Part shown: positions 1 through 64,000 of the stretch, piece after piece
Numbering within the stretch: position 1 is the stretch's first letter
Layout: each line of letters starts with the position of its first letter
Origin: Aliiroseovarius sp. Z3
GTDB lineage: Bacteria; Pseudomonadota; Alphaproteobacteria; Rhodobacterales; Rhodobacteraceae
Length of the DNA: 64,000 nt
Direction: 5' to 3'
Assembly (NCBI RefSeq): GCF_029105185.1
Contig: NZ_JAFMZK010000003.1
Coordinates: 310,001 to 374,000 of the forward strand
Program-made: the position numbers and the translations under genes
The notes under the pieces: model-generated
Database searches by the model: none
What the model was told of the DNA's origin: nothing
What the model saw: only the letters and a program-made list of their open reading frames with translations

Positions 1-1
1 T

Positions 2-403
2 GATGGCCGCTGGATCGTCGTCCCGAACGAGCATTTCATCACAACCCGTGTGGTAAATTACTCGGATGCTGGCAGCGCCAACCGATACGAGGCACCGTTC
101 TCGGTCAGTTACGATTCTGATATTGAGGCGATCCCGTCCCTGATCGAAAAGGCCGTGGCCGAGCTTGATTTTGTTCTGACCGGAACCGAGGAATACGAAC
201 CGGATTGTGAGCTGCGCGCCTTTGGTGACAGCGGTGTCGACTTCGCGGTGGAGTTCTGGGTGAACGGCATTGATGACGGGCGCAACAAGTTTACGCCGCG
301 CGTGATGATGCAGGTCTGGAAAACGCTGAAAGCCAACAATATCGAAATTCCATATCCGCATCGTGTGGTCGAGATGAAAGCCCCCGCTCAGGACACCGCG
401 TGA
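2..403 (+). CDS. MscS-family mechanosensitive channel, C-terminal part (cut by window edge)
   Basis: The reading frame is open from base 2, so the gene begins before the window; 133 residues of the C-terminus are visible. It opens with a stretch reading DGRWIVVPNEHFITTRVVNY, the conserved beta-domain signature of small-conductance mechanosensitive channels (a VPN turn followed by V-x-NYS). The remaining residues form the alpha/beta cytoplasmic cage domain of that family. The protein would sit in the inner membrane and release solutes on osmotic downshock; its membrane helices lie outside the window. A GTG at 50 could be mistaken for a start but lies inside the conserved domain. The stop overlaps the GTG start of the next gene by 4 bases, implying translational coupling. 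Confidence 0.8.
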   Translation, partial: DGRWIVVPNEHFITTRVVNYSDAGSANRYEAPFSVSYDSDIEAIPSLIEKAVAELDFVLTGTEEYEPDCELRAFGDSGVDFAVEFWVNGIDDGRNKFTPRVMMQVWKTLKANNIEIPYPHRVVEMKAPAQDTA

Positions 404-1596
404 CGCAGGCGCTGGTGATCGGTGCCGGACCTGCTGGCTTGATGGCAGCAAGTGAACTGGCGCAGGCCGGGCTGGCCGTAACCATCGCCGAGGCAAAACC
501 ATCACCCGCGCGGAAATTCCTGATGGCGGGCAAGTCCGGGTTGAACCTGACAAAGGCCGAACCGCTGGACCAGTTTTTGGATCAGATTCAGGGGCCGGAA
601 CAACTTCGCGAGATTGTTGCCAGCTTTGGACCTGATGCCGTTCAGAATTGGGCGCGTGGATTGGGGCAAGAGGTCTTCACCGGATCGTCTGGCCGCGTTT
701 TTCCCAAGGCGATGAAGGCGTCCCCGTTGTTGCGCGCGCTGCTGGCCGGGCTGGACCGGTTGGGTGTTCAGATGCGGCGGGGCTGGCAGTGGACCGCCAT
801 CGACGGGCGCAACATGGTGTTCGCAACCCCCAAGGGCAACCAGGTGCTTCGCCCGGATGTGACCGTTCTGGCGCTGGGCGGGGGAAGCTGGGCGCGCTTG
901 GGATCTGATGGAAAATGGGTCTCTATCCTTGCCGAAAATGGCGTTTACTGCGCGCCATTCAAGCCGTCGAACATGGGATTTGTGGTGGCGTGGTCCAGCC
1001 ACATGCAACGCCATTTCGGGGCACCGGTCAAATCCGTGCGGCTGCACGCTGGTAATGTGTCGGTGAACGGTGAGTTCGTTGTCTCCTCTCAAGGGATTGA
1101 GGGATCGGCAATCTATGCCGTCAGTCAGGAGATGCGGGACGGGGCGCTGTTGACCATAGACCTGATCCCTGACCGAAGCGAAGCGGATGTCGCGGCCAGA
1201 TTGGCAAAACTGCGCGGTAAAACCAGCCTGACAAACCATCTGCGTAAAACCCTGAAGCTGAACCCAACCAAGATCGCCTTGTTGCAGGAGTTTGCCCGGC
1301 CCTTGCCCGCGGACCCGAACGCGCTGGCGAAGGTGATCAAGGCTTTGCCGATCCATCATCAAGGGCCGCGCCCGATCGACGAGGCGATTTCAACGGCAGG
1401 CGGCTTACCTTTCGATGCGTTGGATGCGGGATTGATGATCAAGGAATTGCCCGGCGTCTTTGCCGCAGGCGAGATGTTGGACTGGGATGCGCCAACCGGG
1501 GGCTATCTTTTGACAACCTGTCTGGCAACGGGGCGGCACGCTGGGCGCGCGGCGGCAAGATGGGCGCAGAGTCAGGTGGCCGACGCCCGCAAATAG
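400..1596 (+). CDS. NAD(P)/FAD-dependent flavoprotein, HI0933/TIGR03862 type
   Basis: A 398-residue flavoprotein of the HI0933-like family, whose members are FAD-binding oxidoreductases of mostly unknown substrate. The N-terminal dinucleotide fold is clear (GAGPAG at residues 8-13), followed by the family motif AGKSGLNLT at 43-51. Near the C-terminus GVFAAGEMLDWDAPTGGY is the second FAD contact region, typical of the short TIGR03862 branch. The start is a GTG overlapping the preceding stop (GTGA), with no better alternative upstream. It is convergent with the glutathione-transferase-like gene, the two coding regions overlapping by about 25 bases at their 3' ends. Family assignment is firm, physiological role unknown. 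Confidence 0.85.
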   Translation: MTQALVIGAGPAGLMAASELAQAGLAVTIAEAKPSPARKFLMAGKSGLNLTKAEPLDQFLDQIQGPEQLREIVASFGPDAVQNWARGLGQEVFTGSSGRVFPKAMKASPLLRALLAGLDRLGVQMRRGWQWTAIDGRNMVFATPKGNQVLRPDVTVLALGGGSWARLGSDGKWVSILAENGVYCAPFKPSNMGFVVAWSSHMQRHFGAPVKSVRLHAGNVSVNGEFVVSSQGIEGSAIYAVSQEMRDGALLTIDLIPDRSEADVAARLAKLRGKTSLTNHLRKTLKLNPTKIALLQEFARPLPADPNALAKVIKALPIHHQGPRPIDEAISTAGGLPFDALDAGLMIKELPGVFAAGEMLDWDAPTGGYLLTTCLATGRHAGRAAARWAQSQVADARK

Positions 1597-2162
1597 GCGG
1601 GTCGGCTGCGCAATGGTTTGGCATAGGCGCGGAAGTCGCCGTTTTCCAAAGGGAAGCCCGCAGCAATGGCCCAGCTTCCGCAATGGGTGGCCAGAATATC
1701 GGGAACAGTCATCTTATCACCCATCAGAAACGGCGCATCGCCCTTGCGGCGCATAAGCTCGTCGACAGCGCGCGCAAACTCCCATTTCAGGCTCTGTTTC
1801 ACCTCAGGAACGCGTTTGTCTGAGGGCAGGACAAAGGTATGGCGCGCTGCTGTCCACAAGGTTGCGTCCATTTCATCCAGTATGAAATGGGTGAATCCAT
1901 CTTGCCGGGCGCGGTCCAACGTGCCGGCGGGATAAGTTAGCCCGCTGTGCTTGTCGGCAAGGTAGTGCATGATGGCGGTGCTGTCGGTCAGGACGGCGTC
2001 CCCATCCAGCAAAACGGGCACCTTTCCAGCGGGGTTGAACTGTCGCAGCGCGTCGGATTGCGGGGCGTGGGTCAGGCGGTCATAGCTTTGCCCCAGCTCT
2101 TCCAGCATCCATAACACGCGGAAGGTGCGCGTGGTGGTCGGCCCGATCACGGTATAGCTCAT
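1572..2162 (-). CDS. Glutathione S-transferase family protein
   Basis: A 196-residue protein with the two-domain layout of cytosolic glutathione transferases. Residues 1-75 are the thioredoxin-like domain, with FNPAGKVPVLLDGD supplying the cis-Pro (VPVL) and TDSTAIMHYLAD the gamma-glutamyl contact (the DST in place of the more usual ESxAI). The rest is the all-alpha domain. The start ATG at 2162 overlaps the holA stop by 4 bases (ATGA), so it is the last gene of leuS-lptE-holA-gst and is probably co-translated. A frame extension upstream lies inside holA and is not coding here. The substrate cannot be inferred. Confidence 0.85.
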   Translation of the reverse strand: MSYTVIGPTTTRTFRVLWMLEELGQSYDRLTHAPQSDALRQFNPAGKVPVLLDGDAVLTDSTAIMHYLADKHSGLTYPAGTLDRARQDGFTHFILDEMDATLWTAARHTFVLPSDKRVPEVKQSLKWEFARAVDELMRRKGDAPFLMGDKMTVPDILATHCGSWAIAAGFPLENGDFRAYAKPLRSRPAYLRASAT

Positions 2163-3184
2163 CTGCGTCCCCCTAGCATCGCCAGCCGAATCAACGTGCG
2201 TTCCATCAGTGCCATCACCGGTGCCTTCTGGGCTGACCGCAATGTCAGGTCGGTTTCGACCAGAATCTCCAACGCCTGCTCCAAACGCCGGATGCCCCAT
2301 TGCTGGGCTTGCCGCACCATGCGGTCACGGCTTTTGAAATGCACGGGCGGGCGCAGCCGGTTGATACCCTGGGCTGGTCCGGCCGGATCGGCACAAGCGG
2401 CATGAAGCGCGCGGAAATGGCGAGTGGTGTTGATGCACAACCCCACCGGATCGACGCCCTGCGCCTGAAGACGCGCCAAAACAGGCCCTATTTCACCCGA
2501 ACGCCCCTCGGCCGTGGCATGCAACAATTCGTCCATGCCCGCCTCGGTCGACGTGGGCGCGACCGCCTGCACATCATCCGGGGTGACGGGCGTTGGGTCG
2601 CCCAGCTTGTAAAGCCCCAGCTTTTCAACGGTTTGCCGAAAATCCCCCGGATCAAGGTCGCGTGACAGCCCGGTCAAATCGGCCATCGCCTCGGTTGAAA
2701 TGTCCGACACCCCGGCGCGTTTAAGGTCGGCGTCGATCTCGTCTCGTGTCGGTGGATCATCATAAATTCCGACCGCATACGCGTTCGGGTGCGTTTCAAA
2801 GAGCTGTCGAAGCGCACCGCGTGGTTTCAGATTGCCCGCGGTAACAACAAGCTGTGCATCACCATCCTGCCAATCTTCAAGCGCGGCAGTGATGACGCCA
2901 GCTGCCGTATCGGTCGCGTCCTCGACAAAGGCGACGCGGGGGCCGGGGAAGAACCCTTGCGACTTAATCGCATCTGACAGCATCGCAGGATCTTTGCGCA
3001 AATCGCCTGCTGCGATCCGGGTCAGGCGCATTTCTTCCTCGCCCTGCGGGCCGATCAGGTTGGCAATCAGCTCTTGCCGTTTGAGTGCGACGCGCATCGC
3101 GTCCGTGCCGAAGATCAATACGCCGGTGCGGCTGGGATCGGGCTTGGCAAAATATTTTGTGGCGTCGCGCGTCGCGAGCTTCAT
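2159..3184 (-). CDS. holA: DNA polymerase III subunit delta
   Basis: The clamp-loader delta subunit, which opens the beta sliding clamp during replication. The 341-residue length matches the family, and the protein begins [17 protein letters not shown] with the typical GVLIFGTDAMRV strand that replaces a functional P-loop. A central AAA+-like region is followed by the C-terminal helical collar domain (residues about 215-341). An alternative ATG lies 9 bases upstream, but the start at 3184 gives the ATGA overlap with lptE that recurs in this operon. Order leuS-lptE-holA is common in alphaproteobacteria. Confidence 0.9.
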   Translation of the reverse strand: MKLATRDATKYFAKPDPSRTGVLIFGTDAMRVALKRQELIANLIGPQGEEEMRLTRIAAGDLRKDPAMLSDAIKSQGFFPGPRVAFVEDATDTAAGVITAALEDWQDGDAQLVVTAGNLKPRGALRQLFETHPNAYAVGIYDDPPTRDEIDADLKRAGVSDISTEAMADLTGLSRDLDPGDFRQTVEKLGLYKLGDPTPVTPDDVQAVAPTSTEAGMDELLHATAEGRSGEIGPVLARLQAQGVDPVGLCINTTRHFRALHAACADPAGPAQGINRLRPPVHFKSRDRMVRQAQQWGIRRLEQALEILVETDLTLRSAQKAPVMALMERTLIRLAMLGGRR

Positions 3185-3678
3185 GTGCCCCAACCTGCGA
3201 ATGTCGCGGCGAATCGCGTGACCATCATGTCGGCCAGCGACACCATCAACCGCCGATTTGCGTCCCGTTCGACCGATGCGGTCGACACGGTGGATCCCTC
3301 GGTGGAATACGAGGTGAAATTTGACAAGCTGCCGCTTTCCACCACATCGCCCGTTGCCACCGACGTCACGGAAAACTCTACCGCGCCAAGGATTTGCGTG
3401 CGCGTGATCTCTTGCCTTGGGGTCACGCCGACATCTTCGGACCGTGTTGTGATGGTATAGCTCAACTCATACGGGGCCGACAGGTTGCGACCCAGCCGTT
3501 CTTCCAGGCGCTTCACCAGTTCATAGCTATTGGCGTCAGATGGTGCGGCCACGGTGACGGCACCGCGCAGGCCATCTGCCGACCCGCCCGGCGCATAGAC
3601 CGGAGAGAACCCGCAGGCCGACAGCGCCGCCACAGCGACCAGTGAGGTCAGAAAAAATCGGCGATCAGACCACGACAT
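3181..3678 (-). CDS. lptE: LPS assembly lipoprotein LptE
   Basis: A 165-residue lipoprotein expected to plug the LptD barrel and help insert lipopolysaccharide in the outer membrane. The N-terminus has a positively charged start, a hydrophobic run and a lipobox LSAC with the lipidated Cys near residue 22, followed by [10 protein letters not shown], the usual LptE opening. The gene starts 14 bases inside the 3' end of leuS and its stop overlaps the holA start. Its sequence is poorly conserved beyond the lipobox, as usual for LptE, so the call leans on the position between leuS and holA. Confidence 0.88.
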
Positions 3679-6208
3679 TCACGATGCGCCCCGGAACCAC
3701 GATGACTTTCTTGGGCGACTTGCCATCAAGCGCCCTGACGACAGCATCCTCGGCCAGCGCGCGTTTTTCAACCTCGGCCTTATCCATATCTTTCGGCACG
3801 CTGATTTCCGCACGGCGTTTGCCGTTGATTTGGATCGGCAGGGTCACGGTATCCTCGACCATCATGGCGTCATCCGCTTGCGGCCATGGGGCCTGTGCGA
3901 TCAACCCCACGCCACCCAGCATCGACCAGACCTCTTCTGACAGGTGGGGGGTCATGGGCGACATCAGCTGTGCCATGGTGCGCATGGCCTGCTTTTGCGC
4001 CTTGCCGCCCGCTTTCGATTTCGAAATGGTGTTCTGGAAGGCGTAAAGCTTGGCGATCGCAGCATTGAAGCCGAAACTTTCAATGCCCATCGTCACATCG
4101 TGAATGGCCTTGTGCATGGCGCGCAAAAGGTCGATGTCGTCGCCTTCCGCATCGTCCATCGCGGCAATCTTCACCGCGGTTGCGTGGACACGGGCCAGGT
4201 GCTTGGCGGCGGCTTCCGCACCCGAGGCGGTCCATTCTACGTCGCGTTCGGGCGGCGAATCGCTCAGCACGAACCAACGGGCGGTGTCAGCACCGAAGGA
4301 CGAGATAATCTGCGCCGGATCGACCACGTTTTTCTTCGACTTTGACATCTTGGCCGAAGGGATGACCTCGACCTCGGTGCCACAAGCGCCAAGGCGCGCG
4401 CCGTTCTCGGTCCATTCGATGTCTTCCGGCAGGTGATAGACCGGTCGGTCGTTTTCATCCCGCGTGACATAGATTTCATGCGTGACCATGCCCTGCGTGA
4501 ACAGCGCGTTGAACGGCTCAATCGCCTTGTCGGGCAGGTGACCGCAGATATTCATCGCGCGGGCGAAGAACCGGGAATAGAGCAGATGCAAGATCGCATG
4601 TTCGATCCCGCCGATATACTGGTCGACATTCATCCAATAGCTCGCGTCGTCCATGTCCGTTGGCGTTTCGGCGTTCGGGGACGTAAAGCGCGCAAAATAC
4701 CATGACGAATCGACGAACGTGTCCATCGTGTCGGTTTCACGTTTCGCGGGCTTGCCGCAGGACGGGCAGGCGCAGTCACGCCATGTCGGGTGGCGGTCCA
4801 GCGGGTTGCCGGGCACGTCAAACGTGACGTCTTCGGGCAGTTTGACCGGCAAATTCTCTTTCTTTTCAGGCACAACGCCACAATCTGGGCAATGCACGAC
4901 GGGAATCGGGCAGCCCCAATAGCGCTGGCGGCTCAGGCCCCAGTCGCGCAGGCGGAATTTCTCGACGCCCGTGCCCCAGCCTGCTTCTTCGGCAAACTTG
5001 ACGGTGGCGTCGATGGCTTCCTCGCCCGTGGCCTCGTCCGGACCGGCGAAGTGGTTGACCCATTTCACCTTTTCGGTTTTCGGCGGCACGAAGGCGTCGT
5101 TTTCGACGGGCTTCGGATCGTCCAGAGACAGGAAGGTGTCCACAACCGGCAGATCGTACTTGCGGCAGAAGTCCAAGTCGCGCTGGTCATGGGCCGGACA
5201 GGCGAAAATCGCGCCGGTGCCGTAGTCCATCAGAATGAAGTTGGCGATCCAGACCGGCAGCTCCCATTCTGGGTTCAGCGGGTGTCTGACGCGGATGCCG
5301 GTGTCATAGCCCAGCTTCTCGGCGGTCTCGATGGCTTCCTCGGTGGAGCCACCCTTGCGCATTTCGGCCAGTTTGGCGGCAACGTCAGGATTTTCGGCCT
5401 CCAGCGCCTTGGAAATCGGGTGGTCGGGCGAGATGCCGACGAACGACGCGCCCATCAGCGTGTCAGGGCGCGTCGTATAGACCTCGATCCCGCCGCCATC
5501 GGTGCGTTCAAAGCTGAATTGCAGACCTTGGCTGCGGCCAATCCAGTTGGCCTGCATGGTGCGCACCTTTTCGGGCCAGTTATCCAGACCGTCCAGCGCA
5601 TCCAGCAGTTCGCCCGAATAATCCGAGATCTTGAAGAACCATTGCGTCAGCTCGCGCCGCTCAACGGGCGCGCCCGAGCGCCAGCCGCAACCGTCAATCA
5701 CCTGCTCGTTGGCCAGAACCGTCATGTCGACCGGATCCCAGTTCACCGTGGCGTTCTTGCGGTAAACCAGCCCTTTTTCCATGAAGTCGATGAACATGGA
5801 TTGTTGCTGGCCGTAATATTCCGGGTCGCAGGTGGCAAACTCGCGCGACCAATCAATAGACAAGCCCAAGGGCTTCATCTGGCCCTTCATGGTCTTGATG
5901 TTGTCATAGGTCCACGTGCCGGGGTGGCCGCCCTGCGCCATTGCCGCGTTTTCGGCGGGCATCCCGAAGGCATCCCAGCCCATTGGGTGCAACACGCTGA
6001 AACCGCAGGATGATTTGTAACGCGAGATCACGTCGCCCATCGTGTAGTTGCGCACGTGACCCATATGGATGCGGCCCGACGGATAGGGGAACATCTCGAG
6101 CACATAATATTTCGGCTTCGATTCATCGCGTGTGGCGGTGAAGATTCCGGCCTTGTCCCAGGCTTCCTGCCATTTTGGTTCGATATCGGCGGCTGTGTAT
6201 CGCGACAT
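3665..6208 (-). CDS. leuS: Leucyl-tRNA synthetase
   Basis: Charges tRNA-Leu with leucine. The 847-residue length suits a bacterial LeuRS. The class I signatures are present: [11 protein letters not shown] with HMGH at residues 48-51 (HIGH motif) and KMSKS at 620-624. Between them lies the CP1 editing domain (roughly 220-415), with the threonine-rich TTRPDTLMG loop used for hydrolytic editing. A zinc-ribbon-like pair of CxxC motifs (CPDCG, CPSCG) is visible around 425-475. First gene of the leuS-lptE-holA-gst operon; 74 bases separate it from the upstream lipoprotein gene on the same strand. Confidence 0.97.
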
Positions 6209-6282
6209 GTGGCTTGGTCCTTGATGTAGAAACGCCGGGCAACTGGCCCGGCGCTTGTCTTATTCCTATGGTCGATCCGGGT

Positions 6283-6777
6283 CTAGAGGTTGCCGTCACG
6301 AATGCGTAGCTGACGCGCGCGCGTCAGGATCGCGTCCTCGACCTTGCGCACGGCTTCGGCGCTTGCGGGGCCTGACCGTGTATAGAGTGCAACCGACAAT
6401 GACCGCGCATCCAGCGCAGGGTCACGCACGTAAACGGTGGCTTTATAAGCGGTTCCGCCCCCGGGTGGGCGGCCGAAGCCAAAGACGATGATGCCCGAGA
6501 ACGGATCCGCGGCCTGAACCGGCATGAAGCTAAGAACATCCAGTGAAGCATTCCAGATATACCGGTTGACTTCGACCGTGGTGTTCGGGTCGTCCACATT
6601 TGTGAACAAATCCCAGATCGTTTCACGCCGCTCTTCTGCTTTTGGCGTGTGCTGGGCGGTATTGCCTTGTTTCTGGCCACCGCCGAATCCCAAGGAACCG
6701 CTGCCGCCGCCACAGGCCGACAGCCCCAGCACACCAATCAATGAAATCCCGAATGCGACAGACCTGAAGATGCGCAT
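6283..6777 (-). CDS. DUF3576 domain lipoprotein
   Basis: A 164-residue predicted lipoprotein. The signal sequence MRIFRSVAFGISLIGVLGLSAC ends in a lipobox with Cys22, then a Gly/Ser-rich linker. The following domain (about 50-160), with RETIWDLFTN and VNRYIWNASLDVLSFMPV, matches DUF3576, a family largely restricted to alphaproteobacteria and of unknown function. The start at 6777 was chosen because it places the signal peptide at the N-terminus; the frame stays open far upstream but reads as non-coding. It lies 74 bases upstream of leuS in the same direction and may share its transcript. Confidence 0.82.
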   Translation of the reverse strand: MRIFRSVAFGISLIGVLGLSACGGGSGSLGFGGGQKQGNTAQHTPKAEERRETIWDLFTNVDDPNTTVEVNRYIWNASLDVLSFMPVQAADPFSGIIVFGFGRPPGGGTAYKATVYVRDPALDARSLSVALYTRSGPASAEAVRKVEDAILTRARQLRIRDGNL

Positions 6778-7072
6778 AAAAAAGCCCCGTTTCCTCAATT
6801 TCCTCTTGTTAGTATATAAGGCCATACAGGCGGGCAAGCGTTTTCCCAAAAGCAGCTTTTGCAGGCCAAGACGCTGGAAAAGAGCGGGATTACAGCGATC
6901 CCGGAAATGCGGCCTTGGAAACTGTGGCATAGAAGCACCAATTCCGGCCACAATCCGAATTCTGGTTTCGCATTTCTTGCAAACCCCGGCGGAAAGGTAG
7001 ATTGAACCACCATACTCAATTCGGATTTCCCTGAATTGAGGTGCACTATTGAAACACATGAGGGAAAACGAA
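6778..7072. other. Intergenic region between DUF3576 gene and porin
   Basis: About 295 bases without a convincing gene. The left part should hold the promoter of the DUF3576 gene on the minus strand. The right part is the porin leader and contains a perfect 8-base inverted repeat described separately. No tRNA or conserved small-RNA shape was recognised. Confidence 0.5.
7015..7040 (+). promoter_or_regulatory. Perfect inverted repeat in the porin leader
   Basis: CTCAATTC at 7015-7022 and GAATTGAG at 7033-7040 are exact reverse complements separated by 10 bases, ending 32 bases before the porin start codon. It could be an operator or a stem-loop in the 5' untranslated mRNA that stabilises the transcript or is bound by a small RNA. 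There is no U-run after it, so it is not a terminator. Confidence 0.5.
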
Positions 7073-7930
7073 ATGAAAAAGATTCTTCTCGCATCGTCCG
7101 CACTGGTTGCTTCGGCTGGCTTTGCCGCCGCTGAAATCAGCTTCTCGGGCGAAGCCGGTATCGGCTTTAAATACATGGACGTTGCTGTTGGTGACGACTG
7201 GACGCTGGACCACTACCTGACCGTGTCTGTTGCTCTGACCGGTGAAACCGATGGCGGCCTGGGCTTCGGCGCAGAAGTTGACATCACGTCGAACGCCGCT
7301 GGCGGCGCAGTCGACGGTTCGTCGGCTTACATCGAAGGCGGCTTCGGCAAGTTCTCGGTCGGTGACGTAGGCTCGGCTGTTGACGCAACCCTGGGTCTGT
7401 CGGACATCGGTTACGGCGGCATCGGCACCGACAACACTGCTGAAACTCTGGTTGACGCCGGTGACTCGGGCAACATGATGTACAAAGGCACCTTCGGTGA
7501 CTTCGGGATCGCAATCTCGCACGACTTCAACGGCACCGACAACACCTCGATTGCAGCCACCTATGCAATGGGTGATTTCAACCTTGGTCTGGGTTACGAC
7601 GATTTTGGCGCAGGCGCAGCGGCTCCTTATGCCAACACAAGCAGCTTCCACGTGAAAGCCGGTGCCGACATCGCCGACTTCTCGGTCAACGCTCTGTACT
7701 CGCGCAACGACGATGCTGACGTGACCTCCTACGGTATCCACGCTGCCTACACCATGGGCGCAGTTGTTGTAAGCGGTGCTTACTCGGAAGTTGACATTGC
7801 TGGTGTTTCGGCTGACGCATACGGCCTGGGCGTTGCATACGACCTGGGTGGCGGCGCAACCTTCAAAGCCGGTGTTGGCGAAGTTGGTGGCGTGACCAAA
7901 GCCGACCTCGGCATCATCATGCTGTTCTAA
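7073..7930 (+). CDS. Outer-membrane general porin
   Basis: A 285-residue beta-barrel porin of the Rhodobacter/roseobacter type. The signal peptide is MKKILLASSALVASAGFAAA with cleavage near residue 20, and the mature protein opens EISFSGEAGIGFKY as usual for these trimeric porins. The rest alternates short amphipathic strands with Gly/Asp-rich turns, and the last residue is Phe (GIIMLF), the C-terminal signal recognised by the BAM machinery. The start at 7073 was preferred because AGGG lies 8 bases upstream and the signal peptide begins there. Codon choice is very biased, as in a highly expressed gene. A strong terminator follows. Confidence 0.93.
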   Translation: MKKILLASSALVASAGFAAAEISFSGEAGIGFKYMDVAVGDDWTLDHYLTVSVALTGETDGGLGFGAEVDITSNAAGGAVDGSSAYIEGGFGKFSVGDVGSAVDATLGLSDIGYGGIGTDNTAETLVDAGDSGNMMYKGTFGDFGIAISHDFNGTDNTSIAATYAMGDFNLGLGYDDFGAGAAAPYANTSSFHVKAGADIADFSVNALYSRNDDADVTSYGIHAAYTMGAVVVSGAYSEVDIAGVSADAYGLGVAYDLGGGATFKAGVGEVGGVTKADLGIIMLF

Positions 7931-7953
7931 TCCTAACGGATTATTACTTAGGG

Positions 7954-7984
7954 AAGAGCGGGCCTTGTGCCCGCTCTTTTCTTT
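7954..7984 (+). terminator. Rho-independent terminator of the porin gene
   Basis: AGAGCGGGC (7955-7963) pairs exactly with GCCCGCTCT (7969-7977) around a 5-base loop, followed by TTTTCTTTT. It lies about 25 bases after the porin stop. Confidence 0.9.
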
Positions 7985-8025
7985 TGGGACACCTGTGTTT
8001 GTAAGTTCCAACTACAGGGTGCCCC

Positions 8026-8679
8026 ATGCCACTTCTCGACATTCAGGACCGTATTGCCAAAGAAGAGGCCCGCGTTGGCCGCTCGCCCGGTTCAACCAAA
8101 CTGATCGCTGTTTCCAAGGTTCAACCTTTGGAGCGCGTTGTGGCTGTTCTGGAACAAGGGCATCGCGTCTTTGGTGAAAACAAGGTGCAGGAGGCCGCGG
8201 GTAAGTGGCCCGATCTGAAAGAACGTTTTGACAATGTCGAGCTGCACCTGATTGGCCCGCTTCAATCCAACAAGACCCGTCAGGCGATGGCATTGTTCGA
8301 TGTGATCCACTCGGTCGACCGGATCAAACTGGCCCGCGCTATCGCCCGTATTGCCGAAGAAGAAGGCCATTGTCCGCAATTGTTCATTCAGGTGAACACG
8401 GGTGAGGAGCCGCAGAAAGCGGGCATTCTGCCCCGCGATCTGGATGGTTTTGTCAGCGAATGTCGTGATCTGGGTCTGCCAGTTATCGGCCTGATGTGCA
8501 TACCGCCTGTGGAAGAAGAGCCAACCCTGCATTTCGCCCTTTTGGCAAAGATGGCCAAACGTAATGGGTTAGAGAAATTGTCGATGGGTATGAGCAGTGA
8601 TTTCGAGCGCGCGATCGCGCAAGGTGCGACTCATGTGCGCGTCGGATCTGCGATTTTTGGTGAACGGGACTACGGTTAG
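8026..8679 (+). CDS. YggS-family pyridoxal-phosphate homeostasis protein
   Basis: A 217-residue single-domain PLP-binding protein of the YggS/PROSC family, a TIM-barrel relative of alanine racemase that buffers PLP and influences amino-acid and vitamin B6 balance. The PLP lysine is in KLIAVSK (Lys31). Family motifs follow in order: FGENKVQE, HLIGPLQSNK, and the phosphate-binding LSMGMSSDFERAI near residues 183-196 with the terminal RVGSAIFG. It stands alone between the porin terminator and the convergent L,D-transpeptidase gene. Confidence 0.93.
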   Translation: MPLLDIQDRIAKEEARVGRSPGSTKLIAVSKVQPLERVVAVLEQGHRVFGENKVQEAAGKWPDLKERFDNVELHLIGPLQSNKTRQAMALFDVIHSVDRIKLARAIARIAEEEGHCPQLFIQVNTGEEPQKAGILPRDLDGFVSECRDLGLPVIGLMCIPPVEEEPTLHFALLAKMAKRNGLEKLSMGMSSDFERAIAQGATHVRVGSAIFGERDYG

Positions 8680-8737
8680 GGGCGTTGCCCCTCGCGGCAT
8701 AGCCGCTCACCCCAGGATATTTCAGACAAGAAAAAGC

Positions 8738-9247
8738 CTAGCGGACGATAATGCGGCTGTGGGCTGTCCAATGGGACAGGACCCAACGCAGGTCATCAGG
8801 GGCAAAGGCCAGACAACCGGCGGTCGGGTGCCGCGGTTTACGCCATTGGTGAATGAAGATCGCCGATCCTTTGCCCGGTTGAGCGTTGGGCCAGTTCCAA
8901 TCGCTGATCAACACCACGTCATAAAGCCGAGCGGTCATGCGCAGTCTTTCGTGGCTGAACGGATAGTCGTGGGCGGTGACGCCGTGGTTATAGGCTGGGT
9001 CAATCGGGTCATCGGACCAGATGTCGCGCAAACCAATCGGATGCAGGGTAAGATTTGTTTCGGGATGAGCGATCCTGTCGGCACGGTAGAAACCGCCAAC
9101 GATCCGCCACACCCCACGCGGGGTTGCCATGTCACCTTCGCGTTTGTTGTCTGTCATGCCTCCACGTCCAATGGAAACCGGAAGGCGTCGGCCCATGAAG
9201 CGCGCACCCCAGCGGGTGACGACCATGTCTGCCTGTCGCGGGATCAC
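8738..9247 (-). CDS. L,D-transpeptidase (YkuD) family protein
   Basis: A 169-residue protein built almost entirely of the YkuD catalytic domain that makes or edits 3-3 peptidoglycan cross-links or attaches proteins to the wall. The catalytic motif is seen as HPTAGC, following IFIHQW, where the Cys is the nucleophile; the usual SHGC is varied to TAGC. No clear signal peptide is seen, which is common for this short subgroup. The GTG start overlaps the stop of the upstream GTP cyclohydrolase gene (GTGA), so the two are probably co-translated; an internal ATG 21 bases downstream is an alternative start. Confidence 0.85.
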   Translation of the reverse strand: MIPRQADMVVTRWGARFMGRRLPVSIGRGGMTDNKREGDMATPRGVWRIVGGFYRADRIAHPETNLTLHPIGLRDIWSDDPIDPAYNHGVTAHDYPFSHERLRMTARLYDVVLISDWNWPNAQPGKGSAIFIHQWRKPRHPTAGCLAFAPDDLRWVLSHWTAHSRIIVR

Positions 9248-10323
9248 AGAAGATGCCCGGATTTGCTGGCTTTGGTGGCGAGATAGGCCTGGTTGTGCGC
9301 GCCTTTCCCAGCCTTCAACGGCACCCGTTCCGCGACTTGAATGCCCACCTCATCCATCATTGCGACTTTGCGCGGGTTGTTGGTCATCAGGCGGACCGAT
9401 GAAAACCCCAATGATTTCAGGATCATCGCACCGATGCGGAAATCGCGCTCGTCGTCTTCGAAGCCCAGGCGATGGTTGGCTTCCACCGTGTCAAATCCCT
9501 GATCCTGCAAGGAATAAGCGCGCATCTTGTTGGCCAGCCCGATGCCGCGCCCTTCCTGATTCAGATAGAGCAACACGCCGTGTCCTTCTTGCCCAATCCG
9601 CGCCAACGCTGTGTGAAGTTGCGGACCGCAGTCGCATTTCAGACTGCCCAGAACATCGCCTGTGAAGCAGGCCGAATGGAGCCGCGCGAGCACCGGCATA
9701 TCTCGTGGTGGGCGCCCGATCTCCACTGCGTAGTGTTCCTCGCTGCCATCATCCGGGCGGAATATGTGAAGGCGACCGGCCTCGCTGACGGACAGAGGCA
9801 GGCGGGCATGGATAACAGGCGCAAGGGACAGGGTATCGACCATTTCCTGATTCAGCGGGACGACGGTCAGGTTCTCGACAGAAGCGATTTCCGGTGTGTT
9901 AGAGATGTCAATCACGAGCGTTGCAGGCAACAGGCGCGCGGATTTGCACAAGGCGATGGATTGCGCCTCAAGGCCTTCGTCACCGCTGCGAAGCGTGTGA
10001 AACGGTCCCTTCATCGGGTGGGCCAGATCATCAGCAGGGTCGGCGACCGAGGCGATCCAATCGGTGCCGGCATCGCGGGGCAGCTTGATCCGGGCCACGC
10101 GGTCGGAATAAGCGCGCGCCTTCAACGTCTCGGCACGCCGGGGGGTGATGGCCACAACAGGGTCGCCCACGGCGCGTATTTCGTTCAGCCGCCCCGATGA
10201 CAGTGTTTCAGCCGCCGCAACCAGCACAGCGCGACCATCATGCGTCAAGACCACAGGTACCCCCATGCGCAGATCAGCACGGGCGCGGGCCAGAAGTTCG
10301 GTCGGATTGGGGGCAAGCGTCAT
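9244..10323 (-). CDS. ribA: GTP cyclohydrolase II with extra N-terminal domain
   Basis: Catalyses the first step of riboflavin synthesis, opening GTP to a diaminopyrimidine. In the 359-residue product the catalytic half begins near 170. The zinc ligands are in SACFTGDVLGSLKCDC (Cys219, Cys230, Cys232) and NQEGRG at 255-260 carries the active-site Arg. The first 170 residues occupy the place of dihydroxybutanone-phosphate synthase in RibBA fusions but show no recognisable DHBP-synthase motif, so the domain looks degenerate or repurposed. The start at 10323 is preferred over ATGs 6 and 21 bases upstream because AAAGG lies 6 bases before it. Confidence 0.88.
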   Translation of the reverse strand: MTLAPNPTELLARARADLRMGVPVVLTHDGRAVLVAAAETLSSGRLNEIRAVGDPVVAITPRRAETLKARAYSDRVARIKLPRDAGTDWIASVADPADDLAHPMKGPFHTLRSGDEGLEAQSIALCKSARLLPATLVIDISNTPEIASVENLTVVPLNQEMVDTLSLAPVIHARLPLSVSEAGRLHIFRPDDGSEEHYAVEIGRPPRDMPVLARLHSACFTGDVLGSLKCDCGPQLHTALARIGQEGHGVLLYLNQEGRGIGLANKMRAYSLQDQGFDTVEANHRLGFEDDERDFRIGAMILKSLGFSSVRLMTNNPRKVAMMDEVGIQVAERVPLKAGKGAHNQAYLATKASKSGHLL

Positions 10324-10477
10324 TGGCATCCTTTCTCGTCCCATACCTAGGACGAACTGTCACGATATGAAACATTTACCGGTGAAATGACACGAGGCCG
10401 TGAGCCGTCTGTTGCAATTCTTGCCAATCGCGTGAGGGGGCAACATCTGTGTTATCAGCAAGACAGAGGAGGGCGAC

Positions 10478-11164
10478 ATGTCCACGCTGAAAAAGATACT
10501 GCTGGTTGATGATGACGAGGATCTGCGCGACGCGCTGGCCGAGCAACTTCTGATGACCGAGGATTTCGATGTATTCGAAGCTGGCAACGGGGCCGAGGCA
10601 CTGACCAAGTCGAAAGAGGCGATCTATGACCTTGTGATCCTTGACGTGGGCCTGCCCGACACCGACGGGCGCGAGCTGTGCCGCGTGATGCGCAAGCAGG
10701 GCGTAAAATGCCCGATCCTGATGCTGACCGGTCACGACACCGATGCCGACACCATTCTGGGTCTGGATGCCGGCGCCAATGACTATGTGTCGAAACCCTT
10801 CAAGTTCCCGGTGCTTCTGGCCCGGATCCGCGCCCAGCTGCGTCAGCATGAACAAAGCGAAGACGCGGTGTTCCAGCTTGGGCCGTATACGTTCAAGCCG
10901 TCGATGAAGATGCTGATCACCGAGGATGACCGCAAGGTCCGCCTGACCGAGAAAGAGACGAATATTCTGAAGTTCCTCTATCGCTCGAACGACGGTGTGG
11001 TGGCGCGCGACGTGCTGCTGCACGAGGTCTGGGGCTATAACGCCGGGGTCACAACCCACACGTTAGAGACACATATCTATCGACTGCGCCAGAAGATCGA
11101 ACCCGATCCGTCCAACGCACGACTTCTGGTGACGGAAAGCGGCGGGTATCGGTTGAACGCTTAA
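10478..11164 (+). CDS. OmpR/PhoB-type response regulator, CenR-like
   Basis: A 228-residue two-domain response regulator. The receiver domain (1-122) has the acidic pocket VDDDEDL near residue 11, the phosphoacceptor Asp56 in DLVILD, the LTGHD switch residue and the Lys of SKPF. The DNA-binding winged helix (130-226) has LTEKETNILKFLYRS and the recognition region HTLETHIYRLRQKIE. The close match to short alphaproteobacterial OmpR regulators suggests CenR, the essential cell-envelope regulator of Caulobacter and Rhodobacter, but the symbol is left blank as this cannot be verified here. No histidine kinase is adjacent. A GAGGAGGG ribosome site precedes the start and a terminator follows. Confidence 0.88.
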   Translation: MSTLKKILLVDDDEDLRDALAEQLLMTEDFDVFEAGNGAEALTKSKEAIYDLVILDVGLPDTDGRELCRVMRKQGVKCPILMLTGHDTDADTILGLDAGANDYVSKPFKFPVLLARIRAQLRQHEQSEDAVFQLGPYTFKPSMKMLITEDDRKVRLTEKETNILKFLYRSNDGVVARDVLLHEVWGYNAGVTTHTLETHIYRLRQKIEPDPSNARLLVTESGGYRLNA

Positions 11165-11243
11165 GGTTTTCCCTGGTGTCCGGGGCGTGCGATTTGCGGG
11201 ATGCCGCGATTTGCACAGGGGCACATTCCTCCCTGATGGACTG

Positions 11244-11269
11244 GCCGGGTCGCAAGACCCGGCTTTTTT
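11244..11269 (+). terminator. Rho-independent terminator after the response regulator
   Basis: GCCGGGT (11244-11250) and ACCCGGC (11257-11263) form a 7-base stem with a 6-base loop and are followed by six T residues. Confidence 0.9.
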
Positions 11270-11283
11270 GGTACTAGCATATC

Positions 11284-12189
11284 TCATAGATTTGTGGCCC
11301 CTATTGACCAATCCGCAATTTCCCGATCCAGTGCTTGCCACCGCTCCTCAAGTGAGCTGATCTCATCTGTTGGTATCATAGGCTGATCAAGACCCTCGAA
11401 TTGATTACCAATATAGGTGGCCAATCCGGCGCCTCCTTCGTTTGCAAACCAAAGCCCCACAAATCCAGTAACTTCTTTTATTTGTTTCAAGGTCTCACGC
11501 GCTTCAACAAGGTTGAAGTCCTCAAGCGTCTTGCCGATACGGCTTTCTCTGTTGCCAGCATGGGCGATATGGCTGCTGGTATACTCCGAAATTCTATCAA
11601 GCTTTGAAAGCCGACTTTCGATTCTATCGAAAATATCCGAGTCAATTCGGTCTTCGGGAGTGCGGGCATTCTGCGATACTCCACTTAGAGCATCGAAGTA
11701 ATTGTGCGCCGCTTGGCTTTTTGTGATTTCATTCGATCCCCAAACAGGTCCACCTTTAGCTCTCATTTCCGATAGGTGTTGTTGCTCAAGTGGCCTGATA
11801 TCGTACTGTGCATTGTGCACACTCTCAACATAAACTTTTCGATTAAGCCATGTCTGGCAACACTTTACGTCTTTTACTACCGAACGAATTGAATACACGC
11901 CTTTGGGACCTGCCAGCGAAGATTTATCCAACAAACGTCGAGTTCCCAGTAAGAGGTTCGACCAATATCCTTCCGCTATCAAATCAAAGAACATTTGATT
12001 AAGAGCTGGCTCACGCCCCTCTTCTGCAACCGCGCGACGCACGATCTCAGCCGACGTTTGGAAAGCTGCGAAATTCCATAACAGGTCTTGAACCGTTCTG
12101 TGAATTCCGGTCTCGTGGTCAGTAAATGCAATCTGCCACGTCTTAATTCGTTCGAGTTGTTCGGTTCGGGATATCACGAGAGCATCCAA
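11284..12189 (-). CDS. Unrecognised protein in an AT-rich island, possibly HEPN-like
   Basis: A 301-residue soluble protein that I do not recognise with confidence. It is mostly helical by composition, without signal peptide or membrane segment. Base composition and codon use (many AAA, TTT, ATA, AGA) are clearly richer in A+T than all neighbours, pointing to recent acquisition. Around residues 205-220 the sequence SSHIAHAGNRESR resembles the R/N-x-x-AH-x-x-R region of AbiU2-like HEPN proteins, RNases or sensors found in phage-defence and toxin loci; this is only a motif-level hint. It stands alone, convergent with the response regulator, with AT-rich flanks and no partner antitoxin visible. 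Confidence 0.6.
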   Translation of the reverse strand: MDALVISRTEQLERIKTWQIAFTDHETGIHRTVQDLLWNFAAFQTSAEIVRRAVAEEGREPALNQMFFDLIAEGYWSNLLLGTRRLLDKSSLAGPKGVYSIRSVVKDVKCCQTWLNRKVYVESVHNAQYDIRPLEQQHLSEMRAKGGPVWGSNEITKSQAAHNYFDALSGVSQNARTPEDRIDSDIFDRIESRLSKLDRISEYTSSHIAHAGNRESRIGKTLEDFNLVEARETLKQIKEVTGFVGLWFANEGGAGLATYIGNQFEGLDQPMIPTDEISSLEERWQALDREIADWSIGATNL

Positions 12190-12310
12190 CCCTGTATGAT
12201 TTGCAATTGGATTTGTTGCATAATTTATCTTTAGCTATTCCAGTGAAGGGTTGTAGAACGCGCCTCTCGCGCCTCCTGTATACAAGAACCCCTAGTCGGA
12301 ACAGTTTTGC

Positions 12311-13021
12311 TCAAACATTAAACAACGTCCCCACCCCATAGGCCAGGCCTGCCGCCGCCCCGCCGATCAGCAGGGTTTCAACCGCCGACCGCCACCATGG
12401 GCTGAGGGACCAGTGGCTTTTCAGGGCGCCGATGGAAAAGAAGCTGGCCATGGTCATCCAGGCGGAAATGGTGAAGGCGTTATCGAGTTTCAGGATAAAA
12501 GGCAGCAGGGGGACCATGCCCGCGATAAGGAAGGCCAGAAAGGTCGTAGTGGCCGATCGCAGTGGGTTAGGGTCTATTCCGCCCAATCCGTATTCGCCTT
12601 CCATCATCATCGCAATCCAGTTTTCCTTGTCCTTGGTGATCGCATCTGTGGCCTCGTCCAGAATGCGGTCGGACAAGCCTTTCTGAGACAGGATTTCCCG
12701 AACCTCGCGCCATTCCCCTTCGGGATAGCGTTCGATATGGCGTTCTTCGATCTTGCGGATGCGCTGGAAATTGTCCTGTTCCGCCTTGGTGCCGGAATAG
12801 GCGGCGGCGGCCATGGAGAACCCGTCGGCCAGCACGTTTGCCAGCCCAAGGATGACGACGATGAAAGGCGACAACCCGGCCCCCGCCACACCCGCCACGA
12901 TGGCAAAGGTGGTGACGGAACCGTCGATGGCCCCATAGACCGCATCGCGCAACACGCCTTTGCCCGGCGGGGCGCCAATGCGGGCGGCAATCTCTTGCTG
13001 GCTGTGACCGTGATCGGACAT
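12311..13021 (-). CDS. VIT1/CCC1-family iron or manganese transporter
   Basis: A 236-residue membrane protein of the vacuolar iron transporter family. Residues 22-75 form two helices rich in small residues, with DAVYGAIDGSVTTFAIVAG and ADGFSMAAAAYSGTKAE, the family hallmark of the metal path. A charged cytosolic segment (about 80-150) with EERHIERYPEGEWREVREI is the metal-binding helical hairpin. Three further helices (about 155-175, 180-200, 212-234) complete the five-helix fold. It probably exports iron or manganese from the cytoplasm. It lies downstream of soxR on the same strand and a 14-base palindrome lies upstream of its start. Confidence 0.87.
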   Translation of the reverse strand: MSDHGHSQQEIAARIGAPPGKGVLRDAVYGAIDGSVTTFAIVAGVAGAGLSPFIVVILGLANVLADGFSMAAAAYSGTKAEQDNFQRIRKIEERHIERYPEGEWREVREILSQKGLSDRILDEATDAITKDKENWIAMMMEGEYGLGGIDPNPLRSATTTFLAFLIAGMVPLLPFILKLDNAFTISAWMTMASFFSIGALKSHWSLSPWWRSAVETLLIGGAAAGLAYGVGTLFNV

Positions 13022-13064
13022 GGCTGGCCTCCTTAGGGGTTAGCTTGCGATGGGACGGATCCGG

Positions 13065-13078
13065 CTGCCTTAAGGCAG
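13065..13078. promoter_or_regulatory. 14-base perfect palindrome upstream of the VIT-family gene
   Basis: CTGCCTTAAGGCAG reads identically on both strands and lies 43 bases before the transporter start, in the short gap after soxR. Without a loop or T-run it suits an operator better than a terminator. The cognate regulator is unknown. Confidence 0.4.
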
Positions 13079-13102
13079 ATCAAGGCGAGATCGGGTCTGT
13101 TT

Positions 13103-13573
13103 TCACCCTTCTGGCCGGACAGCCTCGTCCCCCAGCAGGTATCGCGGGCCGGTGCCCTTGTTGCTGGCCACGTCATCGGGGTTGTAAAGCGCACAGCGGT
13201 CAAGCGACAGGCAACCGCAGCCGATGCAGCCGTCCAGCTTGTCGCGCAGGCGGGTCAGTGCCTCGATCTGTTCGTCAAGCTCGGCGCGGAAGTCTTGCGA
13301 AATTAAGCGCCAGTCTTTGGCCGTTGGGGTGCGGTTCTGGGGCAGACGCCCCAGCACCTCGCGGATGCGATCCAGCGTGAAGCCGAATTTCTGCGCGATC
13401 ATCACGAAGCTGAGCCTGCGGATGTCCGAGCGTAGAAACCGCCGTTGCCCGCCCGCGTTGCGCTCGGGCGCGACCAGACCTTGGGTCTCGTAGTACCGGA
13501 TCGCAGATACGGCCAGCCCGGTGCGGTTGGCCAGTGTGCCGATGGAAATTTCGTTTCTGCGCTGCATGTGCAA
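13103..13573 (-). CDS. soxR: Redox-sensitive transcriptional activator SoxR
   Basis: A 156-residue MerR-family regulator. The helix-turn-helix is at residues about 10-30 (IGTLANRTGLAVSAIRYYE), followed by the dimerisation helix. The [2Fe-2S] ligands are at Cys116, Cys119, Cys121 and Cys127 in GCIGCGCLSLDRC, the exact C-x2-C-x-C-x5-C spacing that separates SoxR from other MerR proteins. Oxidation of the cluster by redox-cycling compounds activates transcription. No soxS gene is present; as in most non-enteric bacteria it should act directly on target genes. The divergent VOC gene has a matching operator. The start could be either of two ATGs 6 bases apart. Confidence 0.95.
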   Translation of the reverse strand: MHMQRRNEISIGTLANRTGLAVSAIRYYETQGLVAPERNAGGQRRFLRSDIRRLSFVMIAQKFGFTLDRIREVLGRLPQNRTPTAKDWRLISQDFRAELDEQIEALTRLRDKLDGCIGCGCLSLDRCALYNPDDVASNKGTGPRYLLGDEAVRPEG

Positions 13574-13588
13574 TCTCCGAAAAAAAGC

Positions 13589-13619
13589 TTGAGCTAAAGT
13601 TAGCTTTAGGAATTATCAA
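13589..13619 (+). promoter_or_regulatory. SoxR box within a 19-base-spacer promoter
   Basis: The core CTAAAGTTAGCTTTAG (13594-13609) is a perfect dyad with the 4-base centre TTAG, close to the enterobacterial soxS operator core. It sits between a -35-like TTGAGC (13589-13594) and a -10-like TATCAA (13614-13619). The spacer is 19 bases, the over-long spacing that MerR-family activators correct by twisting DNA. It faces the VOC gene, whose start lies 32 bases beyond the -10 element. Confidence 0.82.
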
Positions 13620-13650
13620 CCGAGTCGCAACGAAGATCAAGGAGGCCAAA

Positions 13651-14028
13651 ATGGCAAATCTGGAACATGTGAATGTGACCGTAAGCGACCCGAAAGCAAC
13701 CGCTGCATGGCTGGGGGCTGTGTTTGGATGGACGACCCGTTGGGAAGGCGATGCGATGTCGGGCGGCTATACCGCTCACGTAGGTGATAAGGACAGCTAT
13801 GTGGCTCTATACACGCCCAACATGGCGATAAGTGACCCACAGCATTCCTATACCACGCGGGCAGGGCTCAACCATGTTGGGGTCGTTGTGGACGATATTG
13901 ACGCGGTCGAGGCGCGCGCGAAGGCCGCTGGTTTCAAGCCGCACAACCACGGAAACTATGAACCGGGGCGGCGGTTCTATTTCGACGACCATGATGGTGT
14001 TGAATGGGAAGTTGTGTCCTACGACTAA
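13651..14028 (+). CDS. VOC-family (glyoxalase/dioxygenase fold) protein, probable SoxR target
   Basis: A 125-residue single-chain member of the vicinal-oxygen-chelate superfamily: two beta-alpha-beta-beta-beta modules, the first from LEHVNVTVSDP and the second from GLNHVGVVVDDID. Candidate metal ligands are His5, His75 and the Glu near the C-terminus in GVEWEVVSYD. Substrate unknown; relatives include glyoxalases and antibiotic-binding proteins. The start at 13651 has GGAGG 6 bases upstream; the open frame further upstream runs through the SoxR promoter and is not coding. Its position behind a SoxR box implies a role against redox-cycling compounds. A hairpin follows. Confidence 0.88.
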   Translation: MANLEHVNVTVSDPKATAAWLGAVFGWTTRWEGDAMSGGYTAHVGDKDSYVALYTPNMAISDPQHSYTTRAGLNHVGVVVDDIDAVEARAKAAGFKPHNHGNYEPGRRFYFDDHDGVEWEVVSYD

Positions 14029-14034
14029 GGAATT

Positions 14035-14068
14035 GGGGCGAGGTCAAACTCGCCCCTGTTCACTTTTT
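14035..14068 (+). terminator. Hairpin terminator after the VOC gene
   Basis: GGGGCGAG (14035-14042) pairs exactly with CTCGCCCC (14049-14056) around a 6-base loop; a T-run begins 7 bases after the stem, so termination may be less efficient. Confidence 0.7.
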
Positions 14069-14115
14069 GATCCATCCTTTATGGTCACGCCAAACGCGCG
14101 TTACCGGAGGATAGA

Positions 14116-14904
14116 ATGAGCTTCACCCTTGCCACATGGAACATCAACTCGGTCCGTTTGCGCGAACCGATTGTGCAGAAATTGCTGGCCGATGAAGCGC
14201 CGGATGTGCTGTGCCTTCAGGAATGCAAAAGCCCGGTTGATAAGATCCCGATGGAAGGCTTTGCCGCCCTCGGATACACCCATATGGTGGCACGTGGGCA
14301 GAAAGGCTATAACGGCGTCGCCATCCTGTCGCGGCTGCCGATGAAAGAGGTGGTCAGCTTCGATTTCGCCGGCCTGGATCATGCCCGCCATATCGCGGGG
14401 CAGTTGGACAACGGCGTCACGATCCACAACTTCTATGTTCCTGCGGGTGGCGACGTGCCGGACCGCGAGGTGAACGAGAAATTTGGCCAGAAGCTCGATT
14501 ACCTCACCGATATGCGCGACCATTTCGGACGCGAGAAGCCGCAGAAGTCGATCCTTGTGGGCGATTTGAACATCGCCCCGCGCGAAGATGATGTCTGGTC
14601 GCATAAACAACTTCTGAAAGTTGTCAGCCACACCCCGGTTGAGGTTGAAGCCTTGGCGCAGGTGCAGGATGCCGCAAACTGGGTCGACATCACGCGGCAG
14701 GATATCCCCGAGGGGCAGCTTTACAGCTGGTGGTCCTATCGTGCGAAGGATTGGAGCGCCGCCGACAAAGGACGCCGGCTGGATCATGTCTGGGCCACGC
14801 CTGACATCTCAAACGCGGGTCATGGCTCGCGTGTGATGCGCGAAGCCCGCGGCTGGGAAAAGCCGTCGGATCACGCGCCGGTCTTTGCGACTTTCGACCT
14901 TTAA
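14116..14904 (+). CDS. xthA: Exodeoxyribonuclease III
   Basis: A 262-residue AP endonuclease and 3'-5' exonuclease of the exonuclease III family, acting in base-excision repair. The order of motifs is canonical: TWNINSVRLR at the N-terminus (metal-binding Asn), LCLQECK with the catalytic Glu, GYNGVAILSR, VGDLNIAP with the catalytic Asp/Asn, and the C-terminal SDHAPVFATF with the catalytic His. Full length for the family. It lies downstream of the SoxR-controlled gene, but a hairpin separates them. Confidence 0.93.
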   Translation: MSFTLATWNINSVRLREPIVQKLLADEAPDVLCLQECKSPVDKIPMEGFAALGYTHMVARGQKGYNGVAILSRLPMKEVVSFDFAGLDHARHIAGQLDNGVTIHNFYVPAGGDVPDREVNEKFGQKLDYLTDMRDHFGREKPQKSILVGDLNIAPREDDVWSHKQLLKVVSHTPVEVEALAQVQDAANWVDITRQDIPEGQLYSWWSYRAKDWSAADKGRRLDHVWATPDISNAGHGSRVMREARGWEKPSDHAPVFATFDL

Positions 14905-14958
14905 AACCGGTGGGGCAGGGGGCATATAAGCCTCAAGGAATTTGAAGGAGCTTGAGCA

Positions 14959-15861
14959 ATGGAACTCGAACTGGGCGGCGCACCGGCTGCAGCTGATCTG
15001 ATCAAGGATGTTGGCGAAGCAACCTTCATGCAGGATGTGGTCGAAGCTTCGCAGGACGTGCCTGTCATCGTCGACTTCTGGGCGCCGTGGTGCGGCCCCT
15101 GCAAGACGCTTGGCCCCGCATTGGAAGCCGTCGTGACCGAGGCGGGCGGCAAAGTGCGTATGGCCAAGGTGAATGTGGACGAGAACCAGATGATTGCCGG
15201 ACAGATGCGCGTGCAATCAATCCCGACCGTCTATGCTTTCTTTCAGGGCCAGCCTGTGGACGGGTTCCAGGGTGCAGTGCCGCCCAGCGAGATCAAGGAA
15301 TTCGTCAACCGCGTCGCGGCCCTTGGCGGTGATGGTGGTCTGGCAGATGCGATTGCCGCTGCGGACGAAATGCTGGAAGCAGGCGAGGTTCAGGACGCCG
15401 CCCAGACCTATGCCGCGATCCTTGAAGAAGACCCGAACGCGGCCGCGGCCTATGCCGGTCTGGCCCGCACGCATCTGGCCGTTGGCAATGCCGATGATGC
15501 CGAGGCGACCCTGAATGGCGCCCCCGCCGAGATCTCGGAAGCACCGGAAATCGAGGCTGTGCGTGCCCAGATCGAACTTGCGCGTCAGGCTGAAAGCGCC
15601 GGTCCTTTGGCCGAGCTGCGTGCCGCGGTTGACGCCAATCCCGACGATCACCAGTCGCGGTTTGATCTGGCAGTTGCGATGAACGCAGGTGGTGATGTGC
15701 AAGGTGCGGTGGACGAGCTTTTGGAGCTTTTCCGCAGGGATAGAGACTGGAATGACGCCGCCGCCAAGCAGCAGCTCTTTACCATTTTCGATGCATTGGA
15801 CGCCAAGGATCCGGTCGCTTTGACGGGTCGTCGCAAGCTGTCGTCGATGATCTTTGTGTGA
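14959..15861 (+). CDS. Thioredoxin-TPR protein of the YbbN/CnoX type
   Basis: A 300-residue protein with an N-terminal thioredoxin fold (about 18-125) and a C-terminal TPR-like helical region (about 140-300). Unlike E. coli YbbN it keeps an intact active site WCGPC at residues 44-48, so it may be redox active as well as a holdase. In other bacteria such proteins hand oxidised or unfolded clients to chaperones. A GGAG-like ribosome site precedes the start. The next gene, for a Lon-substrate-domain protein, follows after 27 bases, a pairing common in alphaproteobacteria. Confidence 0.9.
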   Translation: MELELGGAPAAADLIKDVGEATFMQDVVEASQDVPVIVDFWAPWCGPCKTLGPALEAVVTEAGGKVRMAKVNVDENQMIAGQMRVQSIPTVYAFFQGQPVDGFQGAVPPSEIKEFVNRVAALGGDGGLADAIAAADEMLEAGEVQDAAQTYAAILEEDPNAAAAYAGLARTHLAVGNADDAEATLNGAPAEISEAPEIEAVRAQIELARQAESAGPLAELRAAVDANPDDHQSRFDLAVAMNAGGDVQGAVDELLELFRRDRDWNDAAAKQQLFTIFDALDAKDPVALTGRRKLSSMIFV

Positions 15862-15888
15862 TCGGGCAAGGCGCGCTACAGTGATCCT

Positions 15889-16533
15889 ATGATCTCTGCC
15901 GCTGACCTGCCAGATTTTCTGCCGCTTTTCCCGTTGCCGGGTGCGCTGCTGTTGCCGCGCGGGCGGCTGCCCTTGCATGTGTTCGAACCGCGTTACCTTG
16001 CGATGTTCGATGATGCGCTCAAGACACCCGAGCGGTTGATCGGGATGATTCAGCCCATGGGCGACAGTGATCAGGATCCGGCCCGGTTGCACGCCATCGG
16101 GTGTGCCGGGCGTATCACCTCGTTCACGGAAACCGAGGACGGGCGCTATATGATCACACTGACCGGCATTTCGCGCTTTCGACTTGGCGCGATGCAAGAG
16201 GGGTTCACACCCTACCTACGCACCGAGGCGGATTGGCGCGGTTTTGATCGCGACCTGGGTCAACCCGAGCATGATCCCGGTTTGGATCGGGATGCGTTTT
16301 TCAAGCTACTTGAGCGCTATTTCGAGCTGGAAGAGTTGCAGACCGATTGGGACAGCCTGCAAACCGCCGAGGACGAGTTGATGATCAACGCCTTGTCGAT
16401 GTTGTGTCCGTTTGATCCCGAAGATAAGCAGGCATTGCTTGAGGCACCGTCCCTGAGCACCCGCCGCGAGACATTGGTCACGCTGATGGAATTTACCCTG
16501 CGCAAAGGCGTGGGTGAGGAGAAAGTGCAATGA
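15889..16533 (+). CDS. Lon-substrate-binding-domain protein
   Basis: A 214-residue protein consisting essentially of the N-terminal substrate-binding (PUA-like) domain of Lon protease, without ATPase or protease domains. [26 protein letters not shown] near residues 18-43 is the hallmark, and the GRI-x-x-F and GISRF strands follow. Stand-alone proteins of this kind are widespread and their role is unknown, possibly adaptor or substrate selection. Its stop overlaps the Trm112-family gene by 4 bases. Confidence 0.87.
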
Positions 16534-16721
16534 CCGAGGCACCTGCACCAGAATTTGACCGCCGCATGATCGAGGCGTTGGTCTGTCCCGTTACCCAGAC
16601 GGTGTTGAGCTATGACGCCGAGAAACAAGAGCTTGTATCGAAAGCGGCGCGTCTGGCGTTTCCGATCCGGGGTGGTATTCCGGTGATGTTGGTCGACGAG
16701 GCCCGCAACATCGAAGACTGA
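16530..16721 (+). CDS. Trm112-family small protein
   Basis: A 63-residue protein of the Trm112/YcaR family. In eukaryotes and archaea Trm112 activates methyltransferases; the role of the bacterial short form is largely unknown. Recognisable parts are [10 protein letters not shown] and the C-terminal [18 protein letters not shown]. Only one cysteine (in LVCP) remains of the possible zinc ligands, so it probably binds no zinc. ATGA overlap with the upstream gene. Confidence 0.87.
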
Positions 16722-16725
16722 AGCC

Positions 16726-17952
16726 TTAGATCTGACGTCCCTGCAATAAACGCGGCAGATCTCCGGTCAGGCCCGTGGCTTCGCGAATGAACCCACGGCG
16801 CAGGCCCGGCATCGCATTCACAACGCCCAACCCCAGATCGCGCACCGTTCGAAGGATGGGGTTATCGTTTGAAAACAGACGGTTGGTGGCTTCCGTCGCA
16901 GCAACCATCTGGGCCACATCAAAGCGGCGCCATTGTTGATAGCGTTCCAGTACATCCAATCGCCCGATGTCTTCACCGCGACGGCGGGCATGGGTCAGCA
17001 CCTCGGCCAGTGCGGCCACATCCTTCAGCCCGGCGTTCAGCCCTTGCCCTGCAATCGGGTGCAGCCCGTGGGCCGCATCGCCGACCAGTGCCAGACGGTC
17101 TGCAAAAAAGGCATTCGCAACCGTCAGGTTCAGGGGATAGGTAAACCGCTTGCCCGCAAGGCTGATCTGACCAAGGAACGACCCGAAACGCGGGCGCAGT
17201 TCTTCCAGATATCCTTCGTCATCCAGCGCATGAATGCGGGCGGCCTCCGCATGGGTTTCTGTCCAGACGATCGAACTTTGATTGCCGGGCAGCGGTAATA
17301 TGGCCAGTGGGCCCGAGGGCATGAAGAACTGATGTGCCGCCCCGTTATGTGGCAACGCGTGATCAATTGCGCAAACCAGCGATGTTTGTCCGTAGTCATG
17401 CCCAAAGCGTCCAATACCCGCGCGCTCTGCGGTGCCGGATTTGCGTCCATCGCACCCCACAACGACCCGGCCCGTCAAACGCTTGCCGGACGCAAGTTCC
17501 AAAACCACCGAAGCCGGTCCGACCGTTTGGTCAACCACCGTGTCCTGATCCAACAGGGTCACTTTCGGATGCGCCTCGACCGCGTCCAGAAGGGCGCGGG
17601 ACAGATACCGGTCTTCGACCATGTAGCCCATCGGGCCTTCATCTATTTCGGCGTGATCGAACTCCAGCACGAACGGGCCAGGGCCTTCGCCGGGGCGCCC
17701 GTCCGAGATGCGGATATCCAGAAGCGGTTGGGCGTTGGGCGCAACCGCAGGCCAGACACCGATGGCAGATAAAAGCCGTTGTGACGCCAGCGCGAGTGCA
17801 TATCCACGCCCGTCAAAATCATCACCACCACGCGCACCCCTGGGCAACGCGTCGACAATGGTGACGGTAAAGCCGGTATCGGCCAATGCAAGCGCCAGGG
17901 CCGGGCCGTTCAACCCGCCACCAACGATCAGAATATCGGCATCAAATTCCAT
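16726..17952 (-). CDS. UbiH/COQ6-family FAD-dependent hydroxylase
   Basis: A 408-residue flavin monooxygenase of the UbiH/UbiF/VisC family, expected to hydroxylate the aromatic ring during ubiquinone synthesis at the inner membrane. The Rossmann motif GGGLNGPALALALADTG begins near residue 11, the DG motif is in VVGCDGRKS, and the ribityl-binding GDAAHGLHPIAGQGLN is near residue 285. The start at 17952 is chosen because AAAGG lies 5 bases upstream; a longer frame with an ATG 36 bases upstream is possible. It is divergent from the amidase gene with 84 bases between the starts. Confidence 0.9.
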   Translation of the reverse strand: MEFDADILIVGGGLNGPALALALADTGFTVTIVDALPRGARGGDDFDGRGYALALASQRLLSAIGVWPAVAPNAQPLLDIRISDGRPGEGPGPFVLEFDHAEIDEGPMGYMVEDRYLSRALLDAVEAHPKVTLLDQDTVVDQTVGPASVVLELASGKRLTGRVVVGCDGRKSGTAERAGIGRFGHDYGQTSLVCAIDHALPHNGAAHQFFMPSGPLAILPLPGNQSSIVWTETHAEAARIHALDDEGYLEELRPRFGSFLGQISLAGKRFTYPLNLTVANAFFADRLALVGDAAHGLHPIAGQGLNAGLKDVAALAEVLTHARRRGEDIGRLDVLERYQQWRRFDVAQMVAATEATNRLFSNDNPILRTVRDLGLGVVNAMPGLRRGFIREATGLTGDLPRLLQGRQI

Positions 17953-18036
17953 ATCGCCTTTCTGAACCCGTTGACGGGGATTGTCCATGTGCTCAACCGC
18001 CGCTACCGTCACCATTGTGCGGGACTGGAGGGTCTG

Positions 18037-19365
18037 ATGAGCGAACAGTGGTTGACCATGAGCATGGGCGATCTGGGGCGGGGGATTGGTGCCGGTGACA
18101 TAGACCCTGTCGCCCTGACCGAAACCTATTTGGGTGCGATCAAGGCGCATAAGTTTCAGGATCGCATCTATGCCCGGCTGACCGAGTCCCGTGCGTTAAG
18201 CGAAGCGACGGCCGCGTCAAAGCGGGCCGCAACCGGGCATCGTCTGGGGCTGCTTGACGGTGTTCCGATCAGTTGGAAAGACCTTTTTGATACGGCTGGC
18301 GTCGCGACCGAAGCGGGCTCGGCGCTGCTGAAAGACCGGGTGCCGGATCGCGATGCCGAGGTTTTGCGAAATGCCACAGCGCAGGGGCTTGTTTGTCTTG
18401 GCAAAACGCACATGAGCGAACTTGCCTTCTCGGGCCTTGGATTGAACCCTGTGACGGCGACCAGCCCGTGCCTGAACGACTATGATGCGGTGTCCGGCGG
18501 GTCCAGTTCGGGCGCGGCGACGTCGGTGGCCTTCGGTCTGGCGGCTGGGGCGGTCGGGTCCGACACGGGCGGTTCGGTGCGTATTCCGGCAGCCTGGAAT
18601 GACCTTGTTGGGTTGAAAACCACCGCTGGCCGCGTGTCATCCAAGGGGGTTGTGCCCTTGGCGGCAAAGTTCGACACGGTTGGACCACTGTGCCGCACGG
18701 TGGAAGACGCCGCCCTGATGCTGGCCGTGCTTGAGGGGCAAAGCGCCGCGGACTTGCGAGGTGCCAGCCTGAAAGGCATTCGTCTGTTGGTTCTGGAAAA
18801 CGGTCTGGAAGGCGCGCGTGGTGAACCATCTGCCGGGTTTGAAAGCGCCATTGGACGCCTGATGGACGGAGGGGCCGTGGTCCGTCGCGCCCATTCCGCC
18901 ATTGTGGACGAGGCGTTGGCCATGTCCGGCGTGTTGTTCACGACCGAAGCTTACGCCACATGGCAAGACGAGATCGAAGCGCGCCCTGACCTGATGTTTA
19001 CCGAAGTGCTTGAGCGGTTCCGCGCGGGTGCCCAGTTCTCTGGCGTCGAATATGTTCGGGCCTGGCAGCGATTGGATCAGATCCGCGAAGAGTATCACGC
19101 CGCGATTGCCGGTTATGACGCCGTGGTAATGCCAACGTCGCCCATTATGCCGCCGATTGTTGAGCGTTTGCTGGCGGATCATGACTACTATGTCGAAGAA
19201 AACCTGTGGGCACTGCGCAACACCCGCATCGGCAATCTGATGGGGTCGTGTGGCCTGAGCCTGCCGACAGGCCTGCCGTCCACCGGGATCATGCTGCTGG
19301 GCGCGCCGATGGCCGAGGCACGATTGTTGCGCCTTGGGGCGGCTGCCGAGGCCGTGTTGGCCTAA
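18037..19365 (+). CDS. Amidase-signature family hydrolase
   Basis: A 442-residue amidase of the GatA-like superfamily. The Ser-cisSer-Lys triad is visible: Lys in GVPISWKDLF, the Gly/Ser-rich GGSSSGAATSVAFGLAAGA with the cis-Ser, and the nucleophile Ser in GSDTGGSVRIPA. No gatB or gatC is adjacent, so a tRNA-amidotransferase role is unlikely; it more probably hydrolyses small amides. The start at 18037 has GGAGG 5 bases upstream, and the open frame before it overlaps the divergent promoter region. Confidence 0.88.
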   Translation: MSEQWLTMSMGDLGRGIGAGDIDPVALTETYLGAIKAHKFQDRIYARLTESRALSEATAASKRAATGHRLGLLDGVPISWKDLFDTAGVATEAGSALLKDRVPDRDAEVLRNATAQGLVCLGKTHMSELAFSGLGLNPVTATSPCLNDYDAVSGGSSSGAATSVAFGLAAGAVGSDTGGSVRIPAAWNDLVGLKTTAGRVSSKGVVPLAAKFDTVGPLCRTVEDAALMLAVLEGQSAADLRGASLKGIRLLVLENGLEGARGEPSAGFESAIGRLMDGGAVVRRAHSAIVDEALAMSGVLFTTEAYATWQDEIEARPDLMFTEVLERFRAGAQFSGVEYVRAWQRLDQIREEYHAAIAGYDAVVMPTSPIMPPIVERLLADHDYYVEENLWALRNTRIGNLMGSCGLSLPTGLPSTGIMLLGAPMAEARLLRLGAAAEAVLA

Positions 19366-19495
19366 AAGCCACAGCCGCATGTCACAACCAACGAAAATCG
19401 CGGCGTTTTTCTGGACCCGCTGCGGATTGCGGGCTATCCTTGGATCAAACGGGGCGAAATGATCCCGAAATCTGAGGCAGTATAGTGACGTTCCA

Positions 19496-20680
19496 ATGAC
19501 GTTTCCCGAGCGGTATTCCAGCTTGCCCGAATATGCATTTCCGCGCCTGCGGAGCCTTCTTGACGCCCATAAACCGGGCGGCGAGGTCATGCATATGACC
19601 ATTGGCGAGCCGAAGCACCCATTCCCGGAATGGGTGCCGCAGGTTATTGCCGAACACGCGGAAGGGTTTGGGAATTACCCGCCCAATGACGGTTCACCGG
19701 AATTATTGGCGGCGATCACGGATTGGCTGTCGCGCCGCTATGGCGTGCAGATGGATCCAGCCACGCAGGTCATGGCGCTGAATGGCACCCGCGAAGGGCT
19801 GTTCAACGCGCTGCTGGCCCTGTGCCCGGAGCAGACATCGCGTGGCGAGCGGCCGGTCGTGCTGATCCCGAACCCGTTTTACCAAGTCTATGCCGTGGCT
19901 GCGATGACAGTTGGGGCCGAGCCGGTTTTCCTTCCGACAACCGCCGAAACAGGCTTCCTGCCGGATTATTCAACGCTGACGCCCGATATTCTGAACCGGA
20001 CCGAAGTTGCGTATATCTGTTCGCCGACCAACCCGCAGGGGGCAGTGGCGGATCGCGATTATTGGGCGAACCTGATCGCATTGGCCGAGAAATACGATTT
20101 CCAGATCTTCGCCGACGAATGTTATTCCGAGATTTATCGCGACACGCCGCCCCCCGGTGCGCTTGAGGTCGCCCGCGAAGGCGGTGCCCACCCGGAACGC
20201 GTGGTCGTGTTTCATTCGCTGTCGAAACGATCGAACCTGCCGGGTTTGCGGTCGGGCTTTGTCGCGGGCGGGCCGGAAAGCCTGCACCGCGTGCGCCAGC
20301 TGCGTGCCTTTGCGGGGGCGCCTTTGCCGCTGCCGCTGCAACGCGTGGCCGAGCGGGCCTGGGCGGACGAGGCGCATGCGGCCGAAAACCGCGCGCTGTA
20401 TCAGGAAAAATACGCATTGGCAGATGATATTTTCGCAGGCATCGACGGCTATCAGGGGCCAGCGGCGGGGTTCTTCCTGTGGCTGCCTGTCGATGATGGA
20501 GAAGTCGCGGCAATGAAACTGTGGACCGAGACCGGCGTGCGGGTGCTGCCCGGCGCGTATCTGTCGCGGGACGTGAACAATCAAAACCCCGGCAAGGGGT
20601 ATATCCGGGTCGCCATGGTGGCCCCAAAACAAGAAATGCAGCGCGGGTTGGAACAGATCCGCGACTGTCTCTTTAAGTAA
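19496..20680 (+). CDS. Class I/II aminotransferase, possibly DapC-like
   Basis: A 394-residue PLP-dependent fold-type I aminotransferase. Recognisable parts are the substrate loop TIGEPKHPFP, the ring-stacking region NPFYQVY, CSPTNPQGA (Asn contacting PLP), the Asp in FADECYSE, and the Schiff-base Lys in SLSKRSNLPGLRSGF. Relatives just upstream of ftsK are often annotated as succinyldiaminopimelate transaminase (lysine/peptidoglycan precursor synthesis), a plausible but unproven role here. The ribosome site is weak. FtsK follows after 12 bases. Confidence 0.87.
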   Translation: MTFPERYSSLPEYAFPRLRSLLDAHKPGGEVMHMTIGEPKHPFPEWVPQVIAEHAEGFGNYPPNDGSPELLAAITDWLSRRYGVQMDPATQVMALNGTREGLFNALLALCPEQTSRGERPVVLIPNPFYQVYAVAAMTVGAEPVFLPTTAETGFLPDYSTLTPDILNRTEVAYICSPTNPQGAVADRDYWANLIALAEKYDFQIFADECYSEIYRDTPPPGALEVAREGGAHPERVVVFHSLSKRSNLPGLRSGFVAGGPESLHRVRQLRAFAGAPLPLPLQRVAERAWADEAHAAENRALYQEKYALADDIFAGIDGYQGPAAGFFLWLPVDDGEVAAMKLWTETGVRVLPGAYLSRDVNNQNPGKGYIRVAMVAPKQEMQRGLEQIRDCLFK

Positions 20681-20692
20681 GGACGTGGTGGT

Positions 20693-23602
20693 ATGGCGTA
20701 TCAGGCAAAACAACGGGATCCCATCTTTGACAGCAACACACAGGCTGTCCTGGAGCGACGCGGGAAAGAGCTTCTGGGGCTGGGGCTGATTGCCCTTGGC
20801 GTCGTTGTGGCGCTGATCCTTGGCAGCTATTCGCCCGAAGACCCCGGTTGGATGTCGGCCACCGATACGCCCGCCCAGAACGCGCTGGGCCGAATTGGGG
20901 CCTTCATCGCCTCGCCGCTCGCGGTGATTTCCGGGCTGGGGGCGTGGTCTCTGTCGCTGATCCTTGCCGTGTGGGGGCTGCGCCTGACCTTTCATATCGG
21001 ACAGGATCGCGTTTTTGGACGGATGATATTTGCCCCAATCGCCGTGGCGCTGTGCTCCATCTATGCCTCCACGCTGGTGCCGAGTGCAGGCTGGACCCAC
21101 TCGTTCGGGCTGGGCGGTCTGTTTGGTGACACCGTGTTGGGGGCTTTGCTGGCGGGACTGCCGGTGGGTGCCGGGCTGGGCCTGAAAGTGATGTCCGTCG
21201 TGTCGGCCATCGCGGCCTTGCTTGCGGTGTTGTTCGTGGCCGGTGTCGACCGGTTCGAAATGCAGCGCTTTGGCCATTTCCTGATGGTCGGCATCGTGAT
21301 GAGCTATGCCGGTGCTGTATCGCTTCTGGGCAAGGGCGCGAAAGGTGCCGCGCAAGGCGCAGCGGCGACAGCCCGCCAGATGCAGGCACGACAAGCCGCC
21401 CGTAAAGAAGAACGCCTTGCCGAAGCGCGGGCCGATGACGTCTATGACGAAGAATTCGCCGCGCCGCCGCCCCTTCGCGCCGCCCGCGTGATGCGACCCG
21501 AGCCGTCGTTGCATGGTTCCCCCGATCATCAGGACGTTGTGATCGAAGACGCGGCGCCTGCCCCGGCCAAGCCCGGCCTGTTGAATGCGCTGTTCCGCCG
21601 CAACGCGGAGCCCGAACCGGAACTGGTTGAACACCCCACCTTCGACGGCGACATTCCAGAGGGTTTGGGGGGCGAGGACCGCATCCGCGCCAAGATCGCA
21701 TCGGCCCTGAAAAACCGGGCGCATCAGCCATCTTTGGGCGATCCCACACGGGCGGAACCTCCGCTGGCGCGTGCTGTTGCCCGCCACCGTCGCAGCCCTG
21801 ATCCCATGATCCTGAATACGGCGCCACCGGTGGACCCTTCGCTGGTTCAGGCCGAGGTTGAAATGGTGGCCGCGCCTGAATTGGTTGAAGACGACGATAT
21901 GGTTGTCGAAGACCTGATGGCACCTGATGCCACCCCGGTCGAGCCGCGCGTTTATACACCGGCACATGCCGGGCTTTCGCAGCCTGCCAAGAAGGTTGTG
22001 CAGCATCCAGCGCCGAAACCCGTGCGGCCGTCGGCCCGCGCACAGGCCGAGGCGCAGCCGTCCCTAAGCTTCGAAGAAACACATCCGGGTTACGAGCTTC
22101 CACCTTTGAACCTGTTGACGAACCCGAACACGATCGAGCGTCATCACCTGTCAGACGAAGCGCTGGAAGAGAATGCGCGGATGCTGGAAACGGTGTTGGA
22201 TGACTATGGCGTCAAGGGCGAGATCGTATCGGTGCGCCCCGGCCCTGTTGTCACGATGTACGAGTTGGAACCGGCACCGGGTCTGAAGGCCAGCCGCGTG
22301 ATTGGCCTGGCCGATGACATCGCGCGTTCAATGGCGGCGCTTTCGGCGCGTGTGTCCACAGTGCCGGGTCGGTCGGTGATCGGGATCGAACTGCCGAATG
22401 AAAAGCGTGAAATGGTGTCGTTCCGCGAAATCCTGTCGACCCGTGATTTCGGCGATGGCAATCATGGTCTGCCGCTGGCGCTGGGCAAAGATATCGGCGG
22501 TGATCCCATCGTCGCGAACCTTGCCAAGATGCCTCACCTCTTGATCGCGGGGACCACCGGGTCGGGTAAATCGGTTGCGATCAACACGATGATCCTGTCG
22601 CTTCTGTATCGCCTGACCCCGGAAGAATGTCGGATGATCATGATTGATCCGAAGATGCTGGAACTCAGCGTTTATGACGGCATCCCGCATCTTCTGTCCC
22701 CCGTTGTGACCGATCCGAAGAAGGCCGTTGTTGCCCTGAAATGGGTCGTGGGCGAGATGGAGGATCGTTACCGCAAGATGTCCAAGATGGGCGTGCGGAA
22801 CATCGAGGGTTACAACGGTCGTGTGGCGGACACGCTGGCCAAAGGCGAGATGTTTGAACGCACGGTGCAGACCGGGTTTGACGATGACACCGGCGAGCCG
22901 ATCTTCGAGACCGAGGAATTTGCCCCCGAAAAACTGCCCTATATCGTGGTGGTCGTGGACGAGATGGCCGACCTGATGATGGTGGCTGGCAAGGAGATCG
23001 AGGCTTGCATTCAACGTCTGGCACAGATGGCGCGGGCGTCGGGCATTCACCTGATCATGGCCACGCAGCGCCCGTCGGTTGATGTGATCACCGGCACGAT
23101 CAAGGCGAACTTCCCGACCCGTATCAGTTTCCAGGTGACATCGAAAATCGACAGCCGCACCATTTTGGGTGAACAGGGGGCCGAGCAGCTTCTGGGCATG
23201 GGCGACATGCTTTATATGGCGGGCGGGTCTAAGATCACCCGCGTGCACGGCCCGTTCGTGTCGGACGAAGAGGTCGAGGAGATCGTCACCTATCTGAAAG
23301 GATTTGGTGCCCCGGAATATGTGGGTGGCGTGGTCGAAGGCCCGGCGGATGACAAAGCGGACAATATCGACGCCGTGCTGGGCCTGAACACAGGCGGCAA
23401 CACAACGGGCGAGGATGCGCAATACGATCAGGCTGTGGCGATCGTGATCAAGGATCGCAAATGCTCGACCTCGTATATCCAGCGTAAGCTGGGTATCGGC
23501 TATAACAAGGCCGCGCGCCTGGTCGAACAGATGGAAGACGAAGGGCTTGTGTCCGCGTCCAACCATGTGGGCAAGCGCGAGATCCTGATCCCCGAACAAT
23601 AA
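20693..23602 (+). CDS. ftsK: DNA translocase FtsK
   Basis: A 969-residue septal DNA pump that clears chromosome from the division plane and promotes dimer resolution at dif. The N-terminal domain (about 25-220) has four or five membrane helices. A Pro/Ala/acid-rich linker spans about 230-480. The motor domain has Walker A GTTGSGKS at residues 620-627 and a Walker B near 755 ([10 protein letters not shown]). The last 65 residues form the gamma winged-helix domain that reads polar KOPS sequences ([20 protein letters not shown]). A GC-rich imperfect hairpin follows the stop. Confidence 0.95.
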
Positions 23603-23664
23603 GACCCGGCGCATCCGCACGGGCGGGTGCGCGTTCATTTCTACAACAAGAATGAGACCTGAAA

Positions 23665-24012
23665 ATGATTCAACGACGCCATACGACCGACCGGATGAGC
23701 CAGAGCGTGACCCACAAAGGGGTTGTCTATCTGGCGGGCCAAGTGGGTAATGCAGGGGACAGCGTTGCTGACCAGACGCGCGAATGCCTTGCCCGCGTTG
23801 AAAACTTGCTGAACGAGGCCGGGTCATCAACCAAACACATGCTTCAGGCGGTGATATGGCTGGCGGACATGAGCGATTTCGCCGCGATGAACGAGGTATG
23901 GGATGCGTGGGTGCCCAAAGGGCATGCACCCGCGCGCGCAACCGGGTCAGCTGATCTGGCCACGCCGGATTACAAGGTCGAGATCATCGTGACCGCCGCC
24001 GTCGCCGGATAA
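23665..24012 (+). CDS. RidA-family protein
   Basis: A 115-residue YjgF/YER057c/UK114 fold protein. True RidA enzymes hydrolyse reactive enamine/imine intermediates of PLP enzymes. Visible landmarks are VVYLAGQVGN, the repeated Asp/Thr pattern DQTRECLARVENLLNEAG, and ARATGSADLATPDYKVEI, where the Arg corresponds to the substrate carboxylate-binding residue. The variation around that motif places it among the Rid family relatives rather than strict RidA. It lies between ftsK and lolA in the same direction. Confidence 0.87.
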   Translation: MIQRRHTTDRMSQSVTHKGVVYLAGQVGNAGDSVADQTRECLARVENLLNEAGSSTKHMLQAVIWLADMSDFAAMNEVWDAWVPKGHAPARATGSADLATPDYKVEIIVTAAVAG

Positions 24013-24116
24013 CACCTTGAATTGAGCGGCGTGTTATCGCCTATCATCTTCTGATTGGACTTAATCTTCCCATATGTAACGGGATAGAGTGCGCCCGAGC
24101 AGTAAAGGTAGGATGA

Positions 24117-24719
24117 ATGACCCCTTTTCGAATGACGATTGCCGCCGTGGCATTGACCCTGAGCGCGTTGCCTGCGATGGCCGAAAAGCTGTCGCTGAAC
24201 GCGATCTCGCAATATCTGAACGGGCTGGATACCGCCAAGGCCGCGTTCACACAGATCAATGATGACGGGACGATTTCGACCGGGACGATTTACCTGAAAC
24301 GTCCGGGGCGGGCGCGGTTCGAATACAACCCGCCGACGGATGCGCTGGTCGTGGCGGGCGGGTCGCAGGTGGCGATCTTTGATGGCAAATCCAATGCCGG
24401 GCCGCAGCAATACCCGTTGAAGCGTACACCGCTGAACCTGATCCTTGAGCGCAATGTGAATCTGAGCCGGGCACAGATGGTCAAGGGTCATGGCTATGAC
24501 GGCACCGCGACCACGGTGCTGGCCCAAGACCCGCAGAACCCCGAAATTGGCACGATCGAACTGAAGTTCACCGCCAACCCGACCGAGCTGCGCCAATGGA
24601 TTATCACCGACAATGCCGGGTCAAAAACCACGGTCATTCTGGGCGAGATGACAAAAGGCGCGCCGCTGCGAAGCTCGCTGTTTTCCATTACGGCAGCGAT
24701 CAAGCAGCGGTCACGCTAA
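24117..24719 (+). CDS. lolA: Outer-membrane lipoprotein carrier protein LolA
   Basis: A 200-residue periplasmic chaperone that carries lipoproteins from LolCDE to the outer membrane. The signal peptide ends AMAEKLSLN (cleavage near residue 22). The mature protein shows AAFTQINDDGTISTGTIYLKRPGRARFEYNPP-type strands of the LolA half-barrel and the later PLNLIL lid segment. Full length for alphaproteobacterial LolA. It follows ftsK and the RidA gene, an order common in Rhodobacterales, and is convergent with the lytic-transglycosylase-like gene, 7 bases apart. Confidence 0.9.
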   Translation: MTPFRMTIAAVALTLSALPAMAEKLSLNAISQYLNGLDTAKAAFTQINDDGTISTGTIYLKRPGRARFEYNPPTDALVVAGGSQVAIFDGKSNAGPQQYPLKRTPLNLILERNVNLSRAQMVKGHGYDGTATTVLAQDPQNPEIGTIELKFTANPTELRQWIITDNAGSKTTVILGEMTKGAPLRSSLFSITAAIKQRSR

Positions 24720-24726
24720 GGCTGGC

Positions 24727-25305
24727 TCAGCGCCGGCAGCTGGCCAGTTGGTGCTGATACAGGATGGCGCGGGCCTGCACCTCGGACGCGATCCGAAGCA
24801 GCCAGGACTTCGAGTTGTGGCTGCCGCGCAGATAACCTGATCGCCCTTCGTGGTAGGCCAGATACTGGTTGCGCGCGTCGGTCAGGGGGATCCCCGTCTT
24901 GGCGCGCGTCTCGTTCATATACCAGCCCATGAAATCCGTAGCGTCCTTGATGTCGGTGCGCCGTGCGCTGCGTCCACCTTCGTCGCGCTGGTATTCTTTC
25001 CACGTTGCGTCCAGAACCTGCGCATAGCCATAGGCCGAGCTTTGCCGCCCCATGGGCAGCACGCCAAGTGCATATTTCATCGGTGTACGGGCATCCCGTA
25101 TAAACTTCGATTCCTGATAAATCATCGCCATCTGAACCGGCACCGGCACTTTCCATTTCCGTTCGGTGCGTTTCATGGCCTTATGGATTTTCGGGCGCTG
25201 TTTGATAATGCTGCAGGCATTGTCCAAGTTTCGCGGCGCCTTGGAGTCACCCCCACAAGACGCCAGAAAAACCAGTATCAATGCCGCGCGAAGAAGTCTG
25301 CTCAT
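24727..25305 (-). CDS. Transglycosylase SLT-domain lipoprotein
   Basis: A 192-residue probable lytic transglycosylase attached to a membrane by lipid. The N-terminus MSRLLRAALILVFLASCGG has a lipobox with Cys17. The SLT lysozyme-like domain covers about 45-180, with the catalytic Glu65 in MIYQESKF, SSAYGYAQVLDATW, and AYHEGRSGY in place of the usual AYNAG. It would cleave the glycan strand of peptidoglycan during turnover. Lone gene on the minus strand. Confidence 0.88.
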   Translation of the reverse strand: MSRLLRAALILVFLASCGGDSKAPRNLDNACSIIKQRPKIHKAMKRTERKWKVPVPVQMAMIYQESKFIRDARTPMKYALGVLPMGRQSSAYGYAQVLDATWKEYQRDEGGRSARRTDIKDATDFMGWYMNETRAKTGIPLTDARNQYLAYHEGRSGYLRGSHNSKSWLLRIASEVQARAILYQHQLASCRR

Positions 25306-25527
25306 CTGCCTCTCGCAATCTTATGTTTTTTTATGACTATAGCCGAAACTATCGGGGCTGGGAATTCCAAGATTGCCTTATTTTCACGATCAGCAGCGAC
25401 CCGCGCAGGGCAGGCGGAGCTGTTTGCTGGCGTGGAGACTACACAATTTGTTTCGTAAAAAACGGCCCCACTTCCATGGACAAACACCCCCCGGAGACGT
25501 TAATTAAAAGGTTAGGAGCTTTACGAA

Positions 25528-25854
25528 ATGTTAAAGACGCGCGCCAAATATTCCCTCGGACAAATTGTCCGTCACCGGAAGCATCCTTTCCGTGGCGTGG
25601 TGTTTGATGTGGATGCCATGTTCTCGAACACCGAAGAATGGTATGACGCCATCCCCGAGGACAGCCGCCCCCAGAAAGATCAGCCTTTTTATCACCTGCT
25701 CGCTGAGAATGACCAAAGCTACTATGTTGCATATGTGTCCGAGCAGAACCTGATTGCGGACTATTCCGGCGAGCCCGTTGGCCATCCTGACGTGCCCGAA
25801 TTCTTCGGAGATCTGGAAGATGGGCAATATCCGCTGCATGTTCAATTGAACTGA
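25528..25854 (+). CDS. hspQ: Heat-shock protein HspQ
   Basis: A 108-residue member of the HspQ/YccV family, a small hemimethylated-DNA-binding-like fold that in enterobacteria specifically enhances Lon proteolysis. The characteristic sequence YSLGQIVRHRKHPFRGVVFDVDAMF is near the N-terminus and YHLLAENDQSYYVAYVSEQNL follows. A good ribosome site AGGAG lies 9 bases before the start. The 220-base upstream gap is AT-rich; I could not see a convincing sigma-32 promoter. Convergent with the gamma-glutamyltransferase gene, 7 bases apart. Confidence 0.92.
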   Translation: MLKTRAKYSLGQIVRHRKHPFRGVVFDVDAMFSNTEEWYDAIPEDSRPQKDQPFYHLLAENDQSYYVAYVSEQNLIADYSGEPVGHPDVPEFFGDLEDGQYPLHVQLN

Positions 25855-25861
25855 CAGAACC

Positions 25862-27448
25862 CTAGTATCCAATCGCACAACCGTCTTTTCGGGGATCGGA
25901 CGCCCCGATCAGAATGCCACGTTCATGATCAATGCGTATCGCCTGCGCGCCTCCGATGGGTGTTTCGGACAGATTGATGTCGTGGCCCATATCGGCCAAT
26001 TGCCTTCGCACATCAGAACGGTAGCCACGTTCCAGCCGCAAAACCCCCTGGTCTGCAAAGCTGCGGGGGGCGTCAATGGCGGTTTGCGCATCCATCCCAA
26101 AATCCACCATGTTGCTTAGGAAACGCACATGGCCGTTCGGTTGATACGCCCCACCCATGACACCAAACGGCATTGTGACCTTACCGTTTTTGCACAGCAT
26201 TCCGGGAATGATCGTGTGCATTGGGCGCTTGTTGCCGCCGGCCTCGTTCGGGTGCCCTTCGATCAGGTTGAAACCGGCCCCACGGTTTTGAAACAGGATA
26301 CCGAATTTGTCCGACGCCAACCCTGACCCGAACGAATGGAAGATCGAATAGATCAGGGAAACCGCCATACGGTCACGATCTACCACGGTCAGATAAACAG
26401 TGTCGCGATGCACGGCTTCGCTGATCTGCGTTGCCGACGGCATAGCCCGACGCGGGTCGATCAGCGCCGCCAGTTTTTCGGCGGTGGAGAGCGCCAGCAT
26501 ATGGTCCAACCGCGCGGTTTCGTCCGGGTCGGCGATGATCCGGTTGCGGGCGTCATAGGCGAGCTTGGTGGCTTCCGCTTCGATGTGGGCGCGATCCGCC
26601 CCCAGTGGGTCAAGCTTGGTAAGGTCAAAATGCGACAGGATGTTTGCCAACAAGATGGCGGTCGCCCCCTGCCCATTGGGTGGATGCTCGATCAGGTCAA
26701 CACCCTTGTAAGTGCCAGAAATCGCGCGGGTATAGAACGCGTGCGGCTTTGCGAAATCCTCTAATTCGTGCGAGCCGCCCAAGGCTTTCAGGCTGGCAAC
26801 CATATCTTCGGCCACGTCGCCTTCGTAAAAGCCGGCGCGGCCGTGTTTGGCGATGGCACGAAGGGCTTTTGCCAGCATGGGCGCGCGGAAGACATCGCCG
26901 ACCTGTGGTGCGGTTGCATTTCGAAGGTAGAAATCGCGCGCTATACCGGAAATCAACGCGTCCCGTTCGGCGATCCTCCAATCCAACGCGACACGGGGTG
27001 CAACTGGGACCCCGGTTTCGGCATAATGAATGGCGGGGGCGAGTGTTTCGGCCAGCGACAAGCGACCCCAGTCTTCGGACAGGGTGCAGAACGCGTCAAC
27101 CGCACCGGGGATCGTTACGGCATGGACTGACCTTTCCGGGATCTTGGTCAAGCCGCGGTCGCGCAACATGTGCGAAGAAAGATTTGCCGGCGCACGACCG
27201 GATCCGTTCAAGGCGATAATGTCCGACTGACCGGGCGCATCGAGCAGAACGAAACAATCACCACCGATCCCGGTCATCTGCGGCTCGCAAATACCCAGCA
27301 AAACCGCCGCGGCAATCGCTGCGTCCACCGCATTGCCACCTTTGTTCAGAACGCTCACCGCGACCTGTGCCGCCAAAGGGTGGGACGTTGCACACATACC
27401 GTTCGCGGCAAAAACCGGTGATCGTCCGGGCTGGTGAAAGTCTCGCAT
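25862..27448 (-). CDS. Gamma-glutamyltransferase family protein
   Basis: A 528-residue Ntn-hydrolase proenzyme of the gamma-glutamyltranspeptidase family, which would cleave itself into two subunits and act on gamma-glutamyl compounds or, in some members, acyl amides. ATSHPLAAQVAVSVLNKGGNAVDAAIAA opens the large subunit. The nucleophile Thr350 is in RDTVYLTVVD, followed by the small subunit with GGNKRPMHTI in place of the usual GKRPLSSM oxyanion segment. No signal peptide is visible, unlike periplasmic GGT, suggesting a cytosolic branch. Start 27448 has GAGGG just upstream. Confidence 0.87.
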   Translation of the reverse strand: MRDFHQPGRSPVFAANGMCATSHPLAAQVAVSVLNKGGNAVDAAIAAAVLLGICEPQMTGIGGDCFVLLDAPGQSDIIALNGSGRAPANLSSHMLRDRGLTKIPERSVHAVTIPGAVDAFCTLSEDWGRLSLAETLAPAIHYAETGVPVAPRVALDWRIAERDALISGIARDFYLRNATAPQVGDVFRAPMLAKALRAIAKHGRAGFYEGDVAEDMVASLKALGGSHELEDFAKPHAFYTRAISGTYKGVDLIEHPPNGQGATAILLANILSHFDLTKLDPLGADRAHIEAEATKLAYDARNRIIADPDETARLDHMLALSTAEKLAALIDPRRAMPSATQISEAVHRDTVYLTVVDRDRMAVSLIYSIFHSFGSGLASDKFGILFQNRGAGFNLIEGHPNEAGGNKRPMHTIIPGMLCKNGKVTMPFGVMGGAYQPNGHVRFLSNMVDFGMDAQTAIDAPRSFADQGVLRLERGYRSDVRRQLADMGHDINLSETPIGGAQAIRIDHERGILIGASDPRKDGCAIGY

Positions 27449-27563
27449 GATCCCTCTCAAGCTCGCGTGTGCGAAGATTAGGAGGTGATATGGCACTTGC
27501 CAAGACGTGGATTGGGCCCATCGGTTGGGATGCCGGGTCTGGCTTGGGCAAAGGAGCGATGGG

Positions 27564-28046
27564 TCAGCTTATCCGCGTGTCGGCAAGGGCGATCGAGAAG
27601 TCCAGCCTGTTCCTGACGTCGCTGCGAACATAATGCAGATCTTTCGTCAGATCTCGGATCAGTGACCAACCAAAGCCGCCTTCGGGCAGGTCTTCGACCG
27701 GGCCAGCCAGTGTGTGACTTGGGTGCGCTGGCAGGTTGCCTTTTGGAAATGGCACCCCATCGTCAAGAACCGTGAAATTCAGGCTGTCCGACATGCGTTT
27801 CACCCGCAGCTCGATGACGCCTTTCTTGTGGTGGGCATAAGCATGCTCCACCACATTGTTCAGGACTTCGGCCAATACAATTTCGATAATACCTTGCTCA
27901 TCAACCGTCAGGTTCAGGCGGGCAAGGCCCGTCATTGACGCTTGCAGCGCCTGGCGCACGGCCATTGGGCGGGCGGGAAAGACCAGCTTCATCTCGTCCG
28001 TTGTCGGCGAAAGCGCCGATTTATGTCGTTGATCGGCCTGCCCCAT
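27564..28046 (-). CDS. RsbW-like anti-sigma factor / serine kinase
   Basis: A GHKL-fold ATP-binding protein of about 160 residues of the RsbW/SpoIIAB class. The N-box is EVLNNVVEHAY, the G1 region LDDGVPFP, and the second glycine motif GGFGWSLIRDL. Such proteins phosphorylate an STAS antagonist and otherwise hold a sigma factor or another partner. The STAS partner lies immediately upstream, 13 bases away. The start is uncertain: an ATG at 28070 would overlap the STAS gene; 28046 gives a product matching the family length. No sigma factor or PP2C phosphatase gene is nearby. Confidence 0.85.
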   Translation of the reverse strand: MGQADQRHKSALSPTTDEMKLVFPARPMAVRQALQASMTGLARLNLTVDEQGIIEIVLAEVLNNVVEHAYAHHKKGVIELRVKRMSDSLNFTVLDDGVPFPKGNLPAHPSHTLAGPVEDLPEGGFGWSLIRDLTKDLHYVRSDVRNRLDFSIALADTRIS

Positions 28047-28059
28047 GAAGCAAAGCGCC

Positions 28060-28407
28060 TTAGCCAACATCTGCGACAGGGCCGCCCAAGGCGATATCAA
28101 TGGCGGGGTGGATCGTGAACACCGTATCCATGCGGGTCAGTTTGAACACCTTTTGCACGGTTCCCGACAAACCTGCCAATTCAAACGATTTATCCGGGCC
28201 GACTTGCTTCAATGCAGCAACGATTGCGCCAAGCCCGCTTGAATCGATGAAATCGACCTGTGTCATGTCCACAATAACGCGGTTCGGTCCACCATCGGTC
28301 AGTTCGCGCATGCGATCTTTGAAGCTGATGGCAATCGCGGCGTCAATTCTGTGTTCACCAACAGTGATCACCCGCGCTTCGGCCGTATCAGTATGAGCAA
28401 GTTCCAA
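28060..28407 (-). CDS. STAS-domain anti-sigma-factor antagonist (RsbV-like)
   Basis: A 115-residue single STAS domain. The phosphorylatable serine lies in VDFIDSSGLGAI (Ser56 or Ser57), as in SpoIIAA/RsbV. Unphosphorylated it should bind the kinase encoded downstream and release that kinase's partner. The two genes form a minimal partner-switching module, divergent from the thiolase gene with 101 bases between the starts. Confidence 0.9.
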   Translation of the reverse strand: MELAHTDTAEARVITVGEHRIDAAIAISFKDRMRELTDGGPNRVIVDMTQVDFIDSSGLGAIVAALKQVGPDKSFELAGLSGTVQKVFKLTRMDTVFTIHPAIDIALGGPVADVG

Positions 28408-28508
28408 CTGTGTTCTCCTTCCCGAGATTGGTAGAACTACAGTCTAGACGGCGATCGTTACCATTCGGTAAGCGTGGTCAGGAATTTGCATTAGGGATGG
28501 AGTGGACA

Positions 28509-29687
28509 ATGAAGAATGTCGTAATTGCCGGTGCCGCGCGCACGCCGATGGCTGGATTTCAGGGTGCGTTCTCGGGTGTTGCGGCGTCCGAATTGGGGGG
28601 GGCCGCCATCAAGGCCGCATTGGACGATGCCGGTGCCTCGGCCACCCAGGTCCAGGAATTGTTGATGGGTTGCGTCCTGCCAGCCGGGCAGGGACAAGCG
28701 CCCGCGCGACAGGCGGGCTTCGCTGCTGGCCTGGGCAAAGAGGTGCCTGCCACCACGCTGAACAAGATGTGTGGGTCGGGCATGAAGACGACCATGATTG
28801 CCTTCGATCAGGTTGCATTGGGCAGCACTGACATCATGGTGGCTGGCGGTATGGAAAGCATGACCGAAGCACCCTATCTGCTGCCGAAAATGCGCGGTGG
28901 TGCCCGCATCGGACATGGCGCGGTGATTGACCACATGTTTCTGGACGGGCTTGAGGATGCCTATGACAAGGGTCGCCTGATGGGCACCTTTGCCGAAGAC
29001 TGCGCCGAAAGTTTTCAGTTCACCCGCGAGGCGCAGGATGAATATGCGCTAAGATCGCTGTCAAACGCGTTGGACGCGCAAAAGTCCGGCGCATTTGAGG
29101 GCGAAATTGCCGCTGTGACGGTCAAGACCCGCAAAGGTGATGTCGTTGTTGCCGAAGATGAACAGCCCGGCAACGCCCGCCCTGAAAAGATTCCGACGCT
29201 GAAACCTGCCTTTCGCAAGGACGGTACGGTCACACCGGCCAACAGCTCCTCGATTTCGGATGGGGCCGCGGCACTTGTTGTCGCGTCCGAGGACGCGGCC
29301 AAGGCGAACGGTTTGAAAATCCGTGCCCGCATTCTGGGGCATGCCAGCCACGCGCAGGAGCCCAACCTGTTCCCCACCGCCCCGGTACCAGCCGCGAAGA
29401 AGCTGTTGGATCGGTTGGGGTGGACAACCGATGACGTGGATCTGTGGGAGGTGAACGAAGCCTTTGCCGTCGTGCCCATGGCCTTCATGCACGAGTTCGG
29501 CCTGCCGCGCGACAAGGTAAACGTAAACGGCGGGGCCTGTGCGCTGGGCCATCCAATTGGGGCGTCGGGCGCGCGGATCATCGTGACGCTTCTGAACGCG
29601 TTGGAAAAGCGTGGGCTGAAACGCGGTGTTGCCGCGATCTGCATTGGTGGGGGCGAAGGCACCGCTATCGCAATTGAGCGCGCGTGA
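28509..29687 (+). CDS. Acetyl-CoA acetyltransferase (thiolase)
   Basis: A 392-residue thiolase, condensing or cleaving acetoacetyl-CoA or longer 3-ketoacyl-CoA. The acyl-accepting Cys88 is in NKMCGSGMK, the catalytic His in CALGHPIGASG and the second Cys in CIGGGEGTA at the C-terminus. It is single-function and not next to phaB or a 3-hydroxyacyl-CoA dehydrogenase, so the direction (PHB synthesis or degradation of fatty/amino acids) is open. The start at 28509 has GGAG 6 bases upstream; an ATG 12 bases earlier is possible. Confidence 0.93.
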   Translation: MKNVVIAGAARTPMAGFQGAFSGVAASELGGAAIKAALDDAGASATQVQELLMGCVLPAGQGQAPARQAGFAAGLGKEVPATTLNKMCGSGMKTTMIAFDQVALGSTDIMVAGGMESMTEAPYLLPKMRGGARIGHGAVIDHMFLDGLEDAYDKGRLMGTFAEDCAESFQFTREAQDEYALRSLSNALDAQKSGAFEGEIAAVTVKTRKGDVVVAEDEQPGNARPEKIPTLKPAFRKDGTVTPANSSSISDGAAALVVASEDAAKANGLKIRARILGHASHAQEPNLFPTAPVPAAKKLLDRLGWTTDDVDLWEVNEAFAVVPMAFMHEFGLPRDKVNVNGGACALGHPIGASGARIIVTLLNALEKRGLKRGVAAICIGGGEGTAIAIERA

Positions 29688-29706
29688 GTCAGCGATTATA
29701 GACCAA

Positions 29707-29734
29707 GGGGTGCGGTGTTTCCGCGCCCCTTTTT
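29707..29734 (+). terminator. Rho-independent terminator after thiolase
   Basis: GGGGTGCGG (29707-29715) pairs with CCGCGCCCC (29721-29729), with one G-U pair, around a 5-base loop, followed by TTTTT. Confidence 0.88.
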
Positions 29735-29747
29735 CATTGGAGGCCAG

Positions 29748-30203
29748 ATGGCGCACGTCAACTACAAAGACCTGTCACAAGTGATCGCTTCACTGACCGA
29801 AGGCGAGCGGGACGAGATTGCCCTGATGGCCACGCTGGCCTGCGAAGTGCATCACGCCGATGATCGGTTTGACTGGACGGGCTTCTATCGCGTGACACAG
29901 CCTGAACTTCTGAAAATCGGCCCCTATCAAGGGGGTCATGGATGCCTGCAAATCCCGTTCTCGCGTGGTGTGTGCGGCGCGGCGGCCCGCACCGGGAAAG
30001 TGCAACTGGTCCCGGATGTCGAGGCGTTCGAGGGTCATATCGCCTGTGCATCATCGACCCGATCCGAGCTTGTGTTGCCCGTATGGAACCAAAAAGGCGC
30101 GTTGATTGCGGTCTTTGACATCGACAGCGATCAGCCGGATGCGTTCACCCAAGAAGACGCCGATCATCTGACCGACATCCTGAAAGACACGTTCTCAACG
30201 TAA
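29748..30203 (+). CDS. msrC: Free methionine-(R)-sulfoxide reductase, GAF domain
   Basis: A 151-residue GAF-fold enzyme that reduces free L-methionine-(R)-sulfoxide. All three redox cysteines of the fRMsr family are present: Cys66 in GHGCLQIPF, Cys76 in RGVCGAAAR and Cys100 in GHIACASSTRSELVLP, and FDWTGFYRV is the usual N-terminal segment. Cytoplasmic, without signal peptide. The start at 29748 has GGAGG 5 bases upstream, just after the thiolase terminator. Confidence 0.92.
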   Translation: MAHVNYKDLSQVIASLTEGERDEIALMATLACEVHHADDRFDWTGFYRVTQPELLKIGPYQGGHGCLQIPFSRGVCGAAARTGKVQLVPDVEAFEGHIACASSTRSELVLPVWNQKGALIAVFDIDSDQPDAFTQEDADHLTDILKDTFST

Positions 30204-30248
30204 CACCTGTGCAGTTTGTGCTTGCGTCGAATCGTATCTTTGCCCCAT

Positions 30249-30288
30249 CGTGAAATTATTCGTGAAATTATTCGTGAAAATTTCACGA
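30249..30288. promoter_or_regulatory. Tandem 12-base repeats ending in a palindrome, probable operator
   Basis: CGTGAAATTATT occurs at 30249-30260 and 30261-30272, and a third copy beginning CGTGAAAA follows at 30273. The third copy is the left arm of TCGTGAAAATTTCACGA (30272-30288), a perfect odd palindrome. The half site CGTGAAA therefore occurs three times at 12-base intervals plus once inverted, 33 to 72 bases before the XRE-cupin gene start. This layout suggests cooperative binding, most simply by the regulator encoded next to it. Confidence 0.72.
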
Positions 30289-30320
30289 CATGTTTCAATC
30301 CTTGCCTGGGGAAGGTCCGA

Positions 30321-30893
30321 GTGCTGCACAGCGATCCCGTTTCACCACGAAGCCTTGGTGCAGATATTCGCGCGTTGCGCAAATCGCGTGGCATTACGCT
30401 GATCGATCTTGCAGCCGAGTTGGGGCGATCGGTGGGGTGGCTAAGTCAGGTAGAGCGGGATAAATCTGATCCTTCGATCTCTGATCTGCGGGCGGTTGCG
30501 CAGGCATTGGGTGTGCCGATGTCGCTTTTGTTTGCCCATGCCTCGGCCCCAGTGAACGAACAAGGCTATGTTGTGAGAAGCGGGGCGCGTCGCCCGATGG
30601 GCTCGGGTGACGAAGGGCTGATCGAGGAACTTTTGTCACCGGACCTGACCGATGATTTCGAGGTGGTGCATTCCACGTTCAAACCCCGCTCGAAAATGCA
30701 GACCCCGGCGCTGAGGCCCACGCAGGAAGTGGGTTACATGGTGTCGGGAAGGCTCGACCTGACCATTGGGGGGCGCCGTTTCACCGTGGCGCAAGGCGAC
30801 AGCTTTCGCATCAGAAACGAGCTGCACGAATGGGCGAACCCCTATGACGAACCCGCCGTCGCGATCTGGGTGATCGCACCGCCGGTGTATTAA
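30321..30893 (+). CDS. XRE-cupin transcriptional regulator
   Basis: A 190-residue regulator with an N-terminal lambda-repressor-type helix-turn-helix (residues about 12-70; DIRALRKSRGITLIDLAAELGRS) and a C-terminal cupin (about 115-185, with PTQEVGYMVSGRLDLTIGG and GDSFRIRNELHEWANP). This architecture controls many amine and amino-acid catabolic genes in proteobacteria, the cupin sensing the ligand. The start is inferred as GTG at 30321, with GGAAGG 5 bases upstream; earlier in-frame codons run through the operator repeats. It precedes a GFA protein and a dimethylglycine-dehydrogenase-like gene, its likely targets besides itself. Confidence 0.85.
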   Translation: MLHSDPVSPRSLGADIRALRKSRGITLIDLAAELGRSVGWLSQVERDKSDPSISDLRAVAQALGVPMSLLFAHASAPVNEQGYVVRSGARRPMGSGDEGLIEELLSPDLTDDFEVVHSTFKPRSKMQTPALRPTQEVGYMVSGRLDLTIGGRRFTVAQGDSFRIRNELHEWANPYDEPAVAIWVIAPPVY

Positions 30894-30903
30894 GGAGGCC
30901 GCG

Positions 30904-31278
30904 ATGCTGAAGGGAAGTTGCCTGTGTGGCGCGATCAAGTTTGAAACCGCAGCCCCTCCGCAGGGGGTGTCGATGTGCCACTGCGGTCAGTGCCGCAAAC
31001 AATCCGGTGGCGTATGGTCATCCGCCTATGTGCCGGAGCGAGAGTTGCATATCGAAGGCGAAGTGAATTGGTTTGCGTCGAGCGAAACCGCCAAGCGGGG
31101 CAGTTGCGCCACTTGCGGATCGTTCCTGTTCTGGAAAGCCAATGACGAGGACACGATCAGCTTCTCGTTAGGTGCGGTTGACGGGCCAACGGGGCTGACG
31201 CTGGAAAAGCACATCTTTGTCGCGGACAAAGGTGATTATTACGACATCGCGGATGGCGTTCCGCAAAGCGACACCTAA
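30904..31278 (+). CDS. GFA-family zinc protein
   Basis: A 124-residue protein of the GFA (glutathione-dependent formaldehyde-activating/CENP-V) family. Zinc-binding cysteines are Cys6 and Cys8 (CLC), Cys25, Cys27 and Cys30 (CHCGQC), and Cys68 and Cys71 (CATC), the full family set. Founding members were reported to condense formaldehyde with glutathione, though most homologues are uncharacterised. Its place right before an oxidative N-demethylase-like gene makes a link to formaldehyde attractive, but this is inference from context. It starts 10 bases after the regulator stop. Confidence 0.88.
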   Translation: MLKGSCLCGAIKFETAAPPQGVSMCHCGQCRKQSGGVWSSAYVPERELHIEGEVNWFASSETAKRGSCATCGSFLFWKANDEDTISFSLGAVDGPTGLTLEKHIFVADKGDYYDIADGVPQSDT

Positions 31279-31300
31279 CCCTGAAATGACGGAGCTTGCT

Positions 31301-33754
31301 ATGTCTGATTTCCCCACAAAAGCCCGCGTCGTCATCATCGGCGGTGGCGTTGTCGGTGCCTCGTCCCTGTATCATCTGGCCAAGAAGGGCTGGACGGATT
31401 GTGTTCTGCTGGAAAAGAACGAACTGACCGCCGGGTCCACATGGCATGCGGCGGGGAACGTGCCGACCTTCTCGACCTCGTGGGCGGTGATGAACATGCA
31501 GCGCTATTCGACCGAGCTTTATGCGCGGTTGGGGGACGAAGTCGATTACCCGATGAACTATCACGTCACCGGGTCTATCCGACTGGCGCATTCCAAAGAG
31601 CGGATGCAGGAGTTTCAGCGCGCCGCCAGCATGGGCCGTTATCAGGGTATGGATATTGAAATCCTATCGCCCGAGGAAACCAAGGCGCGCTATCCGTTTC
31701 TTGAAACCCACGACATTGTCGGATCGCTGTATGATCCGCATGACGGAGATATCGACCCCGCACAACTGACGCAGGCGCTGGCCAAGGGCGCGCGGGACCT
31801 GGGGGCGAAGATCCTGCGCTTCTGCCCCGCCGAAGGTGTAACGCAGCATGACGACGGCACCTGGACCGTGCACACGCCCAAAGGTGACATCGCCTGTGAT
31901 TACGTCGTCAACGCCGCCGGGTATTACGCGCAGCGTGTGGGCGAATGGTTCAAGCCCTATGGCGGGCGCACTGTGCCGATGATGGTGATGAGCCACCAAT
32001 ATTTGCTGTCCGAAGAAATCCCCGAGATCGAGGTTTACACCAAGGAAACCGGTCGCAAGCTGCCGCTTCTGCGGGACGTCGATGTGTCCTATTACCTGCG
32101 GCAGGAAAAACACGGGTTCAACCTTGGCCCCTATGAGCCGAACTGCAAGGCGCATTGGGATACTGCCGACGACCCGATGCCTGAAGATTTCAGCTTCCAG
32201 CTTTGGAACGATGATCTGGACCGGATCGAAGACATCGTCACGGACGCGATGGAGCGGGTGCCTGCGCTGGGTACGGCAGGTGTCAGCCGCGTGATCAACG
32301 GTCCGATCCCCTATGCGCCTGATGGGCTTCCCCTGATCGGCCCCATGCCCGGCGTGAAAAACGCGTTCGAGGCCTGCGTGTTCACCTTCGGCATTGCCCA
32401 AGGCGGCGGAGCGGGCAAGGTGCTGGCCGAATGGATCGTCGACGGGGCCACCGAATGGGATATGTGGGCCTGTGATCCGCGCCGCTACACCGACTACACC
32501 GACCATGACTACTGCGTGCAAAAGGGGATGGAGGTCTACGGCAACGAATACGCCATGCACTTCCCGCGCCACGAATGGCCTGCGGGGCGCGATAAGAAAC
32601 TGTCACCGCTGCATTCACGCCTGAAAGACGCCGGTGCCGTGTTTGGGGCTTACAACGGATGGGAACGGGCCAATTGGTTCGCCAAGCCGGGTGATGACAC
32701 CTCGCTTGAAGCAACCCATACATGGGGCCGATCCGGCCCGTGGGAGGCGCGCATCCGCGAAGAATGCGAGGCGGTGCGCGATCATTGCGGGATGCTGCCA
32801 ATCACAGGGTTCACGCGGCTGAAGGTCGAAGGGCCGGGTGCGCGTGATTTCGTGGACAGCCTGACCGCCTCGCGCCTTCCGAAAGAAGGGCGTGTCAGCC
32901 TTGCCTATTTCCCTGATGCGCGAGGCCGCTGTCTGACCGAAATGTCGGTCATGGTGCATGGCCCGGACGAGGTGGGATTGATCACGGCGGCGGTGGCCCA
33001 ATGGCACGACGCCGAAATCTTCACGCGACAAGCGCCAGATGGGATTACGGTAACAGATCACACAAAGGACGTGGAATGTCTGTTGGTCACGGGTCCGAAG
33101 TCGCGCGAGATTCTGGACAGGCTGGTTGAAGGCCACGACCTGTCTGCACCCTGGCTTTCGGCAAGTTTCGAAGGCCACGTTGCCGGACAGGAAGCCGCGC
33201 TTTTGCGCGTGTCCTTCGCGGGTGAACTTGGCTGGGAAATCCATGCGGCCCCCGATGCCATGCCCGCGATCTGGGACGCGCTGCTGGCAGAGAATGTCAA
33301 ACCCTTCGGGATGTATGCATTGGATTCGCTGAGGATCGAAAAAGGCTATAAGGCGTGGAAAGGCGATCTTTCGACGGATTATTCCTTGTTGGAACTGGGC
33401 CTTGATCGGTTTGTGCGATTGGATAAGCCACAAAGCTTCCCCGGAAAATCTGCATTGCAGACCGAGGCTGACACAGGGCCGAAGAAGCGATTTGTTACTT
33501 TGACCGTCGAAGCCGGTGACGCAGACGCACCCTATATGTCCTGCATATGGCATGGCGACCAGATCGTCGGTGAAACCACGTCGGGTGCGTGGGGGTATCG
33601 CGTGAATGCCTCGATCGCGCTGGGCATGGTACGGGCCGATCTTGCCGTGCCGGGTACCGAGCTTGAAGTTGAAATCTATGGTGAGCGCCGCAACGCCACC
33701 GTGCAGCCCGATCAACCGCTTTGGGATCCAAACAATGAACGGTTGCGGGCGTGA
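31301..33754 (+). CDS. Dimethylglycine/sarcosine dehydrogenase-like flavoprotein (copy A)
   Basis: An 817-residue fusion enzyme with an N-terminal FAD oxidase (DAO) domain (1-380; GGGVVG at 14-19), an FAO_M linker, and a C-terminal glycine-cleavage T-like (GCV_T) folate-binding domain (about 430-800). TAGSTWHAAG places His49 where mammalian dimethylglycine dehydrogenase binds FAD covalently. Such enzymes oxidatively N-demethylate dimethylglycine, sarcosine or related amines and pass the one-carbon unit to tetrahydrofolate. Exact substrate is not deducible. The start at 31301 has GGAG 8 bases upstream, and the stop overlaps the GlxA-like regulator start (GTGA). Confidence 0.9.
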   Translation: MSDFPTKARVVIIGGGVVGASSLYHLAKKGWTDCVLLEKNELTAGSTWHAAGNVPTFSTSWAVMNMQRYSTELYARLGDEVDYPMNYHVTGSIRLAHSKERMQEFQRAASMGRYQGMDIEILSPEETKARYPFLETHDIVGSLYDPHDGDIDPAQLTQALAKGARDLGAKILRFCPAEGVTQHDDGTWTVHTPKGDIACDYVVNAAGYYAQRVGEWFKPYGGRTVPMMVMSHQYLLSEEIPEIEVYTKETGRKLPLLRDVDVSYYLRQEKHGFNLGPYEPNCKAHWDTADDPMPEDFSFQLWNDDLDRIEDIVTDAMERVPALGTAGVSRVINGPIPYAPDGLPLIGPMPGVKNAFEACVFTFGIAQGGGAGKVLAEWIVDGATEWDMWACDPRRYTDYTDHDYCVQKGMEVYGNEYAMHFPRHEWPAGRDKKLSPLHSRLKDAGAVFGAYNGWERANWFAKPGDDTSLEATHTWGRSGPWEARIREECEAVRDHCGMLPITGFTRLKVEGPGARDFVDSLTASRLPKEGRVSLAYFPDARGRCLTEMSVMVHGPDEVGLITAAVAQWHDAEIFTRQAPDGITVTDHTKDVECLLVTGPKSREILDRLVEGHDLSAPWLSASFEGHVAGQEAALLRVSFAGELGWEIHAAPDAMPAIWDALLAENVKPFGMYALDSLRIEKGYKAWKGDLSTDYSLLELGLDRFVRLDKPQSFPGKSALQTEADTGPKKRFVTLTVEAGDADAPYMSCIWHGDQIVGETTSGAWGYRVNASIALGMVRADLAVPGTELEVEIYGERRNATVQPDQPLWDPNNERLRA

Positions 33755-34713
33755 CGGATGAATTGCGCAAATCGCCCGTTCTGGTCGATATTCTGGTGGC
33801 CAACGGCTTTGTCCTGACCGAGTTCACGGCCATCGTAGAGCTTCTGCGCACCGCAAATCGCGTGACTGCGAAAGAGGCATTTCGCTGGCGCTGGCTGTCC
33901 AAGCGCGGTGGTCCGGTCACCTGCCGCGCGGGCATTACGATCGACACGCACCCGTTTGATGAAAAACATACGGCACAGTATGTTTTTATGCTTGGGAACT
34001 CTGACCCCGATGCGCCCGACCTGTCCCAGCGACGTCTGATCAAAGCCTATCAATGGGCTGGCACCCGCGTCATCCTGCTGTCAGAAGCGGCAAGCCGTTA
34101 TATCGCCGAGACGGGCGAACAGTTGATGAGCCACACCACGCATTGGGAAAACCGTGCGCTTTTGAACGAACGCGGCACGCCCGGAATGGGGTCTTATGCC
34201 TTGGTGGCAGATGATGGGCAGATCACCACAAGTGCCGGGATGGGGGCGACCTATGATCTGGTGCTGGGGATGCTGGGCGGGCATATCAGCGCCGCGGCGG
34301 TGGCGACAGTCACCGACATCTTTCTGCATGAAACCATCCGCACCTCGTCCACGCTTCAGCCCTTCGGCGGCAAGGAACTGTCGCGCAGCGGCAATCGTCC
34401 GATCGACCAATGTATCGAGTTGATGCAGGCCAACCTGGAAGAACCTTTGCGGATATCCGAGCTTGCGGGCTATCTGGATATTTCGGAGCGGTCACTGGAG
34501 CGTCAGTTTCGCAAGCATTTCGGCACGACACCCAACGCTTATTATCGTGAGTTGCGGCTAAACCAAGCCAATACCTTGCTACTGAAAACCTCGATGAGTG
34601 TGCGTGAAGTTGGGCTGGCATGCGGATTTTCCAATGGCTTCTCGTCCCTGTTCGGGCGGCATTTCGGGATTACACCGACCGCCCTAAGGCGCGCGCAGGC
34701 TCCTGCGGGATGA
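33751..34713 (+). CDS. GlxA-family regulator (DJ-1/PfpI fold plus AraC HTH)
   Basis: A 320-residue transcription factor. The N-terminal 190 residues form a class-I glutamine-amidotransferase-like (DJ-1/PfpI) sensing domain and residues about 215-315 an AraC-type double helix-turn-helix (ELAGYLDISERSLERQFRKHFGTTPNAYYRELRLNQA). This architecture includes GbdR, CdhR and ArgR of Pseudomonas, activators of glycine betaine, carnitine and arginine use, which fits the flanking dimethylglycine-dehydrogenase-like genes. GTG start within a GTGA overlap, so it is translated with copy A. It probably activates copy A and/or copy B. Confidence 0.88.
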   Translation: MTDELRKSPVLVDILVANGFVLTEFTAIVELLRTANRVTAKEAFRWRWLSKRGGPVTCRAGITIDTHPFDEKHTAQYVFMLGNSDPDAPDLSQRRLIKAYQWAGTRVILLSEAASRYIAETGEQLMSHTTHWENRALLNERGTPGMGSYALVADDGQITTSAGMGATYDLVLGMLGGHISAAAVATVTDIFLHETIRTSSTLQPFGGKELSRSGNRPIDQCIELMQANLEEPLRISELAGYLDISERSLERQFRKHFGTTPNAYYRELRLNQANTLLLKTSMSVREVGLACGFSNGFSSLFGRHFGITPTALRRAQAPAG

Positions 34714-34802
34714 CAGATTTCCGACAGGCATGACGGATTGAAAGGGTTTTAATCTCGGCGATCATGCAACCGTCAGGCCAAACCCACATGGAGTGAGATG
34801 TT

Positions 34803-37250
34803 ATGAGCCTTCCCAAACACGCCCGTGTCGTCATCATCGGTGGCGGCGTCATCGGATGTTCCGTTGCCTATCACCTGTCCAAGCTGGGCTGGACAGATGT
34901 TGTCCTGCTGGAACGCAAGCAACTGACATCTGGCACCACGTGGCATGCGGCCGGGTTGATCGGCCAGTTGCGGTCCTCGTCGAACATGACCAAGCTCGCC
35001 AAGTATTCTGCCGACCTGTATCTGGGGCTTGAGGACGAAACCGGCGTCGCGACCGGTATGCGGCAGGTCGGATCGGTGTCGGTGGCGCTGACCGATGAAC
35101 GTCTGGAAGAGCTCTATCGCAGTGCTGCGATGGCGCGGGCCTTTGGTGTCCCGTGCGAGGAACTGTCACCCGCCGAGGTCAAGGAACGATATGAGCATAT
35201 CAACCTTGATGGTGTGACCGGGGGCATCTGGCTGCCCACCGACGGGCAGGCCGACCCGGCGAATATCGCGCTGGCCTTGGCGAAGGGCGCGCGGCAACGG
35301 GGGGCGTTGATCAAGGAACGCACCAAGGTGACGGGGGTCGTGCGGGACGGGCGCAAGGTCACGGGCGTGAATTGGGTGTCAGATGACGGGTCAGATCAGG
35401 GCACCATTGCCTGTGACATGATCGTCAACTGCGCGGGCATGTGGGGCCGCGAGGTTGGCAAAATGGCTGGTGTGAACGTGCCGCTGCACGCCTGCGAGCA
35501 TTTCTATATCGTGACCGAGGGGATCTCGGGCCTGACCCAAATGCCAGTGCTTCGGGTGCCGGATGAATGTGCCTATTACAAGGAAGATGCGGGCAAGATC
35601 CTGCTGGGGGCATTCGAACCCCACGCCAAGCCTTGGGCGATGGATGGCATTCCCGACACGTTTGAGTTCGACCAACTGCCCGAGGACTTCGACCATTTCG
35701 AACCGATCCTTGAAGCCGCCTGTAACCGGATGCCGATGCTGGCCGAGGCGGGCATCCACACCTTCTTCAACGGCCCCGAAAGTTTCACGCCCGACGATGC
35801 CTATCACCTTGGTCTTGCGCCCGAGATGGACAATGTCTGGGTTGCGGCGGGTTTCAACTCGATCGGCATTCAATCGGCGGGCGGGGCCGGGATGGCGCTG
35901 GCACAATGGATGGAGGACGGGCAGAAACCGTTTGACCTTGGCGATGTGGACATTAGCCGGATGCATCCGTTCCAAGGCAACCGGACCTATCTGTATGAGC
36001 GGTCCAAGGAAACGCTGGGCCTGCTTTATGCCGATCACTTCCCCTTCCGCCAGAAGGCCACGGCGCGCGGGGTGCGGCGCACGCCATTCCATCAGCATCT
36101 GTTGGATCAGGGTGCTGTCATGGGCGAAACCGCTGGGTGGGAACGTGCAAACTGGTTTGCCAATGAGGGGCAGGCGCGGGAATACGAATACACTTGGGGG
36201 CGCCCCAACTGGTTCGAAAACGCCGCTGCCGAACACAGGGCGGTGCGCGAGAATGTCGGCATGTATGACATGTCATCCTTCGGCAAGATCCGTGTCGAAG
36301 GCCCGGATGCCGAGGCGTTTTTGAACCGCGTCTGTGCGGCCGATATGTCGGTGCCCGTGGGCAAGATCGTCTATTCTCAGTTCCTGAACCCCCGCGCCGG
36401 GATCGAGGCGGATGTGACCGTCACGCGGCTGTCGGAAACCGCATACCTTGTGGTCACGCCATCGGGCACCCGACTGGCGGATGAGACGTGGATGCGTCGC
36501 CATGTGGGTGACGCGCGCGTGGTGATCACCGACGTCACGGCGGGCGAAGGCGTGCTGGCCGTGATGGGGCCAAATTCCCGTGCGCTTTTGCAGCGTGTCA
36601 GTCCGGCGGATTTCGGCAACGATGCAAACCCCTTCGGAACCGCGCAAGAGATCGAGCTGGGCATGGGTCTGGCCCGCGCTCATCGTGTGTCATACGTGGG
36701 CGAGTTGGGGTGGGAGATCTATGTCTCCTCGGACATGGCGGCCCACGCGTTCGAGACGATCTTTGATGCCGGGCAGGACATGGGGCTGACCCTTTGCGGG
36801 ATGCATATGATGGACAGTTGCCGGATCGAAAAGGCGTTCCGCCACTTCGGGCATGATATTACCTGCGAAGATCACGTGCTTGAGGCGGGTCTTGGCTTTG
36901 CGGTGAAAGCCGACAAGCCTGACTTCATCGGGCGCGACGCCGTTCTTGCCAAAAAAGAGGAAGGCCTGTCCCAGCGTCTGGTGCAGTTCAAGCTGACCGA
37001 CCCGAAACCCTTGCTTTATCACAACGAACCATTGATCCGTGATGGTGAGATCGTGGGATACCTTAGTTCTGGCGGCTACGGGCATCATCTGGGGGCTGCC
37101 ATTGGTATGGGGTATGTGCCCTGCAAGGGCGAAAGCGCAGCAGAGGTTCTGGCATCAAGCTATGAAATCGACGTGGCAGGCACGCGGGTAAAGGCCGATG
37201 CATCGCTGAAGCCGATGTATGATCCGACATCTGAGCGCGTGAGGATGTGA
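34803..37250 (+). CDS. Dimethylglycine/sarcosine dehydrogenase-like flavoprotein (copy B)
   Basis: An 815-residue paralogue of copy A with the same domain order: DAO (GGGVIG at 13-18), FAO_M, GCV_T and GCV_T C-terminal domain. The covalent-flavin histidine position is His48 in TSGTTWHAAG. The sequence is clearly diverged from copy A throughout, so it is not a recent duplication, and a different methylated amine is likely. It lies 89 bases after the GlxA-like regulator and ends in a hairpin. No dedicated transporter genes are adjacent. Confidence 0.9.
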   Translation: MSLPKHARVVIIGGGVIGCSVAYHLSKLGWTDVVLLERKQLTSGTTWHAAGLIGQLRSSSNMTKLAKYSADLYLGLEDETGVATGMRQVGSVSVALTDERLEELYRSAAMARAFGVPCEELSPAEVKERYEHINLDGVTGGIWLPTDGQADPANIALALAKGARQRGALIKERTKVTGVVRDGRKVTGVNWVSDDGSDQGTIACDMIVNCAGMWGREVGKMAGVNVPLHACEHFYIVTEGISGLTQMPVLRVPDECAYYKEDAGKILLGAFEPHAKPWAMDGIPDTFEFDQLPEDFDHFEPILEAACNRMPMLAEAGIHTFFNGPESFTPDDAYHLGLAPEMDNVWVAAGFNSIGIQSAGGAGMALAQWMEDGQKPFDLGDVDISRMHPFQGNRTYLYERSKETLGLLYADHFPFRQKATARGVRRTPFHQHLLDQGAVMGETAGWERANWFANEGQAREYEYTWGRPNWFENAAAEHRAVRENVGMYDMSSFGKIRVEGPDAEAFLNRVCAADMSVPVGKIVYSQFLNPRAGIEADVTVTRLSETAYLVVTPSGTRLADETWMRRHVGDARVVITDVTAGEGVLAVMGPNSRALLQRVSPADFGNDANPFGTAQEIELGMGLARAHRVSYVGELGWEIYVSSDMAAHAFETIFDAGQDMGLTLCGMHMMDSCRIEKAFRHFGHDITCEDHVLEAGLGFAVKADKPDFIGRDAVLAKKEEGLSQRLVQFKLTDPKPLLYHNEPLIRDGEIVGYLSSGGYGHHLGAAIGMGYVPCKGESAAEVLASSYEIDVAGTRVKADASLKPMYDPTSERVRM

Positions 37251-37258
37251 TCCGGGCG

Positions 37259-37295
37259 GTGATGGCCCTTGCGGGTTCGCAGGAGGGGCCATCAC
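37259..37295 (+). terminator. Strong hairpin after copy B
   Basis: GTGATGGCCC (37259-37268) and GGGCCATCAC (37286-37295) form a perfect 10-base stem; a smaller TGCG/CGCA stem lies in the loop. It is followed only by CTGTTTGTG, so the T-run is weak. Confidence 0.6.
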
Positions 37296-37376
37296 TGTTT
37301 GTGATGAACAGGCGCACGCAAAACGCTCTACCGTTCCTGGCCCGACCTGCGATAAAGGCGGGATAGGGAGCGCACG

Positions 37377-38279
37377 ATGACGGCCATACCAAAACCCAAG
37401 AATGTCGACACCCCGCAGGGGCTGGCCTTTGCCATCACGGCGTATGTTCTGTGGGGCTTTCTGCCGCTCTATCTGAAGGCGCTGTCCCATATGCCACCAA
37501 CCGAGGTATTGGTTCATCGTGTGATCTGGTCCGTGCCGGTGGCTGGTGCCGTTCTGATCGCCACCGGGCGCACGCGTGATCTGCGTGCCGTTTTGACCCA
37601 TCCCCGCAGCCTGATTCTGGCCTTTGTCACCGCGTCGCTCATTTCGGTGAACTGGGTGATTTATATCTGGGCGATCGGCGCCGAACAGACGGTTGAAGCG
37701 GCATTGGGGTACTATATCAATCCGTTGTTCTCGATCTTGTTGGGGGCGGTGCTTCTGGGGGAAAGCCTGTCGCGGGCACAGTGGATATCGGTTCTGCTTG
37801 CGGCGGTTGCGGTTGTTATTCTGACAGTCGAAACCGGCCGATTGCCGATGGTGGCGTTGGGTCTGATGCTCACATGGGGCATCTATGCCTATTTCAAGAA
37901 GATGCTGCCGATAGGCCCGAACCAGGGGTTCCTGCTTGAGGTGCTTATTCTGACGCCCCCTGCTTTGGCCTATGTCGTCTGGCTGCAATCGACGGGGCAG
38001 GGACATCTGTTCTCAAGCCTCTGGAATACCATTCTTCTTGTGGGGTGTGGCGTGGTGACGGCGGTGCCGCTGATGTTCTATGCCAACGGTGCCAAGCTGC
38101 TGCGGCTGTCAACCATCGGCATCCTGCAATATATCGCGCCAACGATGATCTTCCTGGTCGCTGTTCTGATCTTCAAAGAACCGTTCGGAGGTGCCAAGCT
38201 GGTCGCGTTCCCGCTGATCTGGTTGGCGTTGGTAATCTATACGACGTCGATGTATCGCCAGTTGCGCGGCAAGCGCTGA
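37377..38279 (+). CDS. rarD: RarD-type EamA/DMT transporter
   Basis: A 300-residue inner-membrane protein of the drug/metabolite transporter superfamily with about ten helices in two EamA repeats. The N-terminal GLAFAITAYVLWGFLPLYLKAL and the segment HRVIWSVP are characteristic of RarD (TIGR00688 type). The first identified member was linked to chloramphenicol sensitivity in Pseudomonas, but the natural substrate is unknown. Lone gene, transcribed like its neighbours. Confidence 0.87.
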   Translation: MTAIPKPKNVDTPQGLAFAITAYVLWGFLPLYLKALSHMPPTEVLVHRVIWSVPVAGAVLIATGRTRDLRAVLTHPRSLILAFVTASLISVNWVIYIWAIGAEQTVEAALGYYINPLFSILLGAVLLGESLSRAQWISVLLAAVAVVILTVETGRLPMVALGLMLTWGIYAYFKKMLPIGPNQGFLLEVLILTPPALAYVVWLQSTGQGHLFSSLWNTILLVGCGVVTAVPLMFYANGAKLLRLSTIGILQYIAPTMIFLVAVLIFKEPFGGAKLVAFPLIWLALVIYTTSMYRQLRGKR

Positions 38280-38315
38280 CTTGCGGCGCGTGCGCGCAGC
38301 CGCTATCTGGCGACC

Positions 38316-38963
38316 ATGTCAGATAACTACGCGCCTCCCGACGATCCCCTGGTCATCGTCCATCAGGATCATGAGCTGCTGCTGGTCGACAAACCCTCGG
38401 GTCTGTTGTCAGTGCCGGGCAAGGGCGATCATCTGTCCGACTGTCTGTTGTCCCGCATTCAGGCGGTGTTTCCAGACGCGCTTCTGGTGCACCGGCTGGA
38501 TCGCGACACGTCGGGCGTCATGGTGTTTGCGATGACCCCACACGCCCAGCGCCACCTTGGCCTTCAGTTTGAAAAGCGGCAGGTGAAAAAGGTCTATGTG
38601 GCGCGGGTCTGGGGGCATGTCGCGGAACGCGAGGGCACGGTCGACCTGCCGCTGATCGTCGACTGGCCCAACCGCCCCAAGCAGCATGTGGATTTCGAGA
38701 ACGGCAAACCCGCCGTGACCGATTGGAAGGTGCTTAAATACGAGGATGCAGCGACCCGCGTGCGTCTGTTTCCCCAGACCGGGCGCAGCCACCAGTTACG
38801 GGTGCATATGAAGGAAATCGGGCATCCCATTTTGGGCGATCCATTCTATGCCGAAGGCGAAGCACGTAATGCGCCGCGCCTGATGCTTCATGCCGAAAGC
38901 CTGCGTCTGCGCCACCCAGATGGCGGAAAGGGGCTGACTTTCAAGGCCAAATGCCCGTTTTGA
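38316..38963 (+). CDS. RluA-family pseudouridine synthase
   Basis: A 215-residue RNA-modifying enzyme without an S4 domain, like RluA, which acts on 23S rRNA U746 and tRNA U32. VDKPSGLLSVPG is near residues 24-35 and the catalytic Asp62 is in HRLDRDTSG, with the later GRSHQLRVHM motif and GHPILGDPFY. The length and absence of S4 point to RluA rather than RluC or RluD. The stop codon falls within a small perfect hairpin (38951-38970). Confidence 0.9.
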   Translation: MSDNYAPPDDPLVIVHQDHELLLVDKPSGLLSVPGKGDHLSDCLLSRIQAVFPDALLVHRLDRDTSGVMVFAMTPHAQRHLGLQFEKRQVKKVYVARVWGHVAEREGTVDLPLIVDWPNRPKQHVDFENGKPAVTDWKVLKYEDAATRVRLFPQTGRSHQLRVHMKEIGHPILGDPFYAEGEARNAPRLMLHAESLRLRHPDGGKGLTFKAKCPF

Positions 38964-38970
38964 CGGGCAT
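38951..38970 (+). other. Hairpin spanning the stop codon of the pseudouridine synthase gene
   Basis: ATGCCCGT (38951-38958) pairs exactly with ACGGGCAT (38963-38970) around the loop TTTG, and the TGA stop (38961-38963) lies across the loop. No T-run follows, so it may only slow 3' exonucleases. Confidence 0.4.
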
Positions 38971-39042
38971 GACCTAGAGTCAGTTCCCCTTGTCGCCTCG
39001 TGTTCTTCCTGATTGACTGTCTCAACGTTCGAGGAGTCCCAC

Positions 39043-40170
39043 ATGATCCAGCCTGTCATTTCTGGCACCGGGGTGTTTACACCCACACAAACCATCACCA
39101 ATGCTGAACTTGTCGCGGCGTTTAACGCCTATGCCGACAAGCAGAACGCCAAGAATGCGGATGCAATCGAGGCGGGCGAGGTAAGGCCCATCGGCCATTC
39201 CAGTGAAGAATTCATTGTCTCGGCCTCGGGCATTCATCAGCGCTATGTGATGGACAAGACCGGTGTGCTGGACCCGGAGGTGATGCATCCAAGACTGCGC
39301 GAGCGCCCGGATGAAGAGCCGGGGATCATGACCGAGATGGGCGTGGATGCCTGCAAGAAAGCGCTGGCACAGGCAGGTCGCAATGCAGACGAGGTTGATC
39401 TGGTCATCTGTGCCGCGTCGAACCATGAACGCGCTTACCCCGCGATTGCGATTGAAATCCAACAGGAGCTGGGCGCGGGCGGATTTGCCTTTGACATGAA
39501 CGTGGCATGCTCCTCGGCCACCTTCGGCATTCAGACCGCCGCTGACATGATCCGGTCGGGATCGGTCCGGCGGGCGTTGGTGGTAAACCCGGAAATCTGC
39601 TCGGCCCATCTGGAATGGCGTGACCGCGATTGCCATTTCATCTTCGGCGATGTGGCCACCGCGACGCTGATTGAACGGAAGGACGACGCCAAGGGCGACC
39701 ATTTCGAAATCTTGTCGACCCGCTGCCTGACCCAGTTTTCCAACAACATCCGCAACAACAACGGCTTCCTGCGCCGTACGCGCGAAGCCTCGGACAACCT
39801 GCCCGACCGGCGCGACATGCAGTTCATGCAGAACGGTCGGAAGGTGTTCAAAGAAGTGCTGCCCATCGTGTCGAAACACATTCTGGAGCATATCGGCGAC
39901 ATCGGCGTCGCGCCCGATGACCTGAAACGGCTGTGGCTGCATCAGGCCAACAAGACGATGAACGACTTCATCGGCAAAAAGGTTCTGGGCCGCACCCCGG
40001 AAGAGGGCGAACAACCCAACATCCTGCAAGACTATGCCAACACCTCCTCTGCCGGGTCGATCATCGCGTTCTCGAAATACTCGGACGATCTGACATCGGG
40101 TGACACCGGGGTGATCTGTTCCTTCGGCGCGGGCTATTCGGTCGGGTCGGTGGTGGTGCGGCGGGGGTGA
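39043..40170 (+). CDS. Beta-ketoacyl-ACP synthase III (FabH-like), long form
   Basis: A 375-residue thiolase-fold condensing enzyme. The Cys-His-Asn triad of FabH is intact: Cys156 in NVACSSATFG, His300 in LWLHQANK and Asn333 in YANTSSAGS. It is about 50 residues longer than housekeeping FabH, with extra sequence near residues 25-95 and 225-265. It probably condenses acyl-CoA with malonyl-ACP for fatty-acid initiation or a specialised acyl product. GAGGAG precedes the start by 6 bases. No other fab genes are adjacent, so it may be an accessory synthase. Confidence 0.85.
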   Translation: MIQPVISGTGVFTPTQTITNAELVAAFNAYADKQNAKNADAIEAGEVRPIGHSSEEFIVSASGIHQRYVMDKTGVLDPEVMHPRLRERPDEEPGIMTEMGVDACKKALAQAGRNADEVDLVICAASNHERAYPAIAIEIQQELGAGGFAFDMNVACSSATFGIQTAADMIRSGSVRRALVVNPEICSAHLEWRDRDCHFIFGDVATATLIERKDDAKGDHFEILSTRCLTQFSNNIRNNNGFLRRTREASDNLPDRRDMQFMQNGRKVFKEVLPIVSKHILEHIGDIGVAPDDLKRLWLHQANKTMNDFIGKKVLGRTPEEGEQPNILQDYANTSSAGSIIAFSKYSDDLTSGDTGVICSFGAGYSVGSVVVRRG

Positions 40171-40207
40171 TTGTGGGTCTGCTTTGAGCCCAGCCCTAAA
40201 TCCAGTT

Positions 40208-40280
40208 TTCACGCCGTGCGTGCTCGCAGCAGCGATATTGCTGCGGGCGCTTGATTGACGTCGCAGCGACGCGGCGTGAA
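40208..40280. other. Multi-stem palindromic element between convergent genes
   Basis: TTCACGCCG (40208-40216) pairs perfectly with CGGCGTGAA (40272-40280). Inside, CGCAGCA (40225-40231) pairs with TGCTGCG (40239-40245), and GTCGC (40260-40264) with GCGAC (40266-40270). Together they make a three-way-junction shape of 73 bases. It lies in the 245-base gap between the 3' ends of the FabH-like gene and znuB. It may be a dispersed REP-like element, a remnant of a mobile element or a bidirectional processing/termination structure. I see no gene in the rest of the gap (40281-40415). Confidence 0.5.
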
Positions 40281-40415
40281 GATCGGCCATTTGTGCTGGG
40301 CGCAGCGAGATTTTCTGAGGCAAAGAGCAAGGCGCGGGCAAACCCGCCATCTGCCATATATTCGGTCAAAGTCTGCACTACGCTTTGGGCGGCAGTTCGC
40401 CAGGGCGAAGCGAAC

Positions 40416-41213
40416 CTATGCGCTGCGCCGTTGGCGCCATCCAAAAAGATTCAGCACGGCAAAGAGGATCGCCGCAACGCAAACGATGGAAGGGCCTGCA
40501 GGCGTATCGAACACATATGCGCCCTGGAGACCAGCAACGGCCGAGATTGCCCCAATGGCCGCGGCGATCAGAGCCATGGATTCGGGGGTCCGGGCAAGGC
40601 CTCTTGCCGCCGCTGCGGGGATGATAAGCATGGCGGCGATCAACAAGACGCCGACGACCTTGATGGCAACGGCGACAGTGATGGCGAGCGACAGGGTCAG
40701 GATCAGTTGCTCGCGTTTCGGGTTCAACCCGCTCGCATAGGCCAGTTCTTCGTTGAGCGTCGAAGTCAGAAGAGCCGACCAGCGCCAGAGGATCAGCGCG
40801 ACCACCAGCGCCGCGCCGCCCCAGATCACCACCAGGTCGGTTCTCGACACGGCCAGGATGTCGCCGAAGAGATATGCCATGAGGTCGATCCGGATACCCG
40901 ACAGGAACGAAACCGCCACCAGACCGAAGGCGAGCGCGGAATGGGCCAGCACACCCAAGAGGGTGTCCATCGCATAGCCACGCCCGGCAAGAAGCGTCAC
41001 CGTGAAGGCCATGATCAACGCAACGGCCATGGCGCCCGCAAAGATTGACATCTGAAGCGCGAGTGACAAGGCAATGCCCAGGATCGCCGCATGCGCCGTG
41101 GCGTCTCCGAAATAGGCCATCCGCCGCCAGACCACGAAACAGCCAAGGGGTGCTGCCGCAAGGGCGACACCGATCCCTGCAAGAGTGGCGCGGGTCATGA
41201 AATCGTCAAGCAT
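40416..41213 (-). CDS. znuB: Zinc ABC transporter permease ZnuB
   Basis: A 265-residue inner-membrane permease of the ABC-3 family with about seven or eight helices, forming the zinc channel with ZnuC. Typical segments are APLGCFVVWRRMAYFGDATAHAAILG near the N-terminus and VGVLLIAAMLIIPAAAARGLA. Its ATG shares a base with the znuC stop (TGATG). Last gene of zur-znuC-znuB, reading away from znuA. Confidence 0.93.
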   Translation of the reverse strand: MLDDFMTRATLAGIGVALAAAPLGCFVVWRRMAYFGDATAHAAILGIALSLALQMSIFAGAMAVALIMAFTVTLLAGRGYAMDTLLGVLAHSALAFGLVAVSFLSGIRIDLMAYLFGDILAVSRTDLVVIWGGAALVVALILWRWSALLTSTLNEELAYASGLNPKREQLILTLSLAITVAVAIKVVGVLLIAAMLIIPAAAARGLARTPESMALIAAAIGAISAVAGLQGAYVFDTPAGPSIVCVAAILFAVLNLFGWRQRRSA

Positions 41214-41956
41214 CAGTCCGCCTCTCCATGGGCTTGCGGGTGGTCATGATCGTGGCCGTGATCGTGCTCGTGCCGATAGAGCGCCAGGGCGCCCCCCGTG
41301 CCTGTGCCAAACAGCGCACGGTATTCGGGCGCAGAGGCAACCACCGCCGGCGTGCCTTCGCAACAGACGTGACCGTTCAGGCAGATGACCCGGTCGGACG
41401 CGCTCATGACCACATGCAACTCATGGCTGATCATCAGCACAGCACAGCCGGTGTCGCGGCGCACGGTTTCGATTTGCTGGTAAAATGCCGCAGATCCGCG
41501 CTGATCGAGACCTTGGGTGGCTTCGTCCAGCAACAAGACGTCGGGTTTGTTGATCAAGGCCCGCGCCAGCAACACCCGTTGAAACTGGCCGCCCGAAAGC
41601 TGCGACATCTGCCGGGTCAGAAGGTCCGGCACGCCTGCCGATTCCAGGGCTGCTTTGCAGGCCGTGCGCGGAATTCGGTCCGCCAGTCGTAGGAAACGTT
41701 CCACGGTGATCGGCAGGGTCTGGTCGATATGCAGCCGCTGCGGCACATAGCCGATCTTGAGACCGGGTTTCAGGGTGATCTCGCCGCTGGAAGGACGCGT
41801 TGCCCCGATGATGGCGCGCAGTAGGCTGGTCTTGCCTGACCCGTTCGGGCCGACGATGGTCACGATTTCCCCCGGATCCAAATCCAGGGAAACATGGCGC
41901 AGCACTGTGTTGGCGCCGTAGGTGACGCTGAGGTCTTTTACGGAAATCAGGCTCAT
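41213..41956 (-). CDS. znuC: Zinc ABC transporter ATPase ZnuC
   Basis: A 247-residue ABC ATPase powering high-affinity zinc uptake. Walker A is GPNGSGKT at residues 36-43, the signature is LSGGQFQRV, and the Walker B is VLLLDEATQGLD. The C-terminal tail is histidine-rich (HEHDHGHDHDHPQAHG), typical of ZnuC and probably a zinc sensor or store. The start at 41956 overlaps the zur stop (ATGA) and the stop overlaps znuB, so the three are translationally coupled. Confidence 0.94.
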   Translation of the reverse strand: MSLISVKDLSVTYGANTVLRHVSLDLDPGEIVTIVGPNGSGKTSLLRAIIGATRPSSGEITLKPGLKIGYVPQRLHIDQTLPITVERFLRLADRIPRTACKAALESAGVPDLLTRQMSQLSGGQFQRVLLARALINKPDVLLLDEATQGLDQRGSAAFYQQIETVRRDTGCAVLMISHELHVVMSASDRVICLNGHVCCEGTPAVVASAPEYRALFGTGTGGALALYRHEHDHGHDHDHPQAHGEAD

Positions 41957-42450
41957 GCGTCGGCCTTTTCCTTGCACTTCGGGCAGATCCCTTCGGCCTC
42001 GACCACTGTCCGTTCGATTTGAAACCCGGCCGCGCGCGCGGCGGCGTCAAGGGCCCCGTTGGCCAGCGTGGATTGCGTCTCGGCCACAGCGTCACACAAG
42101 CGGCAGATCATGAAAGCAGGGGCATGCGACTTTCCCGGATGCGCACAGGCCACAAATGCATTCAGCCTTTCGATTTTGTGTACAAAGCCATGTTCGACCA
42201 AGAAATCGAGCGCGCGATAGGCCACGGGGGGCTGCGATCCAAAGCCGGCTTCTTTCAATAGGTCGAGGATTGCATAAGCCCCGAGCGCGCGGTGTTCTTG
42301 CAGAAGAAACTCCAGAACCTTGCGCCGGACCGGGGTCAGGCGCAGCCCTTTGTCGGCGCATTGCGCCTCGGCGGCATCCAGCGACGAGCTGACACATGCC
42401 GCGTGGTCATGTGCCTTGAAACCGATCGGACCTGCATTTTCGGCAGACAT
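41953..42450 (-). CDS. zur: Zinc uptake regulator Zur (Fur family)
   Basis: A 165-residue Fur-family repressor that binds DNA when loaded with zinc. Residues about 30-85 form the winged helix with LRLTPVRRKVLEFLLQEHRALGAYAIL. The dimerisation domain has FVACAHPGKSHAPAFMICRLC and the C-terminal CPKCKEK, supplying the structural zinc cysteines (two CxxC pairs). The start at 42450 follows AGAGAGG by 8 bases; an ATG 21 bases upstream is possible. Co-located with znuCB, so it is probably autoregulated through the shared region with znuA. Confidence 0.92.
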   Translation of the reverse strand: MSAENAGPIGFKAHDHAACVSSSLDAAEAQCADKGLRLTPVRRKVLEFLLQEHRALGAYAILDLLKEAGFGSQPPVAYRALDFLVEHGFVHKIERLNAFVACAHPGKSHAPAFMICRLCDAVAETQSTLANGALDAAARAAGFQIERTVVEAEGICPKCKEKADA

Positions 42451-42476
42451 CTCCTGCGCCTCTCTTGTCATGTTAT

Positions 42477-42491
42477 TCCATATCATATATG
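42477..42491. promoter_or_regulatory. AT-rich inverted repeat in the zur-znuA gap
   Basis: CCATAT and ATATGG flank a 3-base centre, 27 bases upstream of the zur start. It could be a second Zur site or just AT-rich promoter sequence. Confidence 0.35.
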
Positions 42492-42498
42492 GGCTGTC

Positions 42499-42516
42499 GT
42501 GACGTTATAAGATCAC
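42499..42516. promoter_or_regulatory. Candidate Zur box upstream of znuA
   Basis: GTGACGTTATAAGATCAC is a dyad in which GTGA, TTATAA and TCAC are symmetric (14 of 18 positions), ending 12 bases before the znuA start. The TTATAA centre and AT-rich shape recall Zur operators of other proteobacteria. It lies in the 78-base space between zur and znuA and could repress both directions. Confidence 0.65.
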
Positions 42517-42528
42517 ATGGGGAAACCA

Positions 42529-43527
42529 ATGTCCAGAAAGCTTCTTCCGATATCGTTCACTGCCGCCTTAATAGGCGGAACCGCCGCCGCCGACGCGCCG
42601 AGTGTGGCGGTCGACATCACGCCGGTACACTCGCTTGTCGCGCGTGTTATGGAGGGTGTGGGTACACCGAATCTGGTCATTCCGGCAGGGGCATCGCCGC
42701 ATCATTACAGCCTGAAGCCATCGGAAGCCAAAGCCCTGCAGGATTCGGATGTGGTTTTCTGGATGGGCGAGGATCTGGCGCCCTGGTTGCAAGATGCTGT
42801 GGAAACTCTGGCGGACGATGCGGACGTCACAGCGCTTTTAGAGGCGGACGGGACGGTTTTGCACGAGTTCCGCGAAGACGCCCTGTTCGAGAAACATGAT
42901 CATGGCGACGAGGAACATGGGCATGAGGACGAGCACGGCCATGATGAACATGCCGAGAAGCAGCATGACCACGAGGAGGATCATGATGAGCACGCCCATG
43001 ACGAACACGGTCATGGCGCGCATGATCCGCATGCCTGGCTGTCGCCCTCGAACGCTGCAGCATGGCTCGACCTGATCGCGGCAGAACTGTCCGCCGCCGA
43101 TCCGGACAATGCCAGCGCCTATTTCGCCAACGCTGCAGCGGGGCGGGCAGAGATGGAAGCCATGTCGGCAGAGGTAAACGAGATACTGGCTCCGGTGCGC
43201 GGTGGCAGCTTCGTGGTCTTCCACGATGCCTATCAGTATTTCGAGAAGGACTTCAACGTCCCTGCCTCCGGGGCCATTTCGTTCAGCGATGCTTCCGATC
43301 CAAGCCCGGCGCGCATCGCCGAAATCCAGGGGCGCGTGCGCGACGAGGGCATCGAATGCGTTCTGGCCGAGCCGCAGTTCAACCCCGGCATCGTGGCGAC
43401 GATCCTGGACGGGACCAAGGCAAATACGGCGGTGATCGACCCCCTTGGTGCCGAGCTTGAGCTTGGCCCGAACCTCTACCCCCAGCTGATCCGCAACATG
43501 GCCACAACGCTCGCCGGATGTCTTTGA
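42529..43527 (+). CDS. znuA: Zinc ABC transporter substrate-binding protein ZnuA
   Basis: A 332-residue periplasmic zinc-binding protein of cluster A-I. The signal peptide ends around residue 20 (GGTAAADAPS). Zinc ligands include the His in GASPHHYSLKPS and the His in DPHAWLSPSN. Between them is a long acidic, histidine-rich loop (about residues 122-166; many HGHDEH/HDHEED-type repeats), the zinc-scavenging loop of ZnuA. FVVFHDAYQYFEKDF and VLAEPQFNPGIVATI follow. The start at 42529 uses GGGGA as ribosome site; an ATG at 42517 touches the Zur box and has none. Confidence 0.93.
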   Translation: MSRKLLPISFTAALIGGTAAADAPSVAVDITPVHSLVARVMEGVGTPNLVIPAGASPHHYSLKPSEAKALQDSDVVFWMGEDLAPWLQDAVETLADDADVTALLEADGTVLHEFREDALFEKHDHGDEEHGHEDEHGHDEHAEKQHDHEEDHDEHAHDEHGHGAHDPHAWLSPSNAAAWLDLIAAELSAADPDNASAYFANAAAGRAEMEAMSAEVNEILAPVRGGSFVVFHDAYQYFEKDFNVPASGAISFSDASDPSPARIAEIQGRVRDEGIECVLAEPQFNPGIVATILDGTKANTAVIDPLGAELELGPNLYPQLIRNMATTLAGCL

Positions 43528-43536
43528 TTTAGGCGA

Positions 43537-44103
43537 ATGACTCGACCAGCGCCACAACGAATCAGCGATCCATGTCTTCCCGTGAACCTGCTGCAGGACT
43601 ATTCCAGCCACGATTTCCTGACCGACCGGGGCGAAAGTCTGGGTGAGCAGGACGACCGCAGCCTGGTCAGCCTGCTGACCGAACAGATCGAGTTCGCCGA
43701 TGTGGTGATCCTGAACAAGATCTCGGATGCCGGGCCTGAACGCACCGACAGCGCGCGTAAGATCATCCGCGCCAAGGGGCATTTCTGGATCGCCACCCGG
43801 CCCAGGTGGGCCGCCGAATTTTCGCTCGCGGGTGCGATTTCTTCGGTCAAGCCGTTGGGGCTATGTTGGGCGTCCGTGCCCGAGGAACACCTGCCGACCC
43901 ATCCCGAGGCGCAGGCCGAGATCGCCCGCAACTGGGTCGAACCCTGGGGCGACCGGCGCCAAGAGCTCGTTTTCATCGGTGTCGGGCTGGACCAAGACGC
44001 GATTCAGGCCAAGCTGAACGCCGCGCTGTTGGATGTGGACGAATTCCGGCCCCAGGACTGGACCGATCTGCCCGATCCGTTTCCGCGCTGGAGAGAGCGT
44101 TGA
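43537..44103 (+). pseudogene. COG0523 zinc-type GTPase with two internal in-frame deletions
   Basis: The frame is open for 188 codons but full relatives (ZigA/YciC/CobW-like metallochaperone GTPases) have about 400. The first 16 residues look like a normal N-terminus up to LPV. The sequence then jumps to VNLLQDYSSHDFLTDRGESLG, which belongs after the GTPase core, so the P-loop GxxGxGKT and the CxCC zinc motif are missing. A second jump occurs at KIIRAKGHFWIATRP, joining VVILNK...ARK to the C-terminal domain. That domain (GHFWIATRP to WGDRRQELVFIG) is well kept. The product cannot bind GTP. It sits 9 bases after znuA and is followed directly by DUF1826 with a TGATG overlap. Comparison is from family memory, not an alignment. 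Confidence 0.78.
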
Positions 44104-44744
44104 TGCAGCAAACCCTTGTAAAAGACCTGTTACAGGACATTCCAGCTGGCGTCAGCATCGTTGACCGCCCCGAAGACCTTGTCGGGTTCCATCGCCCGGG
44201 TTGCGCGGCGGCAATTTGGCACCGCAGGCCACTTGCGTCCTTCCAGAGCTGGATCGACGGGCTTTCCCCCGAGACCCTGCCGAACGCGCGGGTGATCCTG
44301 CGCCCCGCGGACGTACGGGACGCTGTGCTTCAGATCTGCGACGTCAATGGCACCCCCGATTGTGCTGAACGCACCTGCTTGATCGACAACATAGCTGCAC
44401 TGGCCGACATGTTTGCCGCGCAGATGCAGGCCAAGCTCCTGCGCCTGCGTCTTGACGTGGTCACGACGAATGCCTGCCGGAAGTTCCACACCGATGTCGT
44501 GACGGCGCGTCTGGTCTGCACCTATCGCGGGACGGGCACGCAATATGGCATCGGGGTGGATAGCGGCGACCCGCGGCGCATATTCACCGTGCCGACGGGT
44601 GCTCCGATCCTAATGCGTGGTACGCTGTGGCCCGCGCAACCACGATCAGGCCTTTTGCACCGATCACCGCCCATCGAAGGCAGCGGCGAGACCCGGCTTG
44701 TGCTGGTCCTCGATCCAGTAACTGAGCCGGAAAACGAGATATGA
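44103..44744 (+). CDS. DUF1826 domain protein of the zinc island
   Basis: A 213-residue soluble protein of the DUF1826 family, whose genes recur beside zinc transporters and COG0523 GTPases in alphaproteobacteria, implying a Zur-controlled role in low-zinc growth. It appears full length and intact: LRLRLDVVTTNACRKFHTDVVTARLVCTYRGTGTQY is a conserved central block with Cys and His residues that could bind metal. Function unknown. The ATG shares one base with the stop of the degraded GTPase gene, so its translation may depend on that reading frame remaining open. Confidence 0.85.
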   Translation: MQQTLVKDLLQDIPAGVSIVDRPEDLVGFHRPGCAAAIWHRRPLASFQSWIDGLSPETLPNARVILRPADVRDAVLQICDVNGTPDCAERTCLIDNIAALADMFAAQMQAKLLRLRLDVVTTNACRKFHTDVVTARLVCTYRGTGTQYGIGVDSGDPRRIFTVPTGAPILMRGTLWPAQPRSGLLHRSPPIEGSGETRLVLVLDPVTEPENEI

Positions 44745-45034
44745 TGTCGGGAAACCGAGGAAAGACCAGCCTGAAGTGTAAACGCCGGAGCACCTGCTCA
44801 ATGCGCGAGTATGATCGCCTGCCGCCAGAACTGCGCAAATGGCTTGCGACGGCCATCTTGCCCTGGGGGCCTCGGTCTGTTCACCGCGCCTATGACCGGG
44901 CGGTCGCGCGGACCCGGGACAAAACCCGCGCGCTTCAGGAGCTTGATCGCATTCAAAATGGTTTGGTCGCCAAGGATGCACGCAAGGTCTGGGAACAAGA
45001 GCATCCCGGCGGTTTGGGGCAGACGCAACCGTGA
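44741..45034 (+). CDS. DUF6525 family small protein
   Basis: A 97-residue basic protein of a small family found mainly in Rhodobacterales. The central sequence MREYDRLPPELRKWLATAILPWGPRSVHRAYDRA is the recognisable part; N- and C-terminal ends are variable. No cysteines suitable for zinc and no membrane segment. It starts in an ATGA overlap with DUF1826 and ends in a GTGA overlap with the damaged DUF1007 gene, so it was part of a tightly coupled operon. Function unknown. Confidence 0.8.
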   Translation: MMSGNRGKTSLKCKRRSTCSMREYDRLPPELRKWLATAILPWGPRSVHRAYDRAVARTRDKTRALQELDRIQNGLVAKDARKVWEQEHPGGLGQTQP

Positions 45035-45350
45035 CCGAAAGCCACACATGCCGGGTCCTGATCTTGGCCGTCGCGATTCTTCTTTCCCCGACCCCGGCAA
45101 AGGCGCACCCGCATGTCTTTGTCGATGGTGGGGTCGATTCGTGATCGGTCCGGATCGAACGCTCGAAGCGCTCTGGATAACCTGGCTCTATGACAAGTTC
45201 GAAACGCTTTACATGCTGGCGGCGGAGGGGATGTCGTTGAATGACGACGGAGGCCTTGACGACGCGGACCGACTTGAAATGGTGAGGCGGTTGAGCGACT
45301 GGCCGGATGATTTCGACGGATCGGCGCATTTGACTGTCGAGGGTGCGGAT
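45031..45350 (+). pseudogene. DUF1007 periplasmic protein, frameshifted and truncated
   Basis: A GTG at 45031 (GTGA overlap with the previous stop) begins a good signal peptide ending PAKAHPHVFVDGG, the standard opening of DUF1007 proteins, which accompany NicO-type metal transporters. The frame meets TGA at 45142-45144 after 37 residues. Shifting by one base restores the family sequence (FVIGPDRTLEALWITWLYDKFETLYML, then LNDDGGLDDADRLEMVRRL), so one T seems lost near 45139. The sequence continues only to about TVEGAD and then runs into transporter sequence; the C-terminal half is missing. Confidence 0.8.
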
Positions 45351-45770
45351 GTTGCGATCCTCTTGGCTTTTGGCGGTTTCTTTCTGCTCGAAGCATCGGC
45401 GCGCCGGATTTCGACCTTGGCCGAAGAGGTCCTGACACCAGCCAGTTACCTCGCCATTGTCGCAATCGGCGTGATCCTGGTGTGGCGCGGTGCGCGCGCG
45501 CTGGTGCGGGACAGGATACCAAGGCCCGCAATGGCTGGCTCTTGCGCCCACTCTGACAGAGGCAACCACGCGCATGGTCCATCGCCGGACCAAGTGGCCA
45601 ATCTGACTTCCCTGCGCGACATGGTTGCGCTTGTTGTCAGCATCGCGATCCGCCCCTGCACCGGCGCCATTTTCCTTCTGGTAATCTCGTGGCAGATGGA
45701 CCTTCGCGTCGCAGGCGCTGCGGCGGTTGTGGTGATGGGCATTGGAACGGCCGCGTGTCACACCTTCCAG
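45351..45770 (+). pseudogene. NicO/RcnA-like nickel-cobalt transporter fragment
   Basis: In the frame that continues from the DUF1007 remnant, about 140 codons match the interior of a NicO-family transporter: LLEASARRISTLAEEVLTPASYLAIVAIGVILVWRGARAL, a His-containing loop (NHAHGPSPDQVANLTSLRD) and SIAIRPCTGAIFLLVISWQMDLRVAGAAAVVVMGIGTAA. The first helices with the metal-binding HxxxxD-type motif and the C-terminal helices are absent. It ends shortly before the convergent carboxymuconolactone-decarboxylase-like gene. It reads as a DUF1007::NicO deletion fusion, very unlikely to transport. Confidence 0.75.
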
Positions 45771-45782
45771 AGACGTTGCTTT

Positions 45783-46163
45783 CTAACCCTCATCAAGCAC
45801 TTTGCGCGCAACGCGGAAGCACTCCAACGCCTGCGGTACGCCGCAATAGATGCCGATCACGTGAATGATCGCGCGGATTTCTTCCTTTGTGACGCCGTTG
45901 CTGATGGCCCCGCGGCAGTGGATTTCCCATTCGTGCATCTTGCCCAAGGCGCCGATCATCGACAGGTTCATCATCGAGCGGGTCTTGGCGTCGATCACAT
46001 CGTCGCCCCAGCCAAAGCCCCAGCACCACGCGGTCATGGCCTCTTGAAATGGGCGGGTGAAGTCATCTGCTGCTGCAAGGTTCTTCTCTACATATTCCCC
46101 GCCAAGCGTCGCCTTGCGGTGCTCAAGCCCCTTCAGGAACAGGTCTTCGTCAAAGGTGCTCAT
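45783..46163 (-). CDS. Carboxymuconolactone decarboxylase family protein
   Basis: A 126-residue AhpD-like fold protein. The core DAKTRSMMNLSMIGALGKMHEWEIHCRGAISNGVTKEEI matches CMD proteins, and the second half IIHVIGIYCGVPQALECFRVARKVL the conserved helices. It has one Cys in the HC and one in YC position but no AhpD CxxC pair, so peroxidase partner activity is unlikely; a decarboxylase or lactone-acting role is possible. Its start shares a base with the aldehyde dehydrogenase stop, so it is the last gene of rpiR-Rieske-aldehyde dehydrogenase-CMD. Confidence 0.85.
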   Translation of the reverse strand: MSTFDEDLFLKGLEHRKATLGGEYVEKNLAAADDFTRPFQEAMTAWCWGFGWGDDVIDAKTRSMMNLSMIGALGKMHEWEIHCRGAISNGVTKEEIRAIIHVIGIYCGVPQALECFRVARKVLDEG

Positions 46164-47611
46164 CACTTACCCCTTAGCTTTATCGCGACGTTTTTCGTCT
46201 GCACATAGTTCCACAACGCCTCGCGCCCCTTCTCGCGACCATAGCCGGATTTGCCATAGCCACCGAAGGGCGTTTCGACCCCGCCCGCGTACCATTCGTT
46301 CACAAAAACCTGACCCGCGCGCAACTGGCGGGCGGCGGATGTGGCGCGGTCGAGGTCGCGAGTGAAGACGCCGCCGACCAGCCCATAGGGCGTGCCGTTG
46401 GCAATGCGGATTGCCTCGTCATCGTCGCGGAATTTCAGCACGGACAGGACCGGGCCAAAGACTTCGTCATTGGCGATGGTCATGTCGGGGGTGACACCCG
46501 TTAGGATGGTCGGCTCAAGAAACGCGCCGGGGATGTTCATCTTGCGGCCGCCAGTTGCAACAGTGGCCCCCTCCGCTTCTGCCGCTTGGATCATGCCCGC
46601 CGCGCGATCCCGCTGCGCGTCCGAGACCATCGCGCCCATCGTTGCCCCGAACACTGGCTGTTCGATGCCGGGTTTGATGGTCAGGGACTGGGCGACACCG
46701 ACCATGCGCCCGACAAGTTCATCATGGATGCTGTCATGCACGATCACGCGGCTCATGGCGGAACACACCTGACCCGCGTTGAAATAGATGCCCCAGCGGA
46801 CGTCATTTTCGAACGCATCAAGATCGGCGTCGTCGTGGACGATCGCGGCTGATTTCCCGCCAAGTTCCAGCACGCAAGGCACGACATTTTGGGCCGCAGC
46901 GGTCGCGATGGCAACGCCCGTGGGAACCGATCCGGTAAAGACGATCTGGTTCACCTCGGGATGGGCCGACAGGGCGGCCCCAGCTTCGTGGCCCAGACCG
47001 CAGAGGATGTTCACCGCGCCATTGGGCAGGCCAACCGCATCGGCCGCATCGGCGAACCATGCGTTGCTGAGCGGGGTGAGTTCCGGCGTCTTGATCACGC
47101 AAGCGTTGCCGGTGGCAAGTGCTGCCGACAGTGACCGCGCGGTCATTTCCACTGGATAGTTCCATGGGATGATCTGCGCCGAGACGCCATAGGGTTCATG
47201 GGTCGTGAAGTCGAAATACCCTTTTCCCAGTGGGATCGAGCGGCCTTCGACGGTTTCGGCCTGATTGCCGTAATACTCGAAATAACGCGCCGCGCCGTCG
47301 ACTTCGATCCGGGCTTCCCATAGCGGCTTGCCCTGTTCCAGCGTCAGAACCTCGGCGATCTCGTCAATGTGGTCCAGCAGATAGCGGCCCATCGCCTGCA
47401 CCATGCGCCCACGTTCGACCGGGCGCAGATCGGACAAGGCGCCCGACAGATGCACACGGCGCGCAGCCATAACGGCGCGGTCCACGTCGCCCGCATCGGC
47501 CAGCGCCTGTTCGGCCAGCTTTTCGCCGGTGCCCGGGTTGATCACGTCGATCCGCCCCGCGCCACCGTCGACCCACGCGCCATCAATGTAGTTTTGCCAA
47601 TAGGTCTTCAT
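46163..47611 (-). CDS. NAD-dependent aldehyde dehydrogenase (betaine-aldehyde type)
   Basis: A 482-residue aldehyde dehydrogenase superfamily member. Catalytic Cys283 is in GQVCSAMSR, general base Glu249 in LELGGKSA, and the NAD-binding Asn in IIPWNYPVEM and FTGSVPTG strands are present. Closest in feel to betaine-aldehyde and gamma-aminobutyraldehyde dehydrogenases, which fits an operon acting on N-methylated compounds; substrate is not determinable. It lies 36 bases downstream of the Rieske oxygenase gene. Confidence 0.9.
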   Translation of the reverse strand: MKTYWQNYIDGAWVDGGAGRIDVINPGTGEKLAEQALADAGDVDRAVMAARRVHLSGALSDLRPVERGRMVQAMGRYLLDHIDEIAEVLTLEQGKPLWEARIEVDGAARYFEYYGNQAETVEGRSIPLGKGYFDFTTHEPYGVSAQIIPWNYPVEMTARSLSAALATGNACVIKTPELTPLSNAWFADAADAVGLPNGAVNILCGLGHEAGAALSAHPEVNQIVFTGSVPTGVAIATAAAQNVVPCVLELGGKSAAIVHDDADLDAFENDVRWGIYFNAGQVCSAMSRVIVHDSIHDELVGRMVGVAQSLTIKPGIEQPVFGATMGAMVSDAQRDRAAGMIQAAEAEGATVATGGRKMNIPGAFLEPTILTGVTPDMTIANDEVFGPVLSVLKFRDDDEAIRIANGTPYGLVGGVFTRDLDRATSAARQLRAGQVFVNEWYAGGVETPFGGYGKSGYGREKGREALWNYVQTKNVAIKLRGK

Positions 47612-47647
47612 CTTGGGTTTCGTCCTGTTTGGGCGCGTTGCGCGTTC

Positions 47648-48742
47648 CTATTCCGGGCCATCCACAGCCTCGCGCATCCATTGATGCAACGCGGCAATCG
47701 AGTGTTCCGAACGGACACCGCAAGCCGGATCCAACACCAGAGGGCCGGGGCGATAGCCGCGAGACTTCAGCCCGCGCTGCACACTTTCCACCAGCCGGAT
47801 ATCCTCTTCAACCGTGGTGTCGCGATCCTGCACGGCTAGCCCACGGATCACGTCGCTTTCGGCGCCCTCGGGCGTGTACCAGCCGCGCCAGACGGTGCAG
47901 TTTTCAGGCCCATCCGCACGCCAGTGATAGGTGTTCAACACGTTGCCCGGATAGCATTGAAACGAGAACATCGGCCAGAGGAACCAGCTTTGATATTCGC
48001 CCGCATGGGGGACCGAAAGGTCGACGGGATAGGTCATCTTGTCCATCGACTGGCATTCGGTCGTGTGGCGCAGAACATACCCGCCGCCCGCATCCGGTTG
48101 GATGTCATAGGTCTCGGGTTTGATCACACCCTCGGCAAAGGTCGCGTGGTTGATGGGGCAGTGATAGCATTCCGAGTAATTCTCGACCGAGACCTTCCAG
48201 TTGCAATTCTCGGGCACTTCGACCCATTCCAGCGGGGCGAGGTCATCGACATTGGGCACGAAAGCCGCGATTTCTTCCCGCACGCCGGGGAACCACGCGT
48301 CCATCGGGGCGGCATCGTCATCCAGATTGACGAAGAGGAAGCCATGGAAATCCTCGGTCCGGACTTCGGTCAGGCAGATTTCCGAGCGGTCAAAACCCGG
48401 AACGGACTTGATGTTCGGACCCGCCCGCAGATGGCCGGTCAGCTCATAGGTCCAGGCATGATAGGGGCAGACCACCACGCGGGTGTTGCCGGTGCCCGTG
48501 ACCATCTCATGCGCGCGGTGTTGGCAGACGTTATAGAAGGTGCGGATCACCTGATCCCGGCCACGGATTGAAAACAGGTTCTGGCCTGCGATCTCGAAGG
48601 TGAAATAGTCGCCCACATTCGCCAGCTGGCTGGCATGACCCGCAAATTGCCACGTCCGCGCAAGCAGGCCGGACAGTTCGTGCGCATAGATGTTCGGGTC
48701 GGTGTAATAGCGCGCGGCCAAAGACCTGATGGGTTCGGTCAT
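47648..48742 (-). CDS. Rieske non-heme iron oxygenase, alpha subunit (betaine/carnitine demethylase-like)
   Basis: A 364-residue ring-hydroxylating-type oxygenase. The Rieske [2Fe-2S] ligands are Cys73, His75, Cys92 and His95 (CQHRAHEM ... CPYHAW). The mononuclear iron site is in NYSECYHCPINH with His194 and His199, plus a late acidic ligand in the VEEDIRLVESVQ region. ENYSECYHCPINH-type sequences are typical of choline monooxygenase, glycine-betaine monooxygenase GbcA and stachydrine/hydroxyproline-betaine demethylases rather than of arene dioxygenases. No reductase gene of the GbcB type is adjacent, so electrons must come from elsewhere. Its ATG overlaps the rpiR stop. Confidence 0.9.
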   Translation of the reverse strand: MTEPIRSLAARYYTDPNIYAHELSGLLARTWQFAGHASQLANVGDYFTFEIAGQNLFSIRGRDQVIRTFYNVCQHRAHEMVTGTGNTRVVVCPYHAWTYELTGHLRAGPNIKSVPGFDRSEICLTEVRTEDFHGFLFVNLDDDAAPMDAWFPGVREEIAAFVPNVDDLAPLEWVEVPENCNWKVSVENYSECYHCPINHATFAEGVIKPETYDIQPDAGGGYVLRHTTECQSMDKMTYPVDLSVPHAGEYQSWFLWPMFSFQCYPGNVLNTYHWRADGPENCTVWRGWYTPEGAESDVIRGLAVQDRDTTVEEDIRLVESVQRGLKSRGYRPGPLVLDPACGVRSEHSIAALHQWMREAVDGPE

Positions 48743-49626
48743 GTCTTCTCCTCGTGATACAGCCCCAACTGGTGGCGACGGTTGTGGAATTTCTCGACCC
48801 GCTCGACGATCTCGTCGCTGGCGACGGCGATGACGAAGGACAAGAGCGTCTCGAGCAGCGCGATGATGCTGACCGAGGACGGGAAGAATTGCGGCGTGTC
48901 GACCGAGACCACGAAGCCATGATCGGCCAGACGCAGGATCGGGCTGGCGGGGCTGTCGGACAGGGCGACGATGACCATGCCTTGTTCGCGCGCGATTTCG
49001 ACGGCTTTGACCACCTCGGACCGATAGGGTTTGCAGGTGATCGCGATCAGTACGTCGCTTTCATCTGCCCATGCCAGATCATCGACAGGGGTCGAGCCCG
49101 GACGCGGTATGGCGTGAAATTCTTTCATTCCAGTCGAGGCCAGATAGGTGAAATTGCGCGCGATCGAGTTGTTGACGCCGACGCCAAGGGTGAACACGTT
49201 GCGCGAGGACCAGATTGCCTCGGCTGCGATCTTCAGATCGTCGGTCGAGATGCCAGCGAAAGTCTCTTCGACATTGCGCAGCACGTCCTGCACCATGTCG
49301 GCATACAGCCCACCCAGATCGTCAGATTTGCGAATGTCCTGAAGCCAGCGCGCGCGGTCGGGGAAGTCCGCGGCCCCGCGCCGGATGGCATCGCGGAAGG
49401 GCGCGCGGAAATCCTCGTAACCCTCAAACCCCACCTGCCGCGCCATGCGCACCACAGTGTTGGGTTTCACATTCGCAGCCTCGGCGATTTCGCGCACGGT
49501 CGACACGCCCACATCGCGGGGGTTTTCCAAGACGTAAGTGGCCGCCTTGCGTGCCTCGGGCGTCAGCGCGGGCAGCTCATCGGCCAGACGCTCGAGAATC
49601 GTGTTTGATACATTTGTCCCATTCAT
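48739..49626 (-). CDS. MurR/RpiR-family transcriptional regulator
   Basis: A 295-residue regulator with an N-terminal RpiR helix-turn-helix (about 1-80; VREIAEAANVKPNTVVRMARQVGFEGYEDF) and a C-terminal SIS domain (about 125-260; ESDVLIAITCKPYRSEVVKAVEIAREQG). SIS domains usually bind phosphosugars, but several members control amino-acid or amine catabolism. It is the first gene of the minus-strand operon and starts 66 bases from the divergent flavoprotein gene, so it most likely controls both directions. Its start is at 49626; the frame further upstream overlaps the divergent gene. Confidence 0.88.
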   Translation of the reverse strand: MNGTNVSNTILERLADELPALTPEARKAATYVLENPRDVGVSTVREIAEAANVKPNTVVRMARQVGFEGYEDFRAPFRDAIRRGAADFPDRARWLQDIRKSDDLGGLYADMVQDVLRNVEETFAGISTDDLKIAAEAIWSSRNVFTLGVGVNNSIARNFTYLASTGMKEFHAIPRPGSTPVDDLAWADESDVLIAITCKPYRSEVVKAVEIAREQGMVIVALSDSPASPILRLADHGFVVSVDTPQFFPSSVSIIALLETLLSFVIAVASDEIVERVEKFHNRRHQLGLYHEEKT

Positions 49627-49659
49627 GATTGACGATGGTATTTTTGTTTGCTTAGCCTG

Positions 49660-49679
49660 TCGAGAGGAAAACGACTCGA
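49660..49679. promoter_or_regulatory. Candidate operator in the divergent rpiR / flavoprotein gap
   Basis: TCGAG (49660-49664) and CTCGA (49675-49679) form a short inverted repeat with a 10-base spacer in the 66-base divergent region, between a TTGACG (49629-49634) that could serve as a -35 element and the GTG start at 49693. Weak on its own; supported by position only. Confidence 0.4.
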
Positions 49680-49692
49680 AAAGGAATGTGTC

Positions 49693-52161
49693 GTGGCTGT
49701 TGAGTTTCCCTCCCACGCACGCGTGGTCATCGTCGGCGGAGGCGTCATGGGCGTCGGGCTGGCCTATCATCTTGGCCATGAAGGCTGGGGTGAAGATACG
49801 GTGCTGCTTGAGAAGGCCGAGCTGACCTCGGGCAGCACGTGGCATGCTGCCGGGCAGATCACACATTCGACCTCGTCCTTCGGGCTGGGGAAATGTGTGG
49901 ATTACAACATCGGCCTCTATTCCGGCGGGTTGGAGGCGGAAACCGGCCAGCCCGTGACATGGCATGGCTGCGGGTCGTTTCGCCTTGCCTATACGGAAGA
50001 CGAAATGGACTGGCTGCGCCATACGCTGTCGGTGGGTTGCGCGTTGGGGTTCAACATCGAATTGGTCGGACCCGAGAAGGTGTCCGAGCTGCATCCTTTC
50101 TATAACCTCGACGGTGTTGTGGGCGCGCTGCATACGCCCGATGACGGCCACGTCGACCCGACCAACGTCACCATGGCGATGGCATCTGGCGCGCGTCAAA
50201 CGGGCGTGCGGATCATCCGTCAGTGTCGCGCGACCAACATCACGCAGTTACCTTCCGGCGAATGGCAGGTCGAGACCGAGAAAGGTACCATCACCTGCGA
50301 GCATGTCGTCAATGCGGGCGGCACCTATGCCCGGCAGATGGGCGAATGGTCGGGGCTGCAACTGCCTATGACCTCGATGACGCACCATTATTTTGTGACG
50401 GACGAGGTGCCCGAATTCCAGAACCTAGACACCGAACTGCCGGTCATTCGCGACGACAAGAAAGTGTCCGGTTACATTCGCATGGAGCAAAAGAAAGGCC
50501 TGATCGGGATTTACGAGAAAGAGAACCCGAACTCGGTCTGGCATGATGAATGCCCTTGGGAATACGAGAACTGGTTGTTTGACGCCGATTACGACCGCGT
50601 CATGCCGTATCTGGAAGAAAGCCTGAACCGGATGCCGATCTTTGCCGAGCTGGGCATTCAGCGTGATGTGCATGGCGCGATCAGCCACCCGCCAGATGGC
50701 AACCCTCTGATCGGTCCGGCGCCCGGCGTGCGCAATTATTGGTGCTGTTGCGGTACGCAGATCGGTATCGGCTGGGGCCCCGGCCTGACGCGTGAACTGG
50801 CGCGGTGGATGGTGCATGGGGCGGCAGACATCTCGATGCGCGAGTTCGATCCGCGCCGGTTTGGCAGCTATGCCACGAAGGATTGGCAAGTGGTGAAGGC
50901 CGAAGAGGACTACTGCCTGCGCCACGAAATCCCCTTCCCGCATTTCAACCGCTTGGCGGGGCGTCCCATCAAACCGTCGCCCTTGCACGAGCTCATGAAA
51001 TCCAAAGGCGCCGTGCATGAAGAAGTTTATGGTTTCGAGCGCCCGCGTTTCTTCGCCAAGGGGATTGAGCAGCGCGACCATTACTCCTTCAACCGCTCCC
51101 CCGTCGACGACATGGTCGCGGACGAGGTGAAAGCGGTGCGCGAGCGCGTTGGCATCATGGATGTGACCGCCTTCACCAAGGTGCTGGTCGAGGGGCCGGA
51201 TGCCTATGCGCTGTTGGACCGTCTGACCGCGAACCGGATGCCGCAGAAATACCCCTCAAGTAGCGAAGCGATAGGGGATAAATCCGGCTCCATTACCCTG
51301 ACCCACATGCTGAACTGCGCAGGTCGGATCGAGCTGGAAACGACCATCGTGCGGATGGCCGAGGACAACTTCTATCTGGTCTGCGCCGCCTTCTTTGAAC
51401 AGCGTCTGCTGGACCACCTGAACCATCAGCGCGCAGAAGAAGACGTGACGATCACCGCCCTTTCCTCGGACTGGAGCGCCCTGTCGCTGAACGGGCCGAA
51501 GTCGCGGGACGTGCTGGCCGCCTGCACCGATGCCGATCTGTCGAACGCGGGCTTTCGCTGGCTGTCTGCGCAGGAAATCAACGTCGCGGGCCACAAAATC
51601 TGGGCCTTCCGCATGTCCTATGCGGGCGAGCTTGGCTGGGAGTTCCACATGCCCCACGCCGCCTGTCTGGATGTCTATTCCGCGCTTTGGGAAGCGGGCG
51701 AGGCGCACGGCATTGCCGATTACGGCAGCTTCGCGATGAACGCGATGCGGATGGAGAAGGGCTTTAAGGGCGCAGGTGAATTGACCAACGAAGTCACATT
51801 GGCCGAGGCCGACGTGCTGCGTTTTGCCCGGACGGACAAGGACTATCTGGGCCGTGATAAGACCCTGAACACCGACCTGCCGTGGGTCTGCACCTATCTG
51901 GAAATCGAGCCCGACGGCAAGGCGGATGGCCATGGCGGAGAGGCGGTGATGCTGGACGGGCAGGTGGTTGGCTCCACGGCGTCTGTGGCCTTCGGACCAA
52001 CGGTCGGGAAAGTCCTGGCCTTCGCCTATATCAAACCCGACGCCGCCACCCCCGGCACGGCGCTTGAGGTCGTGATCCACGGCACCCCACGCGCGGCCCG
52101 CGTGCTGGGCGAACCCGCCTATGATCCCGAAAGCCTGAAGCCAAGGATGGACGCGTCATGA
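49693..52161 (+). CDS. Dimethylglycine/sarcosine dehydrogenase-like flavoprotein (copy C)
   Basis: An 822-residue member of the same DAO-FAO_M-GCV_T family as copies A and B. GGGVMG at residues 15-20 binds FAD and TSGSTWHAAG places His51 at the covalent-flavin position. The following stretch ITHSTSSFGLGKCVDYNIGLYSG differs from A and B, suggesting another substrate, possibly the secondary or tertiary amine left by the Rieske demethylase. The start is GTG at 49693 with AAGGA 7 bases upstream. Its stop overlaps the enolase-superfamily gene (ATGA). Confidence 0.9.
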   Translation: MAVEFPSHARVVIVGGGVMGVGLAYHLGHEGWGEDTVLLEKAELTSGSTWHAAGQITHSTSSFGLGKCVDYNIGLYSGGLEAETGQPVTWHGCGSFRLAYTEDEMDWLRHTLSVGCALGFNIELVGPEKVSELHPFYNLDGVVGALHTPDDGHVDPTNVTMAMASGARQTGVRIIRQCRATNITQLPSGEWQVETEKGTITCEHVVNAGGTYARQMGEWSGLQLPMTSMTHHYFVTDEVPEFQNLDTELPVIRDDKKVSGYIRMEQKKGLIGIYEKENPNSVWHDECPWEYENWLFDADYDRVMPYLEESLNRMPIFAELGIQRDVHGAISHPPDGNPLIGPAPGVRNYWCCCGTQIGIGWGPGLTRELARWMVHGAADISMREFDPRRFGSYATKDWQVVKAEEDYCLRHEIPFPHFNRLAGRPIKPSPLHELMKSKGAVHEEVYGFERPRFFAKGIEQRDHYSFNRSPVDDMVADEVKAVRERVGIMDVTAFTKVLVEGPDAYALLDRLTANRMPQKYPSSSEAIGDKSGSITLTHMLNCAGRIELETTIVRMAEDNFYLVCAAFFEQRLLDHLNHQRAEEDVTITALSSDWSALSLNGPKSRDVLAACTDADLSNAGFRWLSAQEINVAGHKIWAFRMSYAGELGWEFHMPHAACLDVYSALWEAGEAHGIADYGSFAMNAMRMEKGFKGAGELTNEVTLAEADVLRFARTDKDYLGRDKTLNTDLPWVCTYLEIEPDGKADGHGGEAVMLDGQVVGSTASVAFGPTVGKVLAFAYIKPDAATPGTALEVVIHGTPRAARVLGEPAYDPESLKPRMDAS

Positions 52162-53261
52162 AGGTCTCTCGCATTGCCCTGTGGTCGGTCGATCTGACCA
52201 GCCATGAAACCTACTACATGGCCGAGGGCAAAACCTGTGACACGGTCAAAAGTCATGTCCTGTGTCTGGAAACTGACACCGGTCTAAAAGGCTGGGGCGA
52301 GGTCTGCCCGATCCCCCATTACCTGCCAGCTTTTGCGGGCGGCGTCCCAAGCGCGGTTCAGGAAATGGCGCCGGAAATTCTTGGCGTCTCGCCCTTCGGT
52401 GTGGACGCGCCCATGCGCAAGCTGGATGCGTTTCTGCAAGGGCATTTCCACGCGAAATCCATCGTGGACATGGCGCTGTGGGATCTGTTTGGGAAAGCGA
52501 CCGGGCAGCCCCTTTACGCGCTTCTTGGGGGCCGCACCCGCACAGACATGCCGCTCTATCACTCGATCACCTGCATCGCGCCGGACGACATGGCGCGGAT
52601 CGCGCGCGAGGCCTATGCCACGGGCATCCGGCAGATTCAGGTCAAGCTGGGCGCAGATAGCGATTGGCAGGCCGATGCCGAGCGTCTGGCCAAAGTGCGC
52701 GAGGCGGTGGGCGATGGCCCTCTGGTCTATGGCGATTGGAATTGCGGGGCGACCAAGCTACAGGCCACGCGGACAGGCCGCGCAGTGGCTCATCTGGACG
52801 TGATGCTGGAACAGCCCTGCAAAACGCTGGAAGATTGCGCCGCGGTTCGGCAAGCAACGGGCCTGCCCATGAAGATCGACGAAGGCGCCTTCGATCTGGC
52901 GTCGCTCATTCGCGCGCATGAGCTTGGCGTGCTGGACGCGGTGGCGCTGAAACTGTCGAAATTTGGCGGACTGTCCGCCATGCGTCGCGCGCGTGACCTG
53001 ACGGTGCATCTGGGGGCGGAAATCTGCGCTGAATGCACTTGGGGATCGGACATCGTGACCGCCGCGTCGCTGCATTTCGCGGCCTCGACCCCGCATGGCG
53101 CACTGCTGAATACCTGCGATCTGTCGTCCTATGTCGGCCCGCGCATTGCGCCCGATTGCCCGACCCGCAAGGATGGACGTATCGCCCCGCCGGAACGTCC
53201 TGGGCTGGGCGTCACACCCGACCTGAACATCCTTGGAGCCCCCATTCTTGAACTGGAGTGA
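52158..53261 (+). CDS. Enolase-superfamily enzyme, hydroxyproline-betaine epimerase-like
   Basis: A 367-residue mandelate-racemase/muconate-lactonising subgroup enzyme: N-terminal capping domain (1-125) and a barrel. Two catalytic lysines face each other, Lys163 in QVKLG and Lys265 in ALKLSKFGG. Metal ligands are Asp193 (GDWN), Glu219 (EQP) and Asp241. HFHAKSIVDMALWDL and ECTWGSDIVTAASLHFA resemble 4-hydroxyproline-betaine 2-epimerase (HpbD) and cis-3-hydroxyproline dehydratase relatives, which act by removing an alpha proton between these two lysines. Its neighbours, a Rieske demethylase and an N-demethylating flavoprotein, fit that kind of substrate. ATGA overlap with copy C. Confidence 0.85.
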   Translation: MKVSRIALWSVDLTSHETYYMAEGKTCDTVKSHVLCLETDTGLKGWGEVCPIPHYLPAFAGGVPSAVQEMAPEILGVSPFGVDAPMRKLDAFLQGHFHAKSIVDMALWDLFGKATGQPLYALLGGRTRTDMPLYHSITCIAPDDMARIAREAYATGIRQIQVKLGADSDWQADAERLAKVREAVGDGPLVYGDWNCGATKLQATRTGRAVAHLDVMLEQPCKTLEDCAAVRQATGLPMKIDEGAFDLASLIRAHELGVLDAVALKLSKFGGLSAMRRARDLTVHLGAEICAECTWGSDIVTAASLHFAASTPHGALLNTCDLSSYVGPRIAPDCPTRKDGRIAPPERPGLGVTPDLNILGAPILELE

Positions 53262-53264
53262 CCC

Positions 53265-54542
53265 ATGCAGAAACTGACCACTCAAGCCGAATGGATCGCC
53301 CGCGCCCGCGCCGTCTTGCCCGCCGGGGGGTTTGGAAATTTCGATCCCCGCATTGTCATCGCGCGCGGGGAAGGCAGCCATGTCTGGGACGAGGATGGGA
53401 ACGAGTACATTGACTATCTGATCGGCTCTGGCCCGATGCTTCTGGGTCACGGCCACCCAGAGGTGATGGAGGCGGTGCTGGAACAGCTCCCCCTCGGCAT
53501 GACCTTTTTTGCGAACAACGCCAAGGGGATTGAACTGGCCGAGGCGATTGTTGATGCGGTGCCCTGCTGTGAACAGGTCAGGTTTGTGGCTTCGGGCGGC
53601 GAGGCGGACATGTACGCGATCCGCCTTGCCCGCGCCTATACCGGGCGCGATAAGATCCTGAAATTCGAAGGCGGCTATCACGGAATGAGCGCCGAGGCGC
53701 AGATGAGCCTTGCGCCCGAAGCCCGCGTCAACTTTCCGCAAGCCGTGCCGGACAGCGCAGGCATCCCGCAAGGCGTTGCCGACCAGATGCTCATCGCGCC
53801 GTTCAACGATCTGGCTGCGGTCGAGGCGCTGTTGAGCGAACACAATGATGTCGCTGCCATCATCGTGGAACCCCTGCAGCGGATCATTCCCGCCGACCCG
53901 GGCTATCTGCAGGGGTTGCGTGATCTGTGTGACGAGCACAGTGTCCTCCTGATTTTCGACGAGATCGTCACCGGCTTCCGGCTGGCCTATGGCGGCGCGC
54001 AGGAGCGCTATGGCGTGACGCCCGACATCTGCACTTTGGGCAAGATCATTGGCGGCGGCTTCCCACTTGCCGCCCTTGGGGCGAGTGCCGAAATCATGCA
54101 GCATTTCGACAAGTCCATCGTCGGTGCGGACAAATGGCTGATGCAGTTGGGCACCCTGTCCGGGAACCCGATTGCGGCGGCAGCCGGGTTGAAGACGATG
54201 GAAATCCTGCGCCGCGAGGGCAGTTATGACCGCCTTCGTGCTATCGGGAAAGAGCTGCAAGACATGCAAAGCGAGGCGTTGAGCGCGGCCGGTATCCCAC
54301 ATCAGATATGTGGGGATGAAACCCTGTTCGACATCTTCTTCACAACCGGCGCCTGCCGGGATTATCGGAGTGCCAAACACGATGACCCGCAACGCAACGT
54401 GACTTACAACGCGACGCTACGAAATCACGGGATCTTCAAATCGCCGGGCAAGCTTTACCCGTCGCTGGCAATATCCGAAATGGACCTCGAGCTAACAAAA
54501 AAAGCGGTTCATGTGGCGGTGCGTTCGATTTGCGCCGAGTAG
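53265..54542 (+). CDS. Class-III aminotransferase (glutamate-1-semialdehyde-mutase-like)
   Basis: A 425-residue PLP enzyme of the ornithine/GSA aminotransferase subgroup. The Schiff-base Lys260 is in CTLGKIIGGGFPLAA, Asp232 in LIFDEIVTGFRL holds the pyridine nitrogen, and VASGGEADMYAIRLARAYTG binds phosphate. It is close to glutamate-1-semialdehyde 2,1-aminomutase but its place in a catabolic operon, 3 bases after the enolase-superfamily gene, argues against haem synthesis. It may transaminate an amino acid or amino-aldehyde formed after demethylation. Confidence 0.88.
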   Translation: MQKLTTQAEWIARARAVLPAGGFGNFDPRIVIARGEGSHVWDEDGNEYIDYLIGSGPMLLGHGHPEVMEAVLEQLPLGMTFFANNAKGIELAEAIVDAVPCCEQVRFVASGGEADMYAIRLARAYTGRDKILKFEGGYHGMSAEAQMSLAPEARVNFPQAVPDSAGIPQGVADQMLIAPFNDLAAVEALLSEHNDVAAIIVEPLQRIIPADPGYLQGLRDLCDEHSVLLIFDEIVTGFRLAYGGAQERYGVTPDICTLGKIIGGGFPLAALGASAEIMQHFDKSIVGADKWLMQLGTLSGNPIAAAAGLKTMEILRREGSYDRLRAIGKELQDMQSEALSAAGIPHQICGDETLFDIFFTTGACRDYRSAKHDDPQRNVTYNATLRNHGIFKSPGKLYPSLAISEMDLELTKKAVHVAVRSICAE

Positions 54543-54647
54543 TGCTTCTTTGATAGGTCCGTTTTGAGTTGTGGACAGACGTGGCACCCAGATATGTGAA
54601 GGTCCGTTCAGTCGCCACTGAACCGCAAACTACCAACCCCAAAGACA

Positions 54648-54674
54648 AAAGGGCCTGCAAACTGCAAGCCCTTT
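54648..54674. terminator. Shared terminator between convergent aminotransferase and aldehyde dehydrogenase genes
   Basis: AAAGGGC (54648-54654) pairs with GCCCTTT (54668-54674) with an inner TGCA/TGCA stem. Reading on the minus strand it is followed by TTTTGTCTTT, a usable T-run; on the plus strand the tail is CGTGTTT. Confidence 0.7.
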
Positions 54675-54693
54675 CGTGTTTCATGTGATCGCG

Positions 54694-56133
54694 TCAGTCG
54701 TTCGACCAGCCCGATACGGCTTTGACCTCAAGGAAATCCTCGATCCCCAGAATGCCGCCTTCGCGGCCGTTGCCGGACTGTTTATAGCCCCCGAAGGGCG
54801 AACCTGCGGCGCGGGAAGTGCCGTTCATTTCGACCATGCCTGACCGCATCTGGCGGGCCACGCGGTTGGCGCGGGTGCCGTCCTGTGTCTGGATGTAGTT
54901 CGTCAGGCCATAGACGGTGTCATTGGCGATCTCGACGGCCTCTTCCTCGGTGTCGAAGGGGATCATCGCCATCACCGGGCCGAAGATTTCTTCGCGGGCG
55001 ATGGTCATGTCATTGGACACATCCGCAAAGATCGTCGGCTTGACGAAATAGCCCTTGTTCAGGCCTTCGGGTCGCCCGGTGCCGCCCGCGATCAGACGCG
55101 CGCCTTCGTCGATGCCGACCTGGATCAGGTCCTGGATCTTGTTCCACTGAACCTCGCTGACCACGGGGCCGATATGACGGCCTTCCTGGCTGGCGGGTCC
55201 GACTTGCACCTTCTCGGCGGCTTCGCGCGCGGTCTCGATGGCCTGATCATAAACGCCGCGCTGCACCAGCATCCGCGACGGCGCGTTACAGCTTTGGCCG
55301 GTGTTCTGCATCATGTGCATCACACCGCGTTTCACGGCCTTCTCGTCGGCATCGTCAAAGATGATGTTGGCACCCTTGCCACCCAGCTCAAGGCTGACAC
55401 GTTTCAGGGTGTCAGCGGCCGCCTTGGAAATGGCGATACCGGCGCGGGTCGAACCGGTGAAGCTGACCATATCCACGTCCGGGTGGGTGGACAGTTGCGT
55501 GCCGACGCCCATGCCGTCGCCGTTCACCATGTTATAGACACCGGCGGGAAAGCCCGCTTCGTCCACGATTTCGCTCCAGACGATCGACGACAGGGGCGCG
55601 ATTTCGGATGGTTTCAACACCATGGTGCAGCCTGCCGCCATCGCCGCCACGCATTTCAGCGTCACCTGGTTCATCGGCCAGTTCCATGGCGTGATCATCG
55701 CGCAGACGCCGATGGGTTCATACAGCAGACGATCATTCGGCGCATGCGCGCCCAGCATCTTGTCGAACTCGAAATCCTTGAAGGCGGTGATGAAGTTCTG
55801 GATGTGCCATGTGCCCGACCCGACCTGCGAGGTGCGGGCCAGATCAATCGGGGCGCCCATTTCCATGCTCATCGCCTCGGCCAGATCGCCCGAGCGTTTC
55901 TGATAGACCTTCAGAAGGGTTTCGATCAGGGCCAGCCGATCCTCTTTCTTCGAAAAGCCCCAGTCGGCGAAGGCGGCCTTGGCGGCGGCGACGGCGGCAT
56001 CGGTATCCGCCTGATCGCCCAGCGAAATGACCGCGCAGACCTCTTCGGTCGACGGGTCGATGACAGTCATGTCCTTGGGTGCTGCGGGTGCCACCCATTG
56101 GCCGTTGATATAGAAGTCGCGTTTCTCGATCAT
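54694..56133 (-). CDS. Aldehyde dehydrogenase family protein
   Basis: A 479-residue aldehyde dehydrogenase. Catalytic Cys282 is in NTGQSCNAPSRM, Glu249 in LELGGKGA, and MITPWNWP carries the NAD-contacting Asn. The NTGQSCNAPSR signature belongs to a branch distinct from the betaine-aldehyde-type enzyme at 46-47 kb. The start at 56133 has AAGGAG 6 bases upstream; the frame extends further but without a ribosome site. Single gene, divergent from the peroxiredoxin gene. Confidence 0.9.
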   Translation of the reverse strand: MIEKRDFYINGQWVAPAAPKDMTVIDPSTEEVCAVISLGDQADTDAAVAAAKAAFADWGFSKKEDRLALIETLLKVYQKRSGDLAEAMSMEMGAPIDLARTSQVGSGTWHIQNFITAFKDFEFDKMLGAHAPNDRLLYEPIGVCAMITPWNWPMNQVTLKCVAAMAAGCTMVLKPSEIAPLSSIVWSEIVDEAGFPAGVYNMVNGDGMGVGTQLSTHPDVDMVSFTGSTRAGIAISKAAADTLKRVSLELGGKGANIIFDDADEKAVKRGVMHMMQNTGQSCNAPSRMLVQRGVYDQAIETAREAAEKVQVGPASQEGRHIGPVVSEVQWNKIQDLIQVGIDEGARLIAGGTGRPEGLNKGYFVKPTIFADVSNDMTIAREEIFGPVMAMIPFDTEEEAVEIANDTVYGLTNYIQTQDGTRANRVARQMRSGMVEMNGTSRAAGSPFGGYKQSGNGREGGILGIEDFLEVKAVSGWSND

Positions 56134-56324
56134 TCCAGTCTCCTTGGTCGGATTTGCGTGCACTCTGGCACCGGGACAGGTCCGGCGCAACCCATGGAAA
56201 CAAAATTTGATCAAATTTTTCAGGTGCGACGATTTGGTTGCGTTTGATCCCGCTCCGGGTCTTTAAAAAGGGGAAGCAGATTGTATCTCTAGAACAACCA
56301 AACACCCCGGACAGGAGAAACCAA

Positions 56325-56978
56325 ATGGGACTTCGCATTAACGACACCGTGCCTAATTTCACAGCAGAAACAGATCAGGGCACAATCAAATTTCACGACT
56401 GGATTGGCGACAGCTGGGCCATCCTGTTCTCGCACCCGAAAGACTATACCCCGGTCTGCACGACCGAATTCGGCGCCGTTGCGCAGCTTGCTGATGAATG
56501 GGAAAAGCGCGGCACCAAGGTAATCGGCCTGTCCGTCGACAGCGCGGAAGAGCACGTGACCTGGAAAGCCGACATCGAAGGTTACTCGGGCGCAAAAGCA
56601 GGTTTCCCGATCATTGCCGACGAAGATCTGGCCGTGTCGAAGCTGTTCGATATGTTGCCCGCCGAAGCCTATCTGCCCGACGGGCGCACCGCCGCCGACA
56701 GCGCATCCGTGCGTTCGGTCTTTATCATCTCGCCCGACAAGAAGGTGCAGTTGATCATGACCTATCCGATGTCGGTGGGCCGCAACTTTGCCGAAGTGCT
56801 TCGCGCGCTGGACGGCCTGCAAGCGACCTTTGGCACGCCCATCGCCACCCCGGCGAACTGGGTCAAGGGTCAGGACGTCATCGTTGCCTTGTCGCTGAGC
56901 GATGACGAAGCGAAAGAGAAGTTCGGCGAGGTCGACATCAAGCTGCCGTATCTGCGCACCACGGCTGACCCCAGCTAA
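56325..56978 (+). CDS. 1-Cys peroxiredoxin (Prx6 type)
   Basis: A 217-residue AhpC/TSA-family peroxidase. The peroxidatic Cys45 is in HPKDYTPVCTTEFG, with Thr42 and the later Arg in SVRSVFIISPDKKV completing the active site. No second cysteine exists, so it is a true 1-Cys enzyme resolved by an external thiol. The long C-terminal extension (about 165-217, PANWVKGQDVIVALSLSD) is typical of Prx6. AGGAG precedes the start at 56325 by 8 bases, and a strong terminator follows the gene. Confidence 0.94.
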   Translation: MGLRINDTVPNFTAETDQGTIKFHDWIGDSWAILFSHPKDYTPVCTTEFGAVAQLADEWEKRGTKVIGLSVDSAEEHVTWKADIEGYSGAKAGFPIIADEDLAVSKLFDMLPAEAYLPDGRTAADSASVRSVFIISPDKKVQLIMTYPMSVGRNFAEVLRALDGLQATFGTPIATPANWVKGQDVIVALSLSDDEAKEKFGEVDIKLPYLRTTADPS

Positions 56979-57002
56979 GCTATTAGCACCTCAGAAACGA
57001 AC

Positions 57003-57038
57003 AAGACCCGCGCAGATCAGCGCGGGTCTTCGCTTTTT
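57003..57038 (+). terminator. Rho-independent terminator after the peroxiredoxin gene
   Basis: AAGACCCGCGC (57003-57013) pairs perfectly with GCGCGGGTCTT (57020-57030) around a 6-base loop, followed by CGCTTTTT. Confidence 0.92.
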
Positions 57039-57050
57039 GGGTGAGCCGCC

Positions 57051-57239
57051 TTATTTCTCGGCGGCTTTCAATGCTTGGCTCAGCACCTCGCGATCACCAA
57101 TATGGTTTGCCAGAACCAGCACAAGGCGCGCGTTCAACGCATCGCTGTCATCTTTTGACAATCCCTCATGGGCGGCCAGAAGTTCGGCATAGAAATCATC
57201 GGCGCGGTTGATGTTTGGTGTCAGGATCAGATCGGTCAT
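57051..57239 (-). CDS. DUF2783 small protein
   Basis: A 62-residue acidic, helical protein of the DUF2783 family. Conserved features are INRADDFYAELLAAHEGL and the following SDALNARLVLVLANHIGD. Genes of this family almost always follow an aromatic FAD monooxygenase, as here (5 bases after its stop), so it probably assists that enzyme or forms a complex with it. Mechanism unknown. Conserved pairing and a clean start support it as a real gene despite its size. Confidence 0.82.
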   Translation of the reverse strand: MTDLILTPNINRADDFYAELLAAHEGLSKDDSDALNARLVLVLANHIGDREVLSQALKAAEK

Positions 57240-57244
57240 ATCGT

Positions 57245-58855
57245 TTACTCCTTCCCCGTCGCGCGACGAATGGCGGCGCGGAACAGATTGTCATCAAAGC
57301 TGGGGCGGCGGGCGGCGACGTGCTGGTCGGGCCGGATCAGATAGACCGCGCTGGAGGCGTGGCCCAAATACCGCTCTTTCAATGCGCCGGTTCGATCATC
57401 TTTCACCGACAGCGCCAGTCGCGTGACCTCAACCCCATCCTCTTCGATGACGTCCGGTGCGTCCGCGTCGATGGTAAGCAGAATGAATTTGTTGCCCAGT
57501 TTCGGCAGCAGGAACTCATCCCCTAGCGGCACGTCCGGGCAGGGCGAGCCGGGGCGCGTTTTGATCGGCCCGTCCAGCGCATCGGCTGAATTCAGCGGCG
57601 AGCCATCGTAAGTGCAGGGAACCGAAAGGCGGCCCGAGTTTACCAGGGGGCGCGCAAATTCGTAATGCTCGGCCAAATCCAGAACCGAGTCGCGCAGAAG
57701 GCGGCTCATCTCGGATTTCGGGGTGATGAAATCGGTCGAGCGGGTTGAATTTAGGATGTTCTCATCCGCGCCATGGATCCGTTCGATGTCATAGCTGTCC
57801 AACAATGTCTCGTCAGCCTTGCCGTCGATCACCAGTTTCAGCTTCCAGCCAAGGTTGTCGGTATCCTGCAGACCCGAATTTGCCCCGCGTGCGCCGAAGG
57901 GCGACACCTGGTGCGCGGCGTCACCAGCGAACAGAACACGGCCGTGGCGGAATTTTTCCATCCGGCGGCATTGGAAGGTATAGATCGACACCCATTCAAG
58001 TTCGAACTCCACATCATCACCCAGCATGGCTTTCAGACGTGGGATCACATTCTCGGGTTTCTTTTCTTCGTCCTTGTCGATGTCCCAGCCAAGTTGCAGG
58101 TCGATGCGCCACACGCCGTCAGGCTGCTTGTGCAATAGGGCAGATTGCCCCCGGTTGAAGGGCGGATCGAACCAGAACCAGCGTTCTGATGGGAAGTCGG
58201 CTTCCATGATCACATCGGCAATCAGGAAGTTGTCTTCGAACACACGCCCCACGAAATCCAACCCCAGCATTTGCCGGGTCGGCGAACCCGCGCCGTCACA
58301 GGCGACCAGCCAATCTGCTTCGATGTTGTACGACCCTTCGGGTGTGTCGATCTCCAGTGTGGCGTGATCGGGATGCGTGCCAATGGCCGCGACCTTGTTG
58401 CCACCGCGAATTTCGATGGGCGCACCTTCTGCTTCCATCTCGCGCACGCGGTTCACCAGATACTCTTCGAAATAATACTGTTGAAGATTGATGAAGGCGG
58501 GGCGCTGATGGCCTTTCTCGGGCAGGAGTTCAAACTTGTAGACCTCGCGGTCGTCAAAGAAGACTTTGCCGACATCCCATTCAACGCCCTTATCGACCAT
58601 CGGCTGACCACAACCAAGACGGTCGAGGATCTCCAGCGGGCGCTTGGCAAAACAGATCGCACGGGATCCAAAGCTGACCTTGTCATTGTCGTCCACGATG
58701 ACGACTTTCACACCTTGCTGGGCCAGGTCGATCCCCATGCCAAGCCCGATGGGTCCGGCACCGATGATCACGACCGGGTGGCGCACAGGAGCTGCGGCGT
58801 CCTGATCAGGACTGCGTTCATAGGGGTAAAGCGGGACTTCGAATATCTTGTTCAT
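57245..58855 (-). CDS. FAD-dependent aromatic monooxygenase (MhpA/PheA-like)
   Basis: A 536-residue class-A flavin hydroxylase. GAGPIGLGMGIDLAQQG near residues 34-50 binds ADP, the DG motif is in VACDGAGSPTR, and GDAAHQVSPFGARGANSGLQD binds the ribityl chain; a thioredoxin-like C-terminal region ends the protein. The family hydroxylates phenols such as 3-hydroxyphenylpropionate, resorcinol or hydroxybenzoates. Substrate is not certain, but its promoter shares a sequence with that of the homogentisate operon, so its product may feed gentisate/homogentisate-type cleavage. The start at 58855 has GGAGGAG 6 bases upstream. Confidence 0.9.
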   Translation of the reverse strand: MNKIFEVPLYPYERSPDQDAAAPVRHPVVIIGAGPIGLGMGIDLAQQGVKVVIVDDNDKVSFGSRAICFAKRPLEILDRLGCGQPMVDKGVEWDVGKVFFDDREVYKFELLPEKGHQRPAFINLQQYYFEEYLVNRVREMEAEGAPIEIRGGNKVAAIGTHPDHATLEIDTPEGSYNIEADWLVACDGAGSPTRQMLGLDFVGRVFEDNFLIADVIMEADFPSERWFWFDPPFNRGQSALLHKQPDGVWRIDLQLGWDIDKDEEKKPENVIPRLKAMLGDDVEFELEWVSIYTFQCRRMEKFRHGRVLFAGDAAHQVSPFGARGANSGLQDTDNLGWKLKLVIDGKADETLLDSYDIERIHGADENILNSTRSTDFITPKSEMSRLLRDSVLDLAEHYEFARPLVNSGRLSVPCTYDGSPLNSADALDGPIKTRPGSPCPDVPLGDEFLLPKLGNKFILLTIDADAPDVIEEDGVEVTRLALSVKDDRTGALKERYLGHASSAVYLIRPDQHVAARRPSFDDNLFRAAIRRATGKE

Positions 58856-58903
58856 GCGGTTCTCCTCCGGCTGGCGATGGTCGCTGATACGCATTCTAGC
58901 AAA

Positions 58904-58925
58904 ATTCGTTGCGAAAGCTACGAAT
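58904..58925. promoter_or_regulatory. Operator-like repeat upstream of the FAD monooxygenase
   Basis: ATTCGT (58904-58909) and ACGAAT (58920-58925) are inverted copies with a 10-base spacer, and TTCGTTGCGAA (58905-58915) is itself a small palindrome. TCGTTGCGAA recurs upstream of hmgA. It lies about 50 bases before the start codon, in a 114-base gap. Confidence 0.6.
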
Positions 58926-58969
58926 CTGATGGGGATGCGCTGATATGCGTCACCGCATCCCGTTGTTTG

Positions 58970-59920
58970 TCAGCCTTGCAAGGCTTCCCACATCTCCAGA
59001 TCGCGCTGGGCGGTCCAGATGCGGGGGGTGTCGATGCCGCGTGCTTCGTCATAGGCGCGGGCGACGTTGAAGGGCAGGCAGTGCTCGTAAATGGCGTAGT
59101 CTGCGAATTTCGGGTCACACTCGGCGCGCACGGCGTCCCAGGCTTCTTTCAGCGAACCACCACGGGCAGCCACTTTGGCGGCGGGGGCGTAGGTGCTGTA
59201 GACAAAGTCACGGGTGCTTTCGATGGCGCGCTCAACGGCGTCCTTGCCGATCAATGCTCCGCCACGGCCCGGTGCGATGGCGTCCACGTCGAAAGACGCG
59301 ATGTTGTCCAGCGTGTCGCCCCAGTCCGAGAAATGCCCGTCGCCGCAATAGCAGGCCGAGTGGTCTTCCACGATGTCGCCGGTGAACATGACGTTCTGGT
59401 CCGGCACGTGGATCACGATGTCGCCTGCGGTGTGGGCACGGCCCAGATGCATCAGATCGACGCGGCGGTTGCCAAGATAGACGGTCATGTCGTCCGAGAA
59501 TGTGGTGGTCGGATAGGTCAGGCCGGGGATCGACTCGTGGCCTTCAAAGAGGCGCGGGAAACGCTGGAATTCGCTATCCCAGTCTTCCTGACCTCGCTCG
59601 ACCACCATCGCGCGGGCTTGGTCGCCCATGATGATCTGATCCGCGCCATAGGCCGAGGCCCCCAATACGCGCACCGCGTGATAGTGGGTCAGAACCACGT
59701 GGCTGATCGGCTTGTCGGTCACCGAGCGCACGCACTCGATCACTTTACCCGCCAGACGCGGGGTGGCCTGAGCTTCAACAATCATGACGCTGTCATCGCC
59801 AATGATCACGCCCGAGTTCGGGTCGCCCTCGGCGGTGAAGGCGTAAAGCCCGTCGCCGATCTGGTCGAAGGTGATTTTCTTTTCGGTCATGTCGCCTTGC
59901 GACGCGAATGCCTTTGCCAT
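58970..59920 (-). CDS. MBL-fold protein with altered metal site
   Basis: A 316-residue protein with the metallo-beta-lactamase fold. The central motif HLGRAHTAGDIVIH and FTGDIVEDH, with one His and the bridging Asp, are kept. But the first motif reads THYHAVR at residues 78-84 instead of THxHxDH, so the second-metal Asp and His are Val83 and Arg84, and the late PGHG is PGRGG. It may bind a single metal or be catalytically different. The start at 59920 gives a normal N-terminus after AAAGGAAA. It reads toward the FAD monooxygenase and may share its aromatic pathway. Confidence 0.82.
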   Translation of the reverse strand: MAKAFASQGDMTEKKITFDQIGDGLYAFTAEGDPNSGVIIGDDSVMIVEAQATPRLAGKVIECVRSVTDKPISHVVLTHYHAVRVLGASAYGADQIIMGDQARAMVVERGQEDWDSEFQRFPRLFEGHESIPGLTYPTTTFSDDMTVYLGNRRVDLMHLGRAHTAGDIVIHVPDQNVMFTGDIVEDHSACYCGDGHFSDWGDTLDNIASFDVDAIAPGRGGALIGKDAVERAIESTRDFVYSTYAPAAKVAARGGSLKEAWDAVRAECDPKFADYAIYEHCLPFNVARAYDEARGIDTPRIWTAQRDLEMWEALQG

Positions 59921-59972
59921 GGTCCGGTTTTCCTTTCTGGACAAGCGCGCGGGTTGGTGATCCCTTGCCCTT

Positions 59973-60539
59973 ATGTTTGATCGTCGTTTTCTGCCCTATT
60001 GGGGCGTACTGTTTGTCACCCTCGCCACGCTGGTCACCCTGTTGGCGATGGGTCGTAATGTCTCATGCCCCTGCGGTTATACCCTGCTTTGGTATGTCGG
60101 GGATGACAGCGGTCAGGGGTCGCAGCATCTGCTGGACTGGTATTCGCCCAGCCATCTGATCCACGGCTTCCTGTTTTACGGTGCCACCTTCCTTCTGATG
60201 CGCCGCTTTGCCCTTGGGTGGCGCCTTCTGGTCTCGACCATTGTCGAGGGCGCGTGGGAGGTGGCCGAGAACACCGAAGCCGTCATCAACCGCTACCGCG
60301 AATTCACCATGTCCGGCGAATACTGGGGCGACAGCGTTGTGAACTCGGCCACGGATCTGGCGGCCATGTTCCTTGGCTTCTGGCTGGCGCTTCGCCTGCC
60401 CGTCTGGATCAGCATCCTGATCATCGTGGGCTTTGAAGTGCTGACCACTTTCCTGATCCGCGATGGGCTGGCGTTGAACATCATCATGCTTCTTGTGCCA
60501 TCCGAGGCGATCCTCGAATGGCAAAGCGCAGGGGGATGA
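59973..60539 (+). CDS. DUF2585 (UPF0314) membrane protein
   Basis: A 188-residue inner-membrane protein with about four helices. The conserved features are SCPCGYTLLWY with two cysteines near residue 34, then SQHLLDWYSPSHLIHGFLFYG and GAWEVAENTEAVINRYRE, all marks of DUF2585, a family largely of alphaproteobacteria with unknown function. The conserved Asp, His and Glu residues at the membrane surface suggest an enzyme rather than a transporter. Divergent from the MBL gene and convergent with fahA, 15 bases apart. Confidence 0.88.
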   Translation: MFDRRFLPYWGVLFVTLATLVTLLAMGRNVSCPCGYTLLWYVGDDSGQGSQHLLDWYSPSHLIHGFLFYGATFLLMRRFALGWRLLVSTIVEGAWEVAENTEAVINRYREFTMSGEYWGDSVVNSATDLAAMFLGFWLALRLPVWISILIIVGFEVLTTFLIRDGLALNIIMLLVPSEAILEWQSAGG

Positions 60540-60554
60540 TGCCCAGACCGCCAT

Positions 60555-61814
60555 TTACTTGGGCCAGTTGACGGCAGGCAGGATCTGCCCGACACAATCG
60601 CCAAAGCCGATCTGGAAGCCGTCACCCTTTGCGGCACCGCGCAGGGTCAAGGTGTCGCCATCCTCGATGAAGGTGCGGGTTTCACCGGTGTCGAGCGTGA
60701 AGGGTTCGCGGCCTGCCCAGCTCATCTCCATCAGTGATCCGTATTCGGTCTTCGTCGGACCCGAGATCGTGCCCGATCCCAGCAGGTCGCCCACATTCAT
60801 CGCACAGCCGCCAATCGCGTGGTGGCACAGCTGTTCGGCGGCCGAGTAATACATGCGGGTATAGTTGGTTTCGCCAACGACGCTCGCCTTATCGGCCCCT
60901 TCAGGCTGCATCAGCACCTGAAGCTCGATGTCGTAAAGGCCGTCCTTGGTGCCATCCAGATAGGGCAGCAACTCTTTCTCGCGTTCCGGCGTGGGCGCAC
61001 GGAACTCTTCCAGAGCGGCGGCGGTCACGATCCACGGGCTGATCGAGGTGCCAAACGCCTTCCCTTGGAACGGGCCAAGCGGTTGGTATTCCCAGCCTTG
61101 GATGTCGCGGGCAGACCAGTCGTTCAGCAGCACGTAGCCGAAGATCATGTCGTCGGCCTCGTCCACGGTGATCGGCTGACCGAAATCCGAGGGCTTGCCA
61201 ACGATGGCCCCCATCTCAAGCTCGATATCCAGACGCATCGAGGGGCCAAAGCTGGGCATCTCGGCGTCGGGCGCTTTGCGCTGGCCGTTCGGGCGGTGGA
61301 TCGGGGTGCCCGAGATCACGACAGACGAGGCACGACCGTTATAGCCGATCGGAATGTGCAGCCAGTTGGCGGGCAGGTCGGGCGAGCCACGCAGGATCGC
61401 GCCCATATTCGCCGCGTGCTGACGACCGGCGTAGAAGTCAGTGTATTCCGAGACAAGGAACGGCATATGCAGTTCCGCATCGGCTTGGGCGACCAGAAGG
61501 GGCGCAACGGCGTCTTGCTCGGTCGCGCCTTCGGCCAAGAGCTGTTCCAAACGGTTGCGCAGGGCGGCCCATGCGTCCGACCCCAGCTCCATCAACTCGT
61601 TCCAGAAGGGAACGTCGAAGACGGTTTCATCACCGATCTCGATCAGGCCAGCTTCTTCGGCGGCCTGCATATCAAGGATCATGTCCCCGATGGCGACACC
61701 GCAGCGCGGCTCGGTGCCAGCGGTCGAGAACACGCCATAGGGCAGGTTGTTCAGGGGAAACGGGGTCTCGGCAGAGTTCGCGCTGTCCACCCATGACTTT
61801 TTCAGTTGGCTCAT
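60555..61814 (-). CDS. fahA: Fumarylacetoacetase
   Basis: A 419-residue enzyme performing the last step of homogentisate (tyrosine/phenylalanine) degradation, splitting fumarylacetoacetate into fumarate and acetoacetate. It has the N-terminal SH3-like domain and the FAH hydrolase domain; DFYAGRQHAANMG holds the catalytic His and metal Asp/Glu region, with the metal-binding LDIELEMGAIVG and NDWSARDIQGWEYQPLGPF that follow. FTLDTGETRTFIEDGDTL is near the C-terminus. The start at 61814 has GAGG upstream and lies 7 bases after the maiA stop. Third gene of hmgA-maiA-fahA. Confidence 0.95.
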   Translation of the reverse strand: MSQLKKSWVDSANSAETPFPLNNLPYGVFSTAGTEPRCGVAIGDMILDMQAAEEAGLIEIGDETVFDVPFWNELMELGSDAWAALRNRLEQLLAEGATEQDAVAPLLVAQADAELHMPFLVSEYTDFYAGRQHAANMGAILRGSPDLPANWLHIPIGYNGRASSVVISGTPIHRPNGQRKAPDAEMPSFGPSMRLDIELEMGAIVGKPSDFGQPITVDEADDMIFGYVLLNDWSARDIQGWEYQPLGPFQGKAFGTSISPWIVTAAALEEFRAPTPEREKELLPYLDGTKDGLYDIELQVLMQPEGADKASVVGETNYTRMYYSAAEQLCHHAIGGCAMNVGDLLGSGTISGPTKTEYGSLMEMSWAGREPFTLDTGETRTFIEDGDTLTLRGAAKGDGFQIGFGDCVGQILPAVNWPK

Positions 61815-61821
61815 GTAATCC

Positions 61822-62457
61822 TCATTCGGCATCCGGCTGTGCCTCGGGTCGCGCATCGGCGAAGGCAGGCAGGGCCAGACAGGTTTCTTCAATGTCGGTC
61901 AGGCGCGCAAAGGGCGTCATGTCCACCCCCCAGCGATGCCCGTTGTAAAGCTGCGATACAACGCAGATATCCGCAAGCGATGGCGTGTCGCCAAAGGCAA
62001 AGCGGGTGCCTTGTGGCAGCATGGCCTGAAACGCGGTCAGACCCTCGTTCATCCAGTGGACCATCCAGTCCACGCTGTCCGCTTTGCTGTGCCCCATCCC
62101 GTCCAGATGTTGAACAACGCGCAGATTGTTCACCGGATGAATGTCCAGCGCGATCACATGCGCCGCGGCCATCACCTTGGCCCGCGCAATTGGATCATCC
62201 GGCAAAAGCGCCGGGTCGGGATAGGTGCGGTCAAGATAATCAAGGATGGCCAGCGATTGGGTCAACTTGGTGCCATCCTCCAGCTCCAGCACTGGCACGC
62301 CCTTGCCGGGGTTCATCGCCTGATATTCGGCGCCGCGTTGCTCGCCTTTCACCAGATTGACGGGATGGCTTTCGAACGGCACACCCTTCAGGTTCAGCGC
62401 AATGCGCACCCGATAGGATGTGGTCGACCGCCAGTAGGTATATAGCTTCAGAGCCAT
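61822..62457 (-). CDS. maiA: Maleylacetoacetate isomerase (zeta-class GST)
   Basis: A 211-residue glutathione-dependent isomerase converting maleylacetoacetate to fumarylacetoacetate. The zeta-class signature near the N-terminus reads WRSTTSYRVRIALNLKG, with the catalytic Ser and the Arg of SYRVRIA; the usual SSCS has no Cys here. NPGKGVPVLELEDGTKLTQSLAILDYLD completes the thioredoxin-fold domain and CNNLR-like HPVNNLRVVQHL follows. The ATG shares a base with the hmgA stop (TGATG), so the genes are coupled. Confidence 0.93.
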   Translation of the reverse strand: MALKLYTYWRSTTSYRVRIALNLKGVPFESHPVNLVKGEQRGAEYQAMNPGKGVPVLELEDGTKLTQSLAILDYLDRTYPDPALLPDDPIARAKVMAAAHVIALDIHPVNNLRVVQHLDGMGHSKADSVDWMVHWMNEGLTAFQAMLPQGTRFAFGDTPSLADICVVSQLYNGHRWGVDMTPFARLTDIEETCLALPAFADARPEAQPDAE

Positions 62458-63809
62458 CACTTTTTCCCTGGCGTCCCGTCGAACTTCTTCTCAAGGCTGT
62501 CCCAGCAGTCGATATAGTCGTCCTGCAACGGGGCTTCGTTTGCCGCAAACGCAGTCAGGTGCTGCGGGAAGCGGGTCTCGAACATGAAGGACATGGTGTT
62601 TTCCAGCTTCTCCGGCCCGAGATTCGAGTTCGAGGCGCCTTCAAACGCATCACGATCCGGCCCATGCGGCAGCATCATGTTGTGCAGGCTGACACCGCCG
62701 GGGATGAAGCCCTGCGGCTTGGCGTCATACTGACCGTAAATGTTGCCCATCAGTTCAGACATGATGTTCTTATGGTACCACGGCGGACGGAAGGTGTTCT
62801 CGGCCACCATCCAACGCTCGCGGAACAGAACGAAGTCGATATTCGCGGTGCCGGGCTGGCCCGAGGGCGCGGTCAGAACCGTGAAGATCGAGGGGTCCGG
62901 ATGGTCAAACAGGATCGCGCCAACCGGGCAGTATGTGGTCAGATCGTATTTATACGGCGCGTAATTGCCATGCCACGCGACCACGTCCAGCGGCGACTGG
63001 CCGATCTCGGTCTTATGGAACTGACCGCACCATTTGATGGTGATGGTCGAGGGCACTTCGCGGTCCTCAAACGCCGCCACGGGCGCCTTGAAGTCACGCG
63101 GGTTGGCCATGCAGTTCGCACCGATGGGGCCACGACCGGGCATCTCAAATTTCTGGCCGTAGTTTTCGCAGACGAAACCGCGCGCAGGGCCTTCCAGAAG
63201 TTCGACGCGATACACCAACCCACGCGGGATGATGCCGATTTCTTGCGGGGCAAGGTCAATGATGCCCAGCTCCGTATAAAACCGCAGCTTGCCTTCCTGC
63301 GGCACGACCAGCAGCTCGCTGTCGGCCGAGAAGAAATAGTCGTCCACCATTGACTCGGTGACCAGATAGATGTGGCTGGCCATGCCGACCTGCGTGTTCA
63401 CATCGCCTGCCGTGGTCATGGTGCGCATCCCGGTGATCCAGTTCAGACCCTCAGCCGTCGGCACGGGATCCCAGCGATACTGGCCCAGTGAAATCACGTC
63501 CGGGTCCACGCAGGGCGCAGATTTCCAGTAAGGCACGTCGATCTTGGTATACCGCGCCGAGTGCTTCACCGACGGACGAATGCGATAGGTCCATGTGCGC
63601 TCGGGCGGGTTGGCGGTGAAGGCGGTGCCGGACAGCTGCTCGCCATAGAGGCCATATTCACATTTCTGCGGGCTGTTCATGCCTTGCGGCAGCGCGCCGG
63701 GCAGCGCCTCGGTCTCGAAGTCATTGGCCCAACCGGGCATATAGTGGGTTTCGGTGCCGACCAAGGACACCGCGCGCGTCATGTCGCGCCCAGAGCTGTG
63801 CTGGTTCAT
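62457..63809 (-). CDS. hmgA: Homogentisate 1,2-dioxygenase
   Basis: A 450-residue cupin-fold iron dioxygenase that cleaves the homogentisate ring. Recognised by [16 protein letters not shown]-like [16 protein letters not shown] at the N-terminus, [14 protein letters not shown], and the iron-binding region [14 protein letters not shown] (His and Glu ligands) with the later [19 protein letters not shown]. The start at 63809 follows GAGG by 6 bases; an internal ATG 27 bases later is an alternative. First gene of hmgA-maiA-fahA; its promoter region carries an operator-like repeat. Confidence 0.95.
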
Positions 63810-63866
63810 CTGAAGCCTCGTTTCAACACCCTTTGCAGGGCCGATCCTGTTTGCCCCACTATGGTA

Positions 63867-63884
63867 TCGTTGCGAATGAAACGA
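63867..63884. promoter_or_regulatory. Operator-like repeat upstream of hmgA
   Basis: TCGTT (63867-63871) and AACGA (63880-63884) are inverted copies with an 8-base spacer, and TCGTTGCGAA here is identical to the block upstream of the FAD monooxygenase gene. It lies about 60 bases before the hmgA start. Confidence 0.6.
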
Positions 63885-64000
63885 AGTCAAGGAAAAGCGA
63901 CATTTCACACGTGAAGTATCGGTTTGCCAACAATTTGAAAGGTTAAGCCCATATCAACTTCCGCCAGCTATCCCTAAAGCCGGGTGAAGAACGAGGTGGT
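63885..64000. other. Window end, no gene recognised
   Basis: About 115 bases beyond the hmgA operator-like repeat. No convincing start codon with ribosome site or conserved reading frame is seen; a divergent regulator gene could begin just beyond the window. Confidence 0.4.

Follow-up and report, generated by a model that had tools for sequence, protein, structure and literature searches.

The gene neighbourhood described here is already known in part, from roseobacters, as the dddQ cluster (PMC3338564, in excerpt). Excerpts of a second study describe DddQ as a DMSP lyase in vitro with a Km for DMSP of 22 mM and report that DMSP induces dddQ; DMS production by dddQ mutants is reported to be lower by 97% in R. 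pomeroyi and by 20% in R. nubinhibens, and among bacterial DMSP-lyase genes dddP and dddQ are ranked highest in abundance in ocean metagenomes (PMC5395565). Because of this Km, DMSP can fairly be questioned as the main natural substrate of DddQ. ISM_14095, the MDR dehydrogenase that R. nubinhibens encodes in this cluster, failed to bring back tolerance of acrylate (PMC3338564, in excerpt). In the literature examined, part of it as excerpts, we found no substrate assigned to the betaine-type genes of the dddQ cluster, and the only text matching both dddQ and Rieske concerned methanesulfonate. Writing on DMSP-lyase-like cupins in 2018, Lei et al. reportedly doubt that some such enzymes are true DMSP lyases, and they may already have described this neighbourhood.

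We analyzed a stretch of 64,000 nucleotides from Aliiroseovarius sp. Z3 (hereafter, the window) and identified in it the dddQ locus of roseobacters in its minimal form, which is the main new point of this work. The locus comprises the following features:

45783-46166, minus strand: CMD-family protein, PcaC-like, 127 aa (PF02627, 66.5 bits)
46163-47611, minus strand: aldehyde dehydrogenase (ALDH), betaine-aldehyde-dehydrogenase-like, 482 aa, a variable member (PF00171, 516.8 bits)
47648-48742, minus strand: Rieske oxygenase alpha subunit of CntA (carnitine monooxygenase) type, 364 aa (PDB 6y8j, 214 bits)
48739-49626, minus strand: RpiR-family regulator (HTH_6 and SIS), 295 aa (PF01418 and PF01380 above cut-off, scanned over 48739-49599)
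49627-49692, no strand: divergent promoter region, 66 bases separating the RpiR and flavoprotein starts
49693-52161, plus strand: DMGDH-like flavoprotein, 822 aa (DAO, FAO_M, GCV_T and GCV_T_C, all four above the Pfam cut-off)
52158-53261, plus strand: enolase-A, muconate-lactonizing subgroup, 367 aa (4mgg, 275 bits)
53265-54542, plus strand: class-III aminotransferase, glutamate-semialdehyde-aminomutase-like, 425 aa (PF00202, 217 bits)

The original prediction, which is partly supported as a whole, had proposed a seven-gene divergent cluster with overlapping genes and a shared promoter region. All seven open reading frames were present close to where they had been placed, with matches to the named families; three 4-base overlaps (CMD/ALDH, Rieske/RpiR and flavoprotein/enolase) join neighbouring genes, and a 66-base gap separates the divergent starts. 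Two starts were adjusted: RpiR begins with the ATG at 49626, and for the flavoprotein the GTG at 49693 is the preferred choice. The RpiR/Rieske overlap was kept in 66 of 74 junctions across the loci of relatives. Further, an alignment of the divergent region (63 rows, including the window) contained a conserved block upstream of RpiR, a putative promoter in which TCGACA-N17-TACCAT would be the -35/-10 pair. The neighbours outside the cluster, zinc uptake genes on one side and homogentisate genes on the other, are unrelated to it. The zinc uptake genes (40416-42486), considered as a cluster-linked transporter, were rejected for their Zur-type look, and no other linked transporter was seen within the window. 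The next aldehyde dehydrogenase (54694-56136) was also rejected as a cluster member, its label recurring in 1 of the best 80 of 102 loci at 27% identity.

Of 295 genomes sampled from the family, 52 encoded a relative of the Rieske protein at E<=1e-80. Gene content was counted in the best 80 of 102 stretches encoding a relative of the Rieske query, in loci of at most 21 kb. The first label counts accepted every best hit that spanned 35% or more of its reference; a recount at 45% identity (33% for DddQ) lowered ALDH from 22 to 19, the second aminotransferase from 12 to 10, the AMDase (arylmalonate-decarboxylase)-like protein from 28 to 27, the sulfotransferase-like protein from 26 to 25 and the FrhB-like protein from 9 to 7, and left the remaining main gene counts the same, with genes past contig ends escaping the counting. 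Genes for the Rieske protein, RpiR, flavoprotein, enolase-A and CMD occurred together in 59 of these best 80 loci, and 57 of the 80 had the six-gene core that the class-III aminotransferase completes. CMD was present in 70 of the best 80, an alternative class-III aminotransferase in 10, and ALDH varied (19 of the best 80 at 45% identity or more). The commonest clear flanking families besides the cluster genes, which we read as probable phenylacetate genes, reached 13 of the best 80. The cluster is real and widely conserved in marine roseobacters, and its grouping is far beyond chance.

A gene of the DMSP-lyase family (DddQ) adjoined the flavoprotein gene in 49 of the best 80 of 102 loci. All 55 DddQ-family genes shared the flavoprotein gene's strand, and 54 were no more than 1.8 kb away from that gene; seven tested cupin and tyrosine positions were invariant (54 of 54 rows). 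An alcohol dehydrogenase accompanied DddQ in 45 of the 49 loci and further enolases in 43. AMDase-like and sulfotransferase-like genes were counted in 27 and 25 of the best 80 of 102 loci (at least 45% identity). The R. nubinhibens locus (L103, cut at its end), whose flavoprotein, RpiR and Rieske proteins are 80%, 77% and 78% identical to those of the window, also has two genes of the DddQ family, and its MDR-type dehydrogenase is taken, from place and family, for the published one (PMC3338564, in excerpt). Of the 57 loci with the six-gene core, 13 lacked DddQ, and 4 of these, like the window, had no accessory gene at all; the genome of the window holds only the core and matched the DMSP-lyase model PF16867 nowhere. 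Relatives were placed on a quick tree of 73 rows (71 with a DddQ state; 25 of 70 inner branches open). Closely related loci differ in their accessory genes but keep the core, which suggests that the former are interchangeable entry modules. The original prediction had missed that this conserved neighbourhood is in part the known dddQ cluster.

On balance, the cluster probably is a catabolic core for a betaine-type carboxylate, that is, a quaternary amine with a carboxylate and an acidic alpha-hydrogen. The N-demethylation logic already put forward from the sequence is supported by a locus that combines a CntA-like Rieske protein, a flavoprotein of full DMGDH architecture and an enolase with both catalytic lysines. 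In the order we infer, the CntA-type oxygenase would act on the quaternary nitrogen, the flavoprotein would move further N-methyl groups to tetrahydrofolate, and enolase-A would take the alpha-proton, leading to epimerisation or loss of a beta-group. The class-III aminotransferase could then remove the freed, non-alpha amino group to give an aldehyde, and ALDH and CMD may oxidise or decarboxylate the product. RpiR would control the divergent promoters. The accessory genes that other loci carry between the flavoprotein and enolase-A (DddQ, alcohol dehydrogenase and extra enolases) might channel stereoisomers or analogues into the core.

The cluster proteins also fell outside the curated pathways, as had been predicted for those of glycine betaine and hydroxyproline betaine: the Rieske protein scored 151.6 bits against the GbcA (glycine betaine monooxygenase) model NF058607 (cut-off 670) and enolase-A 324.1 bits against that of cis-3-hydroxyproline dehydratase (cut-off 500). 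Cut-offs were likewise missed by ALDH for betaine-aldehyde dehydrogenase (TIGR01804, 425.9 vs. 668.6 bits), by CMD for the 4-carboxymuconolactone decarboxylase PcaC (TIGR02425, 115.1 vs. 155.7) and by the aminotransferase for glutamate-1-semialdehyde aminomutase (TIGR00713, 364.6 vs. 527.3; PRK00062, narrowly, 381.8 vs. 398). The aminotransferase matched 2cfb at 325 bits and beta-transaminases at 156-165 bits, and its K260 was invariant in 52 of 52 rows.

Against the betaine reading count the lack of a linked Rieske reductase and the rarity of BCCT-family (betaine/carnitine/choline) transporters, found in only 2 of the best 80 of 102 loci (L096 and L079). In favour of that reading, four distinct genomes in all had a BCCT gene within the cluster or at its end, the other two being G194 (L131; PF02028, 504 bits) and G167 (L135; between the aldehyde dehydrogenase and CMD); a hit in L118 (31%, distant from the core) was left out of the count. 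BCCT transporters are able to carry DMSP as well. Other transporters adjoined single loci: a taurine-type ABC transporter with EutB/EutC-like genes next to the reduced core of Ruegeria sp. R13_0 (L072), a single case, and a TRAP transporter about 1.8 kb past the dehydrogenase gene in L132; neither was weighed as evidence.

An unlikely but better-surviving alternative is a hydroxyproline- or proline-betaine pathway, in which enolase-A would be the epimerase or dehydratase of a cyclic alpha-amino betaine that the Rieske and DMGDH-like proteins demethylate. Both catalytic lysines (K163 and K265) and the metal ligands (D193, E218 and D241) of enolase-A were invariant in 66 of 66 rows, and its nearest structures were 4mgg, which we take to be a cis-3-hydroxyproline dehydratase (275 bits), and 2rdx (237 bits), followed by 2qdd, 3eez and 2ps2. 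The chains 4e8g (195 bits) and 2pmq (180 bits), presumably hydroxyproline betaine 2-epimerases (HpbD), came sixth and seventh, so HpbD is not the closest relative. Enolases B, C and D of R. nubinhibens had the same best NCBIfam match as enolase-A, the cis-3-hydroxyproline dehydratase model (314, 396 and 305 bits), yet all four stayed below its cut-off. This dehydratase is described as related to hydroxyproline betaine 2-epimerase and proline betaine racemase (PMC5144071, in excerpt), which favours the alternative. No proline-type gene is among the seven, however, and such a pathway offers no obvious role for the class-III aminotransferases, the arylmalonate-decarboxylase-like protein or CMD. 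For each of the three accessory enolases in Roseovarius nubinhibens there is a full-length match to a solved structure with a generic name (2rdx, 2qdd and 2pce), and a literature search on six PDB codes, judged by titles, found no published function for them.

Quite improbable is a route like that of carnitine or gamma-butyrobetaine, with Rieske cleavage or demethylation followed by transamination of a gamma-amino acid and aldehyde oxidation. The nearest solved relative of the Rieske protein, the single PF00848 (Ring_hydroxyl_A) match in the genome, is indeed carnitine monooxygenase (6y8j, 214 bits; 121 bits to 3vca, which we take to be Stc2). With it the protein has in common the cluster ligands, a bridging-position Glu, a pair of His, an Asp and the C-terminal stretch LVESVQRGLKSRGYR; E191, H194, H199 and D314, presumably the bridging Glu and the 2-His-1-Asp set, did not vary in any of 80 aligned rows, the window included. 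Carnitine monooxygenase cleaves a C-N bond rather than taking off a methyl. The original description of a betaine-demethylase-type Rieske protein is therefore half right, and C-N cleavage, if it occurred here, would make later demethylation needless and so count against the betaine reading too. A gamma-amino acid would suit the class-III aminotransferase and aldehyde dehydrogenase, and BCCT genes at a few loci would also fit the carnitine-like route. Against it, no CntB-type reductase was detected among the window genes scanned or in the genome, which has only two PF00175 matches (read as probably PaaE-like and ferredoxin-reductase-like), and up to four enolases per locus (L103 and L112; five frames in L131), DddQ and CMD are left unexplained. 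The FrhB-like protein of 7 of the best 80 of 102 loci (at least 45% identity) is a candidate for supplying the Rieske enzyme with electrons.

We give a similarly small chance to a sulfonium pathway, in which DMSP relatives would be the substrates, DddQ the main enzyme and the GcvT-fold flavoprotein a demethylase. The frequency of DddQ (49 of the best 80 of 102 loci) with its invariant residues, the transport of DMSP by BCCT proteins noted above, and the lyase activity of DddQ, DMSP induction of dddQ and 97% or 20% loss of DMS in the mutants (PMC5395565, in excerpt) would all fit a sulfonium substrate. But 13 of the 57 core loci, and the window too, have no DddQ, ISM_14095 gave no acrylate tolerance back (PMC3338564, in excerpt), and an aminotransferase has no evident role on a nitrogen-free sulfonium. 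Moreover, the flavoprotein matches the dimethylglycine dehydrogenases 4pab, 5l46 and 4p9s nearly over its full length at 474-478 bits, compared with 49.7 bits to the DMSP demethylase model; three further full-length paralogues (34-39% identity) are encoded in the same genome.

Among specific substrates for a betaine-type core, a long shot is the head group of DGTA, a betaine lipid of algae: 2-(hydroxymethyl)-3-(trimethylammonio)propanoate or the glyceryl ether of this compound, with DddQ as primarily the lyase of this nitrogen analogue of DMSP. Its quaternary nitrogen would fit the Rieske and DMGDH-like proteins, its alpha-hydrogen and two beta-leaving groups the enolases and DddQ, its beta-amino group, once demethylated, the class-III aminotransferase, and its primary alcohol the alcohol dehydrogenase; a later aldehyde and malonate-type acid would fit ALDH, CMD and the arylmalonate-decarboxylase-like protein. 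The strong DMS defect of the R. pomeroyi dddQ mutant, on the other hand, favours DMSP as a real DddQ substrate in that species at least (PMC5395565, in excerpt). Homarine, an alternative in the original prediction, is disfavoured because the published pathway (a 2026 paper, as cited in the excerpted PMC13390433) relies on Mgd, which is not among the cluster genes, and nothing in the gene set points to pyridine-ring chemistry (trigonelline). Finally, that these are chance neighbours with no common function is hardly credible: zinc uptake on one flank and homogentisate genes on the other have no relation to one another or to the cluster, but the core in 57 of the best 80 of 102 loci, against 13 for the commonest flanks, and the conserved overlaps already contradict it.

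The betaine-type core can be set beside several known systems. Like dimethylglycine dehydrogenase, the flavoprotein joins an FAD oxidoreductase and folate-binding GcvT domains in one chain, although its substrate may differ. Enolase-A shares with cis-3-hydroxyproline dehydratase the top family and structure match and the retained lysines and metal ligands, but has conserved stretches of its own (e.g., CPIPHYLPA and GDWNCG). Unlike CntA, the Rieske protein sits with a DMGDH-like flavoprotein and an enolase, with no CntB-type reductase found. The HpbD pathway for 4-hydroxyproline betaine also combines Rieske, DMGDH-like and enolase-superfamily proteins, whereas the window has another enolase branch, a class-III aminotransferase, CMD and RpiR. 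The core may be an added route by which marine bacteria draw carbon and nitrogen from betaines, and its substrate, once identified, would directly test what DddQ and the three generically named solved enolases evolved for. DddQ-family genes share their locus with a conserved N-demethylation core that also exists without them: the window lacks the DddQ, MDR-type dehydrogenase and enolases B-D of the R. nubinhibens dddQ locus, and has the core genes in common with this and the other DddQ-bearing loci, in like order and orientation.

Gene calls and family matches bore out all seven genes of the original prediction, a divergent cluster (45783-54542) with a CMD-family protein, an aldehyde dehydrogenase, a Rieske protein and an RpiR regulator on the minus strand and a dimethylglycine dehydrogenase (DMGDH)-like flavoprotein, an enolase-superfamily protein (enolase-A) and a class-III aminotransferase on the plus strand. 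The overlaps it had described are also present, with three gene pairs sharing four bases. RpiR extends to 49626 and the flavoprotein starts at approximately 49693, so 66 bases separate the divergent starts. Alignment of this region (49627-49692) in 63 rows revealed a conserved block upstream of RpiR that fits a putative -35/-10 pair (TCGACA-N17-TACCAT). The nearest named relatives of the 3.5-Mb host genome place the window close to Aliiroseovarius marinus (97% identity for the Rieske protein in locus L042; 96% for the flavoprotein). The flanking genes look unrelated to the cluster: to the left are genes for zinc uptake and CobW/DUF1826, and to the right follow a second aldehyde dehydrogenase, not conserved alongside the cluster, a peroxiredoxin (named from sequence) and homogentisate-type genes. 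About 10 kb from the seven genes, the window carries a second methylated-amine locus (31217-37250), in which two flavoproteins surround a GbdR-like regulator:

31217-33754, plus strand, DMGDH/sarcosine-dehydrogenase-like flavoprotein
33751-34713, plus strand, GbdR-like AraC regulator, between the two extra flavoproteins
34803-37250, plus strand, DMGDH/sarcosine-dehydrogenase-like flavoprotein

The Rieske protein was found (E<=1e-80) in 52 of 295 sampled family genomes. A search of named genomes provided 80 loci (the best 80 of 102), mainly from Ruegeria, Aliiroseovarius, Shimia, Roseovarius and relatives, the remainder being from a few other alphaproteobacteria, two gammaproteobacterial MAGs and one record labelled Oceanobacillus. 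Among these best 80 loci, RpiR and the flavoprotein are each present in 74, CMD in 70, enolase-A in 67 and the window-type aminotransferase in 52; the five-gene core (Rieske, RpiR, flavoprotein, enolase-A and CMD) is complete in 59 and is joined by a class-III aminotransferase in 57. Furthermore, the four-base overlap between RpiR and the Rieske gene is retained at 66 of 74 junctions. The commonest clear flanking families outside the cluster, read as phenylacetate genes, reach only 13 of the same best 80 loci, so conservation of the core goes well beyond local synteny. The record labelled Oceanobacillus sp. HTM 045 (L115) has a roseobacter-type core under a Firmicute name (Rieske 74%, flavoprotein 69%), which may reflect a mislabelled assembly or a transfer. 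In Ruegeria sp. R13_0 (L072, 2066-15111), a reduced core of enolase-A, flavoprotein, Rieske and CMD is flanked by EutB/EutC-like genes on one side and a taurine-type ABC transporter on the other.

The reading that gives every core gene a role, and probably the best explanation of the cluster, is a predicted pathway in which a betaine-type carboxylate would first be demethylated, alpha-proton chemistry would follow, a non-alpha amine would then be transaminated and the product would finally be oxidised or decarboxylated. The flavoprotein aligns with dimethylglycine dehydrogenases along almost its full length (474-478 bits). The nearest solved structure to enolase-A is 4mgg, a cis-3-hydroxyproline dehydratase; enolase-A falls below the cut-off of that dehydratase family (324 vs 500 bits), and both of its catalytic lysines and its three metal ligands are unchanged in 66 of 66 rows. 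The window aminotransferase is nearest to glutamate-semialdehyde aminomutase, below both cut-offs (364.6 vs 527.3 and 381.8 vs 398 bits). A different class-III aminotransferase stands in 10 of the best 80 loci, its representative matching PRK06062 at 537 bits (cut-off, 472), which argues for general transamination of a non-alpha amine rather than the special aminomutase reaction. The head group of the betaine lipid DGTA is a candidate substrate on the grounds that each gene family finds a matching functional group in it; we consider it improbable that this head group, or its glyceryl ether, is the native substrate with the DMSP-lyase-family protein DddQ as its lyase.

Among the weakest points of the proposed mechanism is the missing electron donor for the Rieske enzyme. 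This protein is the sole Ring_hydroxyl_A match in the genome, in which the search recovered no typical reductase; PF00175 has two matches genome-wide, one PaaE-like and one ferredoxin-reductase-like. Its closest solved relative is carnitine monooxygenase (214 bits), followed by 3vca and 4qup (121 bits), and Glu191, His194, His199 and Asp314 are invariant in all 80 aligned rows. A second weak point is that an enzyme of carnitine-monooxygenase (CntA) type could possibly cleave C-N instead of demethylating. Accessory proteins at related loci include arylmalonate-decarboxylase-like (AMDase-like; 25.9 bits, just at the cut-off), sulfotransferase-like and FrhB-like proteins. In an Oceanospirillaceae MAG, a gammaproteobacterium (L119, 6906-11092), these three genes lead straight into the Rieske gene, hinting at module transfer and at a candidate electron donor in FrhB.

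In four distinct genomes the cluster includes a BCCT-family transporter (two of the best 80 of 102 named loci and two of the 52 family genomes), located between the aldehyde dehydrogenase and CMD in L096, L079 and L135 and directly after the aldehyde dehydrogenase in L131. This linkage supports a betaine-like substrate, short of proof, because relatives of the transporter turn up elsewhere, in 37 of 295 genomes at E<=1e-200, and the window's own genome offers only a 38% relative. DMSP is also moved by BCCT proteins. L131 (16-19899) is the most expanded version seen, with an added sulfatase, five enolase-type reading frames and genes for the BCCT transporter, aldehyde dehydrogenase, FrhB-like and DsbA-like proteins, flavoprotein, RpiR, Rieske, AMDase-like and sulfotransferase-like proteins, alcohol dehydrogenase, DddQ and a small cupin.

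DMSP-lyase-family genes (55) occur in 49 of the best 80 loci, all on the flavoprotein strand and 54 within 1.8 kb of the flavoprotein. Pfam confirmed the assignment on two proteins (PF16867, 77.6 and 69 bits), and seven cupin and tyrosine positions, presumed functional, show no variation in 54 of 54 rows. An alcohol dehydrogenase accompanies DddQ in 45 of the 49 loci, with a four-base overlap in 37 of 44 junctions, and 43 of the 49 hold additional enolases of one to three kinds; where DddQ immediately follows the flavoprotein, the two overlap by four bases in four of five cases. Of the 52 Rieske genomes in the independent family sample, 33 also contain a PF16867 match; in at least 15 of them its distance to the Rieske gene is 3.5 to 6.9 kb. 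PF16867 is found in 144 of 295 family genomes, of which 111 lack this Rieske gene, and the link is thus restricted to part of the PF16867 family. In Roseovarius nubinhibens ISM (L103), the DddQ-like protein matches solved DMSP lyases and three further full-length enolase genes lie beside dddQ (556-4249). Their whole-chain matches (834-852 bits) imply that they are identical or near-identical to PDB 2qdd, 2rdx and 2pce, deposited under generic names (mandelate racemase/muconate lactonizing enzyme). According to PMC3338564, dddQ1 and dddQ2 of R. nubinhibens are adjacent and likely co-transcribed with an MDR dehydrogenase, which did not restore acrylate tolerance. The evidence that DddQ does act on DMSP in vivo speaks against the proposed mechanism and is another of its weakest points: PMC5395565 gives a DMS output 97% lower in the dddQ mutant of R. 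pomeroyi and 20% lower in that of R. nubinhibens.

PF16867 proteins are absent from the window's genome, as is a second enolase of the enolase-A branch (next match 58 bits, 28% identity). In its nearest relatives, the gap between flavoprotein and enolase-A, empty in the window, holds DddQ (L043, L044) or an alcohol dehydrogenase and enolase-B (L042, L049). On a quick flavoprotein tree with many weak branches, at least 12 changes in DddQ presence are required across 71 rows. Thirteen of the 57 six-gene cores from the best 80 of 102 loci lack DddQ, and four (L073, L084, L095, L107) also lack the dehydrogenase and enolases B-D. Four more loci are free of all accessory genes and have an incomplete core, without CMD (L045, L115) or without RpiR and aminotransferase (L072, L088). 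Thus, the gene set first recognised in the window is close to an irreducible core and the remaining genes behave as interchangeable modules.

The dddQ neighbourhood is partly in print, as PMC3338564 indicates. In the open-licence literature, which leaves most subscription journals outside, we found no published assignment of the N-demethylation core or the solved enolases. Work by Lei and colleagues in 2018 may cover the dddQ neighbourhood as well. The genes would form a betaine-type catabolic cluster with a modular lyase/enolase section.
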